Below are positions 1 through 64,000 of a stretch of 64,000 nt of DNA, piece by piece. Position 1 is the first letter of the stretch, and each line of letters begins with the position of its first letter. Under the pieces are notes generated by a model that searched no databases, was not told the origin of the DNA, and worked only from the letters and a program-made list of their open reading frames with translations. Source of the DNA: Caulobacter hibisci (lineage in GTDB: Bacteria > Pseudomonadota > Alphaproteobacteria > Caulobacterales > Caulobacteraceae); assembly GCF_016135805.1 (NCBI RefSeq), contig NZ_JADWOX010000009.1:124001-188000 (forward strand). Reading direction: 5' to 3'. The position numbers and the translations under genes were made by a program.

Positions 1-313
1 CGGCGTTCTCGAGGTTCTTGAGCACCTTCTGCTGCGCATCGACCATGGCGTCCCTGGCTTCCCGCGCGTCCGAAGAACCGACCGGATGCGAAAGAAGACG
101 GTAGCCGGCATAGCCCATTTGGTTGATCTGGCGATTGACACGCGCCATCTCGACGGCCGCGGGGGCCTCGTGCTCGGTGAGCTCGGAAAACTGAGCGTCC
201 TGATCGAGCAGCTTCAGGCTGCTGAAAGCAATGGTCACCGCAAAGGCGACCGAGAGGAGCCCAAGCGCCGAGGAAATCTTGGTGGCGATCTTCCAGTCGT
301 CGATGGCGAGCAT
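1..313 (-). CDS. Methyl-accepting chemotaxis protein, N-terminal part (cut by window edge)
   Basis: The reading frame starts at the ATG complementary to 313-311 ([13 protein letters not shown]...) and runs off the left edge after 104 codons. It carries the first membrane helix and the start of a four-helix-bundle periplasmic sensor domain; the signalling domain lies outside the window. The protein is nearly identical to the first 100 residues of the full chemoreceptor at 42473-44395, and the DNA upstream is also conserved: a pair of GTTAAC motifs at 363-368 and 375-380 recurs at 44418-44435. By family it would sense a periplasmic signal and control CheA. The ligand is unknown. Confidence 0.85.
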   Translation of the reverse strand, partial: MLAIDDWKIATKISSALGLLSVAFAVTIAFSSLKLLDQDAQFSELTEHEAPAAVEMARVNRQINQMGYAGYRLLSHPVGSSDAREARDAMVDAQQKVLKNLENA

Positions 314-572
314 TTTTCCGCACAGGTCCAGGGTGTCTTTGAAGTGACTCTCGCGTAACCGCGTTAACAGCCCTGTTAACCGTAGGGGCGGCAAATTACC
401 GCAGACCGTTCGAGCGCTCGGCTAATGCCGGTTCTTGGAGATGCCACCGGCAGGAAGGCGCTGCCCAGCCAGCTCCGTGCCCAAGGCATGGGCTCAGAAG
501 GCGATGGGCTCGAAAGGTGGCTAGAGGATCTCAGCTCCGCTATGGCGCGACCAGACACTGCCATATGGAGTT

Positions 573-734
573 ATGAGGGCGCAGTTTGAGCGAGTTACGA
601 AGGGCCAGCCTGTGAAATGGATCGTGCGCGTAGCAGTTGCCGTGCTGATCATCACGATCACCATGTTCGCAATCCGCATGTGCACTTCGATCGAGGAAAA
701 CGTATCGCGCGAGCGACCTTCGGCCGTTGGCTAA
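573..734 (+). CDS. Small single-pass membrane protein, 53 aa, hypothetical
   Basis: An open frame from ATG 573, or from GTG 612 with AAGGG seven bases upstream, to TAA 732-734. After a short basic N-terminus it holds one strongly hydrophobic stretch (VAVAVLIITITMFAI) and then an acidic/basic tail, the profile of a small inner-membrane protein. A strong hairpin follows at 768-791. I do not recognise a family. The GTG start gives a 40-residue protein and has the better ribosome site. Support is the hydrophobic pattern, ribosome site and terminator only. Confidence 0.4.
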   Translation: MRAQFERVTKGQPVKWIVRVAVAVLIITITMFAIRMCTSIEENVSRERPSAVG

Positions 735-767
735 GGGGTTGTGCGATGACATGGCTGCTGTCGGGCG

Positions 768-791
768 AGGCGCCGTTGGGAAACGGCGCCT
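768..791. terminator. Strong hairpin, likely bidirectional terminator
   Basis: A perfect 10-bp stem (AGGCGCCGTT at 768-777 paired with AACGGCGCCT at 782-791) closes a four-base GGGA loop and is followed by a modest T-containing tract. It lies between the rightward small membrane protein gene and the leftward gene ending at 921, so it may serve both. Confidence 0.6.
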
Positions 792-920
792 TGCTTCAGG
801 TTTTGAGCGTCGTGTTGAGACGAGCAACGCCGCTTAAGCAAGCGCCGCTCGGGGCTTAGAAGGATGGGAGACCGTTCTGGCTGGAGAGCGGTCTTGCATG
901 ACATCCGGCCAAGCGTCCCC

Positions 921-1394
921 TCACTGGGCGGGCGCGTGGTCGATGCTGAAGGTCCGGGACATGAGCCATCGACCGTCAGGGCCAAGCTTCCAAAGAATTG
1001 AGAACCGCGCCTTGCCGGCGAGGCGTTCTGGGCCGTCGCCCTTTCTCTCGTAGAATAGGTGCGTTCCTTCCTCCACGGCGCCGAAGCCCGGAATGGCGTA
1101 GACCTTGAGCGTGCCGGGCGCGAGCTGCCGACGAGGCCGCCACGCGTCGGGCGCGGGCTTGAGGGCGCAGCTCTTGGCGTAGTCGGCATTGAAAGCGTCC
1201 CGGCCCATCGCCCCGCCCTTGCCGTGGTAGAACTCCATGTCATCGGCCACGATGGTCGCCAAGGTTGCGGCGTCGCATTGCTCGGACATCACGTCGAACA
1301 TGACCTCGTCACGCCCCTGGATGGCTTTGGTGAGTGCCGGCTTCGTTGGGATGAGGACCAAAGTCGCGGCAAGCGCGGCTAGAAGAGAAGGCAT
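921..1394 (-). CDS. Secreted SnoaL/NTF2-like (DUF4440-type) protein
   Basis: 157 residues from the ATG complementary to 1394-1392. A hydrophobic signal sequence (MPSLLAALAATLVLI) precedes a compact alpha+beta domain. The pattern of an early helix with RDEVMFDVMSEQCDAATL, then ADDMEFYHGKGG and a C-terminal strand rich in W/L (FSILWKLGPDGRWLMSR) matches the NTF2-like, DUF4440 group. These are small cone-shaped proteins that are usually binding modules or weak enzymes. A longer start at 1526 is possible but would overlap the divergent gene at 1471 and bury the signal peptide. The specific role is unknown. Confidence 0.65.
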   Translation of the reverse strand: MPSLLAALAATLVLIPTKPALTKAIQGRDEVMFDVMSEQCDAATLATIVADDMEFYHGKGGAMGRDAFNADYAKSCALKPAPDAWRPRRQLAPGTLKVYAIPGFGAVEEGTHLFYERKGDGPERLAGKARFSILWKLGPDGRWLMSRTFSIDHAPAQ

Positions 1395-1470
1395 CGACCG
1401 GCTGGACACCAAGGCCGCGCTTTGGCAGAAATCGGTCTGATATCCACGGTCGATAAAATTGGGGGAGCTG

Positions 1471-1854
1471 ATGCTCGCACGACTGGTCATCACTTCGATC
1501 ATCGCCCTGAGCGGCTCTGCGGCCATGGCGCAATCTTCCCAGTGGTACTTCTACAAGGAGGTCAGCGGGATCGAGGTCTATTACGCCGTGCGCATCAATC
1601 CCGATGAGGCGCGGGTCTCGTGGAAATGCGTGAACAAGACGGGCGAGGCCGTCAGCTGTTCTGTCGGCGCCGGCCAGAACAAGGTCTATCGATGTGTCCG
1701 CGACGGCACGCCCGTCGGCTTCACCGAAGCACTGGGCGAGCGCGCAACAGCTCCGGCCCGCGGCGAATACGCCTTCCCGTCGGAATCGGCCTGCAAGGGC
1801 AAGGGTGCCAGCCAGGTCGAGCCCTACGGCGTCCAGATCAGCATCGAGCGGTAG
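1471..1854 (+). CDS. Small secreted hypothetical protein
   Basis: 127 residues from ATG 1471, preceded by GGGGGAG at 1461-1467. A clear Sec signal peptide ends at AMA-Q (MLARLVITSIIALSG...). The mature part has four Cys (WKCVN, VSCSVG, YRCVRD, SACKGK), suggesting two disulfides in the periplasm. It lies only five bases before the next gene, so the pair is probably co-transcribed and both products are exported. I recognise no named family. Confidence 0.7.
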   Translation: MLARLVITSIIALSGSAAMAQSSQWYFYKEVSGIEVYYAVRINPDEARVSWKCVNKTGEAVSCSVGAGQNKVYRCVRDGTPVGFTEALGERATAPARGEYAFPSESACKGKGASQVEPYGVQISIER

Positions 1855-1859
1855 CCACC

Positions 1860-2735
1860 ATGGACGGTATCAATCCCCTCGGCATGCGGCTTTGGATCGG
1901 TCTGGCAATCGCCGGGGCCCTTCCCGCCGGCGCCGGCGCCCAGCCCCAGGCCGCCCAGCCTGCCAGCATCGCGCCGGGGAGCCAGTACACCTATTGCTGG
2001 GCGACCCGAAAACCCCAGCCCGGCCAGATCGACAATTCATACTACTACTCGCCCATCTTCGTGGGGCGCCCGGGCGACGAGGCCGACAAGGCGGCCTTCG
2101 CGGCGGCCGTGGTCGGTGCCTATGGAGGCGAGGCGGGCGTCTCGTCCTGCTCGTCTCGCGCTACGGCGGCGGAAATGATCGCCGTTCGGGACAGGCGGTT
2201 CAACAGGGACGCCCCCCATGCCGTCATGACGAGCCTCCTGCCCGGCGGTGCGCGGGTCGCCAATATCGAAGGCGCGTCCGTTCCGCGAACCGATCCCCCG
2301 GGTGACGGCTCGCTCGAACGGCCGCTGATCCTGGAATGCACGGCCGCCGCCGGCCAGTTCAGTTCCTTGACCCAGCGGTACGAGACCGCACAGAGCGTTC
2401 TGGTAAAGATCGCCGGGGGGCAGGTCTCGATCTGGAAGCGGTCGGCGTCCTCCTGGATCCAGCACCCTTGCGTGGAGAACAGCCGCAACGGGCAGTTCTG
2501 TGCGATCACGCCGACCCGCATCTGGCTCAAGGACAGCTACGAGCTGACGCGGGGAGCCGAGGAGTCGAACGAACTGGACATCGACCGCCGGTCGGCCGGA
2601 TTCAAGTTCGAGACGCTGCTGGCGACGCCGAAGGTGGCGCCGTACATCCAGGCCCGCCAAGCCACGGGCGCCTGCCGGCCAACGAAGGAACCGGCGCCCG
2701 CGGCCACCCCGCCAGCGCCCCGCACCGCTTTCTAA
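1860..2735 (+). CDS. Secreted hypothetical protein, 291 aa
   Basis: Translation from ATG 1860 gives a signal peptide (LWIGLAIAGALPAGAGA) followed by a Cys-containing periplasmic domain; ATG 1884 is an alternative start that would trim the region before the signal peptide. The mature protein has YTYCWATRKP near its start, scattered Cys residues and a Pro/Ala-rich C-terminal tail. It begins five bases after the preceding secreted protein gene, so translational coupling is likely. No family or function is recognised. The long antisense frames here are shadows of GC-rich codon use. Confidence 0.65.
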   Translation: MDGINPLGMRLWIGLAIAGALPAGAGAQPQAAQPASIAPGSQYTYCWATRKPQPGQIDNSYYYSPIFVGRPGDEADKAAFAAAVVGAYGGEAGVSSCSSRATAAEMIAVRDRRFNRDAPHAVMTSLLPGGARVANIEGASVPRTDPPGDGSLERPLILECTAAAGQFSSLTQRYETAQSVLVKIAGGQVSIWKRSASSWIQHPCVENSRNGQFCAITPTRIWLKDSYELTRGAEESNELDIDRRSAGFKFETLLATPKVAPYIQARQATGACRPTKEPAPAATPPAPRTAF

Positions 2736-3139
2736 GGGAGCCGGGCGTTCGGTTTGGAGACCGCGCCTCAAGGCGGTGTCTGTCGCAAGGGTGAGATCCG
2801 GGTGGCCATGACCTGCGCTTCGCGCCGCAGTCCGGGATCCTCCGGGCCGGCGCGGATTTCGGCCCGGCGCTGGCGACAACGGAACGGCGCCAGTCACCCC
2901 GGGAAGTCGCCTTCGGCCGCCACCCATCCCGGCCGGCTCTGTGTCGGCCATGCCGCGTCCGCTCCGCCGGACGTCGCCGAAGCCTTCGCCAGGCTGGCGA
3001 CCGCACGCTGGGCTGCCGGCCTTCGCGCGGTGTCCTTCGCCGACCGATCGTCCTGACGGCGCGGTGATGGCCCGGGTATCGGGCGGCGCCTGGCCGAGCA
3101 AATTTTCGGCGTGGGCGACTTGACGTGTTTCGGCCGCGC
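2736..3139. other. Intergenic region, no gene supported
   Basis: About 400 bases of GC-rich sequence between the secreted protein gene and the hsp20 leader. Open frames exist on both strands, but their translations are Arg/Ser/Pro-rich low-quality sequences with no recognisable domain. I see nothing convincing; the hsp20 promoter must lie towards its right end. Confidence 0.5.
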
Positions 3140-3244
3140 CCTAACTCATCGCCTGCTTGCCGGGCGCCGACAGGGCCTGGCCCTGGGGCGCACAGCGCTT
3201 GGCTCTGCGCCCCTCATGTCCAACTTGCTTTCGAGGAGATGGAA
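3140..3244 (+). promoter_or_regulatory. ROSE-type RNA thermometer in the hsp20 leader
   Basis: The last hairpin pairs TTGCT (3225-3229) with the ribosome site AGGAG (3234-3238) across a TTCG loop. The pairs are U-A, C-G, G.G, U-A and U.G, so it has the conserved UUGCU box and the internal G.G mismatch that define ROSE elements of alphaproteobacterial small heat-shock genes. Just upstream a GGGGCGCACAG arm (3185-3195) faces CTCTGCGCCCC (3203-3213), giving a second, stable hairpin with one mismatch. At low temperature the ribosome site would be masked; heating would open it. Confidence 0.8.
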
Positions 3245-3727
3245 ATGAGCACCGCGTTTGACTTCAAGCCCTTCTACAGCTCGATGATCGGTGTTGATCG
3301 TATGGTCGGTCTCTTCGAGACCGCGCTGCGCACCGAGGCGAGCGGCAGTTTTCCGCCGTACGATATCGAGAGGACCGACGAGGCGGCCTACAGGATTTCT
3401 CTGGCGGTCGCCGGTTTTGCGCCGACCGATCTCGAAATCGTCGCCGAGCCCAATCTTCTGGTGATCAGGGGACGCAAAGCGGCCGGCGAAGACGCGGGCG
3501 CGCGAACGTTCCTGCATCAGGGCCTGGCCCAGCGCGCGTTCGAGCGGCGGTTCGAGCTGGCGGACTACGTCGTCGTCAAGGACGCTGTCCATGCCCATGG
3601 CGTTTTGTCGATCGACCTTGTCCGAGAACTTCCCGACGCCTTGAAGCCTAAGCAAATTCCCATCGGCCTGGGCGCGTCCCAGCAGGTGCTGGAACTCAGG
3701 GGCCCCAAGGCCCGCGAGGCGGCCTAG
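3245..3727 (+). CDS. Small heat-shock protein Hsp20 (IbpA-like)
   Basis: 160 residues. ATG 3245 is chosen over the in-frame ATG 3239 because AGGAG at 3234-3238 is then six bases away. The alpha-crystallin domain spans about residues 38-135, with the conserved hydrophobic core (ISLAVAGFAPTDLEI), the FERRF segment at 99-103 and the GVLSIDL signature at 119-125. By family it is an ATP-independent cytoplasmic holdase that binds unfolding proteins. Expression is predicted to be heat-controlled at translation by the ROSE element. The next gene starts 10 bases downstream. Confidence 0.95.
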   Translation: MSTAFDFKPFYSSMIGVDRMVGLFETALRTEASGSFPPYDIERTDEAAYRISLAVAGFAPTDLEIVAEPNLLVIRGRKAAGEDAGARTFLHQGLAQRAFERRFELADYVVVKDAVHAHGVLSIDLVRELPDALKPKQIPIGLGASQQVLELRGPKAREAA

Positions 3728-3737
3728 GGAGCCGGCT

Positions 3738-4001
3738 ATGCGCATGAACACCAATCCGGGCGACCGAGCCCGTCCCTGGCCCGTCCGGCCGGCGGTCGGT
3801 TTCCTTCATCCTCTGGAGGTGCTGAAGGACCAGGACCTCGATCTCGCCGAAAAGCGCGAAATCCTGGCGGCCTGGGCTTCCGATGCGAGCGCGGTCGAGC
3901 ATAGGCCCAGTCAAAGATGGCTCTTGGGGACCCCCGCGCCCGTACCGCTCAGCGAGGTCTTGTCCGCGCTGAGCCGCCTGGACCGCGAAATGTTCTCTTG
4001 A
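3738..4001 (+). CDS. Small conserved hsp20-associated protein, 87 aa
   Basis: Starts 10 bases after hsp20 and ends before a strong terminator, so it is probably in the heat-shock operon. The core reads FLHPLEVLKDQDLDLAEKRE and ILAAWASDASAVEHRPSQRW. This resembles a short protein type I recall next to stress genes in alphaproteobacteria, with a DLAEKR-ILAAWASDA signature. It has no signal peptide or membrane segment and is probably cytoplasmic. Its function is not known to me. Confidence 0.75.
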   Translation: MRMNTNPGDRARPWPVRPAVGFLHPLEVLKDQDLDLAEKREILAAWASDASAVEHRPSQRWLLGTPAPVPLSEVLSALSRLDREMFS

Positions 4002-4010
4002 GTCGGGGCG

Positions 4011-4044
4011 GGCGGCCGGTCTGCGGAGGGCCGGCCGCCATTTT
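4011..4044 (+). terminator. Rho-independent terminator of the hsp20 operon
   Basis: A perfect 9-bp stem (GGCGGCCGG at 4011-4019 with CCGGCCGCC at 4031-4039) is followed directly by ATTTTG. It sits 10 bases after the stop codon of the preceding gene. Confidence 0.75.
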
Positions 4045-4072
4045 GTCCCGCAAAATATCGTGCACCATAGCC

Positions 4073-4321
4073 ATGCCCTGTTTCATTTTCGTCGAGCCGT
4101 CGGGTGACGGCTGGGTCGTTCGCGGCGATTTCCGCAATAGCCCCCTGATGTTCCCCACCGGCGGGCGGGCCGAGCAGGCCGCCCGTGACTTGGCGCTTGG
4201 CCTGGCCGAAGCCGGTGATCCGGTGGTCCTGGATATTCGGCTGCTGGATGGGGGGCGCGCCGGACGATACCTGTTTCCAGCTCACGCGGCTGCGGACGCT
4301 GCCTTGGGGCTGCGCGCCTAG
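4073..4321 (+). CDS. DUF2188-like small protein, 82 aa
   Basis: ATG 4073 opens a frame of 82 codons: FIFVEPSGDGWVVRGDF, then a helix with GGRAEQAARDLALGLAEAG and a final strand VVLDIRLLDGG. The order strand-strand-helix-strand with a GDGW motif resembles DUF2188-type proteins, which often accompany stress genes. It follows the hsp20 operon terminator, so it needs its own promoter or read-through. The frame is open further upstream, but ATG 4073 fits the domain start. The assignment is by pattern only. Confidence 0.6.
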   Translation: MPCFIFVEPSGDGWVVRGDFRNSPLMFPTGGRAEQAARDLALGLAEAGDPVVLDIRLLDGGRAGRYLFPAHAAADAALGLRA

Positions 4322-4686
4322 CCTGTGGGCAGGCGATCCAGCCCTCGCGCGCTCGCCGGGGGCGGCCGTCCCCGCGCGATCCCGGCGGCGACTGTTGGCG
4401 GGGGTCGCAAGACGCATCCCCGGGCGGTATGGCGCGGCCGGATCAAGCTCAATAGGCGCGGGCGCGCGTCTAGCCGGGGGCGCGTCCCGCCTGGGAGGCG
4501 AAGGGATGAGGACGGCGCGCAAGCCGCACGGCGACGGCGGGTCGCGCAAAACGCCGCGGACCATCGACAAAGGCGCTCGGCGGTGACACTCGTCTGTCCG
4601 CTCAGGGCCGATCCGGGTCGACGTCGCTTGGGCGAGCGGTCCGTCCTCAGAACCGCTCGATCTTGAGCGCTTTGTGGAGTCGAGCG
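4322..4686. other. Intergenic region, no gene supported
   Basis: 365 bases of very GC-rich sequence. Overlapping frames translate to Arg/Gly-rich sequence with no domain. A 26-codon basic frame (ATG 4506 to TGA 4584) ends here but has no supporting feature. The promoter of the kinase gene at 4687 should be within the last 100 bases. Confidence 0.4.
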
Positions 4687-5703
4687 ATGCGTCTGGAGCG
4701 AGCCTTTATCTGGTCTGATCCCCTGCGAAAGGCGCCCGTGGCCCTGCGCTACGTGCTGGCCACCGCAGTGGTACTGGCTTTTTTCGCCGTGCGGTCGGTG
4801 TTTGCGCCCGTCCTCGGCGGCTATCCGTTCCTGCTGTTCTTCCCGGCCATCATCCTGATCTCGGTGGCCCTGGATCGCGGGACGGGCATGTTCTCGGTCT
4901 TCCTCAGCGCGATCCTGGCCTGGTACTTCTTCCTGCCGCCGGTCAACTCCTTCGCGCTTCCCGACGCCAAGGCGGCGGTGCCGCTGGCGCTCTATCTGTC
5001 GATCGCGTTCTTCCTGGCCGCCGTCGTCGAAGCCCTGCGATCGACCGCCCGGCGCTTGGCCCAGACGGCCGACAAGCTAGAACGCAGCAACGAGTTCAAC
5101 CGGCTCCTGCTGCTGGACGTCAATCACCGGGTCAAGAACCACTTGACCTCGATCACCGGCCTGTTGCGCCTGTCGGCGCGCGAGATCGACGACCCCCGGG
5201 CTCGCAGCGCCATCGAAAACGCCGTCGGCCGCATCGGCGTCCTGGGCCAGGTCTATGAACGGCTCCACCTGGGCGAGCGGGCGACGGTGGTGTCCTCGCG
5301 CGACTTCATCGTGTCCCTCTGCGAGGGCCTTCGCCAAAGCGTCCTGGGCATGCGTCCCATCGCCCTTCGGGTCCAGGCCGAGGATGTCGCCCTCAGCTCG
5401 ACCCAGGCCGTGCCGATCGGCCTTGTCATCAACGAACTTGTGGAAAACGCCCTCAAGTACGCCTTCCCGGATGATCGCGCCGGCGACATCCGGGTGATCT
5501 TCGGGGTCGACCAGGACAACTTGGTGCTCAGTGTTCGTGACGACGGGATGGGCAGCGATCCGGCCGCCAGGCCCGGCGGCGGTACGCGCATCGTCGGCTC
5601 CCTGGTCCAGCAGCTGGGGGGCGTGATCCGCCGCCAGGGCCCGCCCGGCACGGAGGTGATCGTCACGCTTCCCCGCCAGGCCCCCGAGGAGGACGCTGCG
5701 TGA
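4687..5703 (+). CDS. Membrane sensor histidine kinase, DUF4118 plus HisKA_2
   Basis: 338 residues from ATG 4687 (GGAG nine bases upstream). Three to four membrane helices in the first 120 residues (LRYVLATAVVLAFFAVRS, YPFLLFFPAIILISVAL, MFSVFLSAILAWYFFLP) form a KdpD-like DUF4118 module. A HisKA_2 phosphoacceptor box follows (VNHRVKNHLTSITGLLRLSA, phospho-His in NHRVKN). An HATPase_c domain comes next, with the N-box INELVENALKYAF and G-boxes DDGMGSD and GGGTRIVGSL. Kinases of this type often feed the PhyR general stress pathway. No response regulator is adjacent. The stimulus is unknown. Confidence 0.9.
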   Translation: MRLERAFIWSDPLRKAPVALRYVLATAVVLAFFAVRSVFAPVLGGYPFLLFFPAIILISVALDRGTGMFSVFLSAILAWYFFLPPVNSFALPDAKAAVPLALYLSIAFFLAAVVEALRSTARRLAQTADKLERSNEFNRLLLLDVNHRVKNHLTSITGLLRLSAREIDDPRARSAIENAVGRIGVLGQVYERLHLGERATVVSSRDFIVSLCEGLRQSVLGMRPIALRVQAEDVALSSTQAVPIGLVINELVENALKYAFPDDRAGDIRVIFGVDQDNLVLSVRDDGMGSDPAARPGGGTRIVGSLVQQLGGVIRRQGPPGTEVIVTLPRQAPEEDAA

Positions 5704-5759
5704 CGTGGGGGAAGAGGCGGCAGGGAACGATGCGCGCGTGCAGGGGCTATTAGGCCATC

Positions 5760-5775
5760 GGCCCGCTCGCGGGCC
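5760..5775. terminator. GC-rich hairpin after the kinase gene
   Basis: GGCCCG-CTCG-CGGGCC is a perfect 6-bp stem lying 57 bases after the kinase stop and 18 bases before the next start. There is no T-run, so it may be a weak terminator or a leader structure for the following gene. Confidence 0.35.
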
Positions 5776-5793
5776 TCACTCCTGGAGGCTCTC

Positions 5794-6051
5794 ATGTCCA
5801 TTCTCGCCTGGATCGTCCTGGGCCTGGTCGCCGGCTTCATCGCCAGCAAGCTGGTCAGCCGCAGCGGCGGCAGCCTGGTCCTCGACCTAGTCCTTGGCAT
5901 CGTCGGCGCGGTCGTCGGCGGTTTCCTGTTCAACCAGTTCGGCAGCGCCGGCGTCACCGGCTTCAATCTCTACAGCCTGCTAGTGGCGACGATCGGCGCG
6001 GTCGTGGTCCTGCTGATCTACCACCTGATCGCCGGGCGACGGGCGCTTTAG
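5794..6051 (+). CDS. GlsB/YeaQ/YmgE-family stress membrane protein
   Basis: 85 residues with three hydrophobic segments (ILAWIVLGLVAGFIASKLV, VLDLVLGIVGAVVGGFLF, LLVATIGAVVVLLIYHLI). This is the length and Gly-rich helix pattern of the transglycosylase-associated GlsB/YeaQ family in the inner membrane. Members are generally induced by envelope, acid or general stress; the biochemical role is unclear. The ribosome site CTGGAGG is at 5782-5788. The setting, between sensor kinases and downstream of hsp20, fits a stress locus. Confidence 0.9.
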   Translation: MSILAWIVLGLVAGFIASKLVSRSGGSLVLDLVLGIVGAVVGGFLFNQFGSAGVTGFNLYSLLVATIGAVVVLLIYHLIAGRRAL

Positions 6052-6127
6052 CGACCGGCGCGGACCTTCATCTCGTCCCCGGGCCGTGGCCAGGGGATTC
6101 TTCATGGCCGCTGCGGAAGCCGCGCGC

Positions 6128-8302
6128 CTAGGACATCGCCTCCAGCCGGCGCACGGCGGCCACGGCCGTGGCAAGGTCCTCGTGGCGGAAGGGCTTGACC
6201 AGGCGCGGCAGGTCCGGCGCCAGATCGTCGACATCGGCATAGCCCGAGGTGATCAGCACCGCCCGCCCGGGCCAGCGGGCGCGCACCCGGCGACAGAACT
6301 CCGCGCCGGACATGCCGGGCATCAGGTGGTCGGTGACGATGATGTCAGGAGAAAGTCCCTCGTCGAGCAGGGCCAGCGCCGCCTCGGCCTCGCTGGCCTC
6401 GACGACCAGATAGCCAAGCTCGGTGAGCTGGTCGGCGCTGGAGGCCCGGACCAGGGGTTCGTCGTCGACCAGGAGCGCCACGCCGGCCTGTTTGGCGGGC
6501 TTGACCGATGGCGCAGGGGCAGGGACGGGCGCCTGGCGGCTGACCGGCAGCCACAGCTCGAAGGTGGAGCCCGCGCCCGGCGCGCTCGCGATCGTCAAGA
6601 CGCCGCCCAGTTGCGCGGCCAAGCCATGGACCATCGACAGACCCAGTCCTGTCCCCTTGCCGATCCCCTTGGTCGAAAAGAACGGCTCGATCGCCCGCGT
6701 CCGCGTTGCCTCGTCCATGCCATGGCCGGTGTCGGCAACGGACACGCGGACATAGGCGCCGGGAATGAGCCCGGCTGGCTGAGGCTGGTCGGCGTCCGCC
6801 GAACGGGCCGAAAGGCGCAGCGTCCCGCCGTCCGGCATGGCGTCGCGGGCGTTCACCGCCAGGTTCAGTAGCGCCATCTCCAGCTGGTTGCGGTCTCCAT
6901 GGGCGGGAGCGACGCCGGGTTCCACATCGACGACGATGCCGATCTGCGGGCCCGTCACGCTTTCAAGCAGGGCGCCCATGTTGGCGATCAGGCAGGCAAG
7001 ATCCACGGCCGCCGGCTGCAGGGGCTGGCGGCGGGCGAAGGCCAGGAGCCGTTGCAGCAGATCGCGCGCGCGTTCAGCCGAGGCCAAGGCGCCGTCGATC
7101 AGCCGCTGTTCGCGCTCGCCGCCCAGGCCCTGGCGCTTGAGGCGATCCAGGCTGCCGAAGATCGGCGTCAGCAGATTGTTGAAGTCGTGGGCCACGCCGC
7201 CGGTCAGCTGCCCCATGGCCTCCAGCTTCTGGGACTGACGCAGGGCCTCCTGCGCCTCGTTGAGCGCCGCCGTGCGCTCGGCCACGCGCGCCTCCAGCGT
7301 CGCGTTCAGGGCGTGCAGGGCCTGCTCGGCCCGCGCTCGCTCCACAGCATCCCACGTTCGGGCCGCGACAGCCTGCGCCAGGGCGGCGTCGTGGTCGGTC
7401 CAGCGTCGCGGTTTGGGCTCGTGGATGTAGAGCAGGGCGGTTAGCTTTCCGCCCCGTACCAGCGGAACGCCGATCATGGCGCGCACGCCGATCGAGGCAT
7501 AGCCATCGGCATGCGGGGCGGCGCGGGCGTCGTCGGCCAGGCTGTCCAGCCGTACCGTCTCGCCGGCGCGCAGCGCGGCGATGATCTCGGGGCCAAAGCT
7601 CTCCAGGAGGCGGCTTTCTCCGGCGAGGCTCGCCATGCCTGCCGTGGTCCAGTCGGACGCGACGGCGACATGTTGGCCGTCGGTCGAGATTTCTCCATAG
7701 CCGACCCGCGCCGCGCCCAGCGTCTCGCCCAGCAGGGCGACGGCCGCGCTCTTGGCCGCTTGCGCATCGGCGGTCTGGGCCAGCCGGTCAGCCAGGTCCA
7801 GGAGCGCCTTGTGGCGCCGCTCGGCCAGCACCCGCTGGGTCGTCTCGCTGACGATGCAGAGCACGCCCCCGACCGACCCGTCCGCTTCCAGCACGGCGGA
7901 GTAGGAGACGTCGAACCAGACGTCCTCGGGGTGTCCGTGCCGCTCGATGTAGAACTGACGGTCCCGGGCCTCGAAGGTGGCGCGCGTCTGGCGCACGCCA
8001 TCTAGCAGGGGGCCAAGATCGTCCCAGAGCTCGGCCCAGCCCTCGCTGGCCGGCCGTCCCAGGGCGCGGGGATGCTTGTCGCCGATCGTCGGCGCATAGG
8101 CGTCATTATAGAGGGCGCAGTATCGCTCGCCCCAGAAGAGGACGATCTGAGCGCTGGCCGGCAGCATCAGTCCGACCGTGGTCTTCAGGCTGAGCGACCA
8201 GCCGGCTGGCGGGCCCAGGGGGCTGTCGGACCAGTCGTGCGCGGCCATCAGCCGGCCCAGGCGGCTGTCGCTTCCAAGAAACGCCAGATCCTGATTGGTC
8301 AC
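6128..8302 (-). CDS. Hybrid sensor kinase (PAS-GAF-HisKA-HATPase-REC)
   Basis: A soluble hybrid kinase of about 724 residues. The GTG complementary to 8302-8300 is preferred because family homology appears to begin just after it (DLAFLGSDSRLGRLMAAHDW); the frame stays open to a TTG at 8410. Order: PAS-like sensor (AHDWSDSPLGPP... YCALYNDAYAPTIGDKHP), GAF, coiled coil, HisKA (GGVAHDFNNLLTPI), HATPase (NLAVNARDAMPDGG, GTGLGLSMVHG), and a C-terminal REC with DD and the acceptor Asp in DIIVTDHLMPGMSG. It is divergent from the kinase gene at 8479, with which it shares the promoter region. Confidence 0.9.
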   Translation of the reverse strand: MTNQDLAFLGSDSRLGRLMAAHDWSDSPLGPPAGWSLSLKTTVGLMLPASAQIVLFWGERYCALYNDAYAPTIGDKHPRALGRPASEGWAELWDDLGPLLDGVRQTRATFEARDRQFYIERHGHPEDVWFDVSYSAVLEADGSVGGVLCIVSETTQRVLAERRHKALLDLADRLAQTADAQAAKSAAVALLGETLGAARVGYGEISTDGQHVAVASDWTTAGMASLAGESRLLESFGPEIIAALRAGETVRLDSLADDARAAPHADGYASIGVRAMIGVPLVRGGKLTALLYIHEPKPRRWTDHDAALAQAVAARTWDAVERARAEQALHALNATLEARVAERTAALNEAQEALRQSQKLEAMGQLTGGVAHDFNNLLTPIFGSLDRLKRQGLGGEREQRLIDGALASAERARDLLQRLLAFARRQPLQPAAVDLACLIANMGALLESVTGPQIGIVVDVEPGVAPAHGDRNQLEMALLNLAVNARDAMPDGGTLRLSARSADADQPQPAGLIPGAYVRVSVADTGHGMDEATRTRAIEPFFSTKGIGKGTGLGLSMVHGLAAQLGGVLTIASAPGAGSTFELWLPVSRQAPVPAPAPSVKPAKQAGVALLVDDEPLVRASSADQLTELGYLVVEASEAEAALALLDEGLSPDIIVTDHLMPGMSGAEFCRRVRARWPGRAVLITSGYADVDDLAPDLPRLVKPFRHEDLATAVAAVRRLEAMS

Positions 8303-8478
8303 ACCCCTCGCCTCTAGCTCGCGCGCTAAACCGCTGCCGACAACCGCCAAGGCCAGGCTTGGGTTCCATGCCTTGAGCCCGTCCACGCCCGACAAGGCTG
8401 CGACAATCAACCTCAGGCCAGATCAATGGCCAAGCAAACCTTCCAAGTCGACTGTAACGCCTCGCGGAGGGGATAATC

Positions 8479-10428
8479 TTGGAGACAGGTCAAGCCAACG
8501 AGGCGGATCAGAGACTGGCCATCCTGCAGTCTCTTGGGCTGTTGGGCTACGAACCCGAGCTGGCATTCGACCTGATCGCCGAGGCGGCGCGGGCCGCCAT
8601 GCAATCGGACGGCGGGTTCGTGACCTTCGTCGGCGGCGATGAGGTTTGGTTCAAGGCCGCCTCCGGCCTCGTGGCCAAGAGCCTGCCAAGGTCGCAGGCC
8701 TTCTGCGACCGGGTGGTGAAGACCAAGGCGCGCGTCCTCATCGAAGATGTCGGGCGCGATCCGGAATTTTCCCATATCGACTATGTTGGCGCCTATGCCG
8801 GCGCGCCGGTGCTCGTCCAGGATCACGTCGTCGGAACGGTCTGCGCCACGAGTCTGGCGCCGCGTCCCTTCACGGCGGCTCAACTGCACCAACTCGACCT
8901 CCTGGCGCGCATGGTCGGCGAGCGCCTGGAGACGAGGCGGGAAAAGCTCTTCCTGTCGCAGCTGTTCGACGGGACCTCCGACGCGGTGCTGATCGTCGAT
9001 GAGCAGCAGACCATCATGCACTGGAACGCCGCGGCCGAGACGCTCTTTGGCTATCCGGCGCGCGAGGCCTTGGGCCGTCCCTTAAGTATGATCATCCCGG
9101 CGCGCCTGCGCCCTGGCCATGATCGCGGCTTTGCCCGGCTTTGCAACGGCGGCCGGCCAACCATGGCTGGCGCGGTCGAGGTTCCGGCCCTGCGCCAGGA
9201 CGGCTCGGAATTTCCTGCCAGCCTGTCTCTGTCGATGTGGCGGGACAATGAACGCACCATGGTCGGGGCGATCGTCCGCGATATTTCCGATCGCGAGGCC
9301 CTGCACCAGGCCCGCGTCGCCAGCGAGGCCAAGACCCGCTTCCTGGCCAATATGAGCCATGAAATCCGCACGCCCCTGAACGGGATTCTCGGCCTGGGCG
9401 ATGTACTTTCACGCACGGCCCTGGGCCCCGAGCAAGCCGAACTGCTGCGCGCCATGACCGGCGCGGCGCGCACCCTGGAGGCGTTGCTCAGCGACGTCCT
9501 GGATCTGGCGCGCTCGGAGGAAGGTGCGCTGCGCATCGCCCGCGAGCCGTTCGACCTGCCGGGCCTAGCGCGCGAAGTCGGTGAGTTGCATCGGCCGACG
9601 GCGGAGGCCAAGGGCCTAGCCTATGCCGTCCAGGCTCCCTCAGGCAAGCATTGGGTGGTTGGAGATCCCGTTCGCCTGCGCCAGGTGCTGGGCAATCTGC
9701 TCAGCAACGCCGTGAAATTCACCCATGAAGGCTCGGTCAACCTGCAAGTCGCCGCCGTCGAGGAAGGATGGCGTTTCTTGGTGTGCGATACAGGCATCGG
9801 CTTCGACGCGGCCGCCAAGGCCCGTATCTTCGACCGTTTCGCCCAGGCCGACGACTCCATCACCCGCAGCTATGGCGGGTCAGGACTGGGATTAGCGATC
9901 AGCGCCGATCTCGTCCGGGCCATGGGCGGGGCGCTCTCGGCGGCGTCCACGCCGGGCGCGGGTGCGTCGTTCACCTTCGGACTGACCCTGCCAGACGCCC
10001 CGCCAGTGCTTGAGCCGCCCGCGTCCCAGGCCCGCCTGGATCGTGCTGTACGCGTGCTTCTGGCCGAGGATCATCCGGTGAACCGGAAGGTCATCGAGCT
10101 GATCCTGGGTGAGGTCGGCGCGGAGCTGACCTCTGTATGCGACGGCCGCCAGGCGGTGGAGGCCTTCGGCGCGGCCGATTTCGATCTGATCTTGATGGAC
10201 ATGCAGATGCCGGTCATGGACGGGCTGAGCGCCACTCGCGAAATCCGCGCCCGGCAGCAGCGCCTGGGGCAGCGCCCCTGTCCGATTATCATGCTCACCG
10301 CTAATGTCCTGCCAGAGCATCTGCGCGCCAGCTTCGAAGCGGGAGCGGATCGCCATCTCGGCAAACCGATCGAAGCGGCTCGCCTGCTGTCAGCGCTCGA
10401 CGAGGTTCTGGCGGCGCGCACAGATTGA
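8479..10428 (+). CDS. Hybrid sensor kinase (GAF-PAS-HisKA-HATPase-REC)
   Basis: 649 residues from TTG 8479, chosen because GGAGGGG lies six bases upstream and no ATG fits. An N-terminal GAF domain (ILQSLGLLGYEPELAFDLIA) is followed by a PAS domain (VLIVDEQQTIMHWNAAAETL). The kinase core has HisKA (FLANMSHEIRTPLNGILGL) and HATPase (NLLSNAVKFTHEG, GGSGLGLAIS). The C-terminal REC carries DLILMDMQMPVMDG, the acceptor Asp. No membrane segment is present. The domain order suggests cytosolic redox, light or ligand sensing, but PAS residues that would prove a cofactor are not visible. Confidence 0.92.
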   Translation: METGQANEADQRLAILQSLGLLGYEPELAFDLIAEAARAAMQSDGGFVTFVGGDEVWFKAASGLVAKSLPRSQAFCDRVVKTKARVLIEDVGRDPEFSHIDYVGAYAGAPVLVQDHVVGTVCATSLAPRPFTAAQLHQLDLLARMVGERLETRREKLFLSQLFDGTSDAVLIVDEQQTIMHWNAAAETLFGYPAREALGRPLSMIIPARLRPGHDRGFARLCNGGRPTMAGAVEVPALRQDGSEFPASLSLSMWRDNERTMVGAIVRDISDREALHQARVASEAKTRFLANMSHEIRTPLNGILGLGDVLSRTALGPEQAELLRAMTGAARTLEALLSDVLDLARSEEGALRIAREPFDLPGLAREVGELHRPTAEAKGLAYAVQAPSGKHWVVGDPVRLRQVLGNLLSNAVKFTHEGSVNLQVAAVEEGWRFLVCDTGIGFDAAAKARIFDRFAQADDSITRSYGGSGLGLAISADLVRAMGGALSAASTPGAGASFTFGLTLPDAPPVLEPPASQARLDRAVRVLLAEDHPVNRKVIELILGEVGAELTSVCDGRQAVEAFGAADFDLILMDMQMPVMDGLSATREIRARQQRLGQRPCPIIMLTANVLPEHLRASFEAGADRHLGKPIEAARLLSALDEVLAARTD

Positions 10429-10621
10429 CGCTGAGGGAGCATCCGCGGACTGAGCGTGGTGAGATACCAGCGGAGGTTCGCCGCGGATTACATCCGACCA
10501 ACGGCTTTGGAGCGAGGCGGCAACCTGAGCGGGGATCCTGCACGCAACGCGCGCCAACACGCCACATGGCTACACCCCTGCGAGTGTGTGAGAATGCTCG
10601 CGTAAATATTGCAGGTTAACG

Positions 10622-10984
10622 ATGAGTAATCACCCCACCGATACCCATGTGGGAGCCATGATCCGCGGCCGTCGCAAGGCGCTCGGCATTTCCCAACAGG
10701 CTCTTGCCGATCGGCTGGGTGTGTCGTTCCAGCAGGTCCAGAAGTATGAGCGCGGGGACAATCGAATTAGCGCCTCGAAACTGTACGCTGTGGCCCACTG
10801 TTTGTCTTGCCCGACCACATATTTCTTTGACGGCCTGTCGACCTGCCACATCAGTACAGAAGGCGGGCCGTTAATGTTGACCGCTGAGGATCTGGAAGTC
10901 GTTCGGCTTCTGTCCACGATACCTAGCTCCAAGGTGCGGCGACAGATCGTCACTCTCGCGCGCGCCTTAGCAGCAGAGGCATAA
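10622..10984 (+). CDS. XRE-family helix-turn-helix regulator
   Basis: 120 residues. A lambda-repressor-like HTH covers about residues 12-66 (MIRGRRKALGISQQALADRL, GVSFQQVQKYERGDNRIS) and a short helical C-terminus follows. This form, with a FQQVQKYERG recognition helix, is common in Caulobacterales and rhizobia. It probably binds DNA as a dimer and may autoregulate. It stands alone just left of the mobilisation genes; whether it belongs to that island is uncertain. Confidence 0.9.
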   Translation: MSNHPTDTHVGAMIRGRRKALGISQQALADRLGVSFQQVQKYERGDNRISASKLYAVAHCLSCPTTYFFDGLSTCHISTEGGPLMLTAEDLEVVRLLSTIPSSKVRRQIVTLARALAAEA

Positions 10985-11177
10985 TTTCTCCCTCCAAAAA
11001 TCTCTTGACCGTGCTTAACAGGCTAGTCCTGGTCGCCACTGCGAATGCTGAGCTTGTGAATGGCCCGGCATAACGAAATGAAGTTTTCTCGGCGCTAGCT
11101 GGAAGTGTACCGCTCTGAATTGATCGGCATGGACGCTCTCCCGGGCGGAGAGCCCGCGCAAGCTAGTTAACACGGAC

Positions 11178-11870
11178 TTACGACCTTAACTGGATAAGGC
11201 AGCTGCGTGGACGTTTCGGCGGCCTCGCCTCTCGCAAGCACGCCGCTAACTTATCCCGGTTCTGCGCCACGATCGCCGCCCCATCGCTACCGTCTTGCCA
11301 CTTCTGAGTATCAGCGGCTTGTAGCAACCGCTCCCCTGCGGGCCACAGACCCCGCTGTAGCGCATGCGCCGCCATCTTCTCCGGCCAGGCCCACCGCTCG
11401 GGCGCCGCCGTCGCCACGACACCAGGCAGGAAGACACCCAGAAAGGCCCCAGCCAGCAGGCCCACAGACCCCACCTGCAGCAGTCGCCAGTTCTGAGCGC
11501 TCGCCAGCCGGGCCCGATCGATCCATCCGTCAAGATCGCGCATCGCTCGCTGCAACCCATCCTGGGCCTGGCTCAGCGCCGCCCGATCCTGCCGCCGCAC
11601 CTCGCCCCCCGCCGCCGCGACCTGCCGCGCCACCTCTGACGGACTCATCGCCAGGCCCGGACTGGCCATCACTTTCCGCAGCCGCGCCCCCACCACCGAT
11701 AAGCCTTTAGAGATCTCACCCAGCGTCTCGCTGTAATCGGGCGCCGCCGCCCGCTCGGCCGCGAGCCCGGCCAACGCGACGTTCAGCAACGCCACCTCCC
11801 GCCGCAGCGCTTCGAACGCCGCCGCCGCCGGGTCGACCGGCGCCTCTGATCCGATCTCCTGCTCCATCAT
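11178..11870 (-). CDS. DUF6118-like protein with one membrane segment
   Basis: 230 residues. The N-terminal half is helical (AAAAFEALRREVALLNVALA). One hydrophobic segment follows (LLQVGSVGLLAGAFLGVFLP), and the C-terminus is basic with two Cys. This layout matches proteins annotated as DUF6118 that I recall directly behind TraA relaxase genes in alphaproteobacterial mobile elements. It starts six bases after the traA stop, so it is the last gene of the traA operon. A membrane role in mobilisation or entry exclusion is conceivable but unproven. Confidence 0.7.
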   Translation of the reverse strand: MMEQEIGSEAPVDPAAAAFEALRREVALLNVALAGLAAERAAAPDYSETLGEISKGLSVVGARLRKVMASPGLAMSPSEVARQVAAAGGEVRRQDRAALSQAQDGLQRAMRDLDGWIDRARLASAQNWRLLQVGSVGLLAGAFLGVFLPGVVATAAPERWAWPEKMAAHALQRGLWPAGERLLQAADTQKWQDGSDGAAIVAQNRDKLAACLREARPPKRPRSCLIQLRS

Positions 11871-11876
11871 GACCTC

Positions 11877-14740
11877 CTAGATGCCAAGCCCGCGCCCTCG
11901 GCCGATGCCGAGGTATTCGATCAGCCCCTGCCCGACGCTGCGCCCCATCTCCGGCGGCAGGCCAAGCTCGGCTCGCCGGCCGCGCAGCAGCGATTCCATC
12001 TGCGGGTCGCGCTGCAGGCTCTTGGCCATGTCGCCCAGGCGCTCCTTGATCTGGCCCGCGCCGCTCACGTCGCCCGCGCGATGCAGGGACGAGCGCTGCC
12101 GCTCCAGGCCCTGCCAGCGCTCCACGAACCGGTCGGCCCGCAGCCGCGGATCGACGCGTACCTCCGCCTCCAGCTGCAGAACCCGGATTGCGCCCTGCGT
12201 CCGCCCCGCGGCGGTCTCGCCGGCCAGGGCCGGGTCGCGGACATAGGCCCGCTCCAGATCCTTGGCGGCGTGCGGGCCGATCTTCCCAAGCGCCTCCCGC
12301 GCTTCCCCCAGCGCCCGCCGCTGATGGGCCAGGATCGGCAACCCGCGCTCGTCCATCCGCATGACATCGGCCGCGGCGCGGGCGTGACGCTCGATCGCGC
12401 GATGCTGGTCGGCCTGGTCCGCGTCCCGCGCCGGCGCCGGCGCCGCCGGCTCGCGCACGGGGCTAGCCGGCTTGAAGCCGGCGAACATCCCGCGCTCGCG
12501 CTGCGGCGGCCTTTGCGTCGCATCGACGCCGGCACATGGATGTCGCGCCGCTGAGCAAAATCGCTGGCCATGTCCTTGGCCCGCTCGCGCGAAAGCACGC
12601 GGGTCAGCTTGCCCAGATCCTCGAACTCATCTCGGCCGTAGTGGATGTGCACGCTGTCGCGGTGACGCGACAGGGCGACATAGGCGCCGTGACGATCAAG
12701 ACCGGGCGTGGCCAGCACATGGGCGCGATCGACGGTGACGCCCTGGCTCTTATGGATGGTCGCCGCATAGCCGTGATCGACCTGGGCGTAGTCCTTCAGG
12801 TCGAAGGCGACGGAGCGGCCGGCGTCGAGCCGCACGGTCATCTGGCTGGGCGAGACCTGCTCGATCTCGCCGAGCATGCCGTTCTTCACGCCCAGCCCAC
12901 GATCGTTCTTCAGGAACATCAGCCGGTCACCCGTGGCGAACGACCGCTCGCCGCGCTCAGCCTTGACCGTTACATCTTCGCCCAAGGCGCCGGCCTGGCC
13001 CAATCGACCGCGAGCAGTCAGGTTGAGATCGCGCACTTCATCATTGGTGTGGGTGAGGATGATCCGGCTCTTGTCCGGCTCGGCGATCCGATCGCGGTCC
13101 CACCGCTCGACCAGATCCTCGCGCGCCTGGTCGCGCGTCTCGGCGGCGTGGACCATGCCGCGCGCCTCGTAAGACGCCAGCGCCTCACCGGTCCGGCCGG
13201 TGGCCAGATGGCGCGTGGCGTCGCGCTGCCAGTCCTCATGTTGGCGACGAACTTGGGTGATCTCGACGTGGGAATGACGCTCGGCGATCGACCGGAAGGC
13301 CGCCCCGGCCTCGATCGCCTGAAGCTGCTCGGGATCACCGACCAGCACCACCTTGGCCCCAGCCTTTTCAGCGGCCGACAACAACCGCTCCATCTGCCGC
13401 GAGCCTATCATGCCGGCCTCGTCGATCACCAGCACGTCGCGGACGTCTAAGAGCTCGCGCTCCTGCTTCCACTGGTGCTCAAGGCTGGCGATGGTGCGCG
13501 AGGCGATGCCCGATCCGCCCTCCAGGTTCTCGGCGGCTATGCCGGATAGGGCCAGGCCCTGGACGCGATAGCCGGCGTCCTCCCAGGCTCCGCGCGCCAC
13601 GCCCAGTAGCGCCGACTTGCCGGTGCCGGCATAGCCGACGATGACGCCCAGATCTCGCCCCTCGGTGACATGCTCGAACGCAGCCTTCTGCTCACCAGAA
13701 AGGACGAGACCGCGCTCCCCTGCCCGCGCCAAGGCGCGCCGCTGCTGCAGCTGACCGACCTCATGCGCGCGGCGCTGCGCCATCACCTCGCTGGCGCGAT
13801 GCAGCCGGTCCTCGACGGCCAGCATCTCGCGACTGGTGAAGCGATCCTGGCCGCGGCCGTCCTGGCCCAACGTCACGAGTTCAGGCGAGGTCTGCACCGC
13901 GCTCATGGCGCGGTCGAACTGATCCTTGCCGTCCGAATGGCGGTGGATGAACTTGGCCAGATCCTGGCGGGTGAACGTCGCCTGCTGGTGGGTGATGGCG
14001 TCGAGCGCGACGCGCGGATCGGCGATGATCTTGTCGCCGTTCTCACGGGCGATGCGGTGATGATCTTCGAGCCGCTCTGTCTCGACGCCTTCGCCGGCCA
14101 TACGCCCGGCGGCCGGACCAATCTTGTTCTGCGGCTCAAGCTCGATGCCCTGGTCTTCGAGGCTGCGATGATCGATCCGCGCGTCGATATCGAGGGCTGC
14201 GAGCCGCTCGTTGACGTGATCAGCCCAAGCCTCCCGCCAGTGCTCGACAAGCTCGGTGCGGTTCCAGTCGCGCACCTTGGCGCCAAAGTCGTCCTCGCCG
14301 ACCCCGCGCATGGTGAGCATGACGTGGGCGTGCGGCTTGGCCAGGCCATCGGGGCCGATATCCCAATGCACATTGAGGTCGGCCACCATGCCGCGATCGA
14401 CCATCTCGCGCTGGACGAAGTCGCGGGCGAGAGCGACGCCCTGAGCCTGGTCCATCTCGCGCGGGATGGCGAACTCGACCTCGCGAGACAGCTGGGCGTC
14501 CTTGCGCTTTTCGCCAGCCTCGACGGTGTTCCACAGCGTGCCGCGGTCAGCGAACTGCTCGGGCGCGCCGTCCGGCAGCATGACTTCGGAGTGGACGACG
14601 CCGGTCTTGCCGGTGAAGTCGTGGTCGCGGTCGAGCCGCTCGTCGTGCAGTCGGCTGGCGGAGCGATAGGCGGCCGAGGCCACGGCGCTGGCCCCGGTGG
14701 CGCGGCTGATGACTTTGACGCTGAAGTGGTAGATCGCCAT
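11877..14740 (-). pseudogene. traA: TraA relaxase/helicase gene (Ti type), frameshifted
   Basis: The N-terminal 736 or so codons encode a MobA/MobL relaxase (AAYRSASRL; metal site HWDIGPDGLAKPHAHVML) fused to a RecD-like helicase (Walker A GYAGTGKSA, VLIDEAG, late motif HGYAATIHKSQG). Near 12529-12530 the frame breaks. The natural C-terminus (QRPPQRERGMFAGFKPASP to LGIGRGRGLGI, ending 11877) is in another frame, and one added G after CCGG restores VPGVDATQR. Intact length would be about 953 residues. Unrepaired, the frame runs into Arg/Ser-rich nonsense. It may be a real mutation or a sequencing error. The start faces the candidate oriT. Confidence 0.85.
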
Positions 14741-14765
14741 GGCGACAGACCACTTACGCCCTCAA

Positions 14766-14820
14766 GCGCACGTCGGCACGACGTATAAGCGCGCCCTCCC
14801 AGATAAGAATCTCGGGAGGG
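14766..14820. other. Candidate origin of transfer (oriT)
   Basis: In the 172 bases between traA and the divergent small tra gene there is a perfect inverted repeat, ACGTCG-GCA-CGACGT (14770-14784). It runs directly into TATAAGCGCGCCCTCCC (14784-14800), which resembles the nick region I recall for Ti-plasmid and RSF1010-type origins (GACGTATAA... and GCGCCCT). A second dyad CCCTCCC/GGGAGGG (14794-14800 and 14814-14820) follows. Location next to traA is where the Ti oriT lies. The nick site is inferred, not shown. Confidence 0.65.
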
Positions 14821-14912
14821 ACCGGGCCGTCCCAGTCTGCTCCGGCGACCTTACAGCATTCCGACAGCTGCTGTTTTATCCTGAACGCATCCCGCAATCG
14901 ATGGAGACTGCG

Positions 14913-15194
14913 ATGCGCAAACCCCGTGACTTCGACGCTGAACTGAAGAGCCTCGAAGACAAGGCCAAGACGCTGAAGGATCGCAAGGTCCGCCAGCTTG
15001 GCGAGCTGGTGATCGCCACCGGCGCCGACGCGCTAGAAATCGAGACCCTGGCCGGCGCGCTGCTTTGGATCACCGACTCCGGAGAGGCCGCCCGCAAGCA
15101 AGCCTGGACAAAGCGCGGCGCTGCCTTCTTTCGACGGGGCAAGGTCGAGCCCACACCTGCGGACGCTGCGCCAAGCGCTGGCGGCGGTCAGTGA
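14913..15194 (+). CDS. TraC/TraD-type small conjugal transfer protein
   Basis: 93 residues from ATG 14913, with GGAG at 14903-14906. MRKPRDFDAELKSLEDKAKT, then LKDRKVRQLGELVIATGADA: a basic coiled-coil helix followed by a short LGELV-ATGAD module. This is typical of the small accessory DNA-processing proteins encoded opposite traA in rhizobial and sphingomonad elements. By analogy it would help assemble the relaxosome at oriT. It is divergent from traA and followed at once by the TraD-like gene. Names in this small family are inconsistent, so no symbol is given. Confidence 0.75.
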   Translation: MRKPRDFDAELKSLEDKAKTLKDRKVRQLGELVIATGADALEIETLAGALLWITDSGEAARKQAWTKRGAAFFRRGKVEPTPADAAPSAGGGQ

Positions 15195-15270
15195 AGCCGA
15201 GCGACGGACCACAGCCGCGCGCCATCGCCTGGAAGCCCAGCGCGCCCGGTTCGACACGCGGGCCTGGGCG

Positions 15271-15498
15271 GTGAAGCGGCGAGAGCGGACCCGTCACTTG
15301 ATCGAGCTCGGCGGTCTCGTGCAAAAGGCCGGCCTCGTCGACCTCACGCGCGATGATCGCGCCGCGCTCTACGGCGCTTTCCTGACCCTGGCGGCGATGC
15401 TCAAGGCCGAAGACGGCGAGCACACCCTGGCGCTCTGGCGGCGCGGCGGGAAGCGGGCGTTCGAGGTGGAAGCCGAGGGCAAGAACGGCCAGAGCTGA
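15271..15498 (+). CDS. traD: TraD-like conjugal transfer protein
   Basis: 75 residues from GTG 15271: KRRERTRHLIELGGLVQKAG, the signature of the small TraD family (PF06412-like) of Ti-type transfer regions, then LTRDDRAALYGAFL and a basic end. The same frame stays open upstream through a helical, coding-looking stretch (RLEAQRARFDTRAWAV). It overlaps the end of the preceding gene but contains no ATG, GTG or TTG, only CTG at 15157 or 15166. The N-terminus is therefore uncertain. Its likely role is in DNA processing for mobilisation. Confidence 0.75.
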   Translation: MKRRERTRHLIELGGLVQKAGLVDLTRDDRAALYGAFLTLAAMLKAEDGEHTLALWRRGGKRAFEVEAEGKNGQS

Positions 15499-15580
15499 GG
15501 CCGGGCCATCACCGGCGCCGACCGCCCTCCCCTCGGAGACCATACGCCCTGGATCGCATGGTGGAACAAGGGCCGGACGG

Positions 15581-15658
15581 GCTGGTGCGCGTCAAGGGTG
15601 CGCGCCCTTGGGCGCGCATCGCGGAGCGACGGCGAAGCCGCCCTTGACCCGCACCAGA
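15581..15658. repeat. Nested inverted repeats after traD
   Basis: An outer pair, GCTGGTGCGCGTCAAGGG (15581-15598) and CCCTTGACCCGCACCAGA (15641-15658), matches at 16 of 18 positions. Inside it a perfect 9-bp hairpin TGCGCGCCC-TT-GGGCGCGCA occupies 15599-15618. The 282-base region 15499-15780 holds no gene. It could be a transcription terminator, a structured RNA or a second transfer-related site. Confidence 0.6.
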
Positions 15659-15780
15659 CCGCCCGGCAGACGCTCACCAAGCGCTCCAAGGCGAGCACCG
15701 ACCGTTCCGGTCCTGGCTCCCGCCACGGGAGAGGAAGACGCCAGGCGCTGCGGCCGGCCGACGCACCTAAGAAGAAAGGG

Positions 15781-16281
15781 CTAGCTGCCGCAGGTCGGCG
15801 TCCCACAGTTGGGACACCGGGTGATGCGCAGGTCTTCCATCGCCGACTTGAAGAGGTCGTAGCCGTCGCCCTGCTGGTGGATCATCACCTGTAGCGCCAC
15901 CTCCAGCTTGGCGACCGCGCCCTTCAGCTCATGGGCGCGCAGCTTGGGCAAGGCGTCGAGCCAATCGCGCTGGCGGTCGAACAGCGGCTTCAGCTCCGCG
16001 TCGATGGCGTTCATTTCCTCGGTGGGCGTCATCGCAACCCGCTCCTCGGGCGTCATGCGCTCCCACCGCCGCTGCTGGACGAGGATGGTCTCGAGGTCCG
16101 ACCAGCGGCTTAGCAAGCGATTGATCTGTGCGTCCAGCGCCAGCCATTCGGCGCAACGCGCCACCACGGGGTTGGCCGGAGCAGCAACGCCAACACCTGC
16201 ACCAGCAGCCAAGGGCGCAGCGCTGGCGGCGCCGATGACGACGCGGCGCGAGATCGGCAGCGGCCCCTTATCGTCGGACAT
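15781..16281 (-). CDS. Uncharacterised helical protein with Tat-like N-terminus (paralogue B)
   Basis: 166 residues. The N-terminus ISRRVVIGAASAAPLAAGAG resembles a short Tat-type signal (SRR plus hydrophobic stretch). A helical region rich in Trp and acidic residues follows (CAEWLALDAQINRLLSRWSD, TPEERVAMTPTEEM), ending RCPNCGTPTCGS, a three-Cys tail. It shares its plan with the first gene of this operon (17073-17567): SRR motif, CxxWLAxDAQ/EQ, PEERAA and a central acidic helix, so the two are diverged paralogues. Last gene of a tightly overlapping four-gene operon. Function unknown. Confidence 0.6.
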   Translation of the reverse strand: MSDDKGPLPISRRVVIGAASAAPLAAGAGVGVAAPANPVVARCAEWLALDAQINRLLSRWSDLETILVQQRRWERMTPEERVAMTPTEEMNAIDAELKPLFDRQRDWLDALPKLRAHELKGAVAKLEVALQVMIHQQGDGYDLFKSAMEDLRITRCPNCGTPTCGS

Positions 16282-16615
16282 CGGAGCGCTCCGGGTTGGG
16301 CAAAGACCGCGACGCCGGCCGACGGCGCTCGATCAGGTCGACCGTGCGCGAGACCTCGACCAGCGCCCTGGCGAACAGCGCCTGCACCTCGTCGGCCGAC
16401 AGGCCCATGTGGCGGGCGATGAAGCTGTAATCCAGCGCCTGGACGGCATTGAGCAGGAAGACGTCTCGCCGCTCCACCGGAAGCCGCATCACCGCATAGG
16501 ACATCACTTGCTGGACATTGTGTGGATCGAACGCCCGGCCGCGCCAGAGATCCGGATATCGCCAGCGCCACCACTGGCTCGGGCTAAGCGGCCACAGATT
16601 TCGCAGGAGGGTCAT
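16268..16615 (-). CDS. Sigma-70 region 4-like DNA-binding protein
   Basis: 115 residues. The middle (RLPVERRDVFLLNAVQALDY, SFIARHMGLSADEVQALFAR) follows the sigma region 4 pattern: P-x(3)-R-x-VF-LL, then an HTH ending in a RAL-like helix. No region 2 is present, so it is not a complete sigma factor. It may bind DNA or RNA polymerase as a regulator. It overlaps the genes on both sides by 4-14 bases, which indicates translational coupling in the operon 17567-15781. Confidence 0.6.
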   Translation of the reverse strand: MTLLRNLWPLSPSQWWRWRYPDLWRGRAFDPHNVQQVMSYAVMRLPVERRDVFLLNAVQALDYSFIARHMGLSADEVQALFARALVEVSRTVDLIERRRPASRSLPNPERSDVRR

Positions 16616-17076
16616 CGATGGTCTCCCTCGTCATCGATATCAAACCAGGAGGCGGCCGCGGTTACGGCGTCGATCAGCGCGCGCACGACCAGGCAGGCCC
16701 AAGCCCAATCCACCGCCAGGATGCTCTCCCTCGGCATCCGCGCGACGGTGTGGGTTTGGTAGAAGGGGCTCAGCAGCGCGGCCAAGTCGGCGAGCCCGGC
16801 GGGCTCAGCCCGAAAGCCCGCGCGCCTTGCTGACTTCAGCGCCTTGACGAGGTCGTGGCGAAGGTGGACCCGGTTCCAGTCGTCGGTGACGCCGCGATCC
16901 AGCAGATAGGCCTTCAGCGCCAGTTCGATGGCGATGGCCAGATGATAGCGCGTTCCCTCGGGATGGCGCTCCAGTGCGTGCTCGGCCGATAGCAGGAAGC
17001 TCGCCGCGTTACGTCGGAACGTCGACGCCAGGGGGCGGTCGGCGCCGTCTCGTCGGCGGGGTACGCGGCACGTCAT
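16612..17076 (-). CDS. HEPN-like protein
   Basis: 154 residues, mainly helical. The segment FRRNAASFLLSAEHALERH, then TRYHLAIAIELALKAYLLDR and LRHDLVKALKSARRAG, is the arrangement of HEPN-type four-helix proteins, in which a polar motif on the last helices (here LRHDL) can form an RNase site. The canonical RxxxxH motif is not clear, so nuclease activity is doubtful. It overlaps both neighbours by four bases. A role in toxin-antitoxin or nucleotide sensing is possible but speculative. Confidence 0.5.
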   Translation of the reverse strand: MTCRVPRRRDGADRPLASTFRRNAASFLLSAEHALERHPEGTRYHLAIAIELALKAYLLDRGVTDDWNRVHLRHDLVKALKSARRAGFRAEPAGLADLAALLSPFYQTHTVARMPRESILAVDWAWACLVVRALIDAVTAAASWFDIDDEGDHR

Positions 17077-17567
17077 TTGCCACAGAAGGCGGTCAGGTCA
17101 CGGGCCGCGCGGGTGATCAGGCCGTGAGCTTCTGGCTCGTCATCCTCGAAGATCAGGCAGGAGGCCACCATCAGGTTGGCGATCACCGCCTCGACGCTGG
17201 CGGCGGGCTTTGGCCGCATGCTCTTGAGTAAAGCAAGCCTCTCGACCTGCAGCACATCGAGGCGCGCGTCGATCTGCGCGAGCTTCTGGCCTTCCGGAAT
17301 GGCGGCGCGCTCATCTGGCGACAGGCGGTGCCATTGCATCTTCCGGATCAGCCAGCCTTCGAGCTGGCCCCACTCGGTCATCAGCCTCCGCTGCTCGGCG
17401 TCGACGGCGAGCCAGCGCTGGCAGAGCATCACGGCAGGATCGGGCTTGGCCGCAGGAGCCTGCAAGGTTGCCGTCAGCGGCGCTGTCGCGCCGCCTGCCA
17501 TCACGGCGCGCCTGGAGAGCTGGTCCAGACGCGCGGGCGTAGGCCCCGCCTTTCGACGTGACTCCAT
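17073..17567 (-). CDS. Uncharacterised helical protein with Tat-like N-terminus (paralogue A)
   Basis: 164 residues and the first gene of the leftward operon. LSRRAVMAGGATAPLTATLQ looks like a Tat-type or membrane-anchoring start; CQRWLAVDAEQRRLMTEWGQ and RLSPDERAAIPEGQK parallel the same places in the protein at 15781-16281. The C-terminus LITRAARDLTAFCGK differs from the Cys tail of its paralogue. It starts 15 bases from the divergent HTH gene, so both promoters must lie within overlapping coding starts or the HTH start is further in. Function unknown. Confidence 0.6.
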   Translation of the reverse strand: MESRRKAGPTPARLDQLSRRAVMAGGATAPLTATLQAPAAKPDPAVMLCQRWLAVDAEQRRLMTEWGQLEGWLIRKMQWHRLSPDERAAIPEGQKLAQIDARLDVLQVERLALLKSMRPKPAASVEAVIANLMVASCLIFEDDEPEAHGLITRAARDLTAFCGK

Positions 17568-17582
17568 GACCTCTGTCCTTTG

Positions 17583-17897
17583 ATGTGTATTAGTCGGTTT
17601 GCACCGTCACCACAGCACAATTTGCGATTAAAAGTGCCACCTCACATTAAAGATGACAAGGCGAAAATCACGGCTGGCCAGATTCGAGCCGCCCGAGGAC
17701 TTATTGACTGGAGCGGGCCGAACCTCGCTGAGGCTTCCGGAATAAGCCTTCATACGATCCGCCGAATGGAAACCATGGGCCCGGAGCGAAGCACCGCGGC
17801 GAATGTCCAGGCCGTGAAGCGCGCCCTCGAAGAAGCGGGCATCGTCTTCCAGGGGGAAAATGACGAATTTGGTGCGGGTGTTCGCCTGCGAAAATAG
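17583..17897 (+). CDS. XRE-type helix-turn-helix protein
   Basis: 104 residues from ATG 17583. GTG 17634 is a plausible alternative, which would free 66 bases for promoters shared with the divergent operon. The conserved part begins at ITAGQIRAARGLIDWSGPNL and continues LAEASGISLHTIRRMET, an HTH common in alphaproteobacterial genomes and prophages, ending KRALEEAGIVFQGENDEFGA. That ending (EAGIxF...GVRLR) is typical of this short family. It probably controls the divergent four-gene operon. A terminator follows at 17950. Confidence 0.8.
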   Translation: MCISRFAPSPQHNLRLKVPPHIKDDKAKITAGQIRAARGLIDWSGPNLAEASGISLHTIRRMETMGPERSTAANVQAVKRALEEAGIVFQGENDEFGAGVRLRK

Positions 17898-17949
17898 GCG
17901 CAGCCGACCGCAATAGACCGCATGCAGATGCAGCGGAGCAGCGCCCAGT

Positions 17950-17994
17950 ACTCCCTACCTACTCTTTTGCCGCAGGGAGTTTCTTTTTCTTTCC
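17950..17994 (+). terminator. Rho-independent terminator after the HTH gene
   Basis: ACTCCCT (17950-17956) pairs perfectly with AGGGAGT (17974-17980) and a T-rich run follows at once (17981-17994). The loop is 17 bases. Confidence 0.75.
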
Positions 17995-18095
17995 CACAGT
18001 ACGATCGGGTTGTTTGGGGGTCTTGCGGACGCTGTAACTCGATCCAATTCTGGCTCGTCGAATGCTTTCAGATCTCATTCTGTGGAGTCTAAGCC

Positions 18096-18308
18096 ATGGC
18101 CGAGCCCGATCGTATCCTGCGTATTCGCACTGTGCTGGCCCGGACGGGCCTTAGCCGATCCACCCTCTACCGGAAGATCAACGAGGGTTCGTTTCCCAAG
18201 CAGGTGGCGATCAGCGTTCACGGCGCCGGTTGGCGGGAGTCGGCGATCAACAGCTGGATCGCCGATCCGGCCGGCTATCACCAGGCCGCTCCCAAGGCGC
18301 ATACGTGA
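18096..18308 (+). CDS. AlpA-family phage/island regulator
   Basis: 70 residues: RILRIRTVLARTGLSRSTLY, then RKINEGSFPKQVAISVHGAG and W-RESAINSWI. This is the complete winged HTH pattern of AlpA-type excisionase-like regulators, which often control integrase genes of islands and prophages. No integrase is adjacent; the nearest one is at 51279. It lies between the mobilisation block and the restriction block, supporting an island origin of both. Confidence 0.9.
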   Translation: MAEPDRILRIRTVLARTGLSRSTLYRKINEGSFPKQVAISVHGAGWRESAINSWIADPAGYHQAAPKAHT

Positions 18309-18312
18309 CTCA

Positions 18313-18409
18313 TCTCTGACCTTGGGAAGGTCCGCTTCCTGGCGGTGGCCCTGCGCCGTCGGCCCAGGCCCGCGCCTGACTCTGACCTTGGGAAGTTCGG
18401 CTTCTGGCG
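18313..18409. repeat. Tandem pair of dispersed intergenic repeat
   Basis: Two direct copies of a roughly 30-base unit, CTCTGACCTTGGGAAGGTCC continuing GCTTCCTGGCG (18313-18344) and its variant with AAGTTCGGCTTCTGGCG (18379-18409). The unit contains a GGAAG/CTTCC dyad. A reverse-oriented relative is at 51109-51137, and its GGTCCG-TTCCTGG core is shared with the 45-base repeat family found later in the window. Confidence 0.65.
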
Positions 18410-18553
18410 ACAATTCGATGTGGCCTTAATTAATTTTGCAAGCGGAATGAGGCGCTGAACGGTTGCATCTTGGCCTCAATTCGCGAGGCGGGTTACCGAT
18501 GGGAATTGCTCAGGATAACAGCTAAGGAATGGCCAAGCGCAGGAGCAGACTAG

Positions 18554-20230
18554 ATGTCTAACGGGCAATCGCAGATCGGGTTCGAGCAGCTTGGACTTGG
18601 CTCAGTGCTCAAGAGATATCGCTTGTTGGTGCCGCCAAATCAACGAGATTATGCTTGGACAGAAAAGCACGTCACCAAGCTTCTCCAAGATCTCACTTTG
18701 GCGATTACCGAAGATGAACCGCAGCATTTTCTTGGAACCATTGTTACAATTCCAACCTCGGATGGTGTTCTCGAAGTAGTCGATGGTCAGCAGCGCCTTG
18801 CGACCACGGCTCTTATTCTTGCTGCAATGCGCCAAGTCGGCGGAGCGGAAAACGCCAAGCTGGCAAAAGCGCTTGAAACTTATATCATCGATATCGACAC
18901 GGCGACACTTGAGCTCGCTCCGAAGATGCAACTCAACGCTGCTGATAATCAAGTGTTCCATGAACTCCTTGAGTCAGGTTCGAGTAAATCAGCTCTGCCA
19001 AATCGTGAATCTCATCGACGCCTAATTGCAGCATTCGATGTCGCGCGAAAGCACCTTATAACGGTCGTTAAACCGATTGCGGAGTCTGAACGCCCTAAAG
19101 TATTTGTGCGATGGATGAACTTTATTGAGCATAAAGCTCGCGCTATACTATTAATAGTGCCCGATTCGGCCAACGCATTCAAAATGTTTGAGACTCTCAA
19201 TGACAGAGGCCTCAAAGTTTCTCAGTCTGATCTCGTAAAGAATTACGTCTTCGGTCAAGCCGATAAGCGCCTCGGCGAGGCGCAGCAAATTTGGTCGTAC
19301 ATCAAAGGCGCGCTGGAGACGTTAGACGAAGACGAAATAACCATGACGTTCCTTCGGCAAGCGCTTATTGCCATGAATGGATACATCACGGAACTTGAAG
19401 TATACGAAAGAGTGCAAAAGGCCGCGCGCGGCTCCCAGTCTTCTATTGCATTGCTATCGACGCTTGAAATTCTTTCAAACGATTATGTCGCCATTGCATC
19501 GGCCGACTCAGAGAAATGGAATGGATATCCCCATAAAACGCGCGAGCTGCTGCGCGTTTTGGATCTGTTCGATATTAAGCCATTTCGACCGTTGCTGCTT
19601 GCCATTGCGAATAAGTTTGAGCCAGCAGAAGCGGCCGATGCGTTTGAGAAGCTCGTGTCGTACGGCGTGCGTCTGATTATCGCTGCCAGCACTAGAACTG
19701 GCTCGGTTGAGCAGCCTCTCGCAAAAGCCGCGAAGCAAGTGTTCGATGGTGAAATTGTTACAGCCAAGTCAATGTCTGCAGCTCTCCTTTCTATCGTTCC
19801 GGCCGATGAAGTCTTCCAGCAGGCCTTCGAAATTGCAACCGTTTCGCAAGCTAAGTTCGCGCGTTATTATTTAAGATCAGTGGAGCTCGCCGCCAAAGGG
19901 CAAAGCGAGCCGTGGCTCATACCTAACGATAATCCAGAGGCGTTAAACCTCGAGCACATTCTGCCCCAAAAGCCGATGGCCAACTGGCCAGAATACGACG
20001 AAGATCAAGTTAGAGTTTACTCAAAGAGAATCGGCAATCTCGCTCTTCTTCAAGTAACTGCTAATTCAGACCTCAAAAGTGCTCCGTTCTCTGAAAAAGT
20101 GACTGTGTTTGGAGAGTCGGAATTGCTGACAACGAAGATGATATCTGAGCAAGCTGAATGGGCCCCGAAGTCAATCATTGAACGTCAGAAAGCATTGGCG
20201 AAGTGGGCTCTAACGGCATGGCCTCTGTAG
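18554..20230 (+). CDS. GmrSD-like restriction protein (DUF262 + HNH DUF1524)
   Basis: 558 residues. DUF262 signatures at the N-terminus: VPPNQRDYAW (26-35) and VDGQQR (76-81), the ParB-like nucleotide-handling site. The C-terminal DUF1524 HNH nuclease has LEHILP (466-471, His 468) and GNLALL with Asn 495. Fusions of this type belong to the GmrSD/type IV restriction group that cuts modified, often glucosylated, phage DNA. The coding sequence is visibly richer in A+T than all neighbours, so it was probably acquired separately. It is the first gene of a restriction island; about 190 bases separate it from the next gene. Confidence 0.85.
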   Translation: MSNGQSQIGFEQLGLGSVLKRYRLLVPPNQRDYAWTEKHVTKLLQDLTLAITEDEPQHFLGTIVTIPTSDGVLEVVDGQQRLATTALILAAMRQVGGAENAKLAKALETYIIDIDTATLELAPKMQLNAADNQVFHELLESGSSKSALPNRESHRRLIAAFDVARKHLITVVKPIAESERPKVFVRWMNFIEHKARAILLIVPDSANAFKMFETLNDRGLKVSQSDLVKNYVFGQADKRLGEAQQIWSYIKGALETLDEDEITMTFLRQALIAMNGYITELEVYERVQKAARGSQSSIALLSTLEILSNDYVAIASADSEKWNGYPHKTRELLRVLDLFDIKPFRPLLLAIANKFEPAEAADAFEKLVSYGVRLIIAASTRTGSVEQPLAKAAKQVFDGEIVTAKSMSAALLSIVPADEVFQQAFEIATVSQAKFARYYLRSVELAAKGQSEPWLIPNDNPEALNLEHILPQKPMANWPEYDEDQVRVYSKRIGNLALLQVTANSDLKSAPFSEKVTVFGESELLTTKMISEQAEWAPKSIIERQKALAKWALTAWPL

Positions 20231-20422
20231 GTTGGGGTAGGCTACCTCACACCCGGCGGCCCTCGAGCCAACTGTACGCGAGATCGGAGGCGGGGCGCAG
20301 CTGCCAGCCGTCCCGCGAGGGACGTAGCCAATCGATCAGTCATGAATCCCCACGCCGCCGCTTGCCAGTTGCGCGGGCCTTACCAACCGGGGCAAATGAG
20401 CGGCTAGGGGAGGAAACCGTCT

Positions 20423-23212
20423 TTGCGACTCAGCTGGAATGAAATCCGCGCCCGCGCCGCCGACTTCGCGCGCGAATGGGCCGACGCCCACTACGAGAAG
20501 GGCGAGACGCAGAGCTTCTACAACGACTTCTTCGAGGTCTTCGGCGTCCGCCGCCGCAAGGTCGCGACCTTCGAAGAGTCGGTCCGCCTGCTGGGCGAGA
20601 AGCGCGGCTTCATCGACCTGTTCTGGAAGAGCGTCCTGCTGGTCGAGCAGAAAAGCGCAGGCCGCGACCTCGTCCGCGCCCGCAAGCAGGCCCACGACTA
20701 TTTCCCCGGCCTCAAGGACCACGAGCTCCCGCGTTACATCCTGCTGTGCGATTTCCAGTTCTTCGAGCTGATCGACCTCGACACCCGCGAGGAGACCCGC
20801 TTCGCCCTCGCCGATCTGCCCGCCCATGTCGAGGCCTTCGGTTTCATCGTCGGGGTCGAGAAGCGGGTCTTCCAGGACCAGGACCCGGTCAACATCATCG
20901 CCGCCGAGCTGATGGGCAAGCTGCACGACGCCCTCAAGCCCACCTACGACGGCGCGCCGCTGGAGCGGCTGCTGGTGCGGTTGCTGTTCTGCCTGTTCGC
21001 CGACGACACCGGCATCTTCCCTGAACGGGGCATGCTGGAAACCTATCTGCGCGACCGCACCGCGTCCGACGGTTCAGACCTCGGCCCCAAGCTGAACCTG
21101 ATCTTCCAGACCCTAAACACTCCCGAGGACGCAGCCTGGCGCAAGGGACTGGACGAAGATTTGAACCTGTTTCCGTACGTCAACGGCGACCTGTTCCGCG
21201 AAGTCCTGCCTATCGCCAACTTCAACACGGCGATGCGCGACCGGCTGATCGAGGCCTGCGGCTTCTCGTGGGAGAAGATCAGCCCGGCCATTTTTGGCGC
21301 CCTGTTCCAGTCCGTGATGAATGCCAGGGAGCGCCGCGCCAAGGGCGCCCACTACACCACCGAAAAGAACATCCTAAAGGTCATCGAGCCGCTGTTCCTC
21401 GACGACCTCCGCGGCGAACTGTCCCGCATCAAGGGCATGAAGCGCGGTCGCGAGGCCGCCCTGCGGGCATTTCAGGACAAGCTGGCCGGGCTCAACCTGT
21501 TCGACCCCGCGTGCGGCTGCGGCAATTTCCTGATCATCGCGTATCGCGAACTCCGCGCGCTCGAGATCGAGGTGCTTAAGGCCCTCTATCCCACCGGCCA
21601 GCGCGAGCTTGAGGCCGCCGCCCTGTCCAAGGTGGACGTTGACCAGTTCTACGGCATCGAGGTCGATGAGTTCCCCGCCCGCATCGCCGAGACGGCGATG
21701 TGGATGATGGACCACATTATGAACAACCGGCTCAGCCTCGAGTTCGGCCAGGTCTTCGCCCGCATCCCTTTGAAGGCCGCGCCGCACATCGTTCATGGCG
21801 ATGCGTTGGAGACCGACTGGGCTGGGATATTGGCGCCGGAGCGGTGCAGCTATGTCTTCGGCAACCCGCCGTTTGTGGGGCAGAGCTTCCAGACCCCAGC
21901 GCAGCGCGTTCAAATGAAGAGAGTAATTGGTGCCGACAGTGGGCGCGGTGGATCGCTCGACTATGTGGGCGCGTGGTTTATCAAGGCAGGGGACTACCTC
22001 CGGAACTCCAGCGCTCGCATCGGCTTCGTATCGACCAACTCGATCACCCAAGGTGAGCAGGTCGCTCAGCTGTGGCCGCTGCTATTTCAACGCTACGGAC
22101 TTGAGATCGCTTTCGCCCATCGCACATTCGCGTGGGGCTCGGATGCCCGTGGCAAGGCCCACGTACATGTGGTCGTGATTGGGTTGGTCAAACGCGGTGA
22201 GGCTCCAGCAGAAAGGCGCCTATTCAGCTACGACGACATCAACGGCAATCCGGACGAAACTCGTCATTCGGTACTATCGCCTTACCTCTTCGACGCTTCA
22301 GCGCTGGGGGACCCGCATTTGGTTGTGAGAGAAGCCAGGCTGCCCATTGGTCTTATGCCGTCTTTGCGCATGGGATCGAAGATCGTCGATGACGGGCACT
22401 ACATCTTCACTCCGGACGAAAAGCGAGCGTTCCTGGCGGCCGAACCGGAGGCCGCACCCCTCTTTCGCCGGTTGGTGGGCGCCGTTGAGTTCATCAACGG
22501 TATTGAGCGATGGATTCTTCGCTTAGACAACGTCGAGCCTCAGACGATCCGCCGTTTGCCGCTAGTCGCAGAACGAGTTGCCGCCGTGCGTGCTTATCGT
22601 TCCAAAAGCCAGAAGTCGAAGACCCGGGAGCTCGCCGACCAACCGACCAAGTTCGAAGTCACGACCATTCCCGAGCGGCCGTTCCTAGCGATTCCGAAAG
22701 TGAGCTCCGAACGCCGCGAGTATCTGCCGATAGGTTGGTTGGAACCACCGACCCTGCCGAGTCAGTTGGTGCAAACTCTGGTGGATGCCACGCCGTGGCA
22801 GTTTGGACTACTCACGTCCAATATGCATATGGCCTGGATGCGGCACATCGGAGGGCGGCTGAAGAGCGACTATCAATACTCGATCGGCCTCGTCTACAAC
22901 GCCTTCCCTTGGCCCACACTGACCGAGGCTGACAAGTCGCGCCTAAACGGACTTGCCCAAGCGGTGCTGGACGCCCGCGCCGCCCATCCGGGGGCGACAC
23001 TGGCCGACCTGTACGATCCCGACGTCATGCCGGCCGACTTGCGCCGCGCGCATCGGGCGCTGGATCAGGCTGTCGGCCGCCTCTACCGCAAGGCACCGTT
23101 CGACAGTGACCGCGAGCGGGTCGAACACCTGTTCACCCTGTATGAGAAGATGACGGCGGGTTTGCTTGTCGCGCCGTCGAAGTCCAAACGGCGCAAGAAA
23201 GCCGACGCCTGA
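20423..23212 (+). CDS. MmeI-like type IIL restriction-modification enzyme
   Basis: 929 residues, start TTG 20423 behind GGGGAGGAAA. Single-chain layout: N-terminal PD-(D/E)xK nuclease (D65, E75-x-K77 in LLVEQKSAG), helical connector, N6-adenine methyltransferase with motif I DPACGCGNFL (361-370) and motif IV NPPF (481-484), then target-recognition and helical C-terminal regions. MmeI-type enzymes methylate one strand and cut about 20 bases away. All catalytic motifs are present, so it looks functional. The stop codon overlaps the start of the Mrr gene (TGATG), so the two are coupled. Confidence 0.88.
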   Translation: MRLSWNEIRARAADFAREWADAHYEKGETQSFYNDFFEVFGVRRRKVATFEESVRLLGEKRGFIDLFWKSVLLVEQKSAGRDLVRARKQAHDYFPGLKDHELPRYILLCDFQFFELIDLDTREETRFALADLPAHVEAFGFIVGVEKRVFQDQDPVNIIAAELMGKLHDALKPTYDGAPLERLLVRLLFCLFADDTGIFPERGMLETYLRDRTASDGSDLGPKLNLIFQTLNTPEDAAWRKGLDEDLNLFPYVNGDLFREVLPIANFNTAMRDRLIEACGFSWEKISPAIFGALFQSVMNARERRAKGAHYTTEKNILKVIEPLFLDDLRGELSRIKGMKRGREAALRAFQDKLAGLNLFDPACGCGNFLIIAYRELRALEIEVLKALYPTGQRELEAAALSKVDVDQFYGIEVDEFPARIAETAMWMMDHIMNNRLSLEFGQVFARIPLKAAPHIVHGDALETDWAGILAPERCSYVFGNPPFVGQSFQTPAQRVQMKRVIGADSGRGGSLDYVGAWFIKAGDYLRNSSARIGFVSTNSITQGEQVAQLWPLLFQRYGLEIAFAHRTFAWGSDARGKAHVHVVVIGLVKRGEAPAERRLFSYDDINGNPDETRHSVLSPYLFDASALGDPHLVVREARLPIGLMPSLRMGSKIVDDGHYIFTPDEKRAFLAAEPEAAPLFRRLVGAVEFINGIERWILRLDNVEPQTIRRLPLVAERVAAVRAYRSKSQKSKTRELADQPTKFEVTTIPERPFLAIPKVSSERREYLPIGWLEPPTLPSQLVQTLVDATPWQFGLLTSNMHMAWMRHIGGRLKSDYQYSIGLVYNAFPWPTLTEADKSRLNGLAQAVLDARAAHPGATLADLYDPDVMPADLRRAHRALDQAVGRLYRKAPFDSDRERVEHLFTLYEKMTAGLLVAPSKSKRRKKADA

Positions 23213-24069
23213 TGGCCACCGCCGCTGATGTTCCCACCCACGAAGCCTTCATGTGGCCGATCATCGAACGGCTGAAGGCTCATGGGCGGTCCATGAGCAA
23301 TGCGGAGATGCTGGAAGACGTGGCCCAGCACATGGGCCTAAGCGAAGACGTTCTGGCCGTCCGGGTCGGCAAGTTTAATGAACTCGCCGTGGCCCAGCGG
23401 CTGGGTTTTGCCCGAAGCTGGTTGAAGCTGGCCGGCGTGGTCGATAACAGCCAGCGCGGCGTCTGGACTTTGACGCCGGCGGGCGCGGACATAACGCCGA
23501 TTGAGCTCGCGGAGAATATGCGACAGGTCCAGCGCAGCTATAGCCGAAAAGTGCGGGAGGCGCGCGACCAGCCTGTCGAGCCGGGCACGGTTGCTGGTGA
23601 GGAGGCCTCAGGCGACTGGAAGGACCAACTGATGGCGCAGCTGCTGGTCCTCGACCCCTCCGCCTTCGAACGTCTCTGCCAACGCCTCCTGCGCGAGTAC
23701 GGCTTCATCAAGGTCGAGGTGACCGGCAAGTCCGGCGACGGCGGCATCGACGGCACTGGGGTGCTGCGGGTTAACCTGCTGTCCTTCCACGTCCTGTTCC
23801 AGTGCAAGCGCTACTCCGGCTCAGTAGGGGCGGGCGCCGTGCGCGACTTCCGTGGTGCGATGGTGGGGCGCACCGACAAGGGGCTAATCATCACCACAGG
23901 AACCTTCACCGCCGATGCCCGACGCGAGGCTACCCGCGACGGCGCGCCGGCCATCGATCTGGTCGACGGCGACGCTCTGTGCGACCTGCTAAAGGATCGC
24001 GGGCTGGGTGTAAGGGTGCGGATGGTCGAGGAAGTGACCGTCACCGAAGCGGCGTTCGCGGACTTCTGA
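23212..24069 (+). CDS. mrr: Mrr-like type IV restriction endonuclease
   Basis: 285 residues. The N-terminal winged-helix Mrr_N domain spans about residues 8-100 (HEAFMWPIIERLKAHGRSMS, ending GVWTLTPAGAD). The C-terminal Mrr_cat domain has AFERLCQRLLREYGF, the GGID motif with Asp 180 and Q197-C-K199. Together these form the PD-(D/E)xK-type site of Mrr enzymes, which cleave methylated DNA. Co-occurrence with a methyltransferase-containing MmeI-like enzyme is notable, since the Mrr must tolerate that methylation. Start ATG 23212 overlaps the upstream stop. Confidence 0.9.
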   Translation: MATAADVPTHEAFMWPIIERLKAHGRSMSNAEMLEDVAQHMGLSEDVLAVRVGKFNELAVAQRLGFARSWLKLAGVVDNSQRGVWTLTPAGADITPIELAENMRQVQRSYSRKVREARDQPVEPGTVAGEEASGDWKDQLMAQLLVLDPSAFERLCQRLLREYGFIKVEVTGKSGDGGIDGTGVLRVNLLSFHVLFQCKRYSGSVGAGAVRDFRGAMVGRTDKGLIITTGTFTADARREATRDGAPAIDLVDGDALCDLLKDRGLGVRVRMVEEVTVTEAAFADF

Positions 24070-24470
24070 CCCAATCCGCCTGAGGTTGTTGATCCAGCAT
24101 AGGTCAAGTCGCGTTACGAGCGACGACCCGAAGCCTCGCGAAGCTTGACAATAGATCGAACGCGGCCTTGGCGGGGGTAATATACACATCAGACCTAAGT
24201 CTTGTCGGCTTTCGCAGCGCGGCAACACCGGTGTTGAGGCGCACCAACGCCCGCCGGGCGATGACGATCCGCTCGACTTAGGTCTCAATGTCGCGTTTTC
24301 TTGGGCGAAGCTGATGTCCGGTTCGGGCGCTGCTCCCGCCGCTCCACGTAGATCGGTGCATACTTCAGCGCGCGAGCGATGTGGCAACGCTTGGGCGCGC
24401 CGCAGCCGCAATTTCTGCTGAGCCCATACGGGATGAGTGCTAGGCTTGGCCCGTCATCCCCGCGCGGACC
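24070..24470. other. Intergenic region with structured segment
   Basis: 400 bases between the Mrr gene and the DUF4238 gene with no supported gene. It contains the inverted-repeat element at 24191-24285, described separately, and the promoter region of the DUF4238 gene. Confidence 0.5.
24191..24285. repeat. 95-bp element with perfect 11-bp terminal inverted repeats
   Basis: AGACCTAAGTC (24191-24201) and GACTTAGGTCT (24275-24285) are exact inverted repeats. Between them lies a perfect 14-bp palindrome, CAACACCGGTGTTG (24223-24236). Such nesting could be a folded RNA, a MITE-like relic or a protein-binding site. No target-site duplication was recognised. Confidence 0.55.
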
Positions 24471-25730
24471 ATGCCAGCAACGCTCTACACCGACACCCTG
24501 ATCCGCAAGAGGGATCCGACCCTTGCCGAGGACAAGGTCCAGGCGCTGGCCGCGGTGTGGGACGAGGTTGTCCAGCGGATCATCAAAGCCCTGTTCGATC
24601 TCGAAAAGGCAGTCGAACGCGAACTGCATATCAACATGAAGGCCGAGATGGCGTTCGAATTGGCCCGGCTGATGCTGTTCTACGCCGAGCGGGTCGTCGA
24701 TAAGCGCGTCGGCGAACGACGCTTGCAGGACATCGACCCGCAAGCAGAGCGGGCTGAATGCCTTGGCCCGGAGGGCGAGGGGATCATCATGGAGACCGCT
24801 CGGATCGGCCACGAGCACATCTGGTCCAAGAAGATGGACGAGCGATGGACGCCCAAATCGCGAAAAGCGCTTGAGCTTGAGAAGACGCCGCGCCTGCCTG
24901 GAAAGCTCGCGGTCAAGACCGTCACGGACAAGCATTTCATCAGCCGCTGGTTCATTCGCGACTTTTGGGCCGACGGCCCGTCCGCGACGCGGTGGAAACG
25001 CAAGGACGGCGAGTGGGCGGGCGACGCGATCTTGTTCGCCCAATGGGGTCACCGCACCGGCCTATGGGACGACCGCGTCGAGGCCTATTTCGCGCTGCTG
25101 GAGAATGACGGCAAGCAGCCGATCGAGATGCTGCTGCAGACCATCCCACTCAACCAGCCTCAGCAGCTGGCGTTCGTCGGCTATCTCGTAATCCACCTAC
25201 TGCGAAGTCCGCGCTTCATCGGCCAGCTTCGGGTGTCGATGCGCGATATGCTCGACGAAGCCGCTCGCGACGCCGGCATCGAGTTCGATGAAATGGCGCG
25301 CCGCGCTTACGCGACCCTCTTCACGGAAAACCAAATCTACAACGCCTACTCGCGCCCAATCATGTGGAGCCAGTGGGCGATCTTGACGGCGCAAAAGCCG
25401 GTCTTTGTTCTGCCGGACACCTTCTGCGCACGCGGCTCGATCGACGGTGAACATCGCCTGATCGTCCCGCTGACGCCGACGAAATGTTTCGTCACCCTGG
25501 CGGCCAAGGAGGAGGAAAAGCGGGTGGTCCCCTTTTCCCATACTGCCGACCCTGCTCTTGCCTCGGCCATATCCCAGCTCCTGGTCGAAGCCGCTCAGGA
25601 CGACTTTCTGGCCCATCGCGACTTCGCGCCCGCCAAGGCTGACCCGTCGGTAAATTTCGCCAAGGTGCTTGAGGCCCTAGGCGAGGCGCTCGGCGATGAA
25701 CCCCAGGACGCCTACCCGTCGGCGCCGTGA
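24471..25730 (+). CDS. DUF4238-like protein, possible defence component
   Basis: 419 residues from ATG 24471. The first 130 residues are acidic and helical. The conserved DUF4238 elements follow: DKHFISRWFIRDFW, then a helical middle (QQLAFVGYLVIHLLRSPRF), SRPIMWSQWAILTAQKPVFV and the closing IVPLTPTKCFVTL. DUF4238 proteins have an unknown biochemical role and are often found near restriction and abortive-infection genes. The position here, in line with three restriction genes, agrees with that. No membrane segment is seen. Confidence 0.7.
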   Translation: MPATLYTDTLIRKRDPTLAEDKVQALAAVWDEVVQRIIKALFDLEKAVERELHINMKAEMAFELARLMLFYAERVVDKRVGERRLQDIDPQAERAECLGPEGEGIIMETARIGHEHIWSKKMDERWTPKSRKALELEKTPRLPGKLAVKTVTDKHFISRWFIRDFWADGPSATRWKRKDGEWAGDAILFAQWGHRTGLWDDRVEAYFALLENDGKQPIEMLLQTIPLNQPQQLAFVGYLVIHLLRSPRFIGQLRVSMRDMLDEAARDAGIEFDEMARRAYATLFTENQIYNAYSRPIMWSQWAILTAQKPVFVLPDTFCARGSIDGEHRLIVPLTPTKCFVTLAAKEEEKRVVPFSHTADPALASAISQLLVEAAQDDFLAHRDFAPAKADPSVNFAKVLEALGEALGDEPQDAYPSAP

Positions 25731-25743
25731 CTACACAGCCGGC

Positions 25744-25788
25744 GAATGTCCGGTTATCGGAGACGCATCAAGTTCTGGTAATGGCGCG
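25744..25788 (+). repeat. Dispersed intergenic repeat, copy 1
   Basis: GAATGTCCGGTTATCGGAGA ... GTTCTGGTAATGGCGCG. A member of the family with halves like GAACGTCCGGTTCCTGGAGG and CAACGTCAGCAAATGGCGCA, between the DUF4238 gene and the convergent vWA gene. Confidence 0.6.
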
Positions 25789-25864
25789 GTTCAGGCGCAG
25801 CGCCGCCTCTGAGATTACAGGGCAGGGTGGGTTGTAGACCTTGCCTGGAGGATAGGAGGGCTGT

Positions 25865-27019
25865 TCAGCGGTTCGCATTCGCCGCTGAATCGATGTTCCG
25901 TTTTGCCCCGGCCTCTGCGTTGGTAAGTTCGGCCCGATAGGCCTCATCCCTCGCCCGCAGCTCATCGTGGCGCGCTTCCAATAAGGCTCTGGCTTCCTCT
26001 GCGAAGGATAAGGGTCGCCCAGCCACCTGGCAATCCGAGAGGTCGCTGGACATAGCGACATGCTCTTCGGAGATGAGGCCGCTGATGCATACATGGGTGT
26101 CGCTGATGGCGCTGCTGGTCGCAACGTGATTGTCGCTGGTGGCCGTCCAGGTCGCGACGTGGTTGTCCGATCGCCGCATCCATTCCCGCACTTGCGCCGA
26201 TCTCTCGAGCTCCGCCTCGTTGGACAGGTTGACGAACCCGCCGCCGCCCGCGCGCGCGACCGCGGTCAGTTTGGCCGCCTCGCCCGATGGCAGGTTGAAG
26301 CCGATGACATTGATGATCGCCCGCGTGCGGCCGCCGTTGATCCGACGGGCGACGTCCACGGGATCGCCGCCGCAGGTCTCTTCCCCGTCCGACACGACAT
26401 AGATGACCTGCTCACCGCGCGTGGTGGAGGCGGCCAGCAGCGCCTCGGCGCGACCGAGCCCGGCGGCGAGCGGCGTCCAGCCGACCGCGCGGACCTGTCC
26501 CAGCGCCGTGCGGAGGCTCCCCCGGTCCGCCGACATCGGCGCGAGCACGTCGATGGTCGAGCAGGATTTCGCCTTGCCGGCCTGGCTGTTGTTTCCCTGT
26601 TGGCCGAAGACCAGCAGGGACGTCTGCACCGACGCGGGCAGTCCATCGACAAAGCCCAGCGCCGCCTCCCGCGCCAGTTCGAGCTTGGTCCGACCGCCCA
26701 TTTGTCCTGCCATCGAACCGGACCCGTCGATCATCACGATCACGCGCGTCGGCGGGACCCGTGCGCCGATTGCCCCAGCGGGACCTTTCAGCGTCGGCTG
26801 TTGAAGCGCCACATCCTTTTTGAAGCACGCCTCTGGGTCCTTCTTCGTGAACTGGGCGACATAGGCCCGGGCCTCCGCAGAACCTGTTTGGGCTTTTCCC
26901 TCGGACTTGACCAGGTCGCTGTCAGTCGCGGCGCTCTTATCGCTCGAGGGGCCTCCGCAGCCGATCAGTGTAAGGGCAAGCGTAGAGCCCACGAGACTAC
27001 GAACAGGAATAACCATCAT
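25865..27019 (-). CDS. von Willebrand factor A lipoprotein with 11-residue repeats
   Basis: 384 residues from the ATG at 27019, with GAGAGG eight bases upstream; in-frame ATGs at 27037 and 27061 are less likely. A lipoprotein signal ends in LIGC. The vWA domain (about 85-280) has a complete MIDAS (DGSGS, a threonine in GWTPLAAG, and DGEE), so it should bind a divalent metal and a partner protein. A tail of five 11-residue repeats follows (SDNHVATWTAT, SDNHVATSSAI, SDTHVCISGLI, SEEHVAMSSDL, SDCQVAG) and then an acidic, basic helical end. It is probably anchored to a membrane facing the periplasm. Partner unknown. Confidence 0.8.
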   Translation of the reverse strand: MMVIPVRSLVGSTLALTLIGCGGPSSDKSAATDSDLVKSEGKAQTGSAEARAYVAQFTKKDPEACFKKDVALQQPTLKGPAGAIGARVPPTRVIVMIDGSGSMAGQMGGRTKLELAREAALGFVDGLPASVQTSLLVFGQQGNNSQAGKAKSCSTIDVLAPMSADRGSLRTALGQVRAVGWTPLAAGLGRAEALLAASTTRGEQVIYVVSDGEETCGGDPVDVARRINGGRTRAIINVIGFNLPSGEAAKLTAVARAGGGGFVNLSNEAELERSAQVREWMRRSDNHVATWTATSDNHVATSSAISDTHVCISGLISEEHVAMSSDLSDCQVAGRPLSFAEEARALLEARHDELRARDEAYRAELTNAEAGAKRNIDSAANANR

Positions 27020-27103
27020 CTGCGTCGCCTCTCTCATCAGCACGCGGCCGGTCGTAGGCAAAGCCCTAGTAAGGGCGATGCAGTCTTCTCGACCTTGATG
27101 TTG

Positions 27104-27148
27104 AACGCCCGGTTCCTGGAAGCGGTCCTAAGATCGCTTTTGGCGCCA
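27104..27148 (+). repeat. Dispersed intergenic repeat, copy 2
   Basis: GAACGCCCGGTTCCTGGAAG ... ATCGCTTTTGGCGCC, with an AAGCG/CGCTT stem. It lies in the roughly 300-base gap between the vWA and VOC genes, which holds no other recognisable feature. Confidence 0.6.
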
Positions 27149-27316
27149 GCCAGCCGATCCGCGACCTCGTCCGCAGCGACCCCGCCCAGGCTCGTGCAAA
27201 CGCGATCTACCATCGCTGCTATAGCAATCGTTGCTTCCAGTGCGCGTTATGCGCCACCCGATCTATAACGGCCACGCAAGGTTGGACATGCTTGGGACCT
27301 CAGGGGAGCACCATGA

Positions 27317-27760
27317 ATGAAGGCGTTCTTGAAACCAGTATTCGCGATCGCCTTTGCGCTCGCCTGTCAGGCGGCGGCCATGGCTGAGCCGATCGGCCGT
27401 GTGACCGGCATTGGGGGCGTGTTCGTCAAAAGCAAGGATCCCAAAGCCCTGGCGAACTGGTATCGCGATGCCCTTGGCTTGGATGTCGCCGCCTGGGGCG
27501 GTGCGGCGCTGCCTTACGATGCGCCGGGCCACCCGCCTAAGATCTCCTGGATGGCCTTCCCAGACACCTCCGACCACATGGCGCCATCAACGCGCGAGTT
27601 CATGGTCAACTTCGCCGTGGATGACATGGATGCGATTAGCACTCGGCTGCGGGCGTCAAACGTCGCCATTTTAAAGCGCGACGACGACAATGCCTTCGGA
27701 CGGTTTGCCTGGGTGCAAGACCCCGACGGCACGCTGGTTGAGTTGTGGCAGCCTAAATGA
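27317..27760 (+). CDS. Exported VOC/glyoxalase-fold protein
   Basis: 147 residues from ATG 27317. A signal peptide (FAIAFALACQAAAMAEP) is followed by one VOC module: GIGGVFVKSKDPKALANWYR, DALGLDV, ... FAWVQDPDGTLVELWQPK, with the usual metal-binding type residue Glu in VELW. VOC proteins include glyoxalases, dioxygenases and drug-binding proteins; a periplasmic member is unusual and its substrate cannot be predicted. It converges on a short HTH gene. Confidence 0.85.
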   Translation: MKAFLKPVFAIAFALACQAAAMAEPIGRVTGIGGVFVKSKDPKALANWYRDALGLDVAAWGGAALPYDAPGHPPKISWMAFPDTSDHMAPSTREFMVNFAVDDMDAISTRLRASNVAILKRDDDNAFGRFAWVQDPDGTLVELWQPK

Positions 27761-27763
27761 GCC

Positions 27764-28078
27764 CTACGGACCTGGCGCGGGTTCGGCCCCACGCCGCCAT
27801 GGGGTCAGAACCTCGTAGCGGGTCACGTCGGTGGTGCCGGACCGGGTGGGGCGTATCAGGTCTCGCTCGGCAAGATGGATCACCGCGGCCTGAACGCTGC
27901 GCTTTGACAGTCCGGTCCGCTCCGCCAACTGGGCGTGACTGAGGCGAGGGCGGGTATCGCCCAGGGCCGCCAAGGCTAGATAGACCAGAAACGCCGAGGC
28001 CCGGTGATCGTGACCCACCAGGTCGCGCATGAGAGTGTCGAGGACATAGGCGTCCACCGTGTACTGCTTGTTGCTCAT
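27764..28078 (-). CDS. Winged-helix (MarR/HTH) regulator
   Basis: 104 residues from the ATG at 28078. The HTH is in AQLAERTGLSKRSVQAAVIH, LAERDLIRPTRSG, with a wing after it; the N-terminus (VDAYVLDTLMRDLVGHDHRA) is helical and may dimerise. This resembles short helix-turn-helix proteins related to MarR or replication-type regulators. It is divergent from the VOC gene at 28145, which it may control. Confidence 0.8.
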   Translation of the reverse strand: MSNKQYTVDAYVLDTLMRDLVGHDHRASAFLVYLALAALGDTRPRLSHAQLAERTGLSKRSVQAAVIHLAERDLIRPTRSGTTDVTRYEVLTPWRRGAEPAPGP

Positions 28079-28144
28079 CGGACTAGCCGATACCACGCGG
28101 GTCTCTGGTCGCAAGTTGACGGCCTGTGGCGTGGAAACTGGCTG

Positions 28145-28504
28145 GTGATCAAGAAGCTCAACTATGTTGGAATTCCAACCAGAGATCAGGAGCGGGCCCT
28201 AGCCTTTTGGACAGGCGTCATGGGGTTTATCATCACGACGGATCGCCCGATCGGCGACAGGCGCTGGATCGAACTCTCCATCCCAGGCGCCCAAACCGGC
28301 ATCTTGCTCTTCACGCCGGAAGGTCACGAAGACAGAGTTGGCACCTTTTTCAACGGTTCCTTTGGCTGTGACAGCGTGCAGTACGAATACGAACGACTGC
28401 TGGAAAAGGGGGTGACCTTTTTGGCGCCGCCAGAGTTAAAGCCTTTCCCTCATGTCTATTTCCAGGATCCGGACGGGAATACGTTCTTTCTATCAAGCCG
28501 ATGA
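28145..28504 (+). CDS. VOC-family protein (bleomycin-resistance fold)
   Basis: 119 residues from GTG 28145 (MIKKLNYVGIPTRDQERALA). A single VOC domain: FWTGVMGFIITTDRPIGDRR, the central GILLFTPEGHEDRV and the end HVYFQDPDGNTFFLSSR. The order and length match the glyoxalase/bleomycin-resistance group; metal ligands are not definite. Cytoplasmic. It is divergent from the HTH regulator at 27764-28078. Substrate unknown. Confidence 0.85.
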   Translation: MIKKLNYVGIPTRDQERALAFWTGVMGFIITTDRPIGDRRWIELSIPGAQTGILLFTPEGHEDRVGTFFNGSFGCDSVQYEYERLLEKGVTFLAPPELKPFPHVYFQDPDGNTFFLSSR

Positions 28505-28558
28505 CGGATTGCCGCTCAATCTACCGGGTGGTTCGTGTCACCGGCAGACAAGCTCGCT

Positions 28559-28603
28559 GAGCGTCGCCTTCCTGGAGAGATCGTCGAGTCCGCAATTGGC
28601 GCA
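28559..28603 (+). repeat. Dispersed intergenic repeat, copy 3
   Basis: GAGCGTCGCCTTCCTGGAGA ... GTCCGCAATTGGCGCAC, adjacent to the nhaA leader. Confidence 0.55.
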
Positions 28604-28604
28604 C

Positions 28605-28735
28605 CTAGGCCCGCCGTCCATGCGCCCGTGAAGCTAGACGGCGCATAGCCACGCACGGCTGAGACCTTGTTCGCACGAGGGTTGGATGCGATAGACAGGG
28701 CTGGGTGGTCAGCCGTGTTGGTTGATCAGGGTTTA
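28605..28735 (+). promoter_or_regulatory. Structured nhaA leader, possible nhaA-I-type riboswitch
   Basis: Within about 130 bases before nhaA there are several perfect pairings. ATGCGCC (28620-28626) pairs with GGCGCAT (28640-28646). This competes with GCCGTC (28613-28618) with GACGGC (28637-28642). CACGGCTGA (28654-28662) pairs with TCAGCCGTG (28709-28717), extended by ACC/GGT. Alternative pairings, a purine-rich loop GTGAAGCTAGAC and the place upstream of a Na+/H+ antiporter gene suggest a cation-responsive riboswitch of the nhaA-I class. I recall that class only loosely and cannot verify its consensus. Confidence 0.5.
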
Positions 28736-28769
28736 CGTTGGTCGGGCCGCCAGCGCGGAGACCCGCGCC

Positions 28770-29963
28770 ATGCTTGACCGCCCCCGCAAGCTGTCTGTCT
28801 TACGAGAACTTCTGGACAGCGGAGCCGCCGGCGGGCTCCTCCTCATGGCCGCCGCCGTGCTCGCGCTTTTCGTCGCCAATTCACCGTTCGCGGACAACTA
28901 CTTCAGCGCGCTTCACACGTCGTTCGCCGGTCTCGACCTTCTCCATTGGATCAACGATGGCCTGATGGCGATCTTCTTCCTGTTCGTCGGGCTGGAGATC
29001 AAGCGCGAGTTCCTGGACGGGCAGTTGGCCACCTGGTCAAACCGAGCGCTGCCGTGCATCGCCGCGGCCGGCGGTGTTGTCATTCCCGGACTCATCTATG
29101 CCGGTTTCAATACAGCAAGCAGCGACACACTTCGCGGCTGGGCGATCCCGACCGCAACAGACATCGCCTTTGCGCTCGGCGTTCTCTCGCTCCTGGGTCC
29201 GCGAGTTCCGACGAGCCTCAAGGTTTTTCTGGCGACGCTCGCCATTGTTGACGACCTCGCGGCGGTGCTGATCATCGCCGTGTTCTACACCGCCGAACTC
29301 AATGTCGCGGCGCTCGCGGGGGCAGTGATCGCCAGCCTGCTGCTGGTGGGCCTCAACCGGCTAAAAGTGACGAGGCTCGCGCCCTATCTGGTGCTCGGCC
29401 TTGCCCTTTGGTGGCTCGTCTTCCTGTCGGGCATCCACGCCACGATCGCCGGCGTGGTCCTGGCCATGACCATTCCCTTGCACGCCTCAAAGGCCGCGCC
29501 GGACGATGCGACCTCGCCGCTCCATCGCCTGGAACACGGGCTGTCGCCCTGGGTGGCGTTCCTGGTCGTCCCGATCTTCGGCTTCGCCAATGCCGGCGTA
29601 TCCTTCGCCGGCATGACGGCTTCGGTGCTTTTCCAGCGCGTCACGCTGGGCGTGGCCTTGGGTCTGTTCCTGGGCAAGCCAGCCGGCGTCTTCCTGGCGG
29701 CATGGCTGGCGATCCGCTTGCGGATCGCGTGCTTGCCCGTCGCGGCCTCCTGGCTCCAACTTTACGGTGTCAGTCTGCTGTGCGGGATTGGTTTTACAAT
29801 GAGCCTCTTCATTGGGCTCCTGGCGTTCAAGGATGCGGCGCTTCAAGACGAGGTGAAGGTGGGGGTTCTTGTCGGCTCGCTTGCTTCAGCGTTGCTTGGA
29901 GCCGCCCTGTTGAGCCGTTCCAAGAAGCGCCTACCAGTTGCGGCTCAAACGCTTGAAGCGTGA
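28770..29963 (+). CDS. nhaA: Na+/H+ antiporter NhaA
   Basis: 397 residues from ATG 28770 with GGAG at 28757-28760. About 12 hydrophobic segments. It has NhaA signatures: [38 protein letters not shown] and [20 protein letters not shown], whose adjacent Asp pair is the Na+/H+ exchange site. Full length for the family. It would expel Na+ or Li+ in exchange for protons at high pH or salt. The 265 bases upstream hold a repeat and a structured leader. Confidence 0.97.
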
Positions 29964-30011
29964 CAGCCGAGCGTTTCGTGGCCGGTGATCACTCGATGAA
30001 TCTGCCCCGCA

Positions 30012-30055
30012 AAGGTCGTGTTCCTGGAGCCGGCCCAGGGTCGGCTCCTGGCGCT
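30012..30055 (+). repeat. Dispersed intergenic repeat, copy 4
   Basis: AAGGTCGTGTTCCTGGAGCC ... GGTCGGCTCCTGGCGCT, with a perfect 7-bp stem GGAGCCG/CGGCTCC. It may also act as terminator for nhaA. Confidence 0.6.
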
Positions 30056-30144
30056 ACGTGGCCGCTAGCCGGATATCCGAGCCCCGCAGCGCAGGGTCAG
30101 GGCGGCGACAGCGGGCGGCAGGTCAGACCCTCGCGGCGGCTGCG

Positions 30145-30669
30145 TCACGCGTGGGCTGATAGCGCGCTGCTCGTCTGAGACGCCTCCATCACGACTGTTT
30201 GGCTCTGACCCGGCGGCTTCGCATAATCGACGAGTGAGACGATCCGCGGCTCCGCCTTCAGCACCGCGATGCTGTTGGCCGCAGGGTGGGGCGAGAACGC
30301 CGCCCCAGCCGGCGTGCTCCAAAGCAGAGTATTGAGCTGAGAGATGCGCCCCACGTCGGTGACTTCGGTGACCATGGCGGCCATGGAGAGGCCGATCGCG
30401 CGTGATCGGCCAGCGCCGCCAATGGTGATCGACACCCGACCGTCCCGCTGGACATTCGCCAGTTTTTGGCTCTCGCGGGCCACGACAAAATACAACGCCC
30501 CGCCGTCATGCAGATAGTTGACGTGCGTGGCCTGCGGCCAGCCGTCGGGCCGGTTCGTGGCCAAGGTCATGACTTGGTTGTCGTCGAGAACGGCGTCGAT
30601 ACGGCGTCGTTGCTCAGGCGAGATCAAAGCGGCTTCCCCGTCAGAGCAACTGAGGCTGTCCGTGGGCAT
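30145..30669 (-). CDS. Pyridoxamine 5'-phosphate oxidase-fold FMN-binding protein
   Basis: 174 residues from the ATG at 30669 (AGGAA seven bases upstream). Pattern MTLATNRPDGWPQATHVNYL, then LYFVVARESQKLANVQRDGR and VSITIGG matches the split-barrel PNPOx-like fold. These proteins bind FMN or F420-like cofactors and reduce or sense small molecules. The FMN dimer interface helix is visible, but the substrate is not defined. It ends near repeat copy 4 and faces the divergent pta-like gene. Confidence 0.85.
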   Translation of the reverse strand: MPTDSLSCSDGEAALISPEQRRRIDAVLDDNQVMTLATNRPDGWPQATHVNYLHDGGALYFVVARESQKLANVQRDGRVSITIGGAGRSRAIGLSMAAMVTEVTDVGRISQLNTLLWSTPAGAAFSPHPAANSIAVLKAEPRIVSLVDYAKPPGQSQTVVMEASQTSSALSAHA

Positions 30670-30788
30670 GGCGTCGTTCCTGGTCGCTGGGGGAATCTTG
30701 GCCGGCCGCCGCCAGCGCACGGACGTGGCAGCCACCCCATGCTAATGCTCGCGGGGCCCTAAAGGCTGCGACAGCCAGGGAGGGACTG

Positions 30789-31754
30789 ATGATCCAGGCG
30801 GGCGAAGAGAGCGGCTTTCACACCCACGGTTGGCGCCGGACGGTGCTGGCGCGATGCGCGGGCGCGCCCCCGGTCCCGACGGCGGTGGCCCATCCCTGCG
30901 ACGTCAGTTCGATCAGCGCCGCGGTAGAGAGCGCGGCCCTGGGCTTGATCGCGCCGATCCTGGTGGGCCCCCGCGCCCGGATCCAGGCCGCCGCCGATCT
31001 GGCCAAGGTGGATATTTCGACCTTTCGTCTAGAGGATGCGCCGCACAGCCATGCCGCCGCCGCGCGCGCCGTCGCCTTGGTCCGCGCGGGTGAGGCGCAG
31101 CTGCTGATGAAAGGCTCGCTCCACACCGACGAGCTGATGAGCGCCGTGATGGCGGTCGAGACCGGATTGCGCACTGAGCGGCGGATCAGCCACGTCTATC
31201 TGATGGACGTCCCCCGCTACCCGCGGCCGCTGCTGATCACCGACGGCGCGATCAATATCGCCCCGTCCCTGGCCGACAAGCGCGACATCGTCCAGAACGC
31301 GATCGATCTGGCGCTGGTGCTCGGCCTTGAGACCCCCAAGGTGGCGATCCTGTCCGCCGTCGAGACCGTGAACCCCAAGATCCAGTCGACGCTCGACGCG
31401 GCCGCCCTCTGCAAGATGGCTGATCGTGGCCAGATCACCGGCGGTGTGCTCGATGGCCCGCTGGCGTTCGACAACGCCATCAGTCCGGACGCGGCCAGGG
31501 ACAAGGGCATCGTTTCGCCGGTCGCGGGGGAGGCCGATATCCTGGTCGTGCCAGATCTGGTGGCGGGCAATATCCTGGCCAAGCAGCTGACCTTCCTGGC
31601 CGGCGCCGACGCCGCCGGCGTCGTGGTCGGCGCGAAGGTCCCGATTATCCTGACCAGCCGCGCCGATCCAGAAAGCGCCCGCATCGCCTCGTGCGCGGTG
31701 GCGGTGCTGATGGCGCGCGCGGCTCAGGCCGCAGCAGCCAAGGCCGCCCTGTGA
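30789..31754 (+). CDS. Phosphate acetyl/butyryltransferase
   Basis: 321 residues. PTB/PTA fold: DVSSISAAVESAALGLIAPI at the start, a middle with QLLMKGSLHTDELMSAVMAV and the catalytic-side DGPLAFDNAISPDAARDKGI. It lacks the N-terminal enoyl-hydratase (MaoC) domain often fused to this family in alphaproteobacteria. It should interconvert acetyl-CoA and acetyl-phosphate. GTGA overlap with ackA (stop 31752-31754, start 31751) makes a tight operon. The ribosome site GGGAGGG lies upstream of ATG 30789. Confidence 0.92.
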   Translation: MIQAGEESGFHTHGWRRTVLARCAGAPPVPTAVAHPCDVSSISAAVESAALGLIAPILVGPRARIQAAADLAKVDISTFRLEDAPHSHAAAARAVALVRAGEAQLLMKGSLHTDELMSAVMAVETGLRTERRISHVYLMDVPRYPRPLLITDGAINIAPSLADKRDIVQNAIDLALVLGLETPKVAILSAVETVNPKIQSTLDAAALCKMADRGQITGGVLDGPLAFDNAISPDAARDKGIVSPVAGEADILVVPDLVAGNILAKQLTFLAGADAAGVVVGAKVPIILTSRADPESARIASCAVAVLMARAAQAAAAKAAL

Positions 31755-32938
31755 GCCAGGCAATCCTCACGCTCAACGCCGGTTCTTCGAGCCTGAAGTT
31801 CGCGGTCTTCGCGGTCAACCCTGGCGATGAAGTCAAGCCTCGCCTGCGCGGCAAGGTCGAGAACATCGGCGCCGCGCCCCACATGGTCGCGGTGGATGCT
31901 GACGGCGCCGTCTTGGTCGAGCGACGCTGGAGCGCTGACGCGGGGTTGGCGCACGAGGCCTTTCTCGAGCCGCTGCTGGAATGGATCGACGATCATCTGG
32001 GCCAAGCACGCCTGAAGGCGATCGGCCACCGCGTGGTCCATGGCGGCGCCTCGTTCACGACGCCGGTTCTCGTCACCGAGCCGGTGCTGTCGGCCTTGGA
32101 CGCCCTGACGCCCATGGCCCCCCTGCATCAGCCGCACAACCTGGCGGCCATCAGAGCCGCCCAGGCGGCGCGCCCCGGCCTGCCGCAGGTCGCCTGTTTC
32201 GACACCGCCTTCCACAGCGCTCACGCCGACGTCGTGACCCGCTTTGCGCTGCCGCGCGCCTGGCACGAGCAGGGCGTGCGGCGCTACGGATTTCACGGAC
32301 TGTCTTACGAGTATGTCGCCGGACGATTGCAAGCGCTCGATCCGGCGCTATCGGCCGGCAAGGTGCTGGTCGCCCACCTTGGGGCTGGCGCCAGTCTCTG
32401 CGCGATCAGCTCGGGCCAAAGCCTAGACACCACCATGGGCTTTACCGCCCTGGACGGACTGATGATGGGCACGCGGTGCGGGGCGCTCGATCCTGGCGTG
32501 ATCCTCTATCTGCAACAGCAGGCGGGCCTCACCCCGGCCGCTGTCGAAGATCTATTGTACAATAGATCCGGCCTCCTGGGCGTGTCGCAGGTGTCCAGCG
32601 ACATGCGCGCCTTGCTGGCCAGCGAGGATCCCAAAGCCCAGCAAGCCGTCGATCTCTTCGTGTTTCGCATCGCCCGCGAGGCCGGCGCGCTGATGTCGTC
32701 GCTCGGCGGCCTGGATGGCGTGGTCTTCACCGGCGGCATCGGCGAGAACGCCGCGGCGATCCGAAACGCCGTCGCCAACCGCCTGGCCTGGACTGGCCTT
32801 GTCCTTGACCAAGGCGCCAACCAACAGGGCCAAGGCCTCGTCAGCGACAGCCAGAGCAGGGTGGCGGTCTGGGTGATCCCCACGGACGAGGAGGTGATGA
32901 TCGCCCGTCATGCCCTGGAGATCATCAAGGACCTATGA
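31751..32938 (+). CDS. ackA: Acetate kinase
   Basis: 395 residues from GTG 31751 (SQAILTLNAGSSSLKFAVF). ASKHA-fold features: NAGSSSLK phosphate motif, GHRVVHGG, FDTAFH, RRYGFHGLSYEYV, HLGAGAS and DTTMGFTALDGLMMGTRCG, then TGGIGENA. Full length for the family. It makes ATP from acetyl-phosphate, so with the upstream transferase it completes acetate fermentation or overflow. The acetyl-phosphate made can also phosphorylate response regulators; the several two-component kinases nearby are suggestive. The end overlaps the convergent cytochrome gene by six bases. Confidence 0.95.
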   Translation: MSQAILTLNAGSSSLKFAVFAVNPGDEVKPRLRGKVENIGAAPHMVAVDADGAVLVERRWSADAGLAHEAFLEPLLEWIDDHLGQARLKAIGHRVVHGGASFTTPVLVTEPVLSALDALTPMAPLHQPHNLAAIRAAQAARPGLPQVACFDTAFHSAHADVVTRFALPRAWHEQGVRRYGFHGLSYEYVAGRLQALDPALSAGKVLVAHLGAGASLCAISSGQSLDTTMGFTALDGLMMGTRCGALDPGVILYLQQQAGLTPAAVEDLLYNRSGLLGVSQVSSDMRALLASEDPKAQQAVDLFVFRIAREAGALMSSLGGLDGVVFTGGIGENAAAIRNAVANRLAWTGLVLDQGANQQGQGLVSDSQSRVAVWVIPTDEEVMIARHALEIIKDL

Positions 32939-33331
32939 CTTGAGGCGGCCTTTCGAGCGCGGCGGTTCCAGGCTTTTGAGATAGGCCGCCAGTTGGGCGA
33001 TCTCGTCGTCGCCGAGCACCGCCATGGGCATGCGTGGATGGCGCCTCGGCGAGCCCTCCTCGGGCATGCGCGAGGGTTGCAGCATGCCTTCCTCCAGAAG
33101 CTCAGCCAGGCCGCCGGCCCTATAACGCTTGTGCAGATCGCGAAACCGCGGCGCATCGGCTAACGGGCTCGGACCCTTGTCGACGGCGTGACAACCCCCG
33201 CAGTGTCTCTCAGCCAGACGTCTGCCGCCTCTGACCTCGTCAGCACGTTCAGCGGCGAGCGCGCCCGTACCGGTTGCCAGAACGAAAGCGGCGGTGACCA
33301 AGGCCAAGATTCTATGGATCATTTTGGTCAT
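32933..33331 (-). CDS. Small periplasmic c-type cytochrome
   Basis: 132 residues from the ATG at 33331. Signal peptide (ILALVTAAFVLATGTGALAA), heme-binding CGGCH, and a Met-rich end with RMPEEGS and RMPMAVLGDDEIA that could supply the axial Met. Class I mono-heme. It starts four bases after the alcohol dehydrogenase gene ends, so the pair is an operon; it might take electrons from an associated oxidation or from the respiratory chain. The dehydrogenase uses NAD, so direct electron transfer is not implied. Confidence 0.85.
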   Translation of the reverse strand: MTKMIHRILALVTAAFVLATGTGALAAERADEVRGGRRLAERHCGGCHAVDKGPSPLADAPRFRDLHKRYRAGGLAELLEEGMLQPSRMPEEGSPRRHPRMPMAVLGDDEIAQLAAYLKSLEPPRSKGRLKS

Positions 33332-33335
33332 CGTC

Positions 33336-34364
33336 TCACGCGAATTCAAGGACGACACGAGATGGGACCTGACCATGCTTCAGCCGGTCCAGCACATCGT
33401 TGATGGCCGACAGCGGTTGGATCTCGATGTCCGCCTTGACCTTCCCGGCCGCGGCGAAGGCCAGGGCCTCGGCCATGTCCTGGCGCGTGCCGACGAAGGA
33501 TCCGCGAATGGTGATGCAGTTGGCGACTACGTCGAACAGCGGCACTGGGAATTCGCCGGCCGGCAGGCCGACCAGGACGCAGGTCCCGCGCTTGCGCGTC
33601 ATGGCGACGCCCTGATGGAACGCCTCAAGCGAAGGCGCGGTGATCAGCACGCCATGGGCCCCGCCGCCTGTCGCATCCCTCAACGCCTCTATGACGCCAC
33701 CGCCTTGGGCGTTGAAGACTAGGTCCGCGCCAAGGCGCGTCGCATGGGCCAGCTTGCCATCGTCGATATCGACGGCGCAGACCCGAAAACCCATGGCCTT
33801 GCCGTACTGGATGGCCAGGTGGCCCAGCCCGCCGGCGCCCGAGATCGCCACCCAGTCGCCCGGCTTGGCGGCGGTCTCCTTGAGACCCTTGTAGCAGGTG
33901 ACGCCGGCGCAGATGATCGGCGCGGCCTGAGCCGCGCTCAAGCCATCCGGGATGCGGGCGACATAGTCGGGATCGGCCAGCAGAAATTCCGCAAAGCCGC
34001 CGTTCTGAGTGTAGCCGCCAAACTGCGCCTCGCCGCAGACCGTCTCCCAGGCTGAAAGGCAGTGCTCGCAGTGACCGCAAGCCGAATAGAGCCACGGCGC
34101 GCCGACGAGGTCGCCCAGCTTCACCGCCGTAACGCCCGCGCCCAAGGCGACAACCCGGCCAATGGCCTCGTGCCCTGGGATGAACGGCGGCGTTGGCCTG
34201 ACCGGCCAGTCGCCATTGGCCGCGTGAAGGTCGGTGTGGCAGACGCCACAGGCCTCGGTCTTGATCAGGATCTGGCCAGCGGCCGGTACCGGGATATCTA
34301 GGGATTGCAGCGCCAGCGGCGCGCCAAACGCCACAACGACCGCAGCTTGCATCTTCGAGGACAT
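33336..34364 (-). CDS. adhP: Zinc-dependent alcohol dehydrogenase, AdhP type
   Basis: 342 residues, cytosolic. Zinc MDR alcohol dehydrogenase: ACGVCHTDLHAANGDWPV, the catalytic-zinc GHEAIGRV, structural-zinc Cys cluster CGHCEHCLSAWETVC, Rossmann motif GAGGLGHLA. It most resembles bacterial AdhP/AdhA, which interconverts ethanol and acetaldehyde with NAD. Co-localisation with pta and ackA suggests micro-aerobic or fermentative overflow. It shares its operon with the cytochrome gene. Confidence 0.93.
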   Translation of the reverse strand: MSSKMQAAVVVAFGAPLALQSLDIPVPAAGQILIKTEACGVCHTDLHAANGDWPVRPTPPFIPGHEAIGRVVALGAGVTAVKLGDLVGAPWLYSACGHCEHCLSAWETVCGEAQFGGYTQNGGFAEFLLADPDYVARIPDGLSAAQAAPIICAGVTCYKGLKETAAKPGDWVAISGAGGLGHLAIQYGKAMGFRVCAVDIDDGKLAHATRLGADLVFNAQGGGVIEALRDATGGGAHGVLITAPSLEAFHQGVAMTRKRGTCVLVGLPAGEFPVPLFDVVANCITIRGSFVGTRQDMAEALAFAAAGKVKADIEIQPLSAINDVLDRLKHGQVPSRVVLEFA

Positions 34365-34444
34365 GGGGTTGGCCCTTAAAAGTCTCGCCTCCGGTCAGAC
34401 GCTCAGGTCCGGGTCGCACTGGAAATCCAGCGCGAGCAAAGTCG

Positions 34445-35506
34445 TCAGACCGCAAGCGCCATTGGCGGCTCAACGCCCGGGCCCGCGAATGCCTTGTGCT
34501 CGATCAAGACGGCCGTGCCCGGTGTCATGTCGACGACTCGAACATCGGCTTTCAACTGCGTCGCCAGGGCGCGAACGATACTGGTGCCAAGGCCTGGCTT
34601 TTCGGCGCCGCCCGTCGGCATGCCTACGCCGTTGTCGGTCACCGACATCGACCAGTTTGCTCCACGCGATCGATAGCTGACCTTGATCATCCCACGGTGC
34701 CCGGGGGGAAAGCCGTGCTTGAGCGCATTGATCACCAGCTCGGTGATGATCAAGCCCAGGCTGACCGAAGTCTCCGAGTCGGTGGCGCTGGCGTCACACT
34801 CGACGCTAAGCGTCAGCTGCCCCGGGTCAGGTATCATCGAGGCGGCGATGCTGGCGCAAAGCTCCGTGAAATAGCCGGCTAGGCCGACCTCTGGCTCGCC
34901 TGTCGTCACCAACTGGCGTTGTACAGCCGCAACTGACATCACCCGATGATGCGCGTTGTGGAGATGACCCCGGGTCTCTTCCGACTGAACCTTGCGAGCG
35001 CTCTGCAGCAGGACGCTGGCAATGATCTGCAGACTATTAGCGACCCTGTGCTGCAGTTCCTTCAGCATGGCGGCCTTCTCGCGCACGAGGTCGTCCCTCA
35101 CCTTTACGGCGAGGCGCTGGTCGGTGACGTCGGCGACGGCCAGCAGCAGGAGTTTTGTCTCGGGCCCGCCAAACACCAGCTTCTCGGCGTTCAGCACCAG
35201 TTGCCTGGAGGCCAGACCGGGCACCTTAAGCTCCAACTCATAGGCGTCGACCTGCGCGCTGCCGGAGGCCGTGGCGCTTAGCAGCGACTTCAGTTGAGGC
35301 ACGTTCCATTCGCCCGATCCAAGATCGGTGATCCGTTGGCCGGCGATGCCGATGGGTTCAATGTGAAAGGCAAGGCAAAAGGACGCGCTGGCGGCGATCA
35401 CCGTCTGGTCTTGATCCAGCAACAGCAAGGGCTCGGTTGACGACGCCACGATGGCCAACGCTAAGCCATTCCCGGCGTCCTTGTGCAAAATGGAATGGGC
35501 AGCCAC
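34445..35506 (-). CDS. PAS/HisKA_2 sensor kinase
   Basis: 353 residues from the GTG at 35506, which has AAGGGA six bases upstream; an upstream TTG at 35602 would add an unlikely extension. A PAS-like domain (PLLLLDQDQTVIAASASFCL) is followed by the HisKA_2 box (LKELQHRVANSLQIIASVLL) and an HATPase (LIITELVINALKHGFP, DNGVGMPTGG, GLGTSIVRAL). Soluble. This class acts in the general stress or light-response circuits of alphaproteobacteria. Divergent from the next kinase, with an A+T-rich promoter region between them. Confidence 0.9.
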   Translation of the reverse strand: MAAHSILHKDAGNGLALAIVASSTEPLLLLDQDQTVIAASASFCLAFHIEPIGIAGQRITDLGSGEWNVPQLKSLLSATASGSAQVDAYELELKVPGLASRQLVLNAEKLVFGGPETKLLLLAVADVTDQRLAVKVRDDLVREKAAMLKELQHRVANSLQIIASVLLQSARKVQSEETRGHLHNAHHRVMSVAAVQRQLVTTGEPEVGLAGYFTELCASIAASMIPDPGQLTLSVECDASATDSETSVSLGLIITELVINALKHGFPPGHRGMIKVSYRSRGANWSMSVTDNGVGMPTGGAEKPGLGTSIVRALATQLKADVRVVDMTPGTAVLIEHKAFAGPGVEPPMALAV

Positions 35507-35800
35507 GGCTGTCCCTTCAAGAGTCAGAGGCTCGCGGAACGAAAGCCGTACCTGATTCGTATTTTGGAAATTGAGATATGATAAAATATCACACGCACTC
35601 AATATCGAGAAAATACTAGCATCGATGAGTGGGGTCCGGCACGATAAACTTATTTATCATTTCCGCACGATCCCATGCACCTCGCAGAGACTGCGGTGCG
35701 TTGATGCTGGGCGCAGGGGTATGCCTCCTCGCCTAGCAAGGCTCGCGCTCTCGATTGGGCACAGGTCCTGATCAGTGGAGCGGTCTTTTCCGAACCCTCA
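35507..35800. promoter_or_regulatory. A+T-rich divergent promoter region with two dyads
   Basis: The region between the two kinase genes is markedly A+T-rich. It holds GATAT-GATAAA-ATATC (35575-35590) and GATAAA-CTTA-TTTATC (35643-35658), two dyads that could be regulator sites. A GGAAC at 35536-35540 followed after 17 bases by CGTATT is only partly like a general-stress sigma promoter. Confidence 0.35.
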
Positions 35801-37597
35801 ATGACCGAAGCCACCCTCCTGCGCCAACAAGACGTTCTGGCCAAGTTTGGCGAGATGGCGCTGCGTTCCGAGAACCTCGACGACATCTTGACGGAAGCCT
35901 GCCGATTGGTGGGAGAGGCGCTTGGCACCGATCTGGCCAAGGTGATGGAGATCCAGGCTGACGGCCTGACCCTGCTGGTTCGCGCCGGCGTGGGCTGGAA
36001 CCCGGGCGTCGTCGGCCATCTAACGGTGGAAGCCGTGAAGGGGTCGTCAGAGGGCTATGCCCTCAACACCGGTGAGCCAGTTATGTCCGTCGACATCGAT
36101 CATGAGACGCGGTTCGAATACGCCGACTTCATCAAGGACCATGGCGTCAAGTGCATCGTCAGCGTCATCATCCTCGGTGCCGAGGGTAAGGGGCCGTTCG
36201 GCATCTTGCAGGTCGATAGCCGCACGCCCGGACATTTCGTCGCACGCGACACAAAATTCCTCCGAGGCTACGCCAACCTGATAGCCGCCGCCGTCGACCG
36301 CCTTCAGGTCGGCCAGAAGATGCGCGCCGCCCAAGCCGAGTTGCGGATTAGCGAAAGCGCACTTCGCAAAGCCAACGAGACATTGGAAGAGCGGGTCGCC
36401 GAACGCACCCACGCCTTCGAGGCCGAGCACGGCCACCGAGAACTGGCCGAGGAGAAGCTGCGGCAGAGCCAAAAGATGGAGGCGATCGGGCAACTGACCG
36501 GCGGCATCGCCCATGACTTCAACAATCTGCTGACCGGGATCACTGGATCTTTGGATCTCATCCGCCGGCGCATGGACGCCGGCCGGACCCAGGACATCGC
36601 TCGTTTCATGGACGCAGCCTCGACCTCGGCGCAACGGGCGGCGGCCTTGACCCATAGGCTCCTGGCGTTCGCGCGTCGCCAATCGCTCGACGCCAAACCT
36701 TCGGACGTCAACGCCCTGATCGCTGGCATGGACGACATGCTTCGCCGGACACTCGGCGAGCAGGTCCGGTTCGAAGTGGTCTTGGGCGCGGGGCTCTGGC
36801 CCGCTCTTACGGACGCCAACCAACTCGAGAACGCCATCCTGAACCTCACGCTGAACGCGCGTGACGCCATGCCCGAGGGCGGGCGACTGCGGATCGAGAC
36901 CACCAATACCCAGATGCACGCGTCCCAATCCCTCGTCGGTGAAGAGGTCACGCCAGGCCCTTATATCGTCGTCTGCGTCTCCGACACTGGAACAGGCATG
37001 ACGCCGGAGGTCGTCGCCAAGGCCTTCGACCCGTTCTTCAGCACCAAGGCGCCGGGGCAGGGCACGGGGCTTGGCCTGTCGATGATCTATGGCTTTGCCA
37101 AGCAGAGTGGCGGCCACGTCCGCATCGACAGTGCGGTCGGCGCCGGAACGACCGTGAAGCTTTACCTGCCGCGGGCCAACAGCGCGGAAAGGTTGATCGG
37201 TGATGTCGCCGAGGCCGCCACGCCGCAGGGGCGCGGCGAGAACGTCCTGGTTGTCGAGGATGATCCGACGGTGCGTTTGCTGATCGTCGAGGTCCTTACT
37301 GAGCTAGGCTATGTCGGCCATGTCGCCGCCGATAGCCGAGAGGCTCTGCCGGTGCTGAGATCGGATCAACGCATCGACCTAATGGGGTCTGACGTCGGCT
37401 TACCCGGTCTCAACGGCCGCAAGCTAGCCGATCTTGCGCGCGACATTCGGCCGGGTCTTAAGGTGCTGTTCGTCACCGGATACGCGGAGAGCGCCGCTGT
37501 CCGCGGCGATTTCCTGGCGCCGGGGATGGACTTGCTGACCAAGCCTTTCACGCTCGACGCCTTGGGCGCCAAAATTCGGGAGATGATCGAGAGCTAG
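35801..37597 (+). CDS. Hybrid sensor kinase (GAF-HisKA-HATPase-REC)
   Basis: 598 residues. GAF domain (about 20-170, VLAKFGEMALRSENLDDILT ... FGILQVDSRTPGHF), a coiled-coil linker, HisKA (GGIAHDFNNLLTGITGSLDL), HATPase (NLTLNARDAMPEGG, GTGLGLSMIYG) and a C-terminal REC with VVEDDPTV and the acceptor Asp in MGSDVGLPGLNGR. Similar in type to the hybrid kinase at 6128. No transmembrane segments. The stimulus is not predictable. Confidence 0.92.
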   Translation: MTEATLLRQQDVLAKFGEMALRSENLDDILTEACRLVGEALGTDLAKVMEIQADGLTLLVRAGVGWNPGVVGHLTVEAVKGSSEGYALNTGEPVMSVDIDHETRFEYADFIKDHGVKCIVSVIILGAEGKGPFGILQVDSRTPGHFVARDTKFLRGYANLIAAAVDRLQVGQKMRAAQAELRISESALRKANETLEERVAERTHAFEAEHGHRELAEEKLRQSQKMEAIGQLTGGIAHDFNNLLTGITGSLDLIRRRMDAGRTQDIARFMDAASTSAQRAAALTHRLLAFARRQSLDAKPSDVNALIAGMDDMLRRTLGEQVRFEVVLGAGLWPALTDANQLENAILNLTLNARDAMPEGGRLRIETTNTQMHASQSLVGEEVTPGPYIVVCVSDTGTGMTPEVVAKAFDPFFSTKAPGQGTGLGLSMIYGFAKQSGGHVRIDSAVGAGTTVKLYLPRANSAERLIGDVAEAATPQGRGENVLVVEDDPTVRLLIVEVLTELGYVGHVAADSREALPVLRSDQRIDLMGSDVGLPGLNGRKLADLARDIRPGLKVLFVTGYAESAAVRGDFLAPGMDLLTKPFTLDALGAKIREMIES

Positions 37598-37660
37598 GTC
37601 CTTGCTGCTCCCTTCAATGTTGGATCGAAGATCCCCCTGGCGTGGTCGGCCGCAGTCGTG

Positions 37661-37703
37661 AAGGTCGGATTCTGGCGCTGTTCTAGAGTGCGCTGATGGC
37701 GCG
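37661..37703 (+). repeat. Dispersed intergenic repeat, copy 5
   Basis: GAAGGTCGGATTCTGGCGCT ... GAGTGCGCTGATGGCGC. It touches the end of the sigma-factor remnant and may have been involved in its truncation. Confidence 0.6.
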
Positions 37704-37835
37704 GACCCTTCCAGGCATTGGCGAAGGCGTCTTGCAAAACTCATCAGTCTCGGCGGCGTTACCGCAAAGGGCCCGCGCTGGCGCGCGCATATGAGGCATC
37801 AGCATGATCAGCTGACGTTCGAAATCTGCGAGTGA
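37690..37835 (-). pseudogene. ECF sigma factor remnant (EcfG/SigT-like)
   Basis: Translation in one frame gives SLADFERQLIMLMPHMRAPA, RALCGNAAETDEF, the start of an EcfG-type sigma region 2 (compare LIPHMRAFARSLCG-AAEADDL). A one-base shift near 37731 is needed to continue DAFANAWKGPRHQ. Homology stops at about 37690, where repeat copy 5 begins. No regions 3-4 remain. The fragment is in the intergenic space beside HWE and HisKA_2 kinases, the usual partners of such sigma factors. It is presumably non-functional. Confidence 0.6.
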
Positions 37836-38203
37836 AACCGCCTTGGCAGCCGAACGAATGGATGCATGGGGCAAGTTCGCGAGATGGGAATGGCGCTGCC
37901 AATAGCGAGTAATCATCAAGCGTCGTGAGTTGAAAAGATGAATCTTTGGCGGCATGACAGCGGTTAAATATTTCGCCGGAGAAAATACTGCGCTGGCCGT
38001 GCGGGCTATCAAGGTCACGCTTGATATGCACATCCTTCGCTGATTTTTTATTATGTCAGAAGAGTCTTCTATATAACGCGCGCCTCTGGAAGTTTGTGTT
38101 ATGCCGAGCTGTCTCAGTCGCGGCGCTATCATCAGATCGCCCTCCGTTTCGCGAACGGTTTGACCGAAAGGTCAGCTTGCAGAGCGCCGATGGGAGCGAA
38201 CTG

Positions 38204-39238
38204 ATGTCGACCCTTGCGCCGAAGACTCAAAGGCAAAAGCGCGCCGAAGCTGCGGTCGAGGATTTTCGACGTGACCTGGGGCCGTTTGTCGTCGCGGCCG
38301 ACACCACGCGGATGCCGATGCTGTTCACCGACGCCAAAGCCGCGGGCAACCCCATCATCTTCGCCAATGACAGCCTGGTGAACCTGACTGGGTTCACGCG
38401 AGAGCAACTCCTCGGCCGAACCTTTGGCGACCTCATGGCCGATGACCAGGCGCGAGAGGCCGTCGAAATTGCATTTCACACGGCCCCTCACGACAGCATC
38501 GATGCACGCTGCCGCTCGCGGACCGGCGAAGTCTTCTGGGCGGAGATCTTCGTCAGTCCGGTGCGAAACGAAACAGGCGCCGTGATCCAGTATTTCGCCT
38601 CGGTTTTTGATTTGACCCGGCACAGGGCGCAGGAGGAGGAGCTTCGCTGTCTGCTGGACGAGCTCAACCATCGCACCCAGAACACGCTGGCGACGGTGCA
38701 GGCCTTGGCGATGCAGACCTTCCGCGGTTGCCCCGACAAGGCGCTCATCGAAGCGTTCCAGGGGCGCATCCTGGCGCTTTCCAAGGCCCATGCGTTGCTG
38801 GCGCGCGGCCATTGGCGGGCCGTCAGCCTTGGGGACGTCGTGGACCAGGTGCTGCGTCCCTTCGGCGCGACGGAAGGCGGGCCCCTGACCGCGCGCGGCG
38901 CACGCGTAATGCTGCAGCCGAAAACGGCGCTGACCCTTGCGGTGACGCTCCATGAACTCGCGCTCAACGCGACCCGGCACGGGGCTCTGATCGCGGGCGG
39001 GTCAGGACGGGTGGATCTTGGTTGGACGCTGAGGCAGAGCGGCGCCGAGCGCGAGATGAGCCTGTTCTGGCGCGAGCACGGCGGCCCTCCCGTCCAGCCG
39101 CCGCGCCGCAAAGGGTTTGGCGCGCGCTTGTTTGATCGCGACTTGGCCCGGGAACTGGGGGGAGCGGTCGAGCTTGACTACGCGCCCGGCGGACTGACCT
39201 GCGCTATCGTCGTGCCTGTCCCCGAGGCCGGCGCGTGA
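38204..39238 (+). CDS. PAS-HWE sensor kinase
   Basis: 344 residues from ATG 38204 (GGGAG seven bases upstream). A PAS domain (AAGNPIIFANDSLVNLTGFT, REQLLGRTFGDLM) lacks the Cys of LOV photosensors. The HWE kinase has the H-box LLDELNHRTQNTLATVQALA, N-box HELALNATRHGAL and the WRE motif in FWREHGGPP. It overlaps the response regulator at 39235 (GTGA), so the pair forms one signalling unit. Probably soluble. Confidence 0.9.
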   Translation: MSTLAPKTQRQKRAEAAVEDFRRDLGPFVVAADTTRMPMLFTDAKAAGNPIIFANDSLVNLTGFTREQLLGRTFGDLMADDQAREAVEIAFHTAPHDSIDARCRSRTGEVFWAEIFVSPVRNETGAVIQYFASVFDLTRHRAQEEELRCLLDELNHRTQNTLATVQALAMQTFRGCPDKALIEAFQGRILALSKAHALLARGHWRAVSLGDVVDQVLRPFGATEGGPLTARGARVMLQPKTALTLAVTLHELALNATRHGALIAGGSGRVDLGWTLRQSGAEREMSLFWREHGGPPVQPPRRKGFGARLFDRDLARELGGAVELDYAPGGLTCAIVVPVPEAGA

Positions 39239-39630
39239 CCGGAAGTTTGATCGGACGCCGAATTTTGGTGGTGGAAGACGAGATGGTCATCGCCTGGCTT
39301 CTGACGGAGATGCTCGACGAGCTGGGCTGTCACGTCGTGGGGCCCGCGTGCACAGTCGGGCAGGCACTGGAAACGATTGATCGGGAGGCCTTCGACGCGG
39401 CGTTGCTGGACGTCAATCTCAACGGCCAGTTCAGCTACCCCGTCGCGGACGTCCTTGCAGCGCGTTCCATCCCTTTCATGTTTTCGACAGGGTACGACCG
39501 CAGCCGCATCCGGGAGGGATATCGCGACGCGCCGATGCTGCAAAAGCCCTACCATTCAACAGAACTCGAAGGGGCTCTGACGCTCCTGTTCGCGCCCGGT
39601 GGCGGACAAGCCGCACCGATCGCGGCCTAA
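39235..39630 (+). CDS. Single-domain response regulator
   Basis: 131 residues from GTG 39235, overlapping the kinase stop by four bases. CheY-like REC: RILVVEDEMVIAWLLTEMLD, acceptor Asp in AALLDVNLNGQ, Thr in FMFSTGYDRS, Lys in MLQKPYH. It has no DNA-binding domain, like the small SDRRs that accompany HWE kinases in alphaproteobacteria and act as phosphate sinks or relays. It is the cognate partner of the HWE kinase. Confidence 0.92.
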   Translation: MTGSLIGRRILVVEDEMVIAWLLTEMLDELGCHVVGPACTVGQALETIDREAFDAALLDVNLNGQFSYPVADVLAARSIPFMFSTGYDRSRIREGYRDAPMLQKPYHSTELEGALTLLFAPGGGQAAPIAA

Positions 39631-39807
39631 CCGATATCCGCCTAGGGGACGATGCGACCAATCCAGAGGGTCTGCCTGCGCGAATCTTCAGGCGCTGCTG
39701 ACCCGGCTCGAAGCCTGCCGTGCGGGAGATTGAGCTTGGCCGATTTTCCTCGACCTGCGCACCCCCGATCCTCTGTTCATCTTCTATGGCTCAGCGCATC
39801 CGAGAAG

Positions 39808-39978
39808 ATGGATTTGGCGACCATCAACAGTATGCACGCTGATCTCGAGGCTAGGCTGCTTGGGACCTTGACGCCTTTTGAACGGGCGATGGTCTTCGAC
39901 GCCATTAACGAACTTGCCGGTTTGGCGGTATCGCGCTTGGCGGCCGACCTCGCGCTTCGACGTAGTGCCGAAGCATGA
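39808..39978 (+). CDS. Small hypothetical helical protein, 56 aa
   Basis: ATG 39808 opens DLATINSMHADLEARLLGTL, TPFERAMVFDAINELAGLAV and a basic end. It is wholly helical, without membrane segments. The frame is also open upstream for about 50 codons of poor quality. No family is recognised. Support is the compositional look and the regular helix spacing. Confidence 0.4.
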   Translation: MDLATINSMHADLEARLLGTLTPFERAMVFDAINELAGLAVSRLAADLALRRSAEA

Positions 39979-40283
39979 AGGCGGTGGCGCCGGATATCGG
40001 CGTTGGAGGATGCCCATCATCGACCGAACGTCGCATTTCTGGAGGCAGGCCAACGTCAGCTATTGGCGCAACGCGGCCGGCGGCGCGGACTTTCGATCGG
40101 GAGGGCGGGGAGTCCTCAAACCGTGCACGCCGACACTGCTAAGTCCAATAACGAGTTGGCGCGGTCCGCTAGTCGAATGGCGCGCTTGGTAAATGTTCAA
40201 ATTCTCCGCTGCCCTAACTTCCCCTCATCGGCGCCGGCGATCTCCATGATTGCCGAGGCGCTCTAATCCTGGAGAAGGCAGCT
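39979..40283. other. Intergenic region, one repeat copy
   Basis: About 305 bases with no gene supported by motif or ribosome site. Repeat copy 6 occupies 40026-40071. A ribosome site for the hydrolase gene (GGAGAAGG) is at 40270-40277. Confidence 0.5.
40026..40071 (+). repeat. Dispersed intergenic repeat, copy 6
   Basis: GAACGTCGCATTTCTGGAGG ... AACGTCAGCTATTGGCGCAA, well conserved relative to the consensus. Confidence 0.65.
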
Positions 40284-41252
40284 ATGAACAACCTCATTAA
40301 GGACGCACGTCACATCCCGGTCGACGACACCGGGACCACGGTGTCGTTCAGCCCGATTACCCTGGACGCGCCCGGCCGGGGCCTGCCGCTCGAGCTGCGG
40401 ATCACCGGCCCCGTTTCGGGCGACGCCCTGCCCATCGTGCTGCTCTCGCACGGCCATGGCCCTTCGAACTACATCCCCTCGAAGGATGGCTACGGCCCGC
40501 TGGTCAACTTCTACGCCGAGCGCGGCTTTGTCGTGATCCAGCCCACCCACCTGAACTCCAAGGTTGCCGGCCTTCCGGCCGGCGCCGCGGGCGGGCCGCT
40601 GTTCTGGCGCTCGCGAGTCGAGGACATGAGCCTGATCCTGGACCGCCTGGACAAGATCGAGGCGCTGGCGCCGGCCTTCAAGGGGCGGCTGGATCGCGCC
40701 AAGGTCGCGGTTGTCGGCCATTCTATGGGCGGACAGACCGCCGGCATGCTGCTGGGAGCCCGGCTCACCGATCCGACGGACCCGGAGGCCCAGGACGTCA
40801 ACCTGCTGGAGGCGCGTATTAAGGTTGGCGTACTGCTCACCGCGCCTGGCAATGGTGGCGACAGCCTGAGCGAGATGGCGCGCACCAACTACGGCTTCTT
40901 CAATCCCGACTTTTCCCACATGACCACCAGGAACCTGGTCGTCGTCGGCAGTGACGACGCCTCGGCCCACCTTACGGTCCGGGGGCCGGCTTGGCATGCC
41001 GACCCCTACTACGGCAGCCCTGGTGCCGAGGCGCTGATGACAGTCCTCGGTGCCAAGCACGGCCTGGGCGGCATTTCCGGCTACGACGCCAGGGAGACCG
41101 ACGACGAGGATCCCGACCGCCTGGAGGTCGTCCTGCGCATGACATGGGCCTATCTACGCTCGGCCTTCGATGGCGACGACCGCGCCTGGGCGGCCGCGCG
41201 CGACGCGTTGCACAGCCAAGCCTCTTCCCAAGCGCGAGTCGACCTGCGCTAG
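40284..41252 (+). CDS. Alpha/beta hydrolase, dienelactone/PAF-acetylhydrolase-like
   Basis: 322 residues. PIVLLSHGHGPSNYIPSKDG gives the oxyanion strand-turn, GHSMGGQT is the nucleophile elbow (Ser), and the C-terminal GAKHGLGGISGYD supplies the likely catalytic His; a central Asp follows SDDASAH. Without a signal peptide it is cytosolic. This resembles the chlorophyllase/PAF-acetylhydrolase group. The substrate is unknown. An AraC-type regulator gene starts 75 bases after it. Confidence 0.85.
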   Translation: MNNLIKDARHIPVDDTGTTVSFSPITLDAPGRGLPLELRITGPVSGDALPIVLLSHGHGPSNYIPSKDGYGPLVNFYAERGFVVIQPTHLNSKVAGLPAGAAGGPLFWRSRVEDMSLILDRLDKIEALAPAFKGRLDRAKVAVVGHSMGGQTAGMLLGARLTDPTDPEAQDVNLLEARIKVGVLLTAPGNGGDSLSEMARTNYGFFNPDFSHMTTRNLVVVGSDDASAHLTVRGPAWHADPYYGSPGAEALMTVLGAKHGLGGISGYDARETDDEDPDRLEVVLRMTWAYLRSAFDGDDRAWAAARDALHSQASSQARVDLR

Positions 41253-41253
41253 C

Positions 41254-41302
41254 GAAGCCGTGCGTTCCTGGCCATTCTCGCGTGGATGGCCAGGACCGGC
41301 GC
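41254..41302 (+). repeat. Dispersed intergenic repeat, copy 7 (diverged), hairpin
   Basis: GAAGCCGTGCGTTCCTGGCC ... ATGGCCAGGACCGGCGC, with a perfect 9-bp stem CCTGGCCAT/ATGGCCAGG. It sits just after the hydrolase and could terminate it. Confidence 0.5.
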
Positions 41303-41326
41303 AAGCGCGGAAAAGGAGCTACGCAC

Positions 41327-42361
41327 ATGACGTCGCCAGTGATGGACAGAGGCCGGTTTCCGCCGACGCTTTGGCGAGCGGTGCGGAGCGCGGGTTTGGA
41401 ACCGCCCAAGATCCTGCGCGCGGCAGGGCTTCCATCGACCCTGCACCTCGACGCCGCCGCGACCCTCTCGACAGCACAACTGTTCGCGATCTGGAGGGCG
41501 CTCGAGACCATTGCGGACGATCCCGCCGTCGCGCTGCGGCTGCTTGACGGCGCCGATCGCTGCGGACACCAGCCCGCCTTCATTTCTGCGCTCTACGCGT
41601 CCGACTTTCGGGACGCCATCCAGCGTATCGAGCGCTTCAAGCGGATGGGCGCCTGCGAGGTGTTCAGGACCGAGGAGGCGAATGGGCGCTGGACGATCAT
41701 CAAGGAATGGCCGTTCGCCACGGAGGCAGAACCGGCGGTCTCCGTCGATCTGAGCTTCATGTTCCTACTGGAGCTGGGTCGACGAGGAACCGGCAGGCGT
41801 ATTTCACCGGCGCGAATTGAATGCCAGCGAGATGGCCCGGCGAACCGCGAACTCGAGGATTACTACGGCGCGCCCTTGGTGTTCGCGGCCCCGCGAAACG
41901 CGATGATCTTTCATGCCGAAGATCTGGCCGCGCCGTTCCCCGGACACAGTCCCGAGTTTCTCGATCTCGTCACGCCGGGTCTCGCAGCCGCCTTCGCGGA
42001 GATTCATGAGGGCCACACGATCGCCGACCGCGTGAAGTCGGTTCTCAAGCGCTCGCTTGCCAGCGGCCGTCCTGAGGTTGCGCACGTCGCGCGAGATTTG
42101 GGGATGAGCGAACGCACGCTGCAAAGACGGATAACCGATGAGGCCACGACATTTAGAGCGCTGCTCTCGGATGCGCGACGCGAGCTAAGTCAACAGCTGC
42201 TCGCCGATCCCGCCATTCACATCGACGAGGTGACTTACCTGCTCGGGTATCAGGATACCACGTCGTTCTATCGGGCTTTCAAGGACTGGGCGGGCGTTTC
42301 GCCGGGCGAGTGGCGTTCAGGACTTGGAACGGAATCCCAGACCTCCGAGGTGCTGCACTGA
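41327..42361 (+). CDS. AraC-family transcriptional regulator
   Basis: 344 residues from ATG 41327 (AAAAGGAG eight bases upstream). An N-terminal Arabinose_bd-type domain (PPKILRAAGLPSTLHLDAAA, ATLSTAQLFAIWRALE) is followed by the C-terminal double HTH (VAHVARDLGMSERTLQRRIT, EVTYLLGYQDTTSFYRAFKD, WAGVSPGEWR). Such regulators often control a neighbouring enzyme; here the alpha/beta hydrolase upstream is the candidate target, but the order, hydrolase then regulator on one strand, makes co-transcription equally possible. Confidence 0.92.
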   Translation: MTSPVMDRGRFPPTLWRAVRSAGLEPPKILRAAGLPSTLHLDAAATLSTAQLFAIWRALETIADDPAVALRLLDGADRCGHQPAFISALYASDFRDAIQRIERFKRMGACEVFRTEEANGRWTIIKEWPFATEAEPAVSVDLSFMFLLELGRRGTGRRISPARIECQRDGPANRELEDYYGAPLVFAAPRNAMIFHAEDLAAPFPGHSPEFLDLVTPGLAAAFAEIHEGHTIADRVKSVLKRSLASGRPEVAHVARDLGMSERTLQRRITDEATTFRALLSDARRELSQQLLADPAIHIDEVTYLLGYQDTTSFYRAFKDWAGVSPGEWRSGLGTESQTSEVLH

Positions 42362-42450
42362 ACGTCCGTTTGCTGGAGGGGAGCCAACGTCTGGTTATGG
42401 CGCAGCCCAGCCGATCGCCCAGACCTTAGAATTGGCCGAGGGAGGGTGAT
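42360..42450 (+). repeat. Dispersed intergenic repeat, copy 8, extended form
   Basis: GAACGTCCGTTTGCTGGAGG ... CAACGTCTGGTTATGGCGCA, continued by CAGACCTTAGAATTGGCCGA and GGGAGGGTG. The extension matches the one after copy 11 at 48636, so the full unit is near 90 bases. Confidence 0.65.
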
Positions 42451-42472
42451 CGCCGAGCTAGCTTAGCCTGAG

Positions 42473-44395
42473 TCAGAATTCCTCCCACGTGTTCGTCGCC
42501 AGCTGCGATCCTGGGCGAAGAGCAGCGACAGCTTTGGCTGCCGGACGACGCGTCGGGGACGTGGAGCTCGAAGCACTTGGCGCTTGGCCGCCAACATCGA
42601 ACTTAGAAACGAGCGAGACCAATTCGCCCGTCTCCGCCTTCAGGCTGGCGCAGGCGGCGGTGGCCTGCTCGACCATGGCCGCGTTTTGCTGTGTGACCTG
42701 GTCCATCTGATTTACCGCCGAATTGACCTCGTTTAGGCCTGTAGCCTGCTCCTTAGAGGACTGGGCGATTTCGACGATCAAGCTGTCGATCTGTGTCACT
42801 TGGGCGACGATGGTCTGGAGGGCCGAGCCGGTCTCGCCCACGAGCCTGACGCCTTTGGCGACCTGCGCCGAGGAGCCGGCAATCAGCACCTTGATCTCTT
42901 TGGCGGCCTCGGCTGAACGCTGGGCCAGCGCCCGCACTTCCTGGGCGACGACCGCGAAGCCCTTTCCTGCATCTCCCGCCCGGGCCGCCTCGACCCCAGC
43001 ATTCAAGGCCAGCAGGTTGGTCTGGAAGGCGATTTCGTCGATGACCCCGATGATCTGATTGACCTGGCCCGAGCTTTCTTCGATCTGGCTCATGGCCGCC
43101 ACCGCCTCGGCGACAACCGCGCCGGAACGCTCCGCCTGGGTCTTGGCGCCGGAGGCGGCTTTGGCGGCTTGGGCCGCGCCATCAGCGCTGCGCTTGACGG
43201 TGGCGGTAATCTCGTCGAGCGCGGCGGCGGTCTCTTCCAGGGAGGCGGCCTGTTGCTCGGTGCGACGCGACAGATCGTCCGAGGCCGAGGCGATTTCGTC
43301 GGCGCCGCCTCGGATGCCGCCGGTCGCATTGGAGATGCTCGTCATCGCCTCGCGCAGGCTTTCAACGGCCTGGTTGAAGTCGCGTTGGATCTGAGCGTAT
43401 TGGCCTTGGAACTCAGCGCTGATGTGCGCGGTGAGATCGCCTTTCGCCAGACGGCCAAGGCTTTCTGCCAGCGTGGTGACGACCATGGCCTGCTCGGCCT
43501 CGATATGGCGGCGTTCGGCGTCTGTGCGATCGCGCGCGCTGTCGGCCGCCTGCTGCATCCGCTCGGCATCAGCCTCCAAGGCCTTGGCGGCCAGACCGTT
43601 GTCCTTAAAGATCTGAACGGCCTTGGCCATGGTCCCGACCTCGTCGGCGCGGGCCTGGCCGTCAATCTCGACCGACAAATCGCCCCCAGCCAAGCGGCGC
43701 ATGCTCGCCGCCAAGCCGTTCAGGGGCTTGGCGATCTTGCCGCGAGCGATCCACAAGCCCACGCCGCCAGCTAGAACCATGCCGACAAGGCCAAGGGCGA
43801 TGTTGACGACGACCGTCGTCACCGCAGCTTTAGACAGAGCGTTGCTGCGCGCCAAGTTTTCGGCGCTCTCGGTCTGGTTGGCCGCGCGCAGATCCTTGGT
43901 CAGGCTGGCGATCTTGGGGTCCATCGCATCAAGGGCCGCGTTGGCGCTTCCATGATCGCCGCGGTCGGTATGATGCAGCACAGCGTCGGTGTGTTTGATG
44001 ATCTCTTCGACGCGGATGCGGAAGGCGGCGATTTCGCCAGCGTCCGCAGGAACGTACGAAGCCGCGTTTTCGAGGTTCTTGATCACCTTCTGCCGCGCAT
44101 CGACCATGGCGTCTCTGGCTTCGCGCGCGTCCGGAGAACCGGGCGGGTGGGTCAGAAGACGGTAGCCGGCATAGCCCATTTGGTTGATCTGCCGATTGAC
44201 ACGCGCCATCTCGACTGCCGCCGGGGCCTCGTGCTCGGTGAGCTCCGAAAACTGAGCATCCTGATCGAGGAGCTTCAGACTGCTGAAGGCTATCGTCACC
44301 GCGAAGGCGACCGCGAGCAGCCCAAGGGCGGAGGAAATCTTGGTGGCGATCTTCCAGTCGTCGATAGCGAACATTGTCTGCATCCCGGGCGTCAT
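42473..44395 (-). CDS. Methyl-accepting chemotaxis protein
   Basis: 640 residues from ATG 44395, with GAGGG seven bases upstream; ATG 44374 aligns with the start of the left-edge copy. TM1, a four-helix-bundle periplasmic domain, TM2 ([20 protein letters not shown]), HAMP regions, then the signalling hairpin with [26 protein letters not shown]. The C-terminal NTWEEF resembles the CheR/CheB docking peptide. A transducer for CheA-CheW. Its N-terminal DNA is nearly duplicated at 1-313. Confidence 0.95.
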
Positions 44396-44417
44396 TGATT
44401 GACCCTCGCGTGCGCCG

Positions 44418-44435
44418 GTTAACAGCGGCGTTAAC
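44418..44435 (-). promoter_or_regulatory. Paired GTTAAC motif upstream of both mcp copies
   Basis: GTTAAC-AGCGGC-GTTAAC here and GTTAAC-AGCCCT-GTTAAC at 363-380 upstream of the left-edge chemoreceptor. The strict conservation between paralogues implies function, most likely regulator binding or a promoter element. Confidence 0.4.
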
Positions 44436-44488
44436 TGTCACGGCGGCAAATCACCGCAGACTGCGCAGCGCTCGTCTCGGCAGTTGTC

Positions 44489-44531
44489 AATGTCGCGTCC
44501 CAGGAGGTACGCCAACGGCAGCAAATGGCCG
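44489..44531 (+). repeat. Dispersed intergenic repeat, copy 9 (diverged)
   Basis: AATGTCGCGTCCCAGGAGGT ... AACGGCAGCAAATGGCCG. Its right half is close to the consensus and its left half is diverged. Confidence 0.5.
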
Positions 44532-44600
44532 TCCCCGAAACCGGACATTGCCACCTCGACCCTTACGCGAACATCGCGAGGGTCAGATACCCTAGGTGCT

Positions 44601-44645
44601 GAACGTCCGGTTGCTGGCGGTGTGCCAATGTCAGCAACTGGCGCA
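44601..44645 (+). repeat. Dispersed intergenic repeat, copy 10
   Basis: GAACGTCCGGTTGCTGGCGG ... AATGTCAGCAACTGGCGCA. Here the family forms a good hairpin: GTTGCTG pairs with CAGCAAC. Confidence 0.65.
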
Positions 44646-44687
44646 GGCTCGCCGCAGGACCTGATGGGAGCGGGGACTTTCTGGCCT

Positions 44688-45977
44688 CTACGGCGCTAGC
44701 GTGAGCCTCAACGCAAGAGCCGCCAGCGTGATCAGCAAGATCGGGGTGGTCAGCACGATCCCGATCTTGAAGTAGTAGCCCCAGGAGATCTTGATTCCCT
44801 TGGCGCTGAGGACGTGCAGCCAGAGCAGCGTGGCCAGCGACCCGATCGGGGTGATCTTCGGACCCAGGTCGCTGCCGATGACATTGGCGTAGATCATCGC
44901 CTCCTTGACCGCGCCAGTCGCGCCGCTGGCGTCGATCGACAGGGCACCGACCAGGACGGTGGGCATGTTGTTCATCACCGAGGACAGGAGCGCCGTCAGG
45001 ATGCCGGTGCCGAAGGCCGCGCCCCACACCCCGCCCTTGGCGAACTGGTTGAGCAGGCCGGCGATCTGATCGGTGAGGCCGGCGTTCCGCAGACCGTAGA
45101 CGACCAGGTACATTCCCAGGGAGAACACCACGACCTGCCAAGGCGCGCCCTTGAGCACCTTTCGGGTGCTGATCACATGGCCACGGCCGGCGATCGTCAG
45201 CAGCACCACGGCCCCGACCGCCGCCGTCGCGCTGACCGGCACGCCGAGCGGCTCCAAGGCGAAGAAGCCGATCAGCAGCAGCGCCAACACGAGGAAGCCG
45301 GCCTTGAAGGTCGCCGGATCCTTGATCGCCTCGCGCGGCGGCTTCAGCTGGCCGACGTCATAGGTCGCGGGGATGTCGCGCCGGAAGTAGAGCAGCAGCG
45401 CGCCAAGCGTGGCGGCGATGGCCGCCAGATCGACCGGGATCATCACCGAAGCATAGCGGGCAAAGCCGATCTTGAAGAAGTCGGCCGAGACGATGTTGAC
45501 CAGGTTGGAGACCACCAGCGGCAGGCTGGCCATGTCGGCGATGAAGCCCGCCGCCATCACGAAGGCCAGGGTCGCCTTGTCCTTGAATCCCAGGGCCATG
45601 AGCATGGCGATGACGATCGGCGTCAGGATCAGGGCCGCGCCGTCATTGGCGAACAGCGACGACACCGCCGCGCCCAGCAGCACAATCGAGGCGAACAGCA
45701 ATCGGCCCTTGCCGCCGCCCCAGCGCGCGACGTGCAGGGCCGCCCACTCGAAGAACCCGGCCTCGTCGAGCAGCAGGCTGATGATGATCACGGCGATGAA
45801 GGCGCCCGTGGCGTTCCAAACGATCTGCCAGACCGTGGCGATGTCGCCCATGTGGACGACGCCGGTCGCCAGGGCCAGCACGGCGCCGACGCTGGCGCTC
45901 CAGCCGATGCTGAGGCCTTTGGGCTGCCAGATGACCAGGGTGATGGTGAGCAGGAAGATCAGGAGGGCGAGGATCAC
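44688..45977 (-). CDS. arsB: ArsB arsenite efflux permease
   Basis: 429 residues with about 11-12 membrane segments. Features of the ArsB/NhaD family: [20 protein letters not shown] and the paired [13 protein letters not shown], plus [20 protein letters not shown] near the C-terminus, the conserved ArsB repeat. It is a proton-coupled As(III)/Sb(III) exporter in the inner membrane. It overlaps the end of arsC by four bases and is last in the arsR-arsC-arsC-arsB order; no arsA was found. Confidence 0.95.
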
Positions 45978-46387
45978 AGGACGACGACTTCGCCATCTTC
46001 CTTGGTGAAGCTCGCCGGCTTGCGATCGAGCAGATCGAGCACGACCTCGGACGGCCGGCAGAGTTTGACGCCCTTGGGCGTGACCACGATCGGGCGATTG
46101 ACCAGGATGGGATGGGCAACCATGGCGTCGAGGATCTGGTCTTCGGTCGCCGCATCCGCCAGCAGGCCCAGTTCGGCGGCGGGCGTGCCCTTCTCGCGCA
46201 TGAGCTGGCGGAAGGTCAGCCCCGCCTCGCCGGCTAATTCCCGCAACTGCTCATGACTCCAGCCGGCCTTCAGATATTCGATGACCTTGGGCGCGTAGCC
46301 GGCCGCCTCGACCATGGCCACGACATTGCGCGACGTGCCGCAGGCAGGGTTGTGGAAGATGACGATCGGGAAATCGGCGTCAGACAT
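45974..46387 (-). CDS. arsC: Arsenate reductase, glutaredoxin type
   Basis: 137 residues. [20 protein letters not shown] with nucleophile Cys 16, then the [13 protein letters not shown] segment and [19 protein letters not shown], the ArsC/Spx fold with its three basic residues. It reduces As(V) to As(III) using glutathione and glutaredoxin. A second, unrelated arsenate reductase gene lies upstream. Start ATG 46387. Confidence 0.95.
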
Positions 46388-46417
46388 GGCTCACCAGGAA
46401 AAGCAGAACGATAGGGA

Positions 46418-46957
46418 TCAGGCGACGGAGGTGTCGGGCGCTTGGGACTGGCCGATCTCGTCGAGACGGCGTTGCAGAGACAGACGATCCAGCGACGCCA
46501 TCGGCAGGGCGCAGAAGAGGGTGATGCGGCTGTTGAGCTGGCGATAGGCGTCGGCGAAGGCCAGGGCGACCTCGGCCTCGGTCCCTTCGGTCGAGCCGGG
46601 ATTGGGGATGCCCCAATGAGCGGTCATCGGCTGGCCCGGCCAGATCGGACAGACCTCGCCGGCGGCGTTGTCGCAGACGGTGAACACGAAATCGAGGTCG
46701 GGCGCGTCCGGATTGTTGAGGATCGCGAACTCGTCCCAGGCCTTGGATCGCAGGTGGTCAGTCTTGTAGTTCAGGTGCTGCAGCAGGCTGGTCGCGCGCG
46801 GATCGAGAACGCCGCTGGGCGTCGAGCCGGCGGAGTAGGCCTTGAAGCGTCCGGCACCGACCCGGTTCATGATCGACTCGGCCATGACCGAGCGCGCGGA
46901 ATTGTGAGTGCAGAGGAAAAGGACGTTGAGGGGGCGGTGGCGCGTGTCGTCGGTCAT
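46418..46957 (-). CDS. arsC: Arsenate reductase, LMW phosphatase type
   Basis: 179 residues. NVLFLCTHNSARSVMAESIM carries the P-loop CxxNSxRS of the low-molecular-weight phosphatase fold, and FVFTVCDNAAGEVCPIWPG carries further Cys and Asp used by ArsC of the thioredoxin or mycothiol type. The chain is longer than the minimal ArsC at the C-terminus (LNSRITLFCALPMASLDRLS). The ATG overlaps the stop of arsR, so the genes are coupled. Confidence 0.92.
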   Translation of the reverse strand: MTDDTRHRPLNVLFLCTHNSARSVMAESIMNRVGAGRFKAYSAGSTPSGVLDPRATSLLQHLNYKTDHLRSKAWDEFAILNNPDAPDLDFVFTVCDNAAGEVCPIWPGQPMTAHWGIPNPGSTEGTEAEVALAFADAYRQLNSRITLFCALPMASLDRLSLQRRLDEIGQSQAPDTSVA

Positions 46958-47325
46958 GCCGTCTCCAGTTCGGTAAGGCAGGTTCCATCGCAGTCGGCGG
47001 CCTTGGCGACGATGTCGCTCAAGGGCGCGCAGATCTCAGGGGCGCCACTACAGCAGTCTTCCATCAGGAAGCCGAGCAGGCCGGTCATGGCGGCGTAGTC
47101 GGCGCAGTAGATGATCGAGCGGCCTTCGCGGCGTGAGGTGATCAGGCCGGCGTGCGACAGCACGTTGAGGTTGGCCGACAGACTGTTGGGCAGCATGGCC
47201 AGGCGCCGCGCGATTTCGCCGGCCGCGACCCCGACGGGGCCAGCCTTCACCAGCAGGCGGAAGATCGCCAGGCGGCCCTCGTGGCCAAGGGCTGACAGGC
47301 TTGCGGCGGCGGCTTTCGATTCCAT
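46954..47325 (-). CDS. arsR: ArsR-family repressor
   Basis: 123 residues. The winged HTH is in [36 protein letters not shown]; the C-terminus contains the Cys pair [11 protein letters not shown] and CDGTC, likely As(III) ligands different from the classical CVC-x2-C site. It would repress the ars genes until arsenite binds. It starts at the edge of the operator palindrome and overlaps the next gene by four bases. Confidence 0.93.
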
Positions 47326-47347
47326 GTTTCCAATATGCTGGAAATAT
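47324..47347. promoter_or_regulatory. ars operator palindrome
   Basis: TTTCCA-ATATGC-TGGAAA (47327-47344), flanked symmetrically by AT bases, a perfect dyad between the divergent arsR and arsH. It abuts the arsR start codon and lies about 35 bases before the arsH start. It is the likely ArsR binding site controlling both directions. Confidence 0.75.
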
Positions 47348-47381
47348 GAGACGGATCAATGACGTTTGTTGGAGTGGCTTG

Positions 47382-48125
47382 ATGACTGAGTTCCCCGCCT
47401 TGCAGCCGCATTTCCTGGCGCCGATCGACCAGGCCAAGCTGGAGGTCCAGTCGCCATCCACCCATCCGCCCCGCATCCTCCTGCTCTATGGTTCGCTGCG
47501 GGAGCGCTCGTTCAGTCGGCTCCTGGTCGAGGAGGCCGCGCGCATTCTCCAGGTCCTCGGCTGCGAGACGCGGATCTTCGATCCGCGCGAGCTGCCGCTC
47601 CCTGACGCCACTGGACCCGAGCACCCCAAGGTTCAAGAGCTTCGGGCGCTGTCGCAGTGGTCGGAGGGGCAGGTCTGGTGCAGCCCCGAGCGCCACGGCG
47701 CGATCAGTGGGATCATGAAGTCCCAGATCGACTGGATCCCGCTGGAGATTGGCAGCGTCCGCCCGACCCAGGGCCGAACTCTGGCGGTGATGCAGGTCAG
47801 TGGCGGGTCTCAGTCGTTCAACGCGGTCAACACCCTGCGCCTGCTAGGCCGCTGGATGCGGATGATCACCATTCCCAATCAGTCGTCGGTGGCCATGGCC
47901 TACAAGGAGTTTGGCGACGACGACCGCATGAAGCCTTCGGCCTACTACGACCGCGTCGTTGATGTGATGGAGGAACTGGTGAAGTTCACGTTGCTGACCC
48001 GCGACCGCGCCGACTACCTCGTCGACCGCTACAGCGAGCGCAAGGCCGATGGGCGCATCGCCCAGCACGTCGAGCTTGGCGCGGCGGCGATGAGCCATGA
48101 AACCCAGAAGCCCGAGACCGTATGA
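47382..48125 (+). CDS. arsH: ArsH organoarsenical oxidase
   Basis: 247 residues from ATG 47382 (GGAG seven bases upstream). ArsH flavoprotein: [20 protein letters not shown], the flavodoxin-like phosphate loop [27 protein letters not shown] and [20 protein letters not shown]. It uses FMN and NADPH to oxidise trivalent methylarsenicals to less toxic pentavalent forms. It overlaps the next gene (ATGA). Confidence 0.95.
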
Positions 48126-48631
48126 CCGAGCCTCAACTGACCACCCGGACCGCCACGGTCCGCGACGCGCCCGCGATCGTCGCGATCTACAACGAGGGGA
48201 TCGCTGATCGGATCGCCACGTTCGAGACTTCGCCGCGCTCGGTCGACCAAATCCTGGACTGGTTCGATGATCGCCACCCGATCGTCATTGTCCTCGACGA
48301 GGCAGGCGAGATCGCCGGCTACGCTGCGACATTCTCCTACGCCGATCGCTGCTGTTACGCCGGCATCGCCGAGTTCTCGGTCTATGTTCGACGCGCCAAT
48401 CGCGGCCAGGGCGTGGGCGTCGTCGGCATGAAGGCGTTGATCGAGGAGGCGGCGAAGGCCGGGTTCTGGAAACTGCTGTCGCGCGTGTTCGTCGAGAACA
48501 AGGCCAGTCTTGCGCTGCTGCGATCGGTCGGCTTCCGCGAGGTCGGCGTCCACGAAAAGCACGGCAAGCTGGACGGCGACTGGCGCGACGTGATCGCGGT
48601 CGAGCTGATCTTGGAAGCCAACATCACCTAG
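48122..48631 (+). CDS. arsN1: ArsN1-like GNAT acetyltransferase
   Basis: 169 residues, coupled to arsH by a four-base overlap. GNAT fold: [20 protein letters not shown] at the start, [20 protein letters not shown] supplying the acetyl-CoA loop (RGQGVG), then [20 protein letters not shown]. This resembles the phosphinothricin/arsinothricin N-acetyltransferases (ArsN1) frequent in ars operons, which detoxify the antibiotic arsinothricin. The substrate is inferred from the context. Confidence 0.85.
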
Positions 48632-48635
48632 CGCC

Positions 48636-48730
48636 GAAGGTCCGATTCCTGGAGGTGAGCCAATGTCTGCAAATGGCGCTGGCCGGCCGCCATTACAGAC
48701 CTTCGGATCGGCCGGGGAGGGTGGATTGCG
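48636..48730 (+). repeat. Dispersed intergenic repeat, copy 11, extended form
   Basis: GAAGGTCCGATTCCTGGAGG ... AATGTCTGCAAATGGCGCT, continued by CAGACCTTCGGATCGGCCGG and GGGAGGGTG as after copy 8. The remaining 190 bases before the hydrolase gene hold nothing recognisable. Confidence 0.65.
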
Positions 48731-48920
48731 GACACCCCTCCCTAAAACTGCGTCCGCCGAGATAGCGGACCTAGCCGATGGCGCGCCAATGAAGAGAGCC
48801 TGCGCATCGCGCGTAGCTCGCGGACTGGGGCGGATCGAGTGAGAGCCGCGCCTAACGGATCTGGGGCGAGCAAAAGGGCAAGCCGTGGATAAGGCCTGGC
48901 GGTCCTCACGGCCGCGTCTG

Positions 48921-50189
48921 TCATCGCAACCGTGGCCTTATCGCCCAGCGGCTAAGGGCGAGCGCCGGGCCAAGCAACAGCAGGATGAACAGGTCGGGCG
49001 CTAATCGCCAAAACGAGGCCGCGCTCAGCGCCGTCATCTGCAGAACGGCAGCTGGGACGATGATCGCCACAGCGAGCGTGACGCCCCAGCGCCACAACCG
49101 AACGTCGGCGAGACTGCTACGCTTCAAAGAAAGCGCAAGTCTCCAGACATTAACCGCGAGCAGCAGGAGCCCCGTGAACCGCAAGACGCGCTCCCACGGC
49201 CAGGGAATCGGAGGCTGTGGCCGCCCCTGAAGCCGCGCAAGGCTGCGAAGCGCAAGTTCGTCGACCGGGTCTTGCAAGAGGTCGCCACCGCGATTGACCA
49301 CAATCACCAGCCCCTTCCCCCGGCTTGGCATAACCACCAAGGTCGCACGCGCACCGCCGATCTGACCACTGTGGGAGTAGACATGCTCGCCCGCGATCGT
49401 CGCGCTCTTCCATCCAACCAGTGGATCGAGTGGACTTCCTCGCCCCGCTTCTGGATCGTTCAAGATACTATTTTCGAAGCGCGCGAGGTCCGCAGGACTG
49501 ACCTGCAGGAAGCCAGCCGGTGCGATCCAAGGCGACCACGCCGGTTCCGGGCGCTGAAGAGTAGTTCCAAAAGCGAGGGTATGTCCGCACGCCTTGGCGG
49601 CTTCGCCGGCGACGGCGAGTGAAGCTAGACCGTCCGGCTTAGTGACCAGCTTCGCAAGGGCCTGGTCGAATGGAGCCGATCCATGGCGGGCCACCAGCGC
49701 CCCCAGCAGATTGTAGTTGAGGTTCGAATATCGCCGCTCGCCTACAGTCTCATCTGGAGCCAGTCGGCTGAGGTCGGGCGGCTGCGTGACCGTCATGCCT
49801 TGGCGCGCGCTGAAGCCGCTCGTGTGGGTCAGCAGCTGGCGAGGCGTTAAATTTCCGACCCCGCCAAGCCCCGGCCACGCGCGGGACAGAGGCGCGTCCA
49901 GATCGAGCCGCCCCTGTCTTGCCAGCGACAGAACCGCGCGGGCAGTAAGCGCTTTGGAAACAGATCCGACCATCATAGGCGTGTCGACCGTCAGGGGCTT
50001 GTCCGGCCGGCACTCGCCTCGCACGACGGTCTCACCGACGCCGTCGCGCGTCACCTCGAGCGCGACCGCACCGGGCCAGCCAAAGCGGTCGGCGAAAGTC
50101 CCGACGTCCTTGGACAAATCCCGCGCCGCCGCGACGGCGGACAGAGCGAAGAAGACGAACAAGCCGGCAAGGCCGCGAGCGATGATCAT
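48921..50189 (-). CDS. Beta-lactamase-fold serine hydrolase with membrane C-terminus
   Basis: 422 residues. A signal peptide is followed by a class C beta-lactamase/PBP fold: SVSK (Ser 76, Lys 79), YSN (154-156) and HSGQIGG in place of the KTG triad. The end has three to four hydrophobic segments (VLRFTGLLLLAVNVWRLAL, AVAIIVPAAVLQMTALSAA, FILLLLGPALALSRWAI), so the catalytic domain is anchored in the inner membrane facing the periplasm. It may be an esterase or peptidase; resistance is not shown. Near the AraC gene but with 32 bases between, possibly co-transcribed. Confidence 0.85.
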   Translation of the reverse strand: MIIARGLAGLFVFFALSAVAAARDLSKDVGTFADRFGWPGAVALEVTRDGVGETVVRGECRPDKPLTVDTPMMVGSVSKALTARAVLSLARQGRLDLDAPLSRAWPGLGGVGNLTPRQLLTHTSGFSARQGMTVTQPPDLSRLAPDETVGERRYSNLNYNLLGALVARHGSAPFDQALAKLVTKPDGLASLAVAGEAAKACGHTLAFGTTLQRPEPAWSPWIAPAGFLQVSPADLARFENSILNDPEAGRGSPLDPLVGWKSATIAGEHVYSHSGQIGGARATLVVMPSRGKGLVIVVNRGGDLLQDPVDELALRSLARLQGRPQPPIPWPWERVLRFTGLLLLAVNVWRLALSLKRSSLADVRLWRWGVTLAVAIIVPAAVLQMTALSAASFWRLAPDLFILLLLGPALALSRWAIRPRLR

Positions 50190-50221
50190 GCCGTCGCGAT
50201 GCCCGAGGCCGGCGCCGGCGC

Positions 50222-50965
50222 CTAGAACTTTTCGGACAGATGCCGCCCCTGGAACCTAGCGCGGTGCGCGCGTAGCTCACGATGCGCCCGCAAGAGGCTC
50301 CGGTCGAACGCCTTCTGGACGCTTCGCCCCCAATGAGATTGGTCCGCATAGCCCGCATCGCACGCGGTACTGGCGAGCTGAGGTTCTGGCGAGCGCGAGA
50401 GCGCTACCAAGCTCAGGTGAAGGCGCGACGTCACTACGAACGCGCGAGGCGATAGACCTGTGGCGGCGATGAAACGTCTGCGAAACTGCCGTTCGGAAAG
50501 ACCTAGCTCAGCTGCGAGTTGGTAGATTCGATCAGGTCCGCCTTCGCCATCGTGCTGGAGGGCGCTGAGGATGACTTGATCCGGAGGGGGCAGTCGTTCT
50601 GCAAGCTGACTCAGCGCCGTGCTCACGCCTTCTCGCCTTGACGTGTCTTGCGCATAGGCCGCGAGCGCTTGGGCCACGTCGGACCAAAATGTTGCTGTCG
50701 CCGCCTCGTCCTCGTCGGAAAAGCACGTTAGAGGCGCTCGGCCGGGCTTGAAGTATACGCCGGCGACCTTGGCGCCTGGAATAATGGGTGCGAAGCGGAC
50801 ACGGACATGCGGTAGGCTAGGTAAGATCTGGCTCACCACGCCATTGCTAAAGACCACCAACGCTATGCCGCAGCGAGTGTCTGGAAGAATTGCGTGCGCC
50901 CCTAACGAGTCCGAAGGCAACTCGACTCGCCAGATTTCATCGACAAAGTCAGGCGGATGACTCAC
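50222..50965 (-). CDS. AraC-type regulator (HTH_18)
   Basis: 247 residues. N-terminal domain unlike the sugar-binding cupin (ALVVFSNGVVSQILPSLPHV ... GVYFKPGRAPLTCFS), C-terminal AraC HTH: IYQLAAELGLSERQFRRRFI, AATGLSPRAF and STACDAGYADQSHWGRSVQK AF. It lies upstream of the beta-lactamase-like gene on the same strand and probably regulates it. Start ATG 50965. Confidence 0.88.
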   Translation of the reverse strand: MSHPPDFVDEIWRVELPSDSLGAHAILPDTRCGIALVVFSNGVVSQILPSLPHVRVRFAPIIPGAKVAGVYFKPGRAPLTCFSDEDEAATATFWSDVAQALAAYAQDTSRREGVSTALSQLAERLPPPDQVILSALQHDGEGGPDRIYQLAAELGLSERQFRRRFIAATGLSPRAFVVTSRLHLSLVALSRSPEPQLASTACDAGYADQSHWGRSVQKAFDRSLLRAHRELRAHRARFQGRHLSEKF

Positions 50966-51278
50966 CAGTTTTTCTGCGCGGGTGTGATCTCAGAACCGTT
51001 GCATAACTCGCTAATCGATCTTCGGACAAGCTGACTCACCCAAGGTTCAAAGAGGGTCGGGAGCGGGAAACGGCGTCGCTCCGCAAAGCTGACGTTCGCC
51101 GCCCCACCGGAAGCGGACCTTCCGAGAGTCAGAGAAGGGTCGGGAGCGGTCGAAGGCCCCCACGGTGCAAAGTCCGGAGTCTGGTGGCGTCGAATGTCGG
51201 CTATACGCCGCCGGAGCGTCGGACGCACGGATGTGGTAGGATGAGCCGAGGGGAGTAGCCAATTCGCAGGAGGCGAAC
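50966..51278. other. Intergenic region with direct and inverted repeats
   Basis: 313 bases with no gene. GAGGGTCGGGAGCGG occurs at 51052-51066, and AGGGTCGGGAGCGG again near 51136-51149. GGAAGCGGACCTTCC (51109-51123) is a dyad that matches in reverse the unit at 18313-18344. The recombinase ribosome site (AGGAGG) is at 51268-51273. Confidence 0.5.
51109..51137 (-). repeat. Reverse-oriented relative of the 18313 repeat
   Basis: GGAAGCGGACCTTCCGAGAG followed by TCAGAGAAG, the complement of the unit CTCTGACC...GGAAGGTCCGCTTCC seen twice at 18313-18409. Confidence 0.6.
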
Positions 51279-51905
51279 ATGGCTCAATTTGACCTCTTCC
51301 TTCCGCCCAAGCGTCCCTGGAACACGGGCCGTATTATCGGCCCCAAGCCGCCGTTCAAGCCCAGGCACATCTGGGGGATACGACAACAGCTCAAAGCGAA
51401 CGGGCGAATCCGCGACCTCGCTATGTTCAACTGCGCAATAGACGCAAAACTCAGAGCCTGTGATCTGGTGAAGCTGCGCGTCAGCGACGTGGCGCCAGGA
51501 GGTTCTTTACGGGCGCGGGCCACGATCATCCAGCAGAAGACCGGGCAGCCCGTCCCGTTCGAGATTACCGAGCCCACAAGAGATGCCTTGGCGGTTTGGC
51601 TGAAGGTGCGTGGGCGGCGCAACGACGATTGGCTATTTCCCAGCCGCAGTCGACCTGGCGATCACGTCAGCACGCGGCAGTACGCTCGACTGGTCGATAA
51701 GTGGGTGTCGATGATTGAGTTCGAGCCTCGGGCGTATGGCACGCATAGCCTTCGCCGAACGAAGGTGGCGCTGATCTACAAGAAGACCGGCAACTTGCGC
51801 GCATGCCAACTTTTACTCGGACACAGGAAGCTCGAGAGTACGGTCAGATACCTCGGCATTGAGGTTGATGACGCGCTAGAGATGTCCGAGCAGATCGACC
51901 TCTAG
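51279..51905 (+). CDS. Short tyrosine recombinase/integrase
   Basis: 208 residues. The catalytic domain is complete: Arg 59 (KLRACD), Lys 87 (IIQQKTGQ), His 156 and Arg 159 (HSLRR), His 182 (LLGHRK) and Tyr 191 (VRYLG). The N-terminal SAM-like core-binding domain is abbreviated, so this belongs to the short integrase type often found singly in alphaproteobacteria. Its target site cannot be told. It is separated by repeat material from the copper cluster. Confidence 0.85.
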   Translation: MAQFDLFLPPKRPWNTGRIIGPKPPFKPRHIWGIRQQLKANGRIRDLAMFNCAIDAKLRACDLVKLRVSDVAPGGSLRARATIIQQKTGQPVPFEITEPTRDALAVWLKVRGRRNDDWLFPSRSRPGDHVSTRQYARLVDKWVSMIEFEPRAYGTHSLRRTKVALIYKKTGNLRACQLLLGHRKLESTVRYLGIEVDDALEMSEQIDL

Positions 51906-51957
51906 CGCTGTCAGTCCGCCAGCTTCAGAGCTGTCAGGTGCACGACGCGTCTCCATG

Positions 51958-52002
51958 GAACGTCGTGTTCCTGGAAGCGCGTCAACGTCAGCAAATGGCG
52001 CG
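51958..52002 (+). repeat. Dispersed intergenic repeat, copy 12
   Basis: GAACGTCGTGTTCCTGGAAG ... AACGTCAGCAAATGGCGCG, between the recombinase and the copper ATPase genes. Confidence 0.65.
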
Positions 52003-52034
52003 CAGGAGGCTTTGGCCAACATGCATTTCCACGC

Positions 52035-54401
52035 TCAAAGCTTTACCGCGCGCAGGCGAAGGGCGTTGCCGATGACGCTGACGGACGAGAGCGCCATGGC
52101 CAACGCAGCGATCCCCGGGGACAGCAGAAGACCAAACACCGGATAGAGCAGGCCTGCGGCGATCGGGACACCCGCGACATTGTAGGCGAAGGCAAAAAAC
52201 AGGTTCTGACGAATGTTGCGCATCACCGCGCGAGACAGCCGCCGAGCCTTTATCAAGCCCTGCAAGTCACCCTTGAGCAGCGTGACCCCGGCGCTCTCGA
52301 TGGCGACGTCGGCTCCTGCGCCCATGGCGATGCCAACGTCAGCAGCGGCGAGGGCAGGGGCGTCGTTCACCCCGTCCCCGGCCATGGCCACCACCCGGCC
52401 CTCTGATCGCAGCTTTACAACCACTGCGGCTTTTTGCTGAGGCAAAACATCGGCCTCGACGTCATCGATGCCCAACTTGGTCGCCACTGCCAGGGCTGTA
52501 GTTCGATTGTCGCCGGTCATCATCACCAGACGAAGCCCCTCGGCCTTCAATTGACGGACCGCCTCGGCTGTCGTCGTCTTGATCGGGTCAGCAATGGCGA
52601 GAACGCCCGCTAGCTTGCCATCGATGGCGACGAAGATGGCCGACGCGCCATCTCTCCTCAGCGCATCGGCCGTGGTTGCCAATGCGCTCGTGTCGATGGC
52701 CTGTTCCACCATGAAGGCGGGCGAGCCGAGCAGTATGCGGCGCCCCTCGACCTGACCTATGACGCCCTTGCCGACCGGCGAGTCAAAGTCGATGGGAGTG
52801 GTCAGCGGGAGGCTGCGATCGTTAGCGGCGCGCACGATAGCGTCCGCCAGCGGGTGCTCGCTGGAACGTTCGAGGCTCGCCGCAAGCCGGAGTAGATCGG
52901 CCTCGTCAACCCCGGGAACCACGAGGATTTGGGTGACCGACGGCCGACCTTCAGTAAGGGTTCCGGTCTTGTCCACGATCAGGGTGTCGATCTTCTCAAA
53001 GCGCTCCAGGGCTTCGGCGTCCTTGATCAGGACGCCGGCATGCGCCCCCCGACCAACCCCCACCATGATGGAAATGGGCGTTGCCAGGCCAAGCGCGCAG
53101 GGACAGGCGATGATCAGCACCGACACCGCCGCAACAAGGCCATGAGCCAGGGCCGGCTCTGGACCCACAAAGGCCCAGATCGCGAAGGCGATGATCGCCG
53201 AGAGGATAACCGCTGGCACGAACCAGCCCGAAACACGGTCTGCCATGCGTTGGATGGGCGCGCGGCTACGCTGGGCCTGGGCCACCATCTGAACGATCTG
53301 GGACAGCAGAGTGTCAGCGCCGACCTTTTCAGCGCGCATGACAAAGGAGCCGGTCTTGTTGATCGCGCCGCCGACCACCTTGTCGCTTGGCCCTCGGGTG
53401 ACGGGCATGGACTCGCCCGTCACCATCGATTCGTCGATCGACACGCGACCTTCGAGCACCTCACCGTCGACAGGAACCTTTTCACCAGGCCGAACACGCA
53501 GGCTGTCGCCGACGGTGATGAGATCTAGGGTCACCTCTTCATCGGTTCCGTCGCTGCGCACCCGACGGGCGGTCTTGGGCGCAAGGTCCATCAGCGCGCG
53601 GATCGCCCCCGATGTCTGCTCGCGGGCTCTCAGTTCGAGCAATTGGCCCAGCAGGACGAGGACCGTGATGACGGCGGCGGCTTCGAAATAGAGCGGCGCG
53701 CTGCCGTCGGCGGATCGGAAGGCGGTCGGGAAGACGTCCGGCGCCAAGACGGCCACGACGCTGAATATCCAGGCTACGCCGGTCCCCATGGCGATGAGCG
53801 TGAACATATTGAGGTTGCGGGTAACCAGCGATTGAGCGCCACGCCGGAAGAATGGCCAACCCGCCCAGAGCACCACCGGTGTTGCCAGCACAAACTGGAT
53901 CCAGCCAGATGTGGCTGGGCCAAGACGCATCGTCAGGCCAGTGACGTGTCCGCCCATTTCCAGGGCAAAGACCGGGACAGTCAGCGCAAGGCCGACCCAA
54001 AACCGGCGTGTCATGTCGGCCAGCTCGGGGTTGAGGCCCGCGTCAGCGGTAATCAAGTCCGGTTCAAGCGCCATGCCGCAAATGGGGCAGGCCCCTGGCC
54101 CGACTTGGCGAACCTCCGGGTGCATCGGGCAGGTGTAGATCGTTCCTGCCGGGGCCCCTTTGGCCGGGGCCTGCTCGTCGCCCGCGAGGTATTTCTGAGG
54201 ATCCGCGACGAACTTCGCGCGGCATCCCGCTGAGCAGAAGACATAGGACCGCCCGTCGTGAGACCACTTGTGGGCCGTCGTCGCGGGGTTCACCGTCATG
54301 CCGCAGACAGGATCTACGGTCTCGGTGCCCTCGGCGGTCGGCTGCACATGGGTACAGCCCGGTCCGTGCTGATGGTGTGTATGTCCCGCTGGGTCCGCCA
54401 T
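52035..54401 (-). CDS. P1B copper-exporting ATPase with YHS domain
   Basis: 788 residues from the ATG at 54401, chosen for GGAGG five bases upstream over longer frames. N-terminus: His-rich, a YHS domain (DPVCGM, 30-35), then a metal-binding module [15 protein letters not shown] ... CPICGM; no CxxC HMA domain. The core has [11 protein letters not shown] (Cu(I) path), DKTGTLTEG and GDGVNDAP, so a P1B-1 exporter. By family it pumps Cu(I) to the periplasm. It has its own CueR-type promoter (54442-54472). Called CopA-like; a symbol is withheld since two copies and the CopA oxidase share the name. Confidence 0.92.
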
Positions 54402-54441
54402 ATTAGCCTCCTGGGCGCCGCCGACGACGACCGCCAAATCA

Positions 54442-54472
54442 ACGCTCGGGCTTCCCACCGTGGGAAGGTCAA
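54442..54472 (-). promoter_or_regulatory. CueR-type operator/promoter of the YHS copper ATPase gene
   Basis: A perfect dyad CTTCCCAC-G-GTGGGAAG (54451-54467 on the + strand) overlaps a TTGACC -35 element (complement of 54467-54472). The -10 would follow after the 19-base spacer typical of MerR regulators, but is weak. Confidence 0.7.
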
Positions 54473-54554
54473 GCCTTCTTGTCCAAGAGGGAACGCGTGG
54501 GCATCGTTGATAGACAGGTAAACGGCCCACCGGACCCTTGAATGGCCGAGGAAC

Positions 54555-54995
54555 TCATCTCGCGCGCTGCACGAGCGTTTGCCTTCCAGCCCGCTCTGTC
54601 GGCTCCGTTCCGCTGGTGAGATCCGCCAAAATCGGACAATCTGGCCGCTCGTCGCCGGCGCAACATAGCGACAAATGTTGAAGTGTATCGGCCATGGCCT
54701 GCATTTCCGCGATGCGGGCGTTCAGATGGGCCAGGTGACGATCAGCGATCGCCTTGACCTCACGGCTGGGCCGGCTGCGATCTCGCCAGAGCGAGAGCAG
54801 TTGGGTGATCTCCTCCATGGAAAATCCAAGGCTCCGCGCGCGCTTGATAAAGCGCAGCTCGTTGATCTGGCGCTCGTCGTACTCGCGATAGTTGGAGTCG
54901 GAACGACTGGCGGGCTGAACCAGGCCGATCTCGTGGTAGTAGCGGATCATCTTGGTAGTGACGCCGGATGCCTTTGAGGCCTGACCGATGTTCAT
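54555..54995 (-). CDS. cueR: CueR copper-responsive MerR regulator
   Basis: 146 residues. [20 protein letters not shown] is the MerR HTH; a dimerising coiled coil follows. The Cys-loop [13 protein letters not shown] gives CC and DC metal ligands at the C-terminus, the CueR pattern for Cu(I) binding. It activates copper promoters with 19-20-base spacers by twisting DNA. It overlaps the upstream ATPase stop by four bases, so its own expression is linked to that gene. It likely controls all four dyads listed here. Confidence 0.93.
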
Positions 54996-57493
54996 GCGAT
55001 GCTTCCTTGAGCAGCTGGGTATTCGACAGGCCTGGTCGGTTTAAAGGTCCGAAGACGCAGGGCGTTGGCCAAAACGCTGACACTGGAGAGGGCCATGGCG
55101 CCGGCGGCGACCATCGGCGAAAGCAACAGTCCGAAGGCTGGATAGAGCAGCCCAGCGGCCACGGGGATCAACACCACATTGTACCCGAAAGCCCAGATGA
55201 GGTTCTGGCGGATGTTACGGATGACGGAGCGGCTCAGGTCGATAGCGGTGGCGACGCCGCGCAGGTCGCCGCGCATCAGCACCACGTCGGCGCTTTCGAT
55301 GGCGATGTCAGTTCCCGCGCCCATGGCAATGCCAATGTCAGCGCTGGCGAGGGCTGGGGCATCGTTGACGCCGTCTCCGACGAAAGCCACGCGTCCGTAG
55401 CGAGCCTGCAGCGCCACAATTGCCGCAACCTTTCCATCAGGCAGCACTTCGGCGACGATTTCGTCGAGCTCAAGCTGCTTGCCAACCGCTGCGGCCGTGC
55501 GGCGGTTGTCGCCTGTGATCATCACGACCTTCAGTCCTGCTGCGCGCAAAGCCGCCAGCGCTTGCGGCGCGCTATCCTTGATGGGGTCAGCCACGGCTAG
55601 AAGAGCGGCGAGCCGGCCATCGATGGCCGCATAGAGGGGGGTCTTGGCCTGCTGGGCCAACTGTTCGGATTGGCTCGTGAAAATTGCGACGGAGACACCG
55701 AGCGTTTCCATGTAGCGATCCGCGCCCACCTGGACGCGGCGACCTTCTACGATCGCCTCGGCCCCGAAGCCCGGAAGAGCGTTGAAGTCGTCGGGTTCGG
55801 GAATGGTGAGGCCGCGTGCTTGCGCGCCTTCGACGATGGCTTGGGCTATCGGGTGCTCGGAGTTGCGCTCCACCGCAGCGACGGCGCTCAGTACGTCGGC
55901 TTCGGTGAACCCGTCGGCGAGAATGACGTCGGTCAGGGCAGGCTGGCCAAGGGTGAGGGTGCCAGTCTTGTCGAAAGCCACCGCCTGGACATCACGCAAG
56001 CCCTGCAGAGCCTCGCCGCGCCGAAAGAGCACGCCCAGTTCGGCGGCCCGGCCGGTGCCGACCATGATCGAGGTCGGCGTCGCCAGGCCCATCGCGCAGG
56101 GACAGGCGATGATCAAGACGGCGACGGCGTTGACGAGGGCGAAACTGAGCGCCTGGCTGGGCCCAAGCACCAGCCAGGCCGCAAAGGTCAAGGCCGCCGC
56201 GGCGATCACCGCCGGCACGAACCAGCTCGTCACCCTGTCAACCATGGCCTGAATCGGAAGCTTGGCGCCCTGGGCGGCCTCCACCATGCGCACGATCTGG
56301 GCCAGGAGGGTCGCTGCGCCGACCTTTGTCGCACGGAAGCGGAAAGCGCCCGTCTTGTTGACCGTTCCGCCCACCACGCCGGCCCCGACGCGCTTTTCCA
56401 CCGGAACCGGTTCACCTGTGATCATCGACTCGTCAACGTAGGACGCGCCATCCAGCACTTCGCCGTCGACAGGAAGGCGCTCTCCTGGCCGGACAACGAC
56501 AATATCGCCGGCCACGACTTCGGCGATTGGGATCTCGCGGACGGCGCCGTCGCGCTCCACGTGGGCGGTCTTGGCCTGCAGCGTCATCAACCGCTTGATG
56601 GCTTCGCTCGTGCGGCCCTTGGCCTGCGCCTCGAACAGCCGACCCACCAGGATCAGCGTGACGATCACCGCCGCGGCCTCGAAGTAGACGTGGTTGGCGC
56701 CGGCGGGGAGAAGGGCCGGAGCAAAGGTGGCGACCGATGAATAGGCGAAAGCGGCGGTGGCTCCCAACACCACCAGGGAGTTCATGTCCGGCGTGCGCCG
56801 GATCAGGTTGGGCACGCCCTTGCGGTAGAAGCGCAGGCCCGGTCCGAACAGAACCAGGGTTGCCAATGCAAAGCTGATCAGCCGCCAGGGCTGCTCGCCA
56901 ACCGTGTCCGCCAGCAGATGGTGGACGCCGGGGATGAGGTGCCGGCCCATTTCGATGAGGAACAGCGGAAGGGTCGCAAGGGCTGAAAACACCGCGGCGC
57001 GCTTGAGGGCGTGGATTTCCGCCGCTCGCGCCTCTCGCTCCCGGTCGGAAAGGTCCGGACCGGCCTCGAGGATGGGGGTGGCGCGGTAGCCTGCCTTCTC
57101 GACAGCCGAGACCAGAGCGGTCGCGTCAACGCCTTCGAGCATTGTGACGGTCGCCCGCTCGGTCGCCAGGTTGACCTGCGCGCTCAGAACGCCAGGCGCG
57201 GCGCGAAGCGCCCGCTCGACCCGCCCTACGCAGCTTGCGCACGTCATGCCCTCGACCTTGAGATCGATGGTGCGTTCCAAAGGCTCGTAGCCGGCCTTGC
57301 GAATTGCCTCCGCAACGGCCGGCATCTGACCTTCGGCATTGAACTCCACGTGCGCTCGACCCGCCGCGAGGTTCACAAAAGCGCGTGCTACGCCGGGGAC
57401 GGCGGCGATCGCTTTCTCCACCCGCCCCACGCAGCTCGCGCAGGTCATTCCGAGCACCGGAATGTCGATGGGCACTAGGGTTGTCTGGGACAT
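54992..57493 (-). CDS. copA: P1B copper-exporting ATPase with two HMA domains
   Basis: 833 residues. Two HMA domains carry GMTCASC at 15-21 and 82-88. The core has eight membrane segments, [13 protein letters not shown] (Cu(I) channel), DKTGTLTLG (phospho-Asp) and [12 protein letters not shown]. This is the classical CopA/P1B-1 layout. It is the first gene of the operon with cueR. A CueR box with TTGACC and TATCTG 19 bases apart precedes it (57524-57554). Confidence 0.96.
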
Positions 57494-57523
57494 CGGGCAG
57501 CTCCTGATCTTCGTTGCCCAGAT

Positions 57524-57554
57524 CAGATAGACCTTCCCGTCATGGGAGGGTCAA
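57524..57554 (-). promoter_or_regulatory. CueR-type promoter of copA (two HMA)
   Basis: TTGACC (complement of 57549-57554), a 19-base spacer holding the dyad CTCCC...GGGAAGG, and a -10 TATCTG (complement of 57524-57529). The best MerR-type promoter of the four. Confidence 0.75.
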
Positions 57555-57661
57555 GAGCGCTTCGCCCAGTCACTGAGGACGGCCGCTGTAGGCCCCAAAT
57601 GTCTTTGAGGGGCGATCGGTGGGCTGGGCGTATAGATAGGGAACAACGTGCGGGGATCGTC

Positions 57662-57955
57662 ATGACCAACACCCTGGATCGGTCGATCCAAACCTTGAGG
57701 TCCGAGCCGCCGGCCCCTGGCTACGACCATATCGACCAAGCGGTCTGGCGCGGGATCGCCGAGGTTCGGCGCGCTCGAGAGGCCGCGCCGGTCCTGAACG
57801 CTGTCCGCGCGGCGGCGGTCGTTGGCGGGCTTGCCCTGGGCGTCGCCGGCGGCGGCGTTACCGCGGTGGCCGTCGCGAGCGAGCCCCAGGAGATTTCCGC
57901 GTTCTCGGTCGCCAGCAAACTGGCGCCGTCCACTCTGCTGGATCATCAAAGATGA
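57662..57955 (+). CDS. CnrY-like membrane anti-sigma factor
   Basis: 97 residues from ATG 57662. A cytoplasmic N-terminal helix with acidic/hydrophobic residues (SIQTLRSEPPAPGYDHIDQA) is followed by one membrane segment (VVGGLALGVAGGGVTAVAVA). It overlaps the next gene and is first in the order Y-X-H, so by position and profile it corresponds to CnrY of Cupriavidus, which sequesters the sigma factor. Sequence similarity is weak; assignment rests mainly on context. Confidence 0.65.
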   Translation: MTNTLDRSIQTLRSEPPAPGYDHIDQAVWRGIAEVRRAREAAPVLNAVRAAAVVGGLALGVAGGGVTAVAVASEPQEISAFSVASKLAPSTLLDHQR

Positions 57956-58392
57956 GGGGCCTCAGTCGCGGCCTCGTCATCACTCTATTGCTGACCCTGA
58001 TCGCGGCCATGGGCGGAACCTGGATCGGCGCTCGCTACATCTATGTTCAGCGCCACCAGCCCTCGCTGCACGAGTTCGTGCACGACGAACTGAGGCTCAG
58101 CGCCGACCAGAGGGCGCAGATCGAGGTGTTGGAGCGCGACTTCGCGGTTCGCCGGCGGGCGCGGGAGGCGGAGCTTCGGGCCGCTAACGCCGATCTCGCC
58201 CGCGCCATTCAGGCCCGGCACGAGTACTCGCCGCAGGTACAGGCGGCGGTGGACCGCTTCCATGGGGCCATGGGCGAGCTTCAGAAGGAGACCATTCTGC
58301 ACGTGCTGGCCATGCGCGCGGTCTTGACGCCTGAACAGGCCCGGCAGTTCGACACCCGTATCGGCAAGGCCCTCACCGAACCGGCGTCGTGA
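57952..58392 (+). CDS. CnrX-like periplasmic metal sensor
   Basis: 146 residues. An N-terminal membrane anchor (LVITLLLTLIAAMGGTWIGA), then a helical periplasmic domain with HQPSLHEFVHDELRLSADQR and LTPEQARQFDTRIG, the Spy/CpxP-CnrX-like LTxxQ pattern. His residues HQPSLHEFVHDEL and Met near VLAMRAVLT could bind metal. It overlaps the anti-sigma gene before and the sigma gene after. In the CnrYXH system the X protein senses the metal and releases the sigma factor. Confidence 0.75.
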   Translation: MRGLSRGLVITLLLTLIAAMGGTWIGARYIYVQRHQPSLHEFVHDELRLSADQRAQIEVLERDFAVRRRAREAELRAANADLARAIQARHEYSPQVQAAVDRFHGAMGELQKETILHVLAMRAVLTPEQARQFDTRIGKALTEPAS

Positions 58393-58961
58393 CAGGGGAG
58401 GGGGACGCAGAGCTTGACCTCGTCGTGCGAGCGCGGGAGGGGGAGGACCAAGCGTTTGCCGCGCTGCTGCAGCGTCACAAGCCCGCGCTTTACGGCTTTG
58501 TTCGACGCTACGTGCGAGATGGCGACGGCGCGGCCGACGTGGTGCAGGAGAGCTTTATTGCCGCCTGGCGCTCACTCTACCGCTACGATGATCGCCGGTC
58601 CTTTGGGGTCTGGTTGCGCGCTATCGCATTGAACAAGTGCCGCGACCGCGCTCGCAGGCTCGCCGTCCGACGGTTCATTCTTGGCGAAAATGACGATGGT
58701 TCCGCCGAAGCTTTGGCTCAACACGACCTGGAGCCCGATGGCGAAACCAGCCTTGTGGCAAATGAACAGCGGGCGACCCTCCAGAAGGCCATCGATCAAT
58801 TGCCGGCCAAGCTCAAGGAATCCTTGCTCCTGACCTACTTCGACGACCTCACCCAGAAGGAGGCGGCTGACGTTCTGGGCGTTACGGTCAAGACGATCGA
58901 GACGCGGGTCTATCGCGCGCGTCAGCGGCTTGCGGAGCTTCTCGACCGTTCGGCGATTTAA
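58389..58961 (+). CDS. ECF sigma factor, CnrH-like
   Basis: 190 residues from GTG 58389 (MTGEGDAELDLVVRAREGED). Sigma region 2: ALLQRHKPALYGFVRRYVRD, DVVQESFIAAW; region 4: LPAKLKESLLLTYFDDLTQK EAADVLGVTVKTIETRV. The 190-residue length and the YXH order agree with metal-responsive CnrH sigma factors. It should direct RNA polymerase to promoters of copper-resistance genes, possibly its own operon. Overlaps the sensor gene by four bases. Confidence 0.9.
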   Translation: MTGEGDAELDLVVRAREGEDQAFAALLQRHKPALYGFVRRYVRDGDGAADVVQESFIAAWRSLYRYDDRRSFGVWLRAIALNKCRDRARRLAVRRFILGENDDGSAEALAQHDLEPDGETSLVANEQRATLQKAIDQLPAKLKESLLLTYFDDLTQKEAADVLGVTVKTIETRVYRARQRLAELLDRSAI

Positions 58962-59021
58962 CGCGTCAAAAGTCAGGGGTTCGCCGCCCTCGCTGCGTTG
59001 TCCATGCAGAAGCGCCAAGGC

Positions 59022-59052
59022 TTGACCTTCCTACCGTGGGAAGCCGGACAAC
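59022..59052 (+). promoter_or_regulatory. CueR-type operator of the multicopper oxidase gene
   Basis: TTGACC (59022-59027) with CTTCCTACCGTGGGAAG, a near-perfect dyad inside the spacer (59027-59043). The start codon lies 31 bases beyond the presumed -10, which is weak (GACAAC). Confidence 0.65.
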
Positions 59053-59082
59053 GCCTCGACGTTCATTCTTCAAGGATCCCTG

Positions 59083-60930
59083 ATGCCCAGGCTCCCTCTC
59101 GATATCGATCGCCGCGCCCTTCTGCGCGGGGGCGCCATTCTTGGCGCAGGCGCTGCGGTCAGCTCGCTGCTCCCCAACTGGGCGATGAGCGCCGAGCGTA
59201 GCAGCCTCTCTGCTCTTCCGACGCTGTCTGGCGAGGACATTAAACTCACGATTGGCCACACGCCTGTCATCATCGATGGGAAGACCAGCCATGCGGTGAC
59301 CATCAATGGCACGGTCCCGGGTCCAATGCTGCGCCTCAAGGAGGGGCAGCAGGTCCGGATCGCCGTCACCAATACCCTGGACGAGGAGACCTCGATCCAC
59401 TGGCACGGCCTCCTTGTGCCGACCCACATGGACGGCGTGCCGGGCGTAAGCTTCCCCGGCATCAAGCCCGGCGAGACCTTCGTCTACGACTTCCCGATCG
59501 TTCAGTCCGGGACGTACTGGTATCACAGCCACTCCGGGCTCCAGGAAGCCGAAGGCCACTACGCGCCCATCGTAATCGAGCCGGCGAAGGCAGATCCGGT
59601 CGCCTTTGACCGCGAACACGTGATTGTCCTTGCCGACCACAGCGAGATGCATCCGCACTTGATCTTCAAGCGGCTGAAGCAGCAGGGCGGGGTCTTCAAC
59701 CATCAGCGCCAGACGATCGCCGGCCTCCTCGCAGGCCAAGACCAGACGCTGGCCGAGCGGACCGAGTGGGCCAGGATGTTGATGGATCCCACCGACCTCT
59801 CCGACGTCACCGGCGCGGTGCAGACCTTCTTGGTCAATGGGCATGGACCCAACGACAATTGGACCGGGCTCTTCAGTCCCGGCGAGCGCGTGCGACTGCG
59901 CTTCGTCAATGCGGCGGCTCAGATGATCTTCAACGTCCGCATCCCCGGGCTAAAACTGACCGTGGTGGCTGCGGACGGCCAGAACGTGCGACCGGTGGAG
60001 GTCGACGAATTCCAGATCGGCAATGCCGAGACCTACGACGTCATCGTGCAGCCGACTGAGGACCGGGCCTACACCCTGGTTTCAGAGGCGATCGACCGCT
60101 CGGGCATGGGCCGGGCGACGCTGGCGCCGCGCGCCGGCATGTCGGCTCCGGTCCCGCCACTGCGCGAGCGGCCAATCCTGACGATGAAGGACATGGGCAT
60201 GTCCCACGAGTCGCACGGCGCTCCGGGTGCGAGCGGCAACAGCATGAACCACGGGAGCATGGCCGGCATGGATCATGGGAGCATGGCCGGAATGGGTGGC
60301 GCGGCCCCTCTTCCTGGCATGGCGCCGCCGCGTCAACGAGGGGGCGACCTGATGGGCGACATGGGCGGCATGGAGATGAACATGCTCGACTGGTCCAAGG
60401 CCCCTCAGATCAAGAAGGGTCCCGGCGTCCAGATGATCACGCCCATGCCGATGGACCGGACCGGCGAGGCGGGTCTTGGTCTCGAAAGCGTCGGCCACCG
60501 CGTCCTTGTCTACAAGGACCTCATCGCCCTGGAAGCGAACCCGGATCCAAGACCGCCGGAGCGGGCTCTGGAGATCCGGCTGACCGGCAACATGGAGCGC
60601 TTCATCTGGGGGTTCGATGGCTGGAAGTTCAGCGAAAACCCGCCGCCCTATTCCTTCCGAACTGGAGAGCGGGTGCGCGTCACCCTGGTCAATGACTCGA
60701 TGATGACCCACCCGGTCCACCTTCACGGGCACTTCTTCGAACTGGTGCATGGACCCGTCGACCAAATGCCGCGCAAGCACACGGTCAGTGTCGCGCCAGG
60801 CGGGAAGGTAAGCTTCGACATGACCGCCGAGGCGGGCGACTGGGCCTTCCACTGCCATATGCTGTACCACATGCACGCTGGCATGTTCCAAGTCTTCAAA
60901 GTCCGCCCGGCGGAAGGAGCATCGGCATGA
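59083..60930 (+). CDS. copA: CopA/PcoA-type multicopper oxidase
   Basis: 615 residues. A Tat signal (DRRALLRGGAILGAGAAV) and the four copper clusters: HWH (106-108), HSH (148-150), HPVHLHG (543-549) and HCHMLYHMHAGM (590-601). A Met/His-rich segment, MNHGSMAGMDHGSMAGM, near residues 388-405 is the CopA copper-binding insertion. It oxidises Cu(I) in the periplasm. It is followed by a four-base overlap with copB. Copper ATPases share the gene name but not the fold. Confidence 0.96.
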   Translation: MPRLPLDIDRRALLRGGAILGAGAAVSSLLPNWAMSAERSSLSALPTLSGEDIKLTIGHTPVIIDGKTSHAVTINGTVPGPMLRLKEGQQVRIAVTNTLDEETSIHWHGLLVPTHMDGVPGVSFPGIKPGETFVYDFPIVQSGTYWYHSHSGLQEAEGHYAPIVIEPAKADPVAFDREHVIVLADHSEMHPHLIFKRLKQQGGVFNHQRQTIAGLLAGQDQTLAERTEWARMLMDPTDLSDVTGAVQTFLVNGHGPNDNWTGLFSPGERVRLRFVNAAAQMIFNVRIPGLKLTVVAADGQNVRPVEVDEFQIGNAETYDVIVQPTEDRAYTLVSEAIDRSGMGRATLAPRAGMSAPVPPLRERPILTMKDMGMSHESHGAPGASGNSMNHGSMAGMDHGSMAGMGGAAPLPGMAPPRQRGGDLMGDMGGMEMNMLDWSKAPQIKKGPGVQMITPMPMDRTGEAGLGLESVGHRVLVYKDLIALEANPDPRPPERALEIRLTGNMERFIWGFDGWKFSENPPPYSFRTGERVRVTLVNDSMMTHPVHLHGHFFELVHGPVDQMPRKHTVSVAPGGKVSFDMTAEAGDWAFHCHMLYHMHAGMFQVFKVRPAEGASA

Positions 60931-62063
60931 TGCGCGCTTCGCTCCTCGTCCTGGCGATGGCCGGCTCAGCGTCCACTGCGGCCGCCCAGGCGCCGGTAGA
61001 TCCGCACGCTGGCCATGTGATGAAGCAGCCAGCCAAGCCCGTCCAGGCTTCGGCGGACCCCCATGCCGGCCATGTCATGCCTGCCCCGCACGCTGCACAT
61101 GTTGAGCCAGCGCCCGCGACGTCTGCAGACCCGCACGCCGGTCACCAAGCGCCGCCCCCAAACGCTCCGGCCGATCCTCATGCTGGGCACGTCATGCCCG
61201 CGCAGTCGGCTGCGCCCGCCGATCCGCACGCGGGGCACACCATGCCGGCGTCCCAGCCGGCGCCTGTGGACCCGCACGCCGGCCATGCCATGCCCCCCCC
61301 GAGCCCCGCTCGGACGGGCGTCGATCTGCCCGTGGGCGATGCGGCGCCACCGCCCGTTATCGTGGACAACCTCGCCGACCAGATGTTTGGCAGCGGCCCG
61401 ATGCAGCGGGCGCGCGTGACACTGGAGAACGAGCATGGCGGTTCGCGCATCTCCAAGGTTCAAGCTGACCTGCTGGAATGGGCGCCGGATGGCGAGCGCT
61501 ACGGCTGGGAAGTCGAGGGCTGGTACGGCGGCGACATCAACCGGCTGGCCATTAAGACCGAAGGCGAGGGGGCGTCCCGTGAGGGCGTCGAGGCCGCAGA
61601 GGTGCAGCTTCTCTACTCGCGGGCCGTATCCCGCTACACGGACGTACAGGTGGGATTGCGGTACGATCTGGAACCCAGATCCCGCACCTATGCGACGCTC
61701 GCCGTCGACACCATGTTGCCCTACTGGTTCGAGGCCGAGGGTGCGGTTTTCCTTTCCAGCAAGGGCGATGTTCTGGCGCGGGTTGAGGGCAGCTACGACT
61801 TGCGCCTCACTCAGAGACTGATCCTGCAGCCGCGCGCTGAGCTAGAGCTTGCCGCTCAGGATATCCCGGAGAGCGACATTGGGTCGGGGCTGTCGACCGG
61901 CGAGTTCGGCCTGCGATTGCGCTACGAAATCCGCCGGGAATTCGCGCCCTATATCGGCGTCGCCTACGAACGCGCCTTCGGCGACACAGGGCGGCTTGCT
62001 CGCGCGCATGGCGAGGCGGTGGAAAGCACCCGGTTCATCGTCGGCCTGCGGGCCTGGTTCTAA
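60927..62063 (+). CDS. copB: CopB outer-membrane copper protein with DPHAGH repeats
   Basis: 378 residues. Signal peptide, then a repeat region of about 110 residues with six DPHAGH units and a degenerate PHAAH, each followed by Met-containing spacers such as VMKQP or TMPAS. A beta-barrel domain follows (AEVQLLYSRAVSRYTDVQVG ... FEAEGAVFLSSKGDVLA) ending in RAWF, the usual outer-membrane terminal Phe. The His/Met repeat should sequester copper. CopB proteins act with CopA in the periplasm and outer membrane. Confidence 0.93.
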   Translation: MMRASLLVLAMAGSASTAAAQAPVDPHAGHVMKQPAKPVQASADPHAGHVMPAPHAAHVEPAPATSADPHAGHQAPPPNAPADPHAGHVMPAQSAAPADPHAGHTMPASQPAPVDPHAGHAMPPPSPARTGVDLPVGDAAPPPVIVDNLADQMFGSGPMQRARVTLENEHGGSRISKVQADLLEWAPDGERYGWEVEGWYGGDINRLAIKTEGEGASREGVEAAEVQLLYSRAVSRYTDVQVGLRYDLEPRSRTYATLAVDTMLPYWFEAEGAVFLSSKGDVLARVEGSYDLRLTQRLILQPRAELELAAQDIPESDIGSGLSTGEFGLRLRYEIRREFAPYIGVAYERAFGDTGRLARAHGEAVESTRFIVGLRAWF

Positions 62064-62083
62064 GAATATCTTCCGGCCGACCC

Positions 62084-62114
62084 TTGACCATACCATCATG
62101 GGAAGCCCCATCTC
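62084..62114 (+). promoter_or_regulatory. CueR-type operator of the chaperone gene
   Basis: TTGACC (62084-62089) with the half-dyad CATCATGGGAAG inside a 19-base spacer; -10 CATCTC is poor. Just after the copB stop. Confidence 0.6.
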
Positions 62115-62145
62115 CAGCAGCGAGGCGATGAACAAGGAGATTGCG

Positions 62146-62388
62146 ATGCTTCGCTACCAAGTCGACGACATGACCTGCGGCCACTGCGCCCAGACGATCA
62201 CCCAGGCCTTGAAGGACCTCGACCCAGATGCCGAGGTGGCAGTGGATCTGGGGGCCAAGCACGTCGCGGTCACCAGCCTGTTCGCGTTAGACCGGATCGA
62301 GCATGCGATCCGCTCTGCAGGCTACACCCCGCGCGCCGCCGAGACGGCTCCAGGCGCGACAAAAGGCGGTTGCTGTGGGAGTTGTTGA
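62146..62388 (+). CDS. CopZ-like HMA copper chaperone
   Basis: 80 residues from ATG 62146 (AAGGAG six bases upstream); ATG 62128 is a weaker alternative. HMA fold: MLRYQVDDMTCGHCAQTITQ with metal-binding Cys-x-x-Cys, then HVAVTSLFALDRIEHAIRSA GY. Its C-terminal tail GGCCGSC adds Cys residues unlike ordinary CopZ. It would carry Cu(I) to the ATPases in the cytoplasm. Confidence 0.9.
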   Translation: MLRYQVDDMTCGHCAQTITQALKDLDPDAEVAVDLGAKHVAVTSLFALDRIEHAIRSAGYTPRAAETAPGATKGGCCGSC

Positions 62389-62473
62389 GGGGCGCGGGAG
62401 CCAGAGCGCGTATATCAACAGGCGGGGACAGCGCAGGCCCCTCCGATCGAGTTTTGCGCCCAAGAGGAAGTCC

Positions 62474-62659
62474 ATGAACACTCTCGCCAAATCCGTGCTG
62501 GCCGCAGTCGCGCTGACCGTTCTGAGCGCCGGCGCTGCCTTTGCCGCCGACTGCTGCTGTTGCAAGGACAAGGACGCCAAAATGGCCTGTTGCGACAAGA
62601 AGCCTGAAGCTGCGCCTGCCCCGGATGCGCCGGCCCCCAAGCCCCAGCACCAGCACTGA
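62474..62659 (+). CDS. Periplasmic Cys-rich peptide, 61 aa
   Basis: A signal peptide (LAAVALTVLSAGAAFA-A) then DCCCCKDKDAKMACCDKKPE and a Pro/Ala/His tail (PAPKPQHQH). The six Cys and the two clusters CCCC and CC are an evident metal-binding design. Ribosome site AGAGGAAG precedes ATG 62474. It resembles short Cys-rich proteins in copper islands that lack a name I can assign. A hairpin follows the stop. Confidence 0.75.
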   Translation: MNTLAKSVLAAVALTVLSAGAAFAADCCCCKDKDAKMACCDKKPEAAPAPDAPAPKPQHQH

Positions 62660-62664
62660 CTCAA

Positions 62665-62686
62665 TGCGGCCGCGAAAGCGGCCGCA
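62665..62686. terminator. Perfect 9-bp hairpin with GAAA loop
   Basis: TGCGGCCGC-GAAA-GCGGCCGCA follows the Cys-rich gene and precedes the DUF411 gene. Strong stem, no T-run: attenuation or RNA stability element rather than a classical terminator. Confidence 0.5.
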
Positions 62687-62703
62687 ACACCGCCGAGGCC
62701 GAC

Positions 62704-63147
62704 ATGATTTCTCGTAGAGCCGTTCTCGCCGGCGCGGGCTTGCTCACTCCGGCGATAGCGTTCGCGGCAAACCCGGCAATGACCGTCCACAAGACGGCCG
62801 CCTGTGGCTGCTGCGGTGGCTGGATCACGCTGATGCGACGTGCAGGGTATCAGCCGAACGTTGTCGTGGTGGAAGATTTAGGGCCGCTCCATGAGCGCTA
62901 CCGGATCCCGGTCGAGTTATCCTCCTGTCACCTCGCCACCATCGGCGGCTATGTCACCGTTGGCCATGTGCCCGCGGGCGATATCGCCCGCCTGCTGAAA
63001 GAGCGGCCAAAAGCGCTCGGGCTTACTGTACCAGGCATGCCGCTGGGATCTCCTGGCATGGAGATGCCGGACGGCCGCAAGGAAGCCTACGACACTCTGC
63101 TCCTGCTACCTGGCGGCAAGACGCGGGTATTCGCCAAGCACGCCTAG
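62704..63147 (+). CDS. DUF411 periplasmic metal-binding protein
   Basis: 147 residues. A signal peptide (SRRAVLAGAGLLTPAIAFA, Tat-like). DUF411 pattern: KTAACGCCGGWITLMRRAGY, the conserved Cys-Gly-Cys-Cys-Gly, then SCHLATIGGYVTVGHVPAGD and a Met-rich MPLGSPGMEMPDGRKE. DUF411 proteins are common in copper and heavy-metal clusters and are thought to bind copper; the mechanism is unknown. Confidence 0.92.
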   Translation: MISRRAVLAGAGLLTPAIAFAANPAMTVHKTAACGCCGGWITLMRRAGYQPNVVVVEDLGPLHERYRIPVELSSCHLATIGGYVTVGHVPAGDIARLLKERPKALGLTVPGMPLGSPGMEMPDGRKEAYDTLLLLPGGKTRVFAKHA

Positions 63148-63157
63148 CAGCACCAGA

Positions 63158-64000
63158 CTAGTGAACGGACGGCGGGGGCAGCGTCCCGAACCAGGCCACC
63201 AGAGCCAGCACCAGCAGGCTTAGACCCGCTTCGACGACAACGCTGCGGCGTAGCGCTGCCAAGGCGGCGCTTTTCGCTGCAGGCTCTCTAAGGGCTCCTC
63301 CCAACGCGGGCGCCAGGCAGTAGCGATTGGCTGCAGCTAGGCCGACCATCGCTGTGAACAGCAGGATTTTCAGGCTCAGAAGGCGGCCATAAGAGGTGGT
63401 CCATAGGCCCTCGATCCGGTCGAGCCCCACCAGGACTGCGCTGTTCACCATGCCGGTGAGAACCAGCGTGGCGACGAGCAGCGCCCCTATGCCTGAAAAG
63501 CCTTGAAGAGCACTGTGCAGAGCCGCCACGCTCTCGGACGTTCTGGGCCGTGCGAGGAGCAGCAGGGCGAAAACTACGAGCGCACCAACCCAAAGGGCCG
63601 CCGCCCAGCCATGCACAATGTCGGCCGCCAAATGTAGGGGGGCGATCGGCCCCTCGGTAGCGGCGCCGTGGCCCATCCAGGCGAAACTCGCCACAGCCAC
63701 CGCCCCAAGCGCCGCCGTCAGGCCCCAGCTTGGACGGCCGGGCTTGAGCACGAGGACAAGCAAGGCCGCTAGCCCGGCCGCGACCGCTCGACAGATCGCC
63801 GCCTTGCCAAGGTCCATGCCCGTTATGACCGCTAATAGGGTTTCCGGCTTGACGCCGTCGCGTATCGATCCGGCGAGAATGCTGGCGTGGACTGGCAGCG
63901 AGAGGAGAGCGGCAATGGCTAGGAGGGCTCCGGCGCCCGCGAGCAGGGGGCGGGCCCAGGCAGTCTGCGCCGCAGATGCTGCCCCGGACCTCGGAAGGGC
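63158..64000 (-). CDS. copD: CopD copper-resistance membrane protein (5' end cut)
   Basis: The frame continues through the right edge of the window, so the start is missing; at least 280 residues are visible. The C-terminal part has about seven to eight hydrophobic segments (ADIVHGWAAALWVGALVVFA, GFSGIGALLVATLVLTGMVN, SLKILLFTAMVGLAAANRYC), with His/Cys in the typical CopD PF05425-like order. By family it is thought to move copper into the cytosol with CopC. The CopC gene, if present, lies outside the window. Confidence 0.9.
   Translation of the reverse strand, partial: ALPRSGAASAAQTAWARPLLAGAGALLAIAALLSLPVHASILAGSIRDGVKPETLLAVITGMDLGKAAICRAVAAGLAALLVLVLKPGRPSWGLTAALGAVAVASFAWMGHGAATEGPIAPLHLAADIVHGWAAALWVGALVVFALLLLARPRTSESVAALHSALQGFSGIGALLVATLVLTGMVNSAVLVGLDRIEGLWTTSYGRLLSLKILLFTAMVGLAAANRYCLAPALGGALREPAAKSAALAALRRSVVVEAGLSLLVLALVAWFGTLPPPSVH

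Follow-up and report, generated by a model that had tools for sequence, protein, structure and literature searches.

Four genes standing in series behind an AlpA-type regulator in Caulobacter hibisci (Caulobacteraceae) raise the question of whether they form one defence system or were gathered as separate modules, and whether the last of them, a DUF4238-like gene, serves defence at all. We analysed a window of 64,000 nucleotides (RefSeq GCF_016135805.1, contig NZ_JADWOX010000009.1, positions 124,001 to 188,000, forward strand), with coordinates counted from window base 1 and the block of interest at 18554-25730. The sequence and its open reading frames hold four intact, uninterrupted frames 3' of AlpA:

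18554-20230, + strand, GmrSD-type (DUF262-DUF1524) single-chain enzyme (PF03235, PF07510, PADLOC HEC-06)
20423-23212, + strand, MmeI-type (Type IIL) restriction-modification enzyme, TTG start (five MmeI Pfam domains, PADLOC, 5hr4)
23212-24069, + strand, Mrr-type nuclease (PF14338, PF04471, PADLOC mREase_IV)
24471-25730, + strand, divergent DUF4238 protein (PF14022 below cut-off, hhalign, relatives L005, L006, L007)

Frames and family matches thus agree with the earlier note, which had read GmrSD-, MmeI- and Mrr-like genes serially on one strand, followed by DUF4238. Very probably the block is a defence island of separately acquired modules, inserted in the variable slot of a conjugative or mobilizable element between AlpA and the integrase end; the island is real and of an ordinary kind. 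Gene content, intact motifs, homology that runs gene by gene and a slot whose content changes carry this reading.

The modules would act side by side rather than as a single machine. The MmeI-type enzyme would mark its own site by adenine methylation of a single strand and cleave DNA that is not methylated. The other two enzymes, of GmrSD type and Mrr type, would be modification-dependent nucleases acting on DNA with foreign base modifications, and DUF4238 would be a stand-alone anti-phage gene. We infer the activities of all four proteins and a defence role in the host, and, from family membership, the cutting of modified DNA by the GmrSD-type and Mrr-type enzymes.

A variable slot behind AlpA

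The backbone of the element lies upstream of the block and comprises the following features:

11178-11870, - strand, DUF6118 gene, element backbone (Pfam, NCBIfam)
12065-14740, - strand, TraA Ti-type relaxase (Pfam, NCBIfam)
14739-15194, + strand, TraD (Pfam, NCBIfam)
15781-17567, - strand, four backbone genes, one of them weakly similar to HEPN, below the cut-off
17580..17897, + strand, small regulator-like frame with a weak CapH-type match (PADLOC capH 2.7e-4)
18096-18308, + strand, AlpA-type regulator (PF05930, 2.2e-17), the final conserved gene ahead of the variable slot

The AlpA gene lies just 5' of the block, as expected from the restriction island behind an AlpA regulator that had been proposed. 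Backbone DNA is 85% identical across 7.1 kb to genome G158, whose AlpA copy is 98.6% identical. Backbone proteins matched with their order kept in L109, L110, L111 and L023/L024, and in L115 for TraA and TraD only. Matches to the CapH-like frame (54-65% identical) adjoin AlpA in L008, L109 and L110 and adjoin the backbone in L112.

TraA, TraD and AlpA are common to seven loci (the window and six others), and what follows AlpA differs: in the six other loci the slot holds different genes or leads directly to an integrase. The slot is not reserved for defence: it can hold NhaA or a kinase gene of chemotaxis type, or be empty of cargo, in three of the seven loci. Left out of this count were L113, L114 and L116, which matched AlpA only, and L112, where backbone genes accompany a tRNA-Arg on a stretch without an AlpA or TraA match. 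In the window this variable slot, at the AlpA end of an element whose relaxase is a Ti-type TraA, is taken by the four-gene block. Neither a complete integrase nor a tRNA turned up in the 64-kb window, where the sole trace was an integrase piece of 208 residues, and the integrases of G607 and G173 found no match in it; the integrase end of the window's own copy is putative.

The E. coli immigration control region gathers defence genes that include Mrr and GmrSD types (PMC12707154). The present locus resembles this region and the P2/P4 hotspots in having a fixed site with changing defence content (PMC12707154, PMC9122126), and differs from those E. coli hotspots in being a Caulobacteraceae element with a Ti-type relaxase and a slot adjoining AlpA. 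It illustrates clearly how defence-type genes gather at one set place in a mobile element of the Caulobacteraceae.

The DUF4238 protein and its neighbours

Against PF14022 the window protein scored 23.8 bits (cut-off 27; E 3.5e-5; residues 155-376), and its relative L007 scored 23.4 bits. A genome search with PF14022 did not report the window copy in its own genome and likewise reported none in 14 control genomes. Profile comparison with hhalign gave homology over the greater part of the domain between the branch alignment A1 (four rows) and A2 (probability 96.9%, E 1.9e-10, 223 columns). The start motif (HFI/HYI for the canonical HHYVP) and the P-D / PLTP region align with the family. Unlike canonical members, the four proteins of the branch (window, L005, L006, L007) all carry roughly 150 additional residues at the N terminus, and identity in the profile alignment is 10%; the likeness is judged at the level of the family. 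These comparisons support the window protein as a putative remote DUF4238 member. PADLOC gave it no match; relatives of the protein or its branch were absent from plasmids, phages and IMG/VR, canonical queries found none in phages or IMG/VR, and a sequence search of solved structures returned no credible DUF4238 match. AlphaFold on the single sequence gave a mean pLDDT of 44.0 and a pTM of 0.31.

An E. coli prophage encodes a DUF4238 protein that made E. coli strongly resistant to T7 (Rousset 2022, PMC9122126), and later surveys count DUF4238 among defence systems (PMC10855318, PMC12629846, PMC11291487). The earlier note had called DUF4238 a family without known function, which stands for its molecular function and not for its effect, since a member blocks T7 (PMC9122126). 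It had also made the gene a defence candidate on the strength of its position; the candidacy is likely correct, and the main argument for it is the T7 resistance reported in 2022. The window gene thus belongs, distantly, to a family with one phage-blocking member already known, and the defence argument has experimental backing for that member.

It is nevertheless possible, though we think it rather unlikely, that the gene is passenger cargo of the element and not defence. Besides the PF14022 match below cut-off, NhaA and the kinase gene occupy the slot too, and the L005 copy (Phenylobacterium) has no convincing defence neighbour: seven upstream frames gave two weak PADLOC matches (LeoA, LeoBC), both to one frame. 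Canonical DUF4238 genes were sampled in five plasmid regions and 14 class loci, a small set with a mixed outcome and no control set. All five plasmid regions opened, out of nine matched records, placed the gene no more than 8 kb from Hachiman, SIR2, restriction or AAA genes, four of them carrying one closely related group. In class genomes the neighbourhoods of the 14 canonical loci were mostly ordinary; among 23 neighbour frames no listed PADLOC family had more than one matching frame, and five of the matches were better than 1e-10 (STK_OB, SoFic, PDC-S24, PDC-S04, mREase_IV). Against a passenger role, the family has its proven member (PMC9122126), and three of the four branch members (window, L007, L006) adjoin defence-type, toxin-antitoxin or mobile-element genes: L006 (in G490) adjoins an AbiEii gene, and L007 stands alongside a canonical DUF4238 gene and a DUF2971 gene matching PDC-S31.

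The restriction enzymes and their pairing

The GmrSD-type protein combines DUF262 and DUF1524 domains (GmrSD_N 4.9e-32, GmrSD_C 2.2e-23 in Pfam), matches PADLOC HEC-06 at 2.4e-149 and keeps its DGQQR and EHILP motifs intact, the former presumably a conserved motif of the GmrSD family. EHxxP is named as the family motif in PMC12707154. In domains and motifs the protein resembles the GmrSD / BrxU single-chain Type IV enzymes and HEC-06; it stands apart from the solved ones, its best solved relative by sequence (9jfl) reaching merely 66.5 bits.

The MmeI-type protein carries, in one chain, nuclease, helical spacer, methylase, target-recognition and C domains (PF20464, 20465, 20473, 20466 and 20467, all above cut-off, best 1.4e-85), scores 1168.6 bits for PADLOC REase_MTase_IIG and, along residues 1-925 of its 929, aligns with the MmeI structure 5hr4 (E 3.8e-287). 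Residue mapping placed the nuclease D-E-K at D65, E75 and K77, opposite what we take to be the catalytic residues of MmeI (positions 70, 80, 82), and found the methylase motifs FDPACGCGNF and NPPF. All of this is MmeI-like; the specificity residues are not, with K814/D816 at MmeI 806/808, and also K759/Q781 and L782/Q818, and because of these differences the site should not be TCCRAC. A K-D pair at MmeI 806/808 specifies G:C at base 6 (PMC4833311), and the recognition site is predicted to end in AG, as a non-palindromic six-base sequence with N6-methyladenine at base 5.

The third protein resembles E. coli Mrr in joining a winged-helix Mrr_N domain (8e-15) to Mrr_cat (1.6e-30), here with QCK as its QxK site, and matches PADLOC mREase_IV at 1e-27. 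The host genome encodes CcrM, whose site is also that of the G6mANTC mark. The PD-QxK motif of Mrr is defined in PMC12707154, where M.HhaII methylation (G6mANTC) is described as triggering E. coli Mrr. Since the window enzyme, unlike E. coli Mrr, coexists with this mark, its specificity is probably different. The claim that the enzymes must be mutually compatible was therefore sound, and stronger than first stated: the Mrr-type enzyme would have to spare DNA marked by MmeI as well as DNA bearing the GANTC mark of CcrM. This makes the locus a neat test case of an Mrr-type enzyme that shares its cell with GANTC methylation, a trigger of E. coli Mrr.

The Mrr start overlaps the MmeI stop (TGATG), which hints at a coupled two-gene system, translated together, in which Mrr would add a second cut or would cut wrongly adenine-methylated DNA while sparing the MmeI mark. 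Mrr matches occurred in 46 of 289 genomes; an MmeI-type or IIG-type gene adjoins Mrr in 3 of the 29 other loci examined for neighbours (L060, L072, L082) and in L183, and the pairing reappears in three of the 20 longer stretches examined (L089, L099, L100). The closest Mrr relative (L060/L089, 52%) lies about 10 bases beyond a 1193-residue IIG-type frame. Order and kinship vary, however (divergent IIG upstream in L089 and L183, MmeI downstream in L099, a 44-residue remnant in L100), and the next relatives (L090-L093) have neighbours that looked ordinary by eye. From the MmeI side, Mrr was found in 1 of 19 family loci (L183) and in none of 29 class loci, the latter an undercount, since the pair in G250 escaped it and numerous flanks begin within the gene. 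The pairing recurs only occasionally, and we regard coupling as distinctly improbable.

Slightly less credible still is a joint reading in which the N-extended DUF4238 branch would be a distinct set of defence proteins that elements of the Caulobacteraceae have spread, and MmeI-Mrr a translationally coupled two-layer system whose Mrr would read foreign adenine methylation and, unlike E. coli Mrr, ignore the MmeI and CcrM GANTC marks.

Separately acquired modules remain the preferred reading. The four genes do not look like one system because the G+C of GmrSD (49.2%) differs from that of MmeI, Mrr and DUF4238 (62.4, 65.0 and 62.4%) and because DNA matches stop near gene ends, at 20385-23217 for the MmeI relative L168 (79% at the amino acid level), 20432-23145 for L169 and 24393-25714 for the DUF4238 relative L005 (9.9 kb upstream and about 270 bases downstream compared). 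Mrr, GmrSD and DUF4238 were absent from the examined flanks of the MmeI relatives L168-L172 (54-79% identical). That all four genes, DUF4238 included, make up one multi-part system is highly implausible: they are adjacent, on one strand and behind one regulator, but are set apart by 192 and 401 bp at two junctions and differ in G+C, MmeI and DUF4238 relatives occur without the other block genes, and no flank of GmrSD, MmeI or Mrr relatives (no more than roughly 1.5 kb on each side, longer for one Mrr set) held at least three of the four.

The spacing along the block (192 bp, the 1-bp MmeI/Mrr overlap, 401 bp) does not suggest one operon, an idea we reject in view of spacing, G+C and single-gene homology. 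A relic of an MmeI gene in L138 matches window bases 20407-20759 at the DNA level. The terminator scan gave four sites versus 7.5 in shuffles, none of them on the + strand of the Mrr-DUF4238 gap, and the promoter scan gave five promoter-like sites where shuffles averaged 2.2 (sd 1.8).

Composition of the island

The earlier note described GmrSD-, MmeI- and Mrr-like genes and a DUF4238 gene in series on one strand, and this is borne out, as all four reading frames are intact and lie on the + strand:

18096-18308, AlpA (domain match)
18554-20230, + strand, GmrSD-type gene
20423-23212, + strand, MmeI-type gene
23212-24069, + strand, Mrr-type gene
24471-25730, + strand, DUF4238-like gene

Pfam assigned three of the proteins with certainty, the GmrSD-type by PF03235 and PF07510, the MmeI-type by its five domains and the Mrr-type by PF14338 and PF04471, and PADLOC concurred (HEC-06 and further GmrSD-like models, REase_MTase_IIG and mREase_IV, respectively). 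The alignment to the MmeI structure 5hr4 spanned residues 1 to 925 of the MmeI-type protein, and residue mapping placed the nuclease triad at D65, E75 and K77, taking MmeI positions 70, 80 and 82 to be the catalytic ones; methylase motifs were also present. The whole locus is real, well formed and explicable by known parts, its points of note being the remote DUF4238 branch and the compatibility of the Mrr-type enzyme with CcrM.

One island in a variable slot

The four genes form one island and do not look like one system. Their G+C content is 49.2% (GmrSD), 62.4% (MmeI), 65.0% (Mrr) and 62.4% (DUF4238), with 64.7% for the window. DNA matches to three MmeI relatives from Caulobacteraceae were confined to window positions 20385-23217 (L168), 20432-23145 (L169) and 20407-20759 (L138), and represent the gene without its island neighbours; no Mrr, GmrSD or DUF4238 gene was found in the covered flanks of relatives L168-L172. 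The L138 match (L138:1503-1855) is an N-terminal remnant of 112 residues, 94% identical, in another Caulobacteraceae genome. Similarly, the Phenylobacterium copy of the DUF4238-like gene (L005) matched window positions 24393-25714 alone, with 9.9 kb upstream and ~270 bases downstream of the match covered. Prevalence is unequal: counting weak matches, the MmeI-type gene matched in 44 and the GmrSD-type gene in 9 of 139 family genomes, and the Mrr-type gene in 46 of 289 genomes of Alphaproteobacteria.

The MmeI stop and Mrr start overlap (TGATG), which suggests coupled translation of this pair in the window. Elsewhere the pairing is recurrent but occasional, and its gene order is not constant. 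Among the 29 other Mrr loci examined, three were accompanied by an MmeI/IIG-type gene, and the same three pairs reappeared among 20 wider stretches. One of these pairs contains the nearest Mrr relative (L089, 52%), where the IIG-type frame is divergent. The next four relatives (L090-L093) had ordinary-looking neighbourhoods, judging translations by eye. From the MmeI side, Mrr lay beside 1 of 19 family loci and 0 of 29 class loci examined, the latter an undercount that missed a pair in G250, because many flanks begin inside the MmeI gene.

Window positions 11257-18350 matched genome G158 (85% identical, 7.1 kb). TraA, TraD and AlpA occurred together at seven loci in six genomes, and the slot after AlpA varies, as different genes follow:

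Window: GmrSD
G158: RNase_T/DEDDh exonuclease; PIN-type gene further on
G607: NhaA, then integrase
G173: integrase directly after AlpA, beside tRNA-Ser
G138, contig C175: CheB/CheR-kinase gene
G138, contig C11: Xre-RES pair and PIN gene
G149: SoFic-type Fic and AbiEii gene

Counting the G158 genes generously, 4 of the 7 loci carry defence or toxin-antitoxin content.

Elsewhere in the window, a row of four backbone genes (15781-17567), function unknown, recurs beside TraA/TraD in several genomes; two are paralogue-like (cross-matches about 29-38%), and one of the four matches HEPN weakly. A 208-residue frame at 51279-51905 matched Phage_integrase (6.2e-17), the integrases of related elements being longer (395 and 459 residues). 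A heavy-metal region (44688-62063) encodes ArsB, a low-molecular-weight phosphatase, two P-type ATPases, a multicopper oxidase and CopB, and its stretch 44700-48605 adjoins the same relaxase backbone in G607. The stretch 27141-28602, which includes two glyoxalase-like genes, is present a second time in this genome, on contig C15 (92% identical).

Predicted specificity of the Mrr- and MmeI-type enzymes

The genome encodes CcrM (L167:697-1800, E 8.1e-237 to 6pbd), which methylates GANTC. Passages of PMC12707154 report that expression of M.HhaII (G6mANTC) in E. coli gave Mrr-dependent SOS phenotypes. E. coli Mrr is triggered by this mark, whereas the Mrr-type gene coexists with a CcrM gene that makes it, so the Mrr-type enzyme, if active, probably has another specificity.

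In MmeI, the K806-D808 pair is described as exclusive for G:C at base 6 (passages of PMC4833311). The MmeI-type enzyme has K814 and D816 at these places, so its predicted recognition site should end in A-G, with that A methylated. The other specificity pairs are K759/Q781 and L782/Q818, and the prediction is confined to the last two bases of the site.

The DUF4238-like gene and its family

PF14022 aligned to residues 155-376 of the fourth protein, but the score of 23.8 bits falls short of the cut-off (27), and a PF14022 search of the genome did not report the gene. It belongs to a branch of four proteins, with L005 (93%), L007 (49%) and L006 (38%), which have some 150 residues at the N terminus in common. 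Because a profile of this branch matched a profile built from 17 canonical DUF4238 proteins with a probability of 96.9% over 223 columns (profile-profile comparison), the gene most likely encodes a remote DUF4238 protein. The branch is rare, with members in 3 of the 199 family genomes and in 2 of the 385 from the class (this genome included in both); canonical DUF4238 occurred in 14 of 289 class genomes. L007 lies on the G158 contig about 12 kb from AlpA, near a canonical DUF4238 gene and a DUF2971 gene matching PDC-S31.

DUF4238 is a defence family already in print: one DUF4238 protein, found in a hotspot of P2-like prophages, by itself gave "strong resistance against T7", its molecular function being unknown (PMC9122126), and passages of PMC10855318, PMC12629846 and PMC11291487 name it among defence systems. 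The earlier note had argued for defence from location; the direction of that argument holds, its basis giving way to the stronger published evidence (PMC9122126).

The neighbours of canonical DUF4238 genes gave a divided answer. Among nine matching plasmid records we opened five regions. Close to canonical DUF4238, L162 has SIR2 and UvrD genes, L163 has HamA together with a restriction endonuclease, L164 has HamA and a helicase that DUF4238 follows 3 bases on, L165 has PD-(D/E)XK and AAA genes, and L166 has a SIR2 gene and an integrase; these are not independent, since 4 of 5 carry one closely related DUF4238 group. In class genomes, however, neighbours were mostly ordinary-looking (23 neighbour frames, 14 loci, PADLOC): in all, 26 PADLOC families were matched, with one frame behind every one of the 25 listed, and five matches among those listed were stronger than 1e-10 (STK_OB, SoFic, PDC-S24, PDC-S04 and mREase_IV).

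In one DUF4238 passage from each of three papers that name both DUF4238 and Hachiman, no linkage of the two was described. On the plasmids, the DUF4238 gene comes after Hachiman (L164:3611-9023 and L163:3612-9029) or SIR2 plus UvrD (L162:3888-9041). This group spans six plasmid records with 67-93% identity to the A. tumefaciens copy, which begins 3 bases past the Hachiman helicase.
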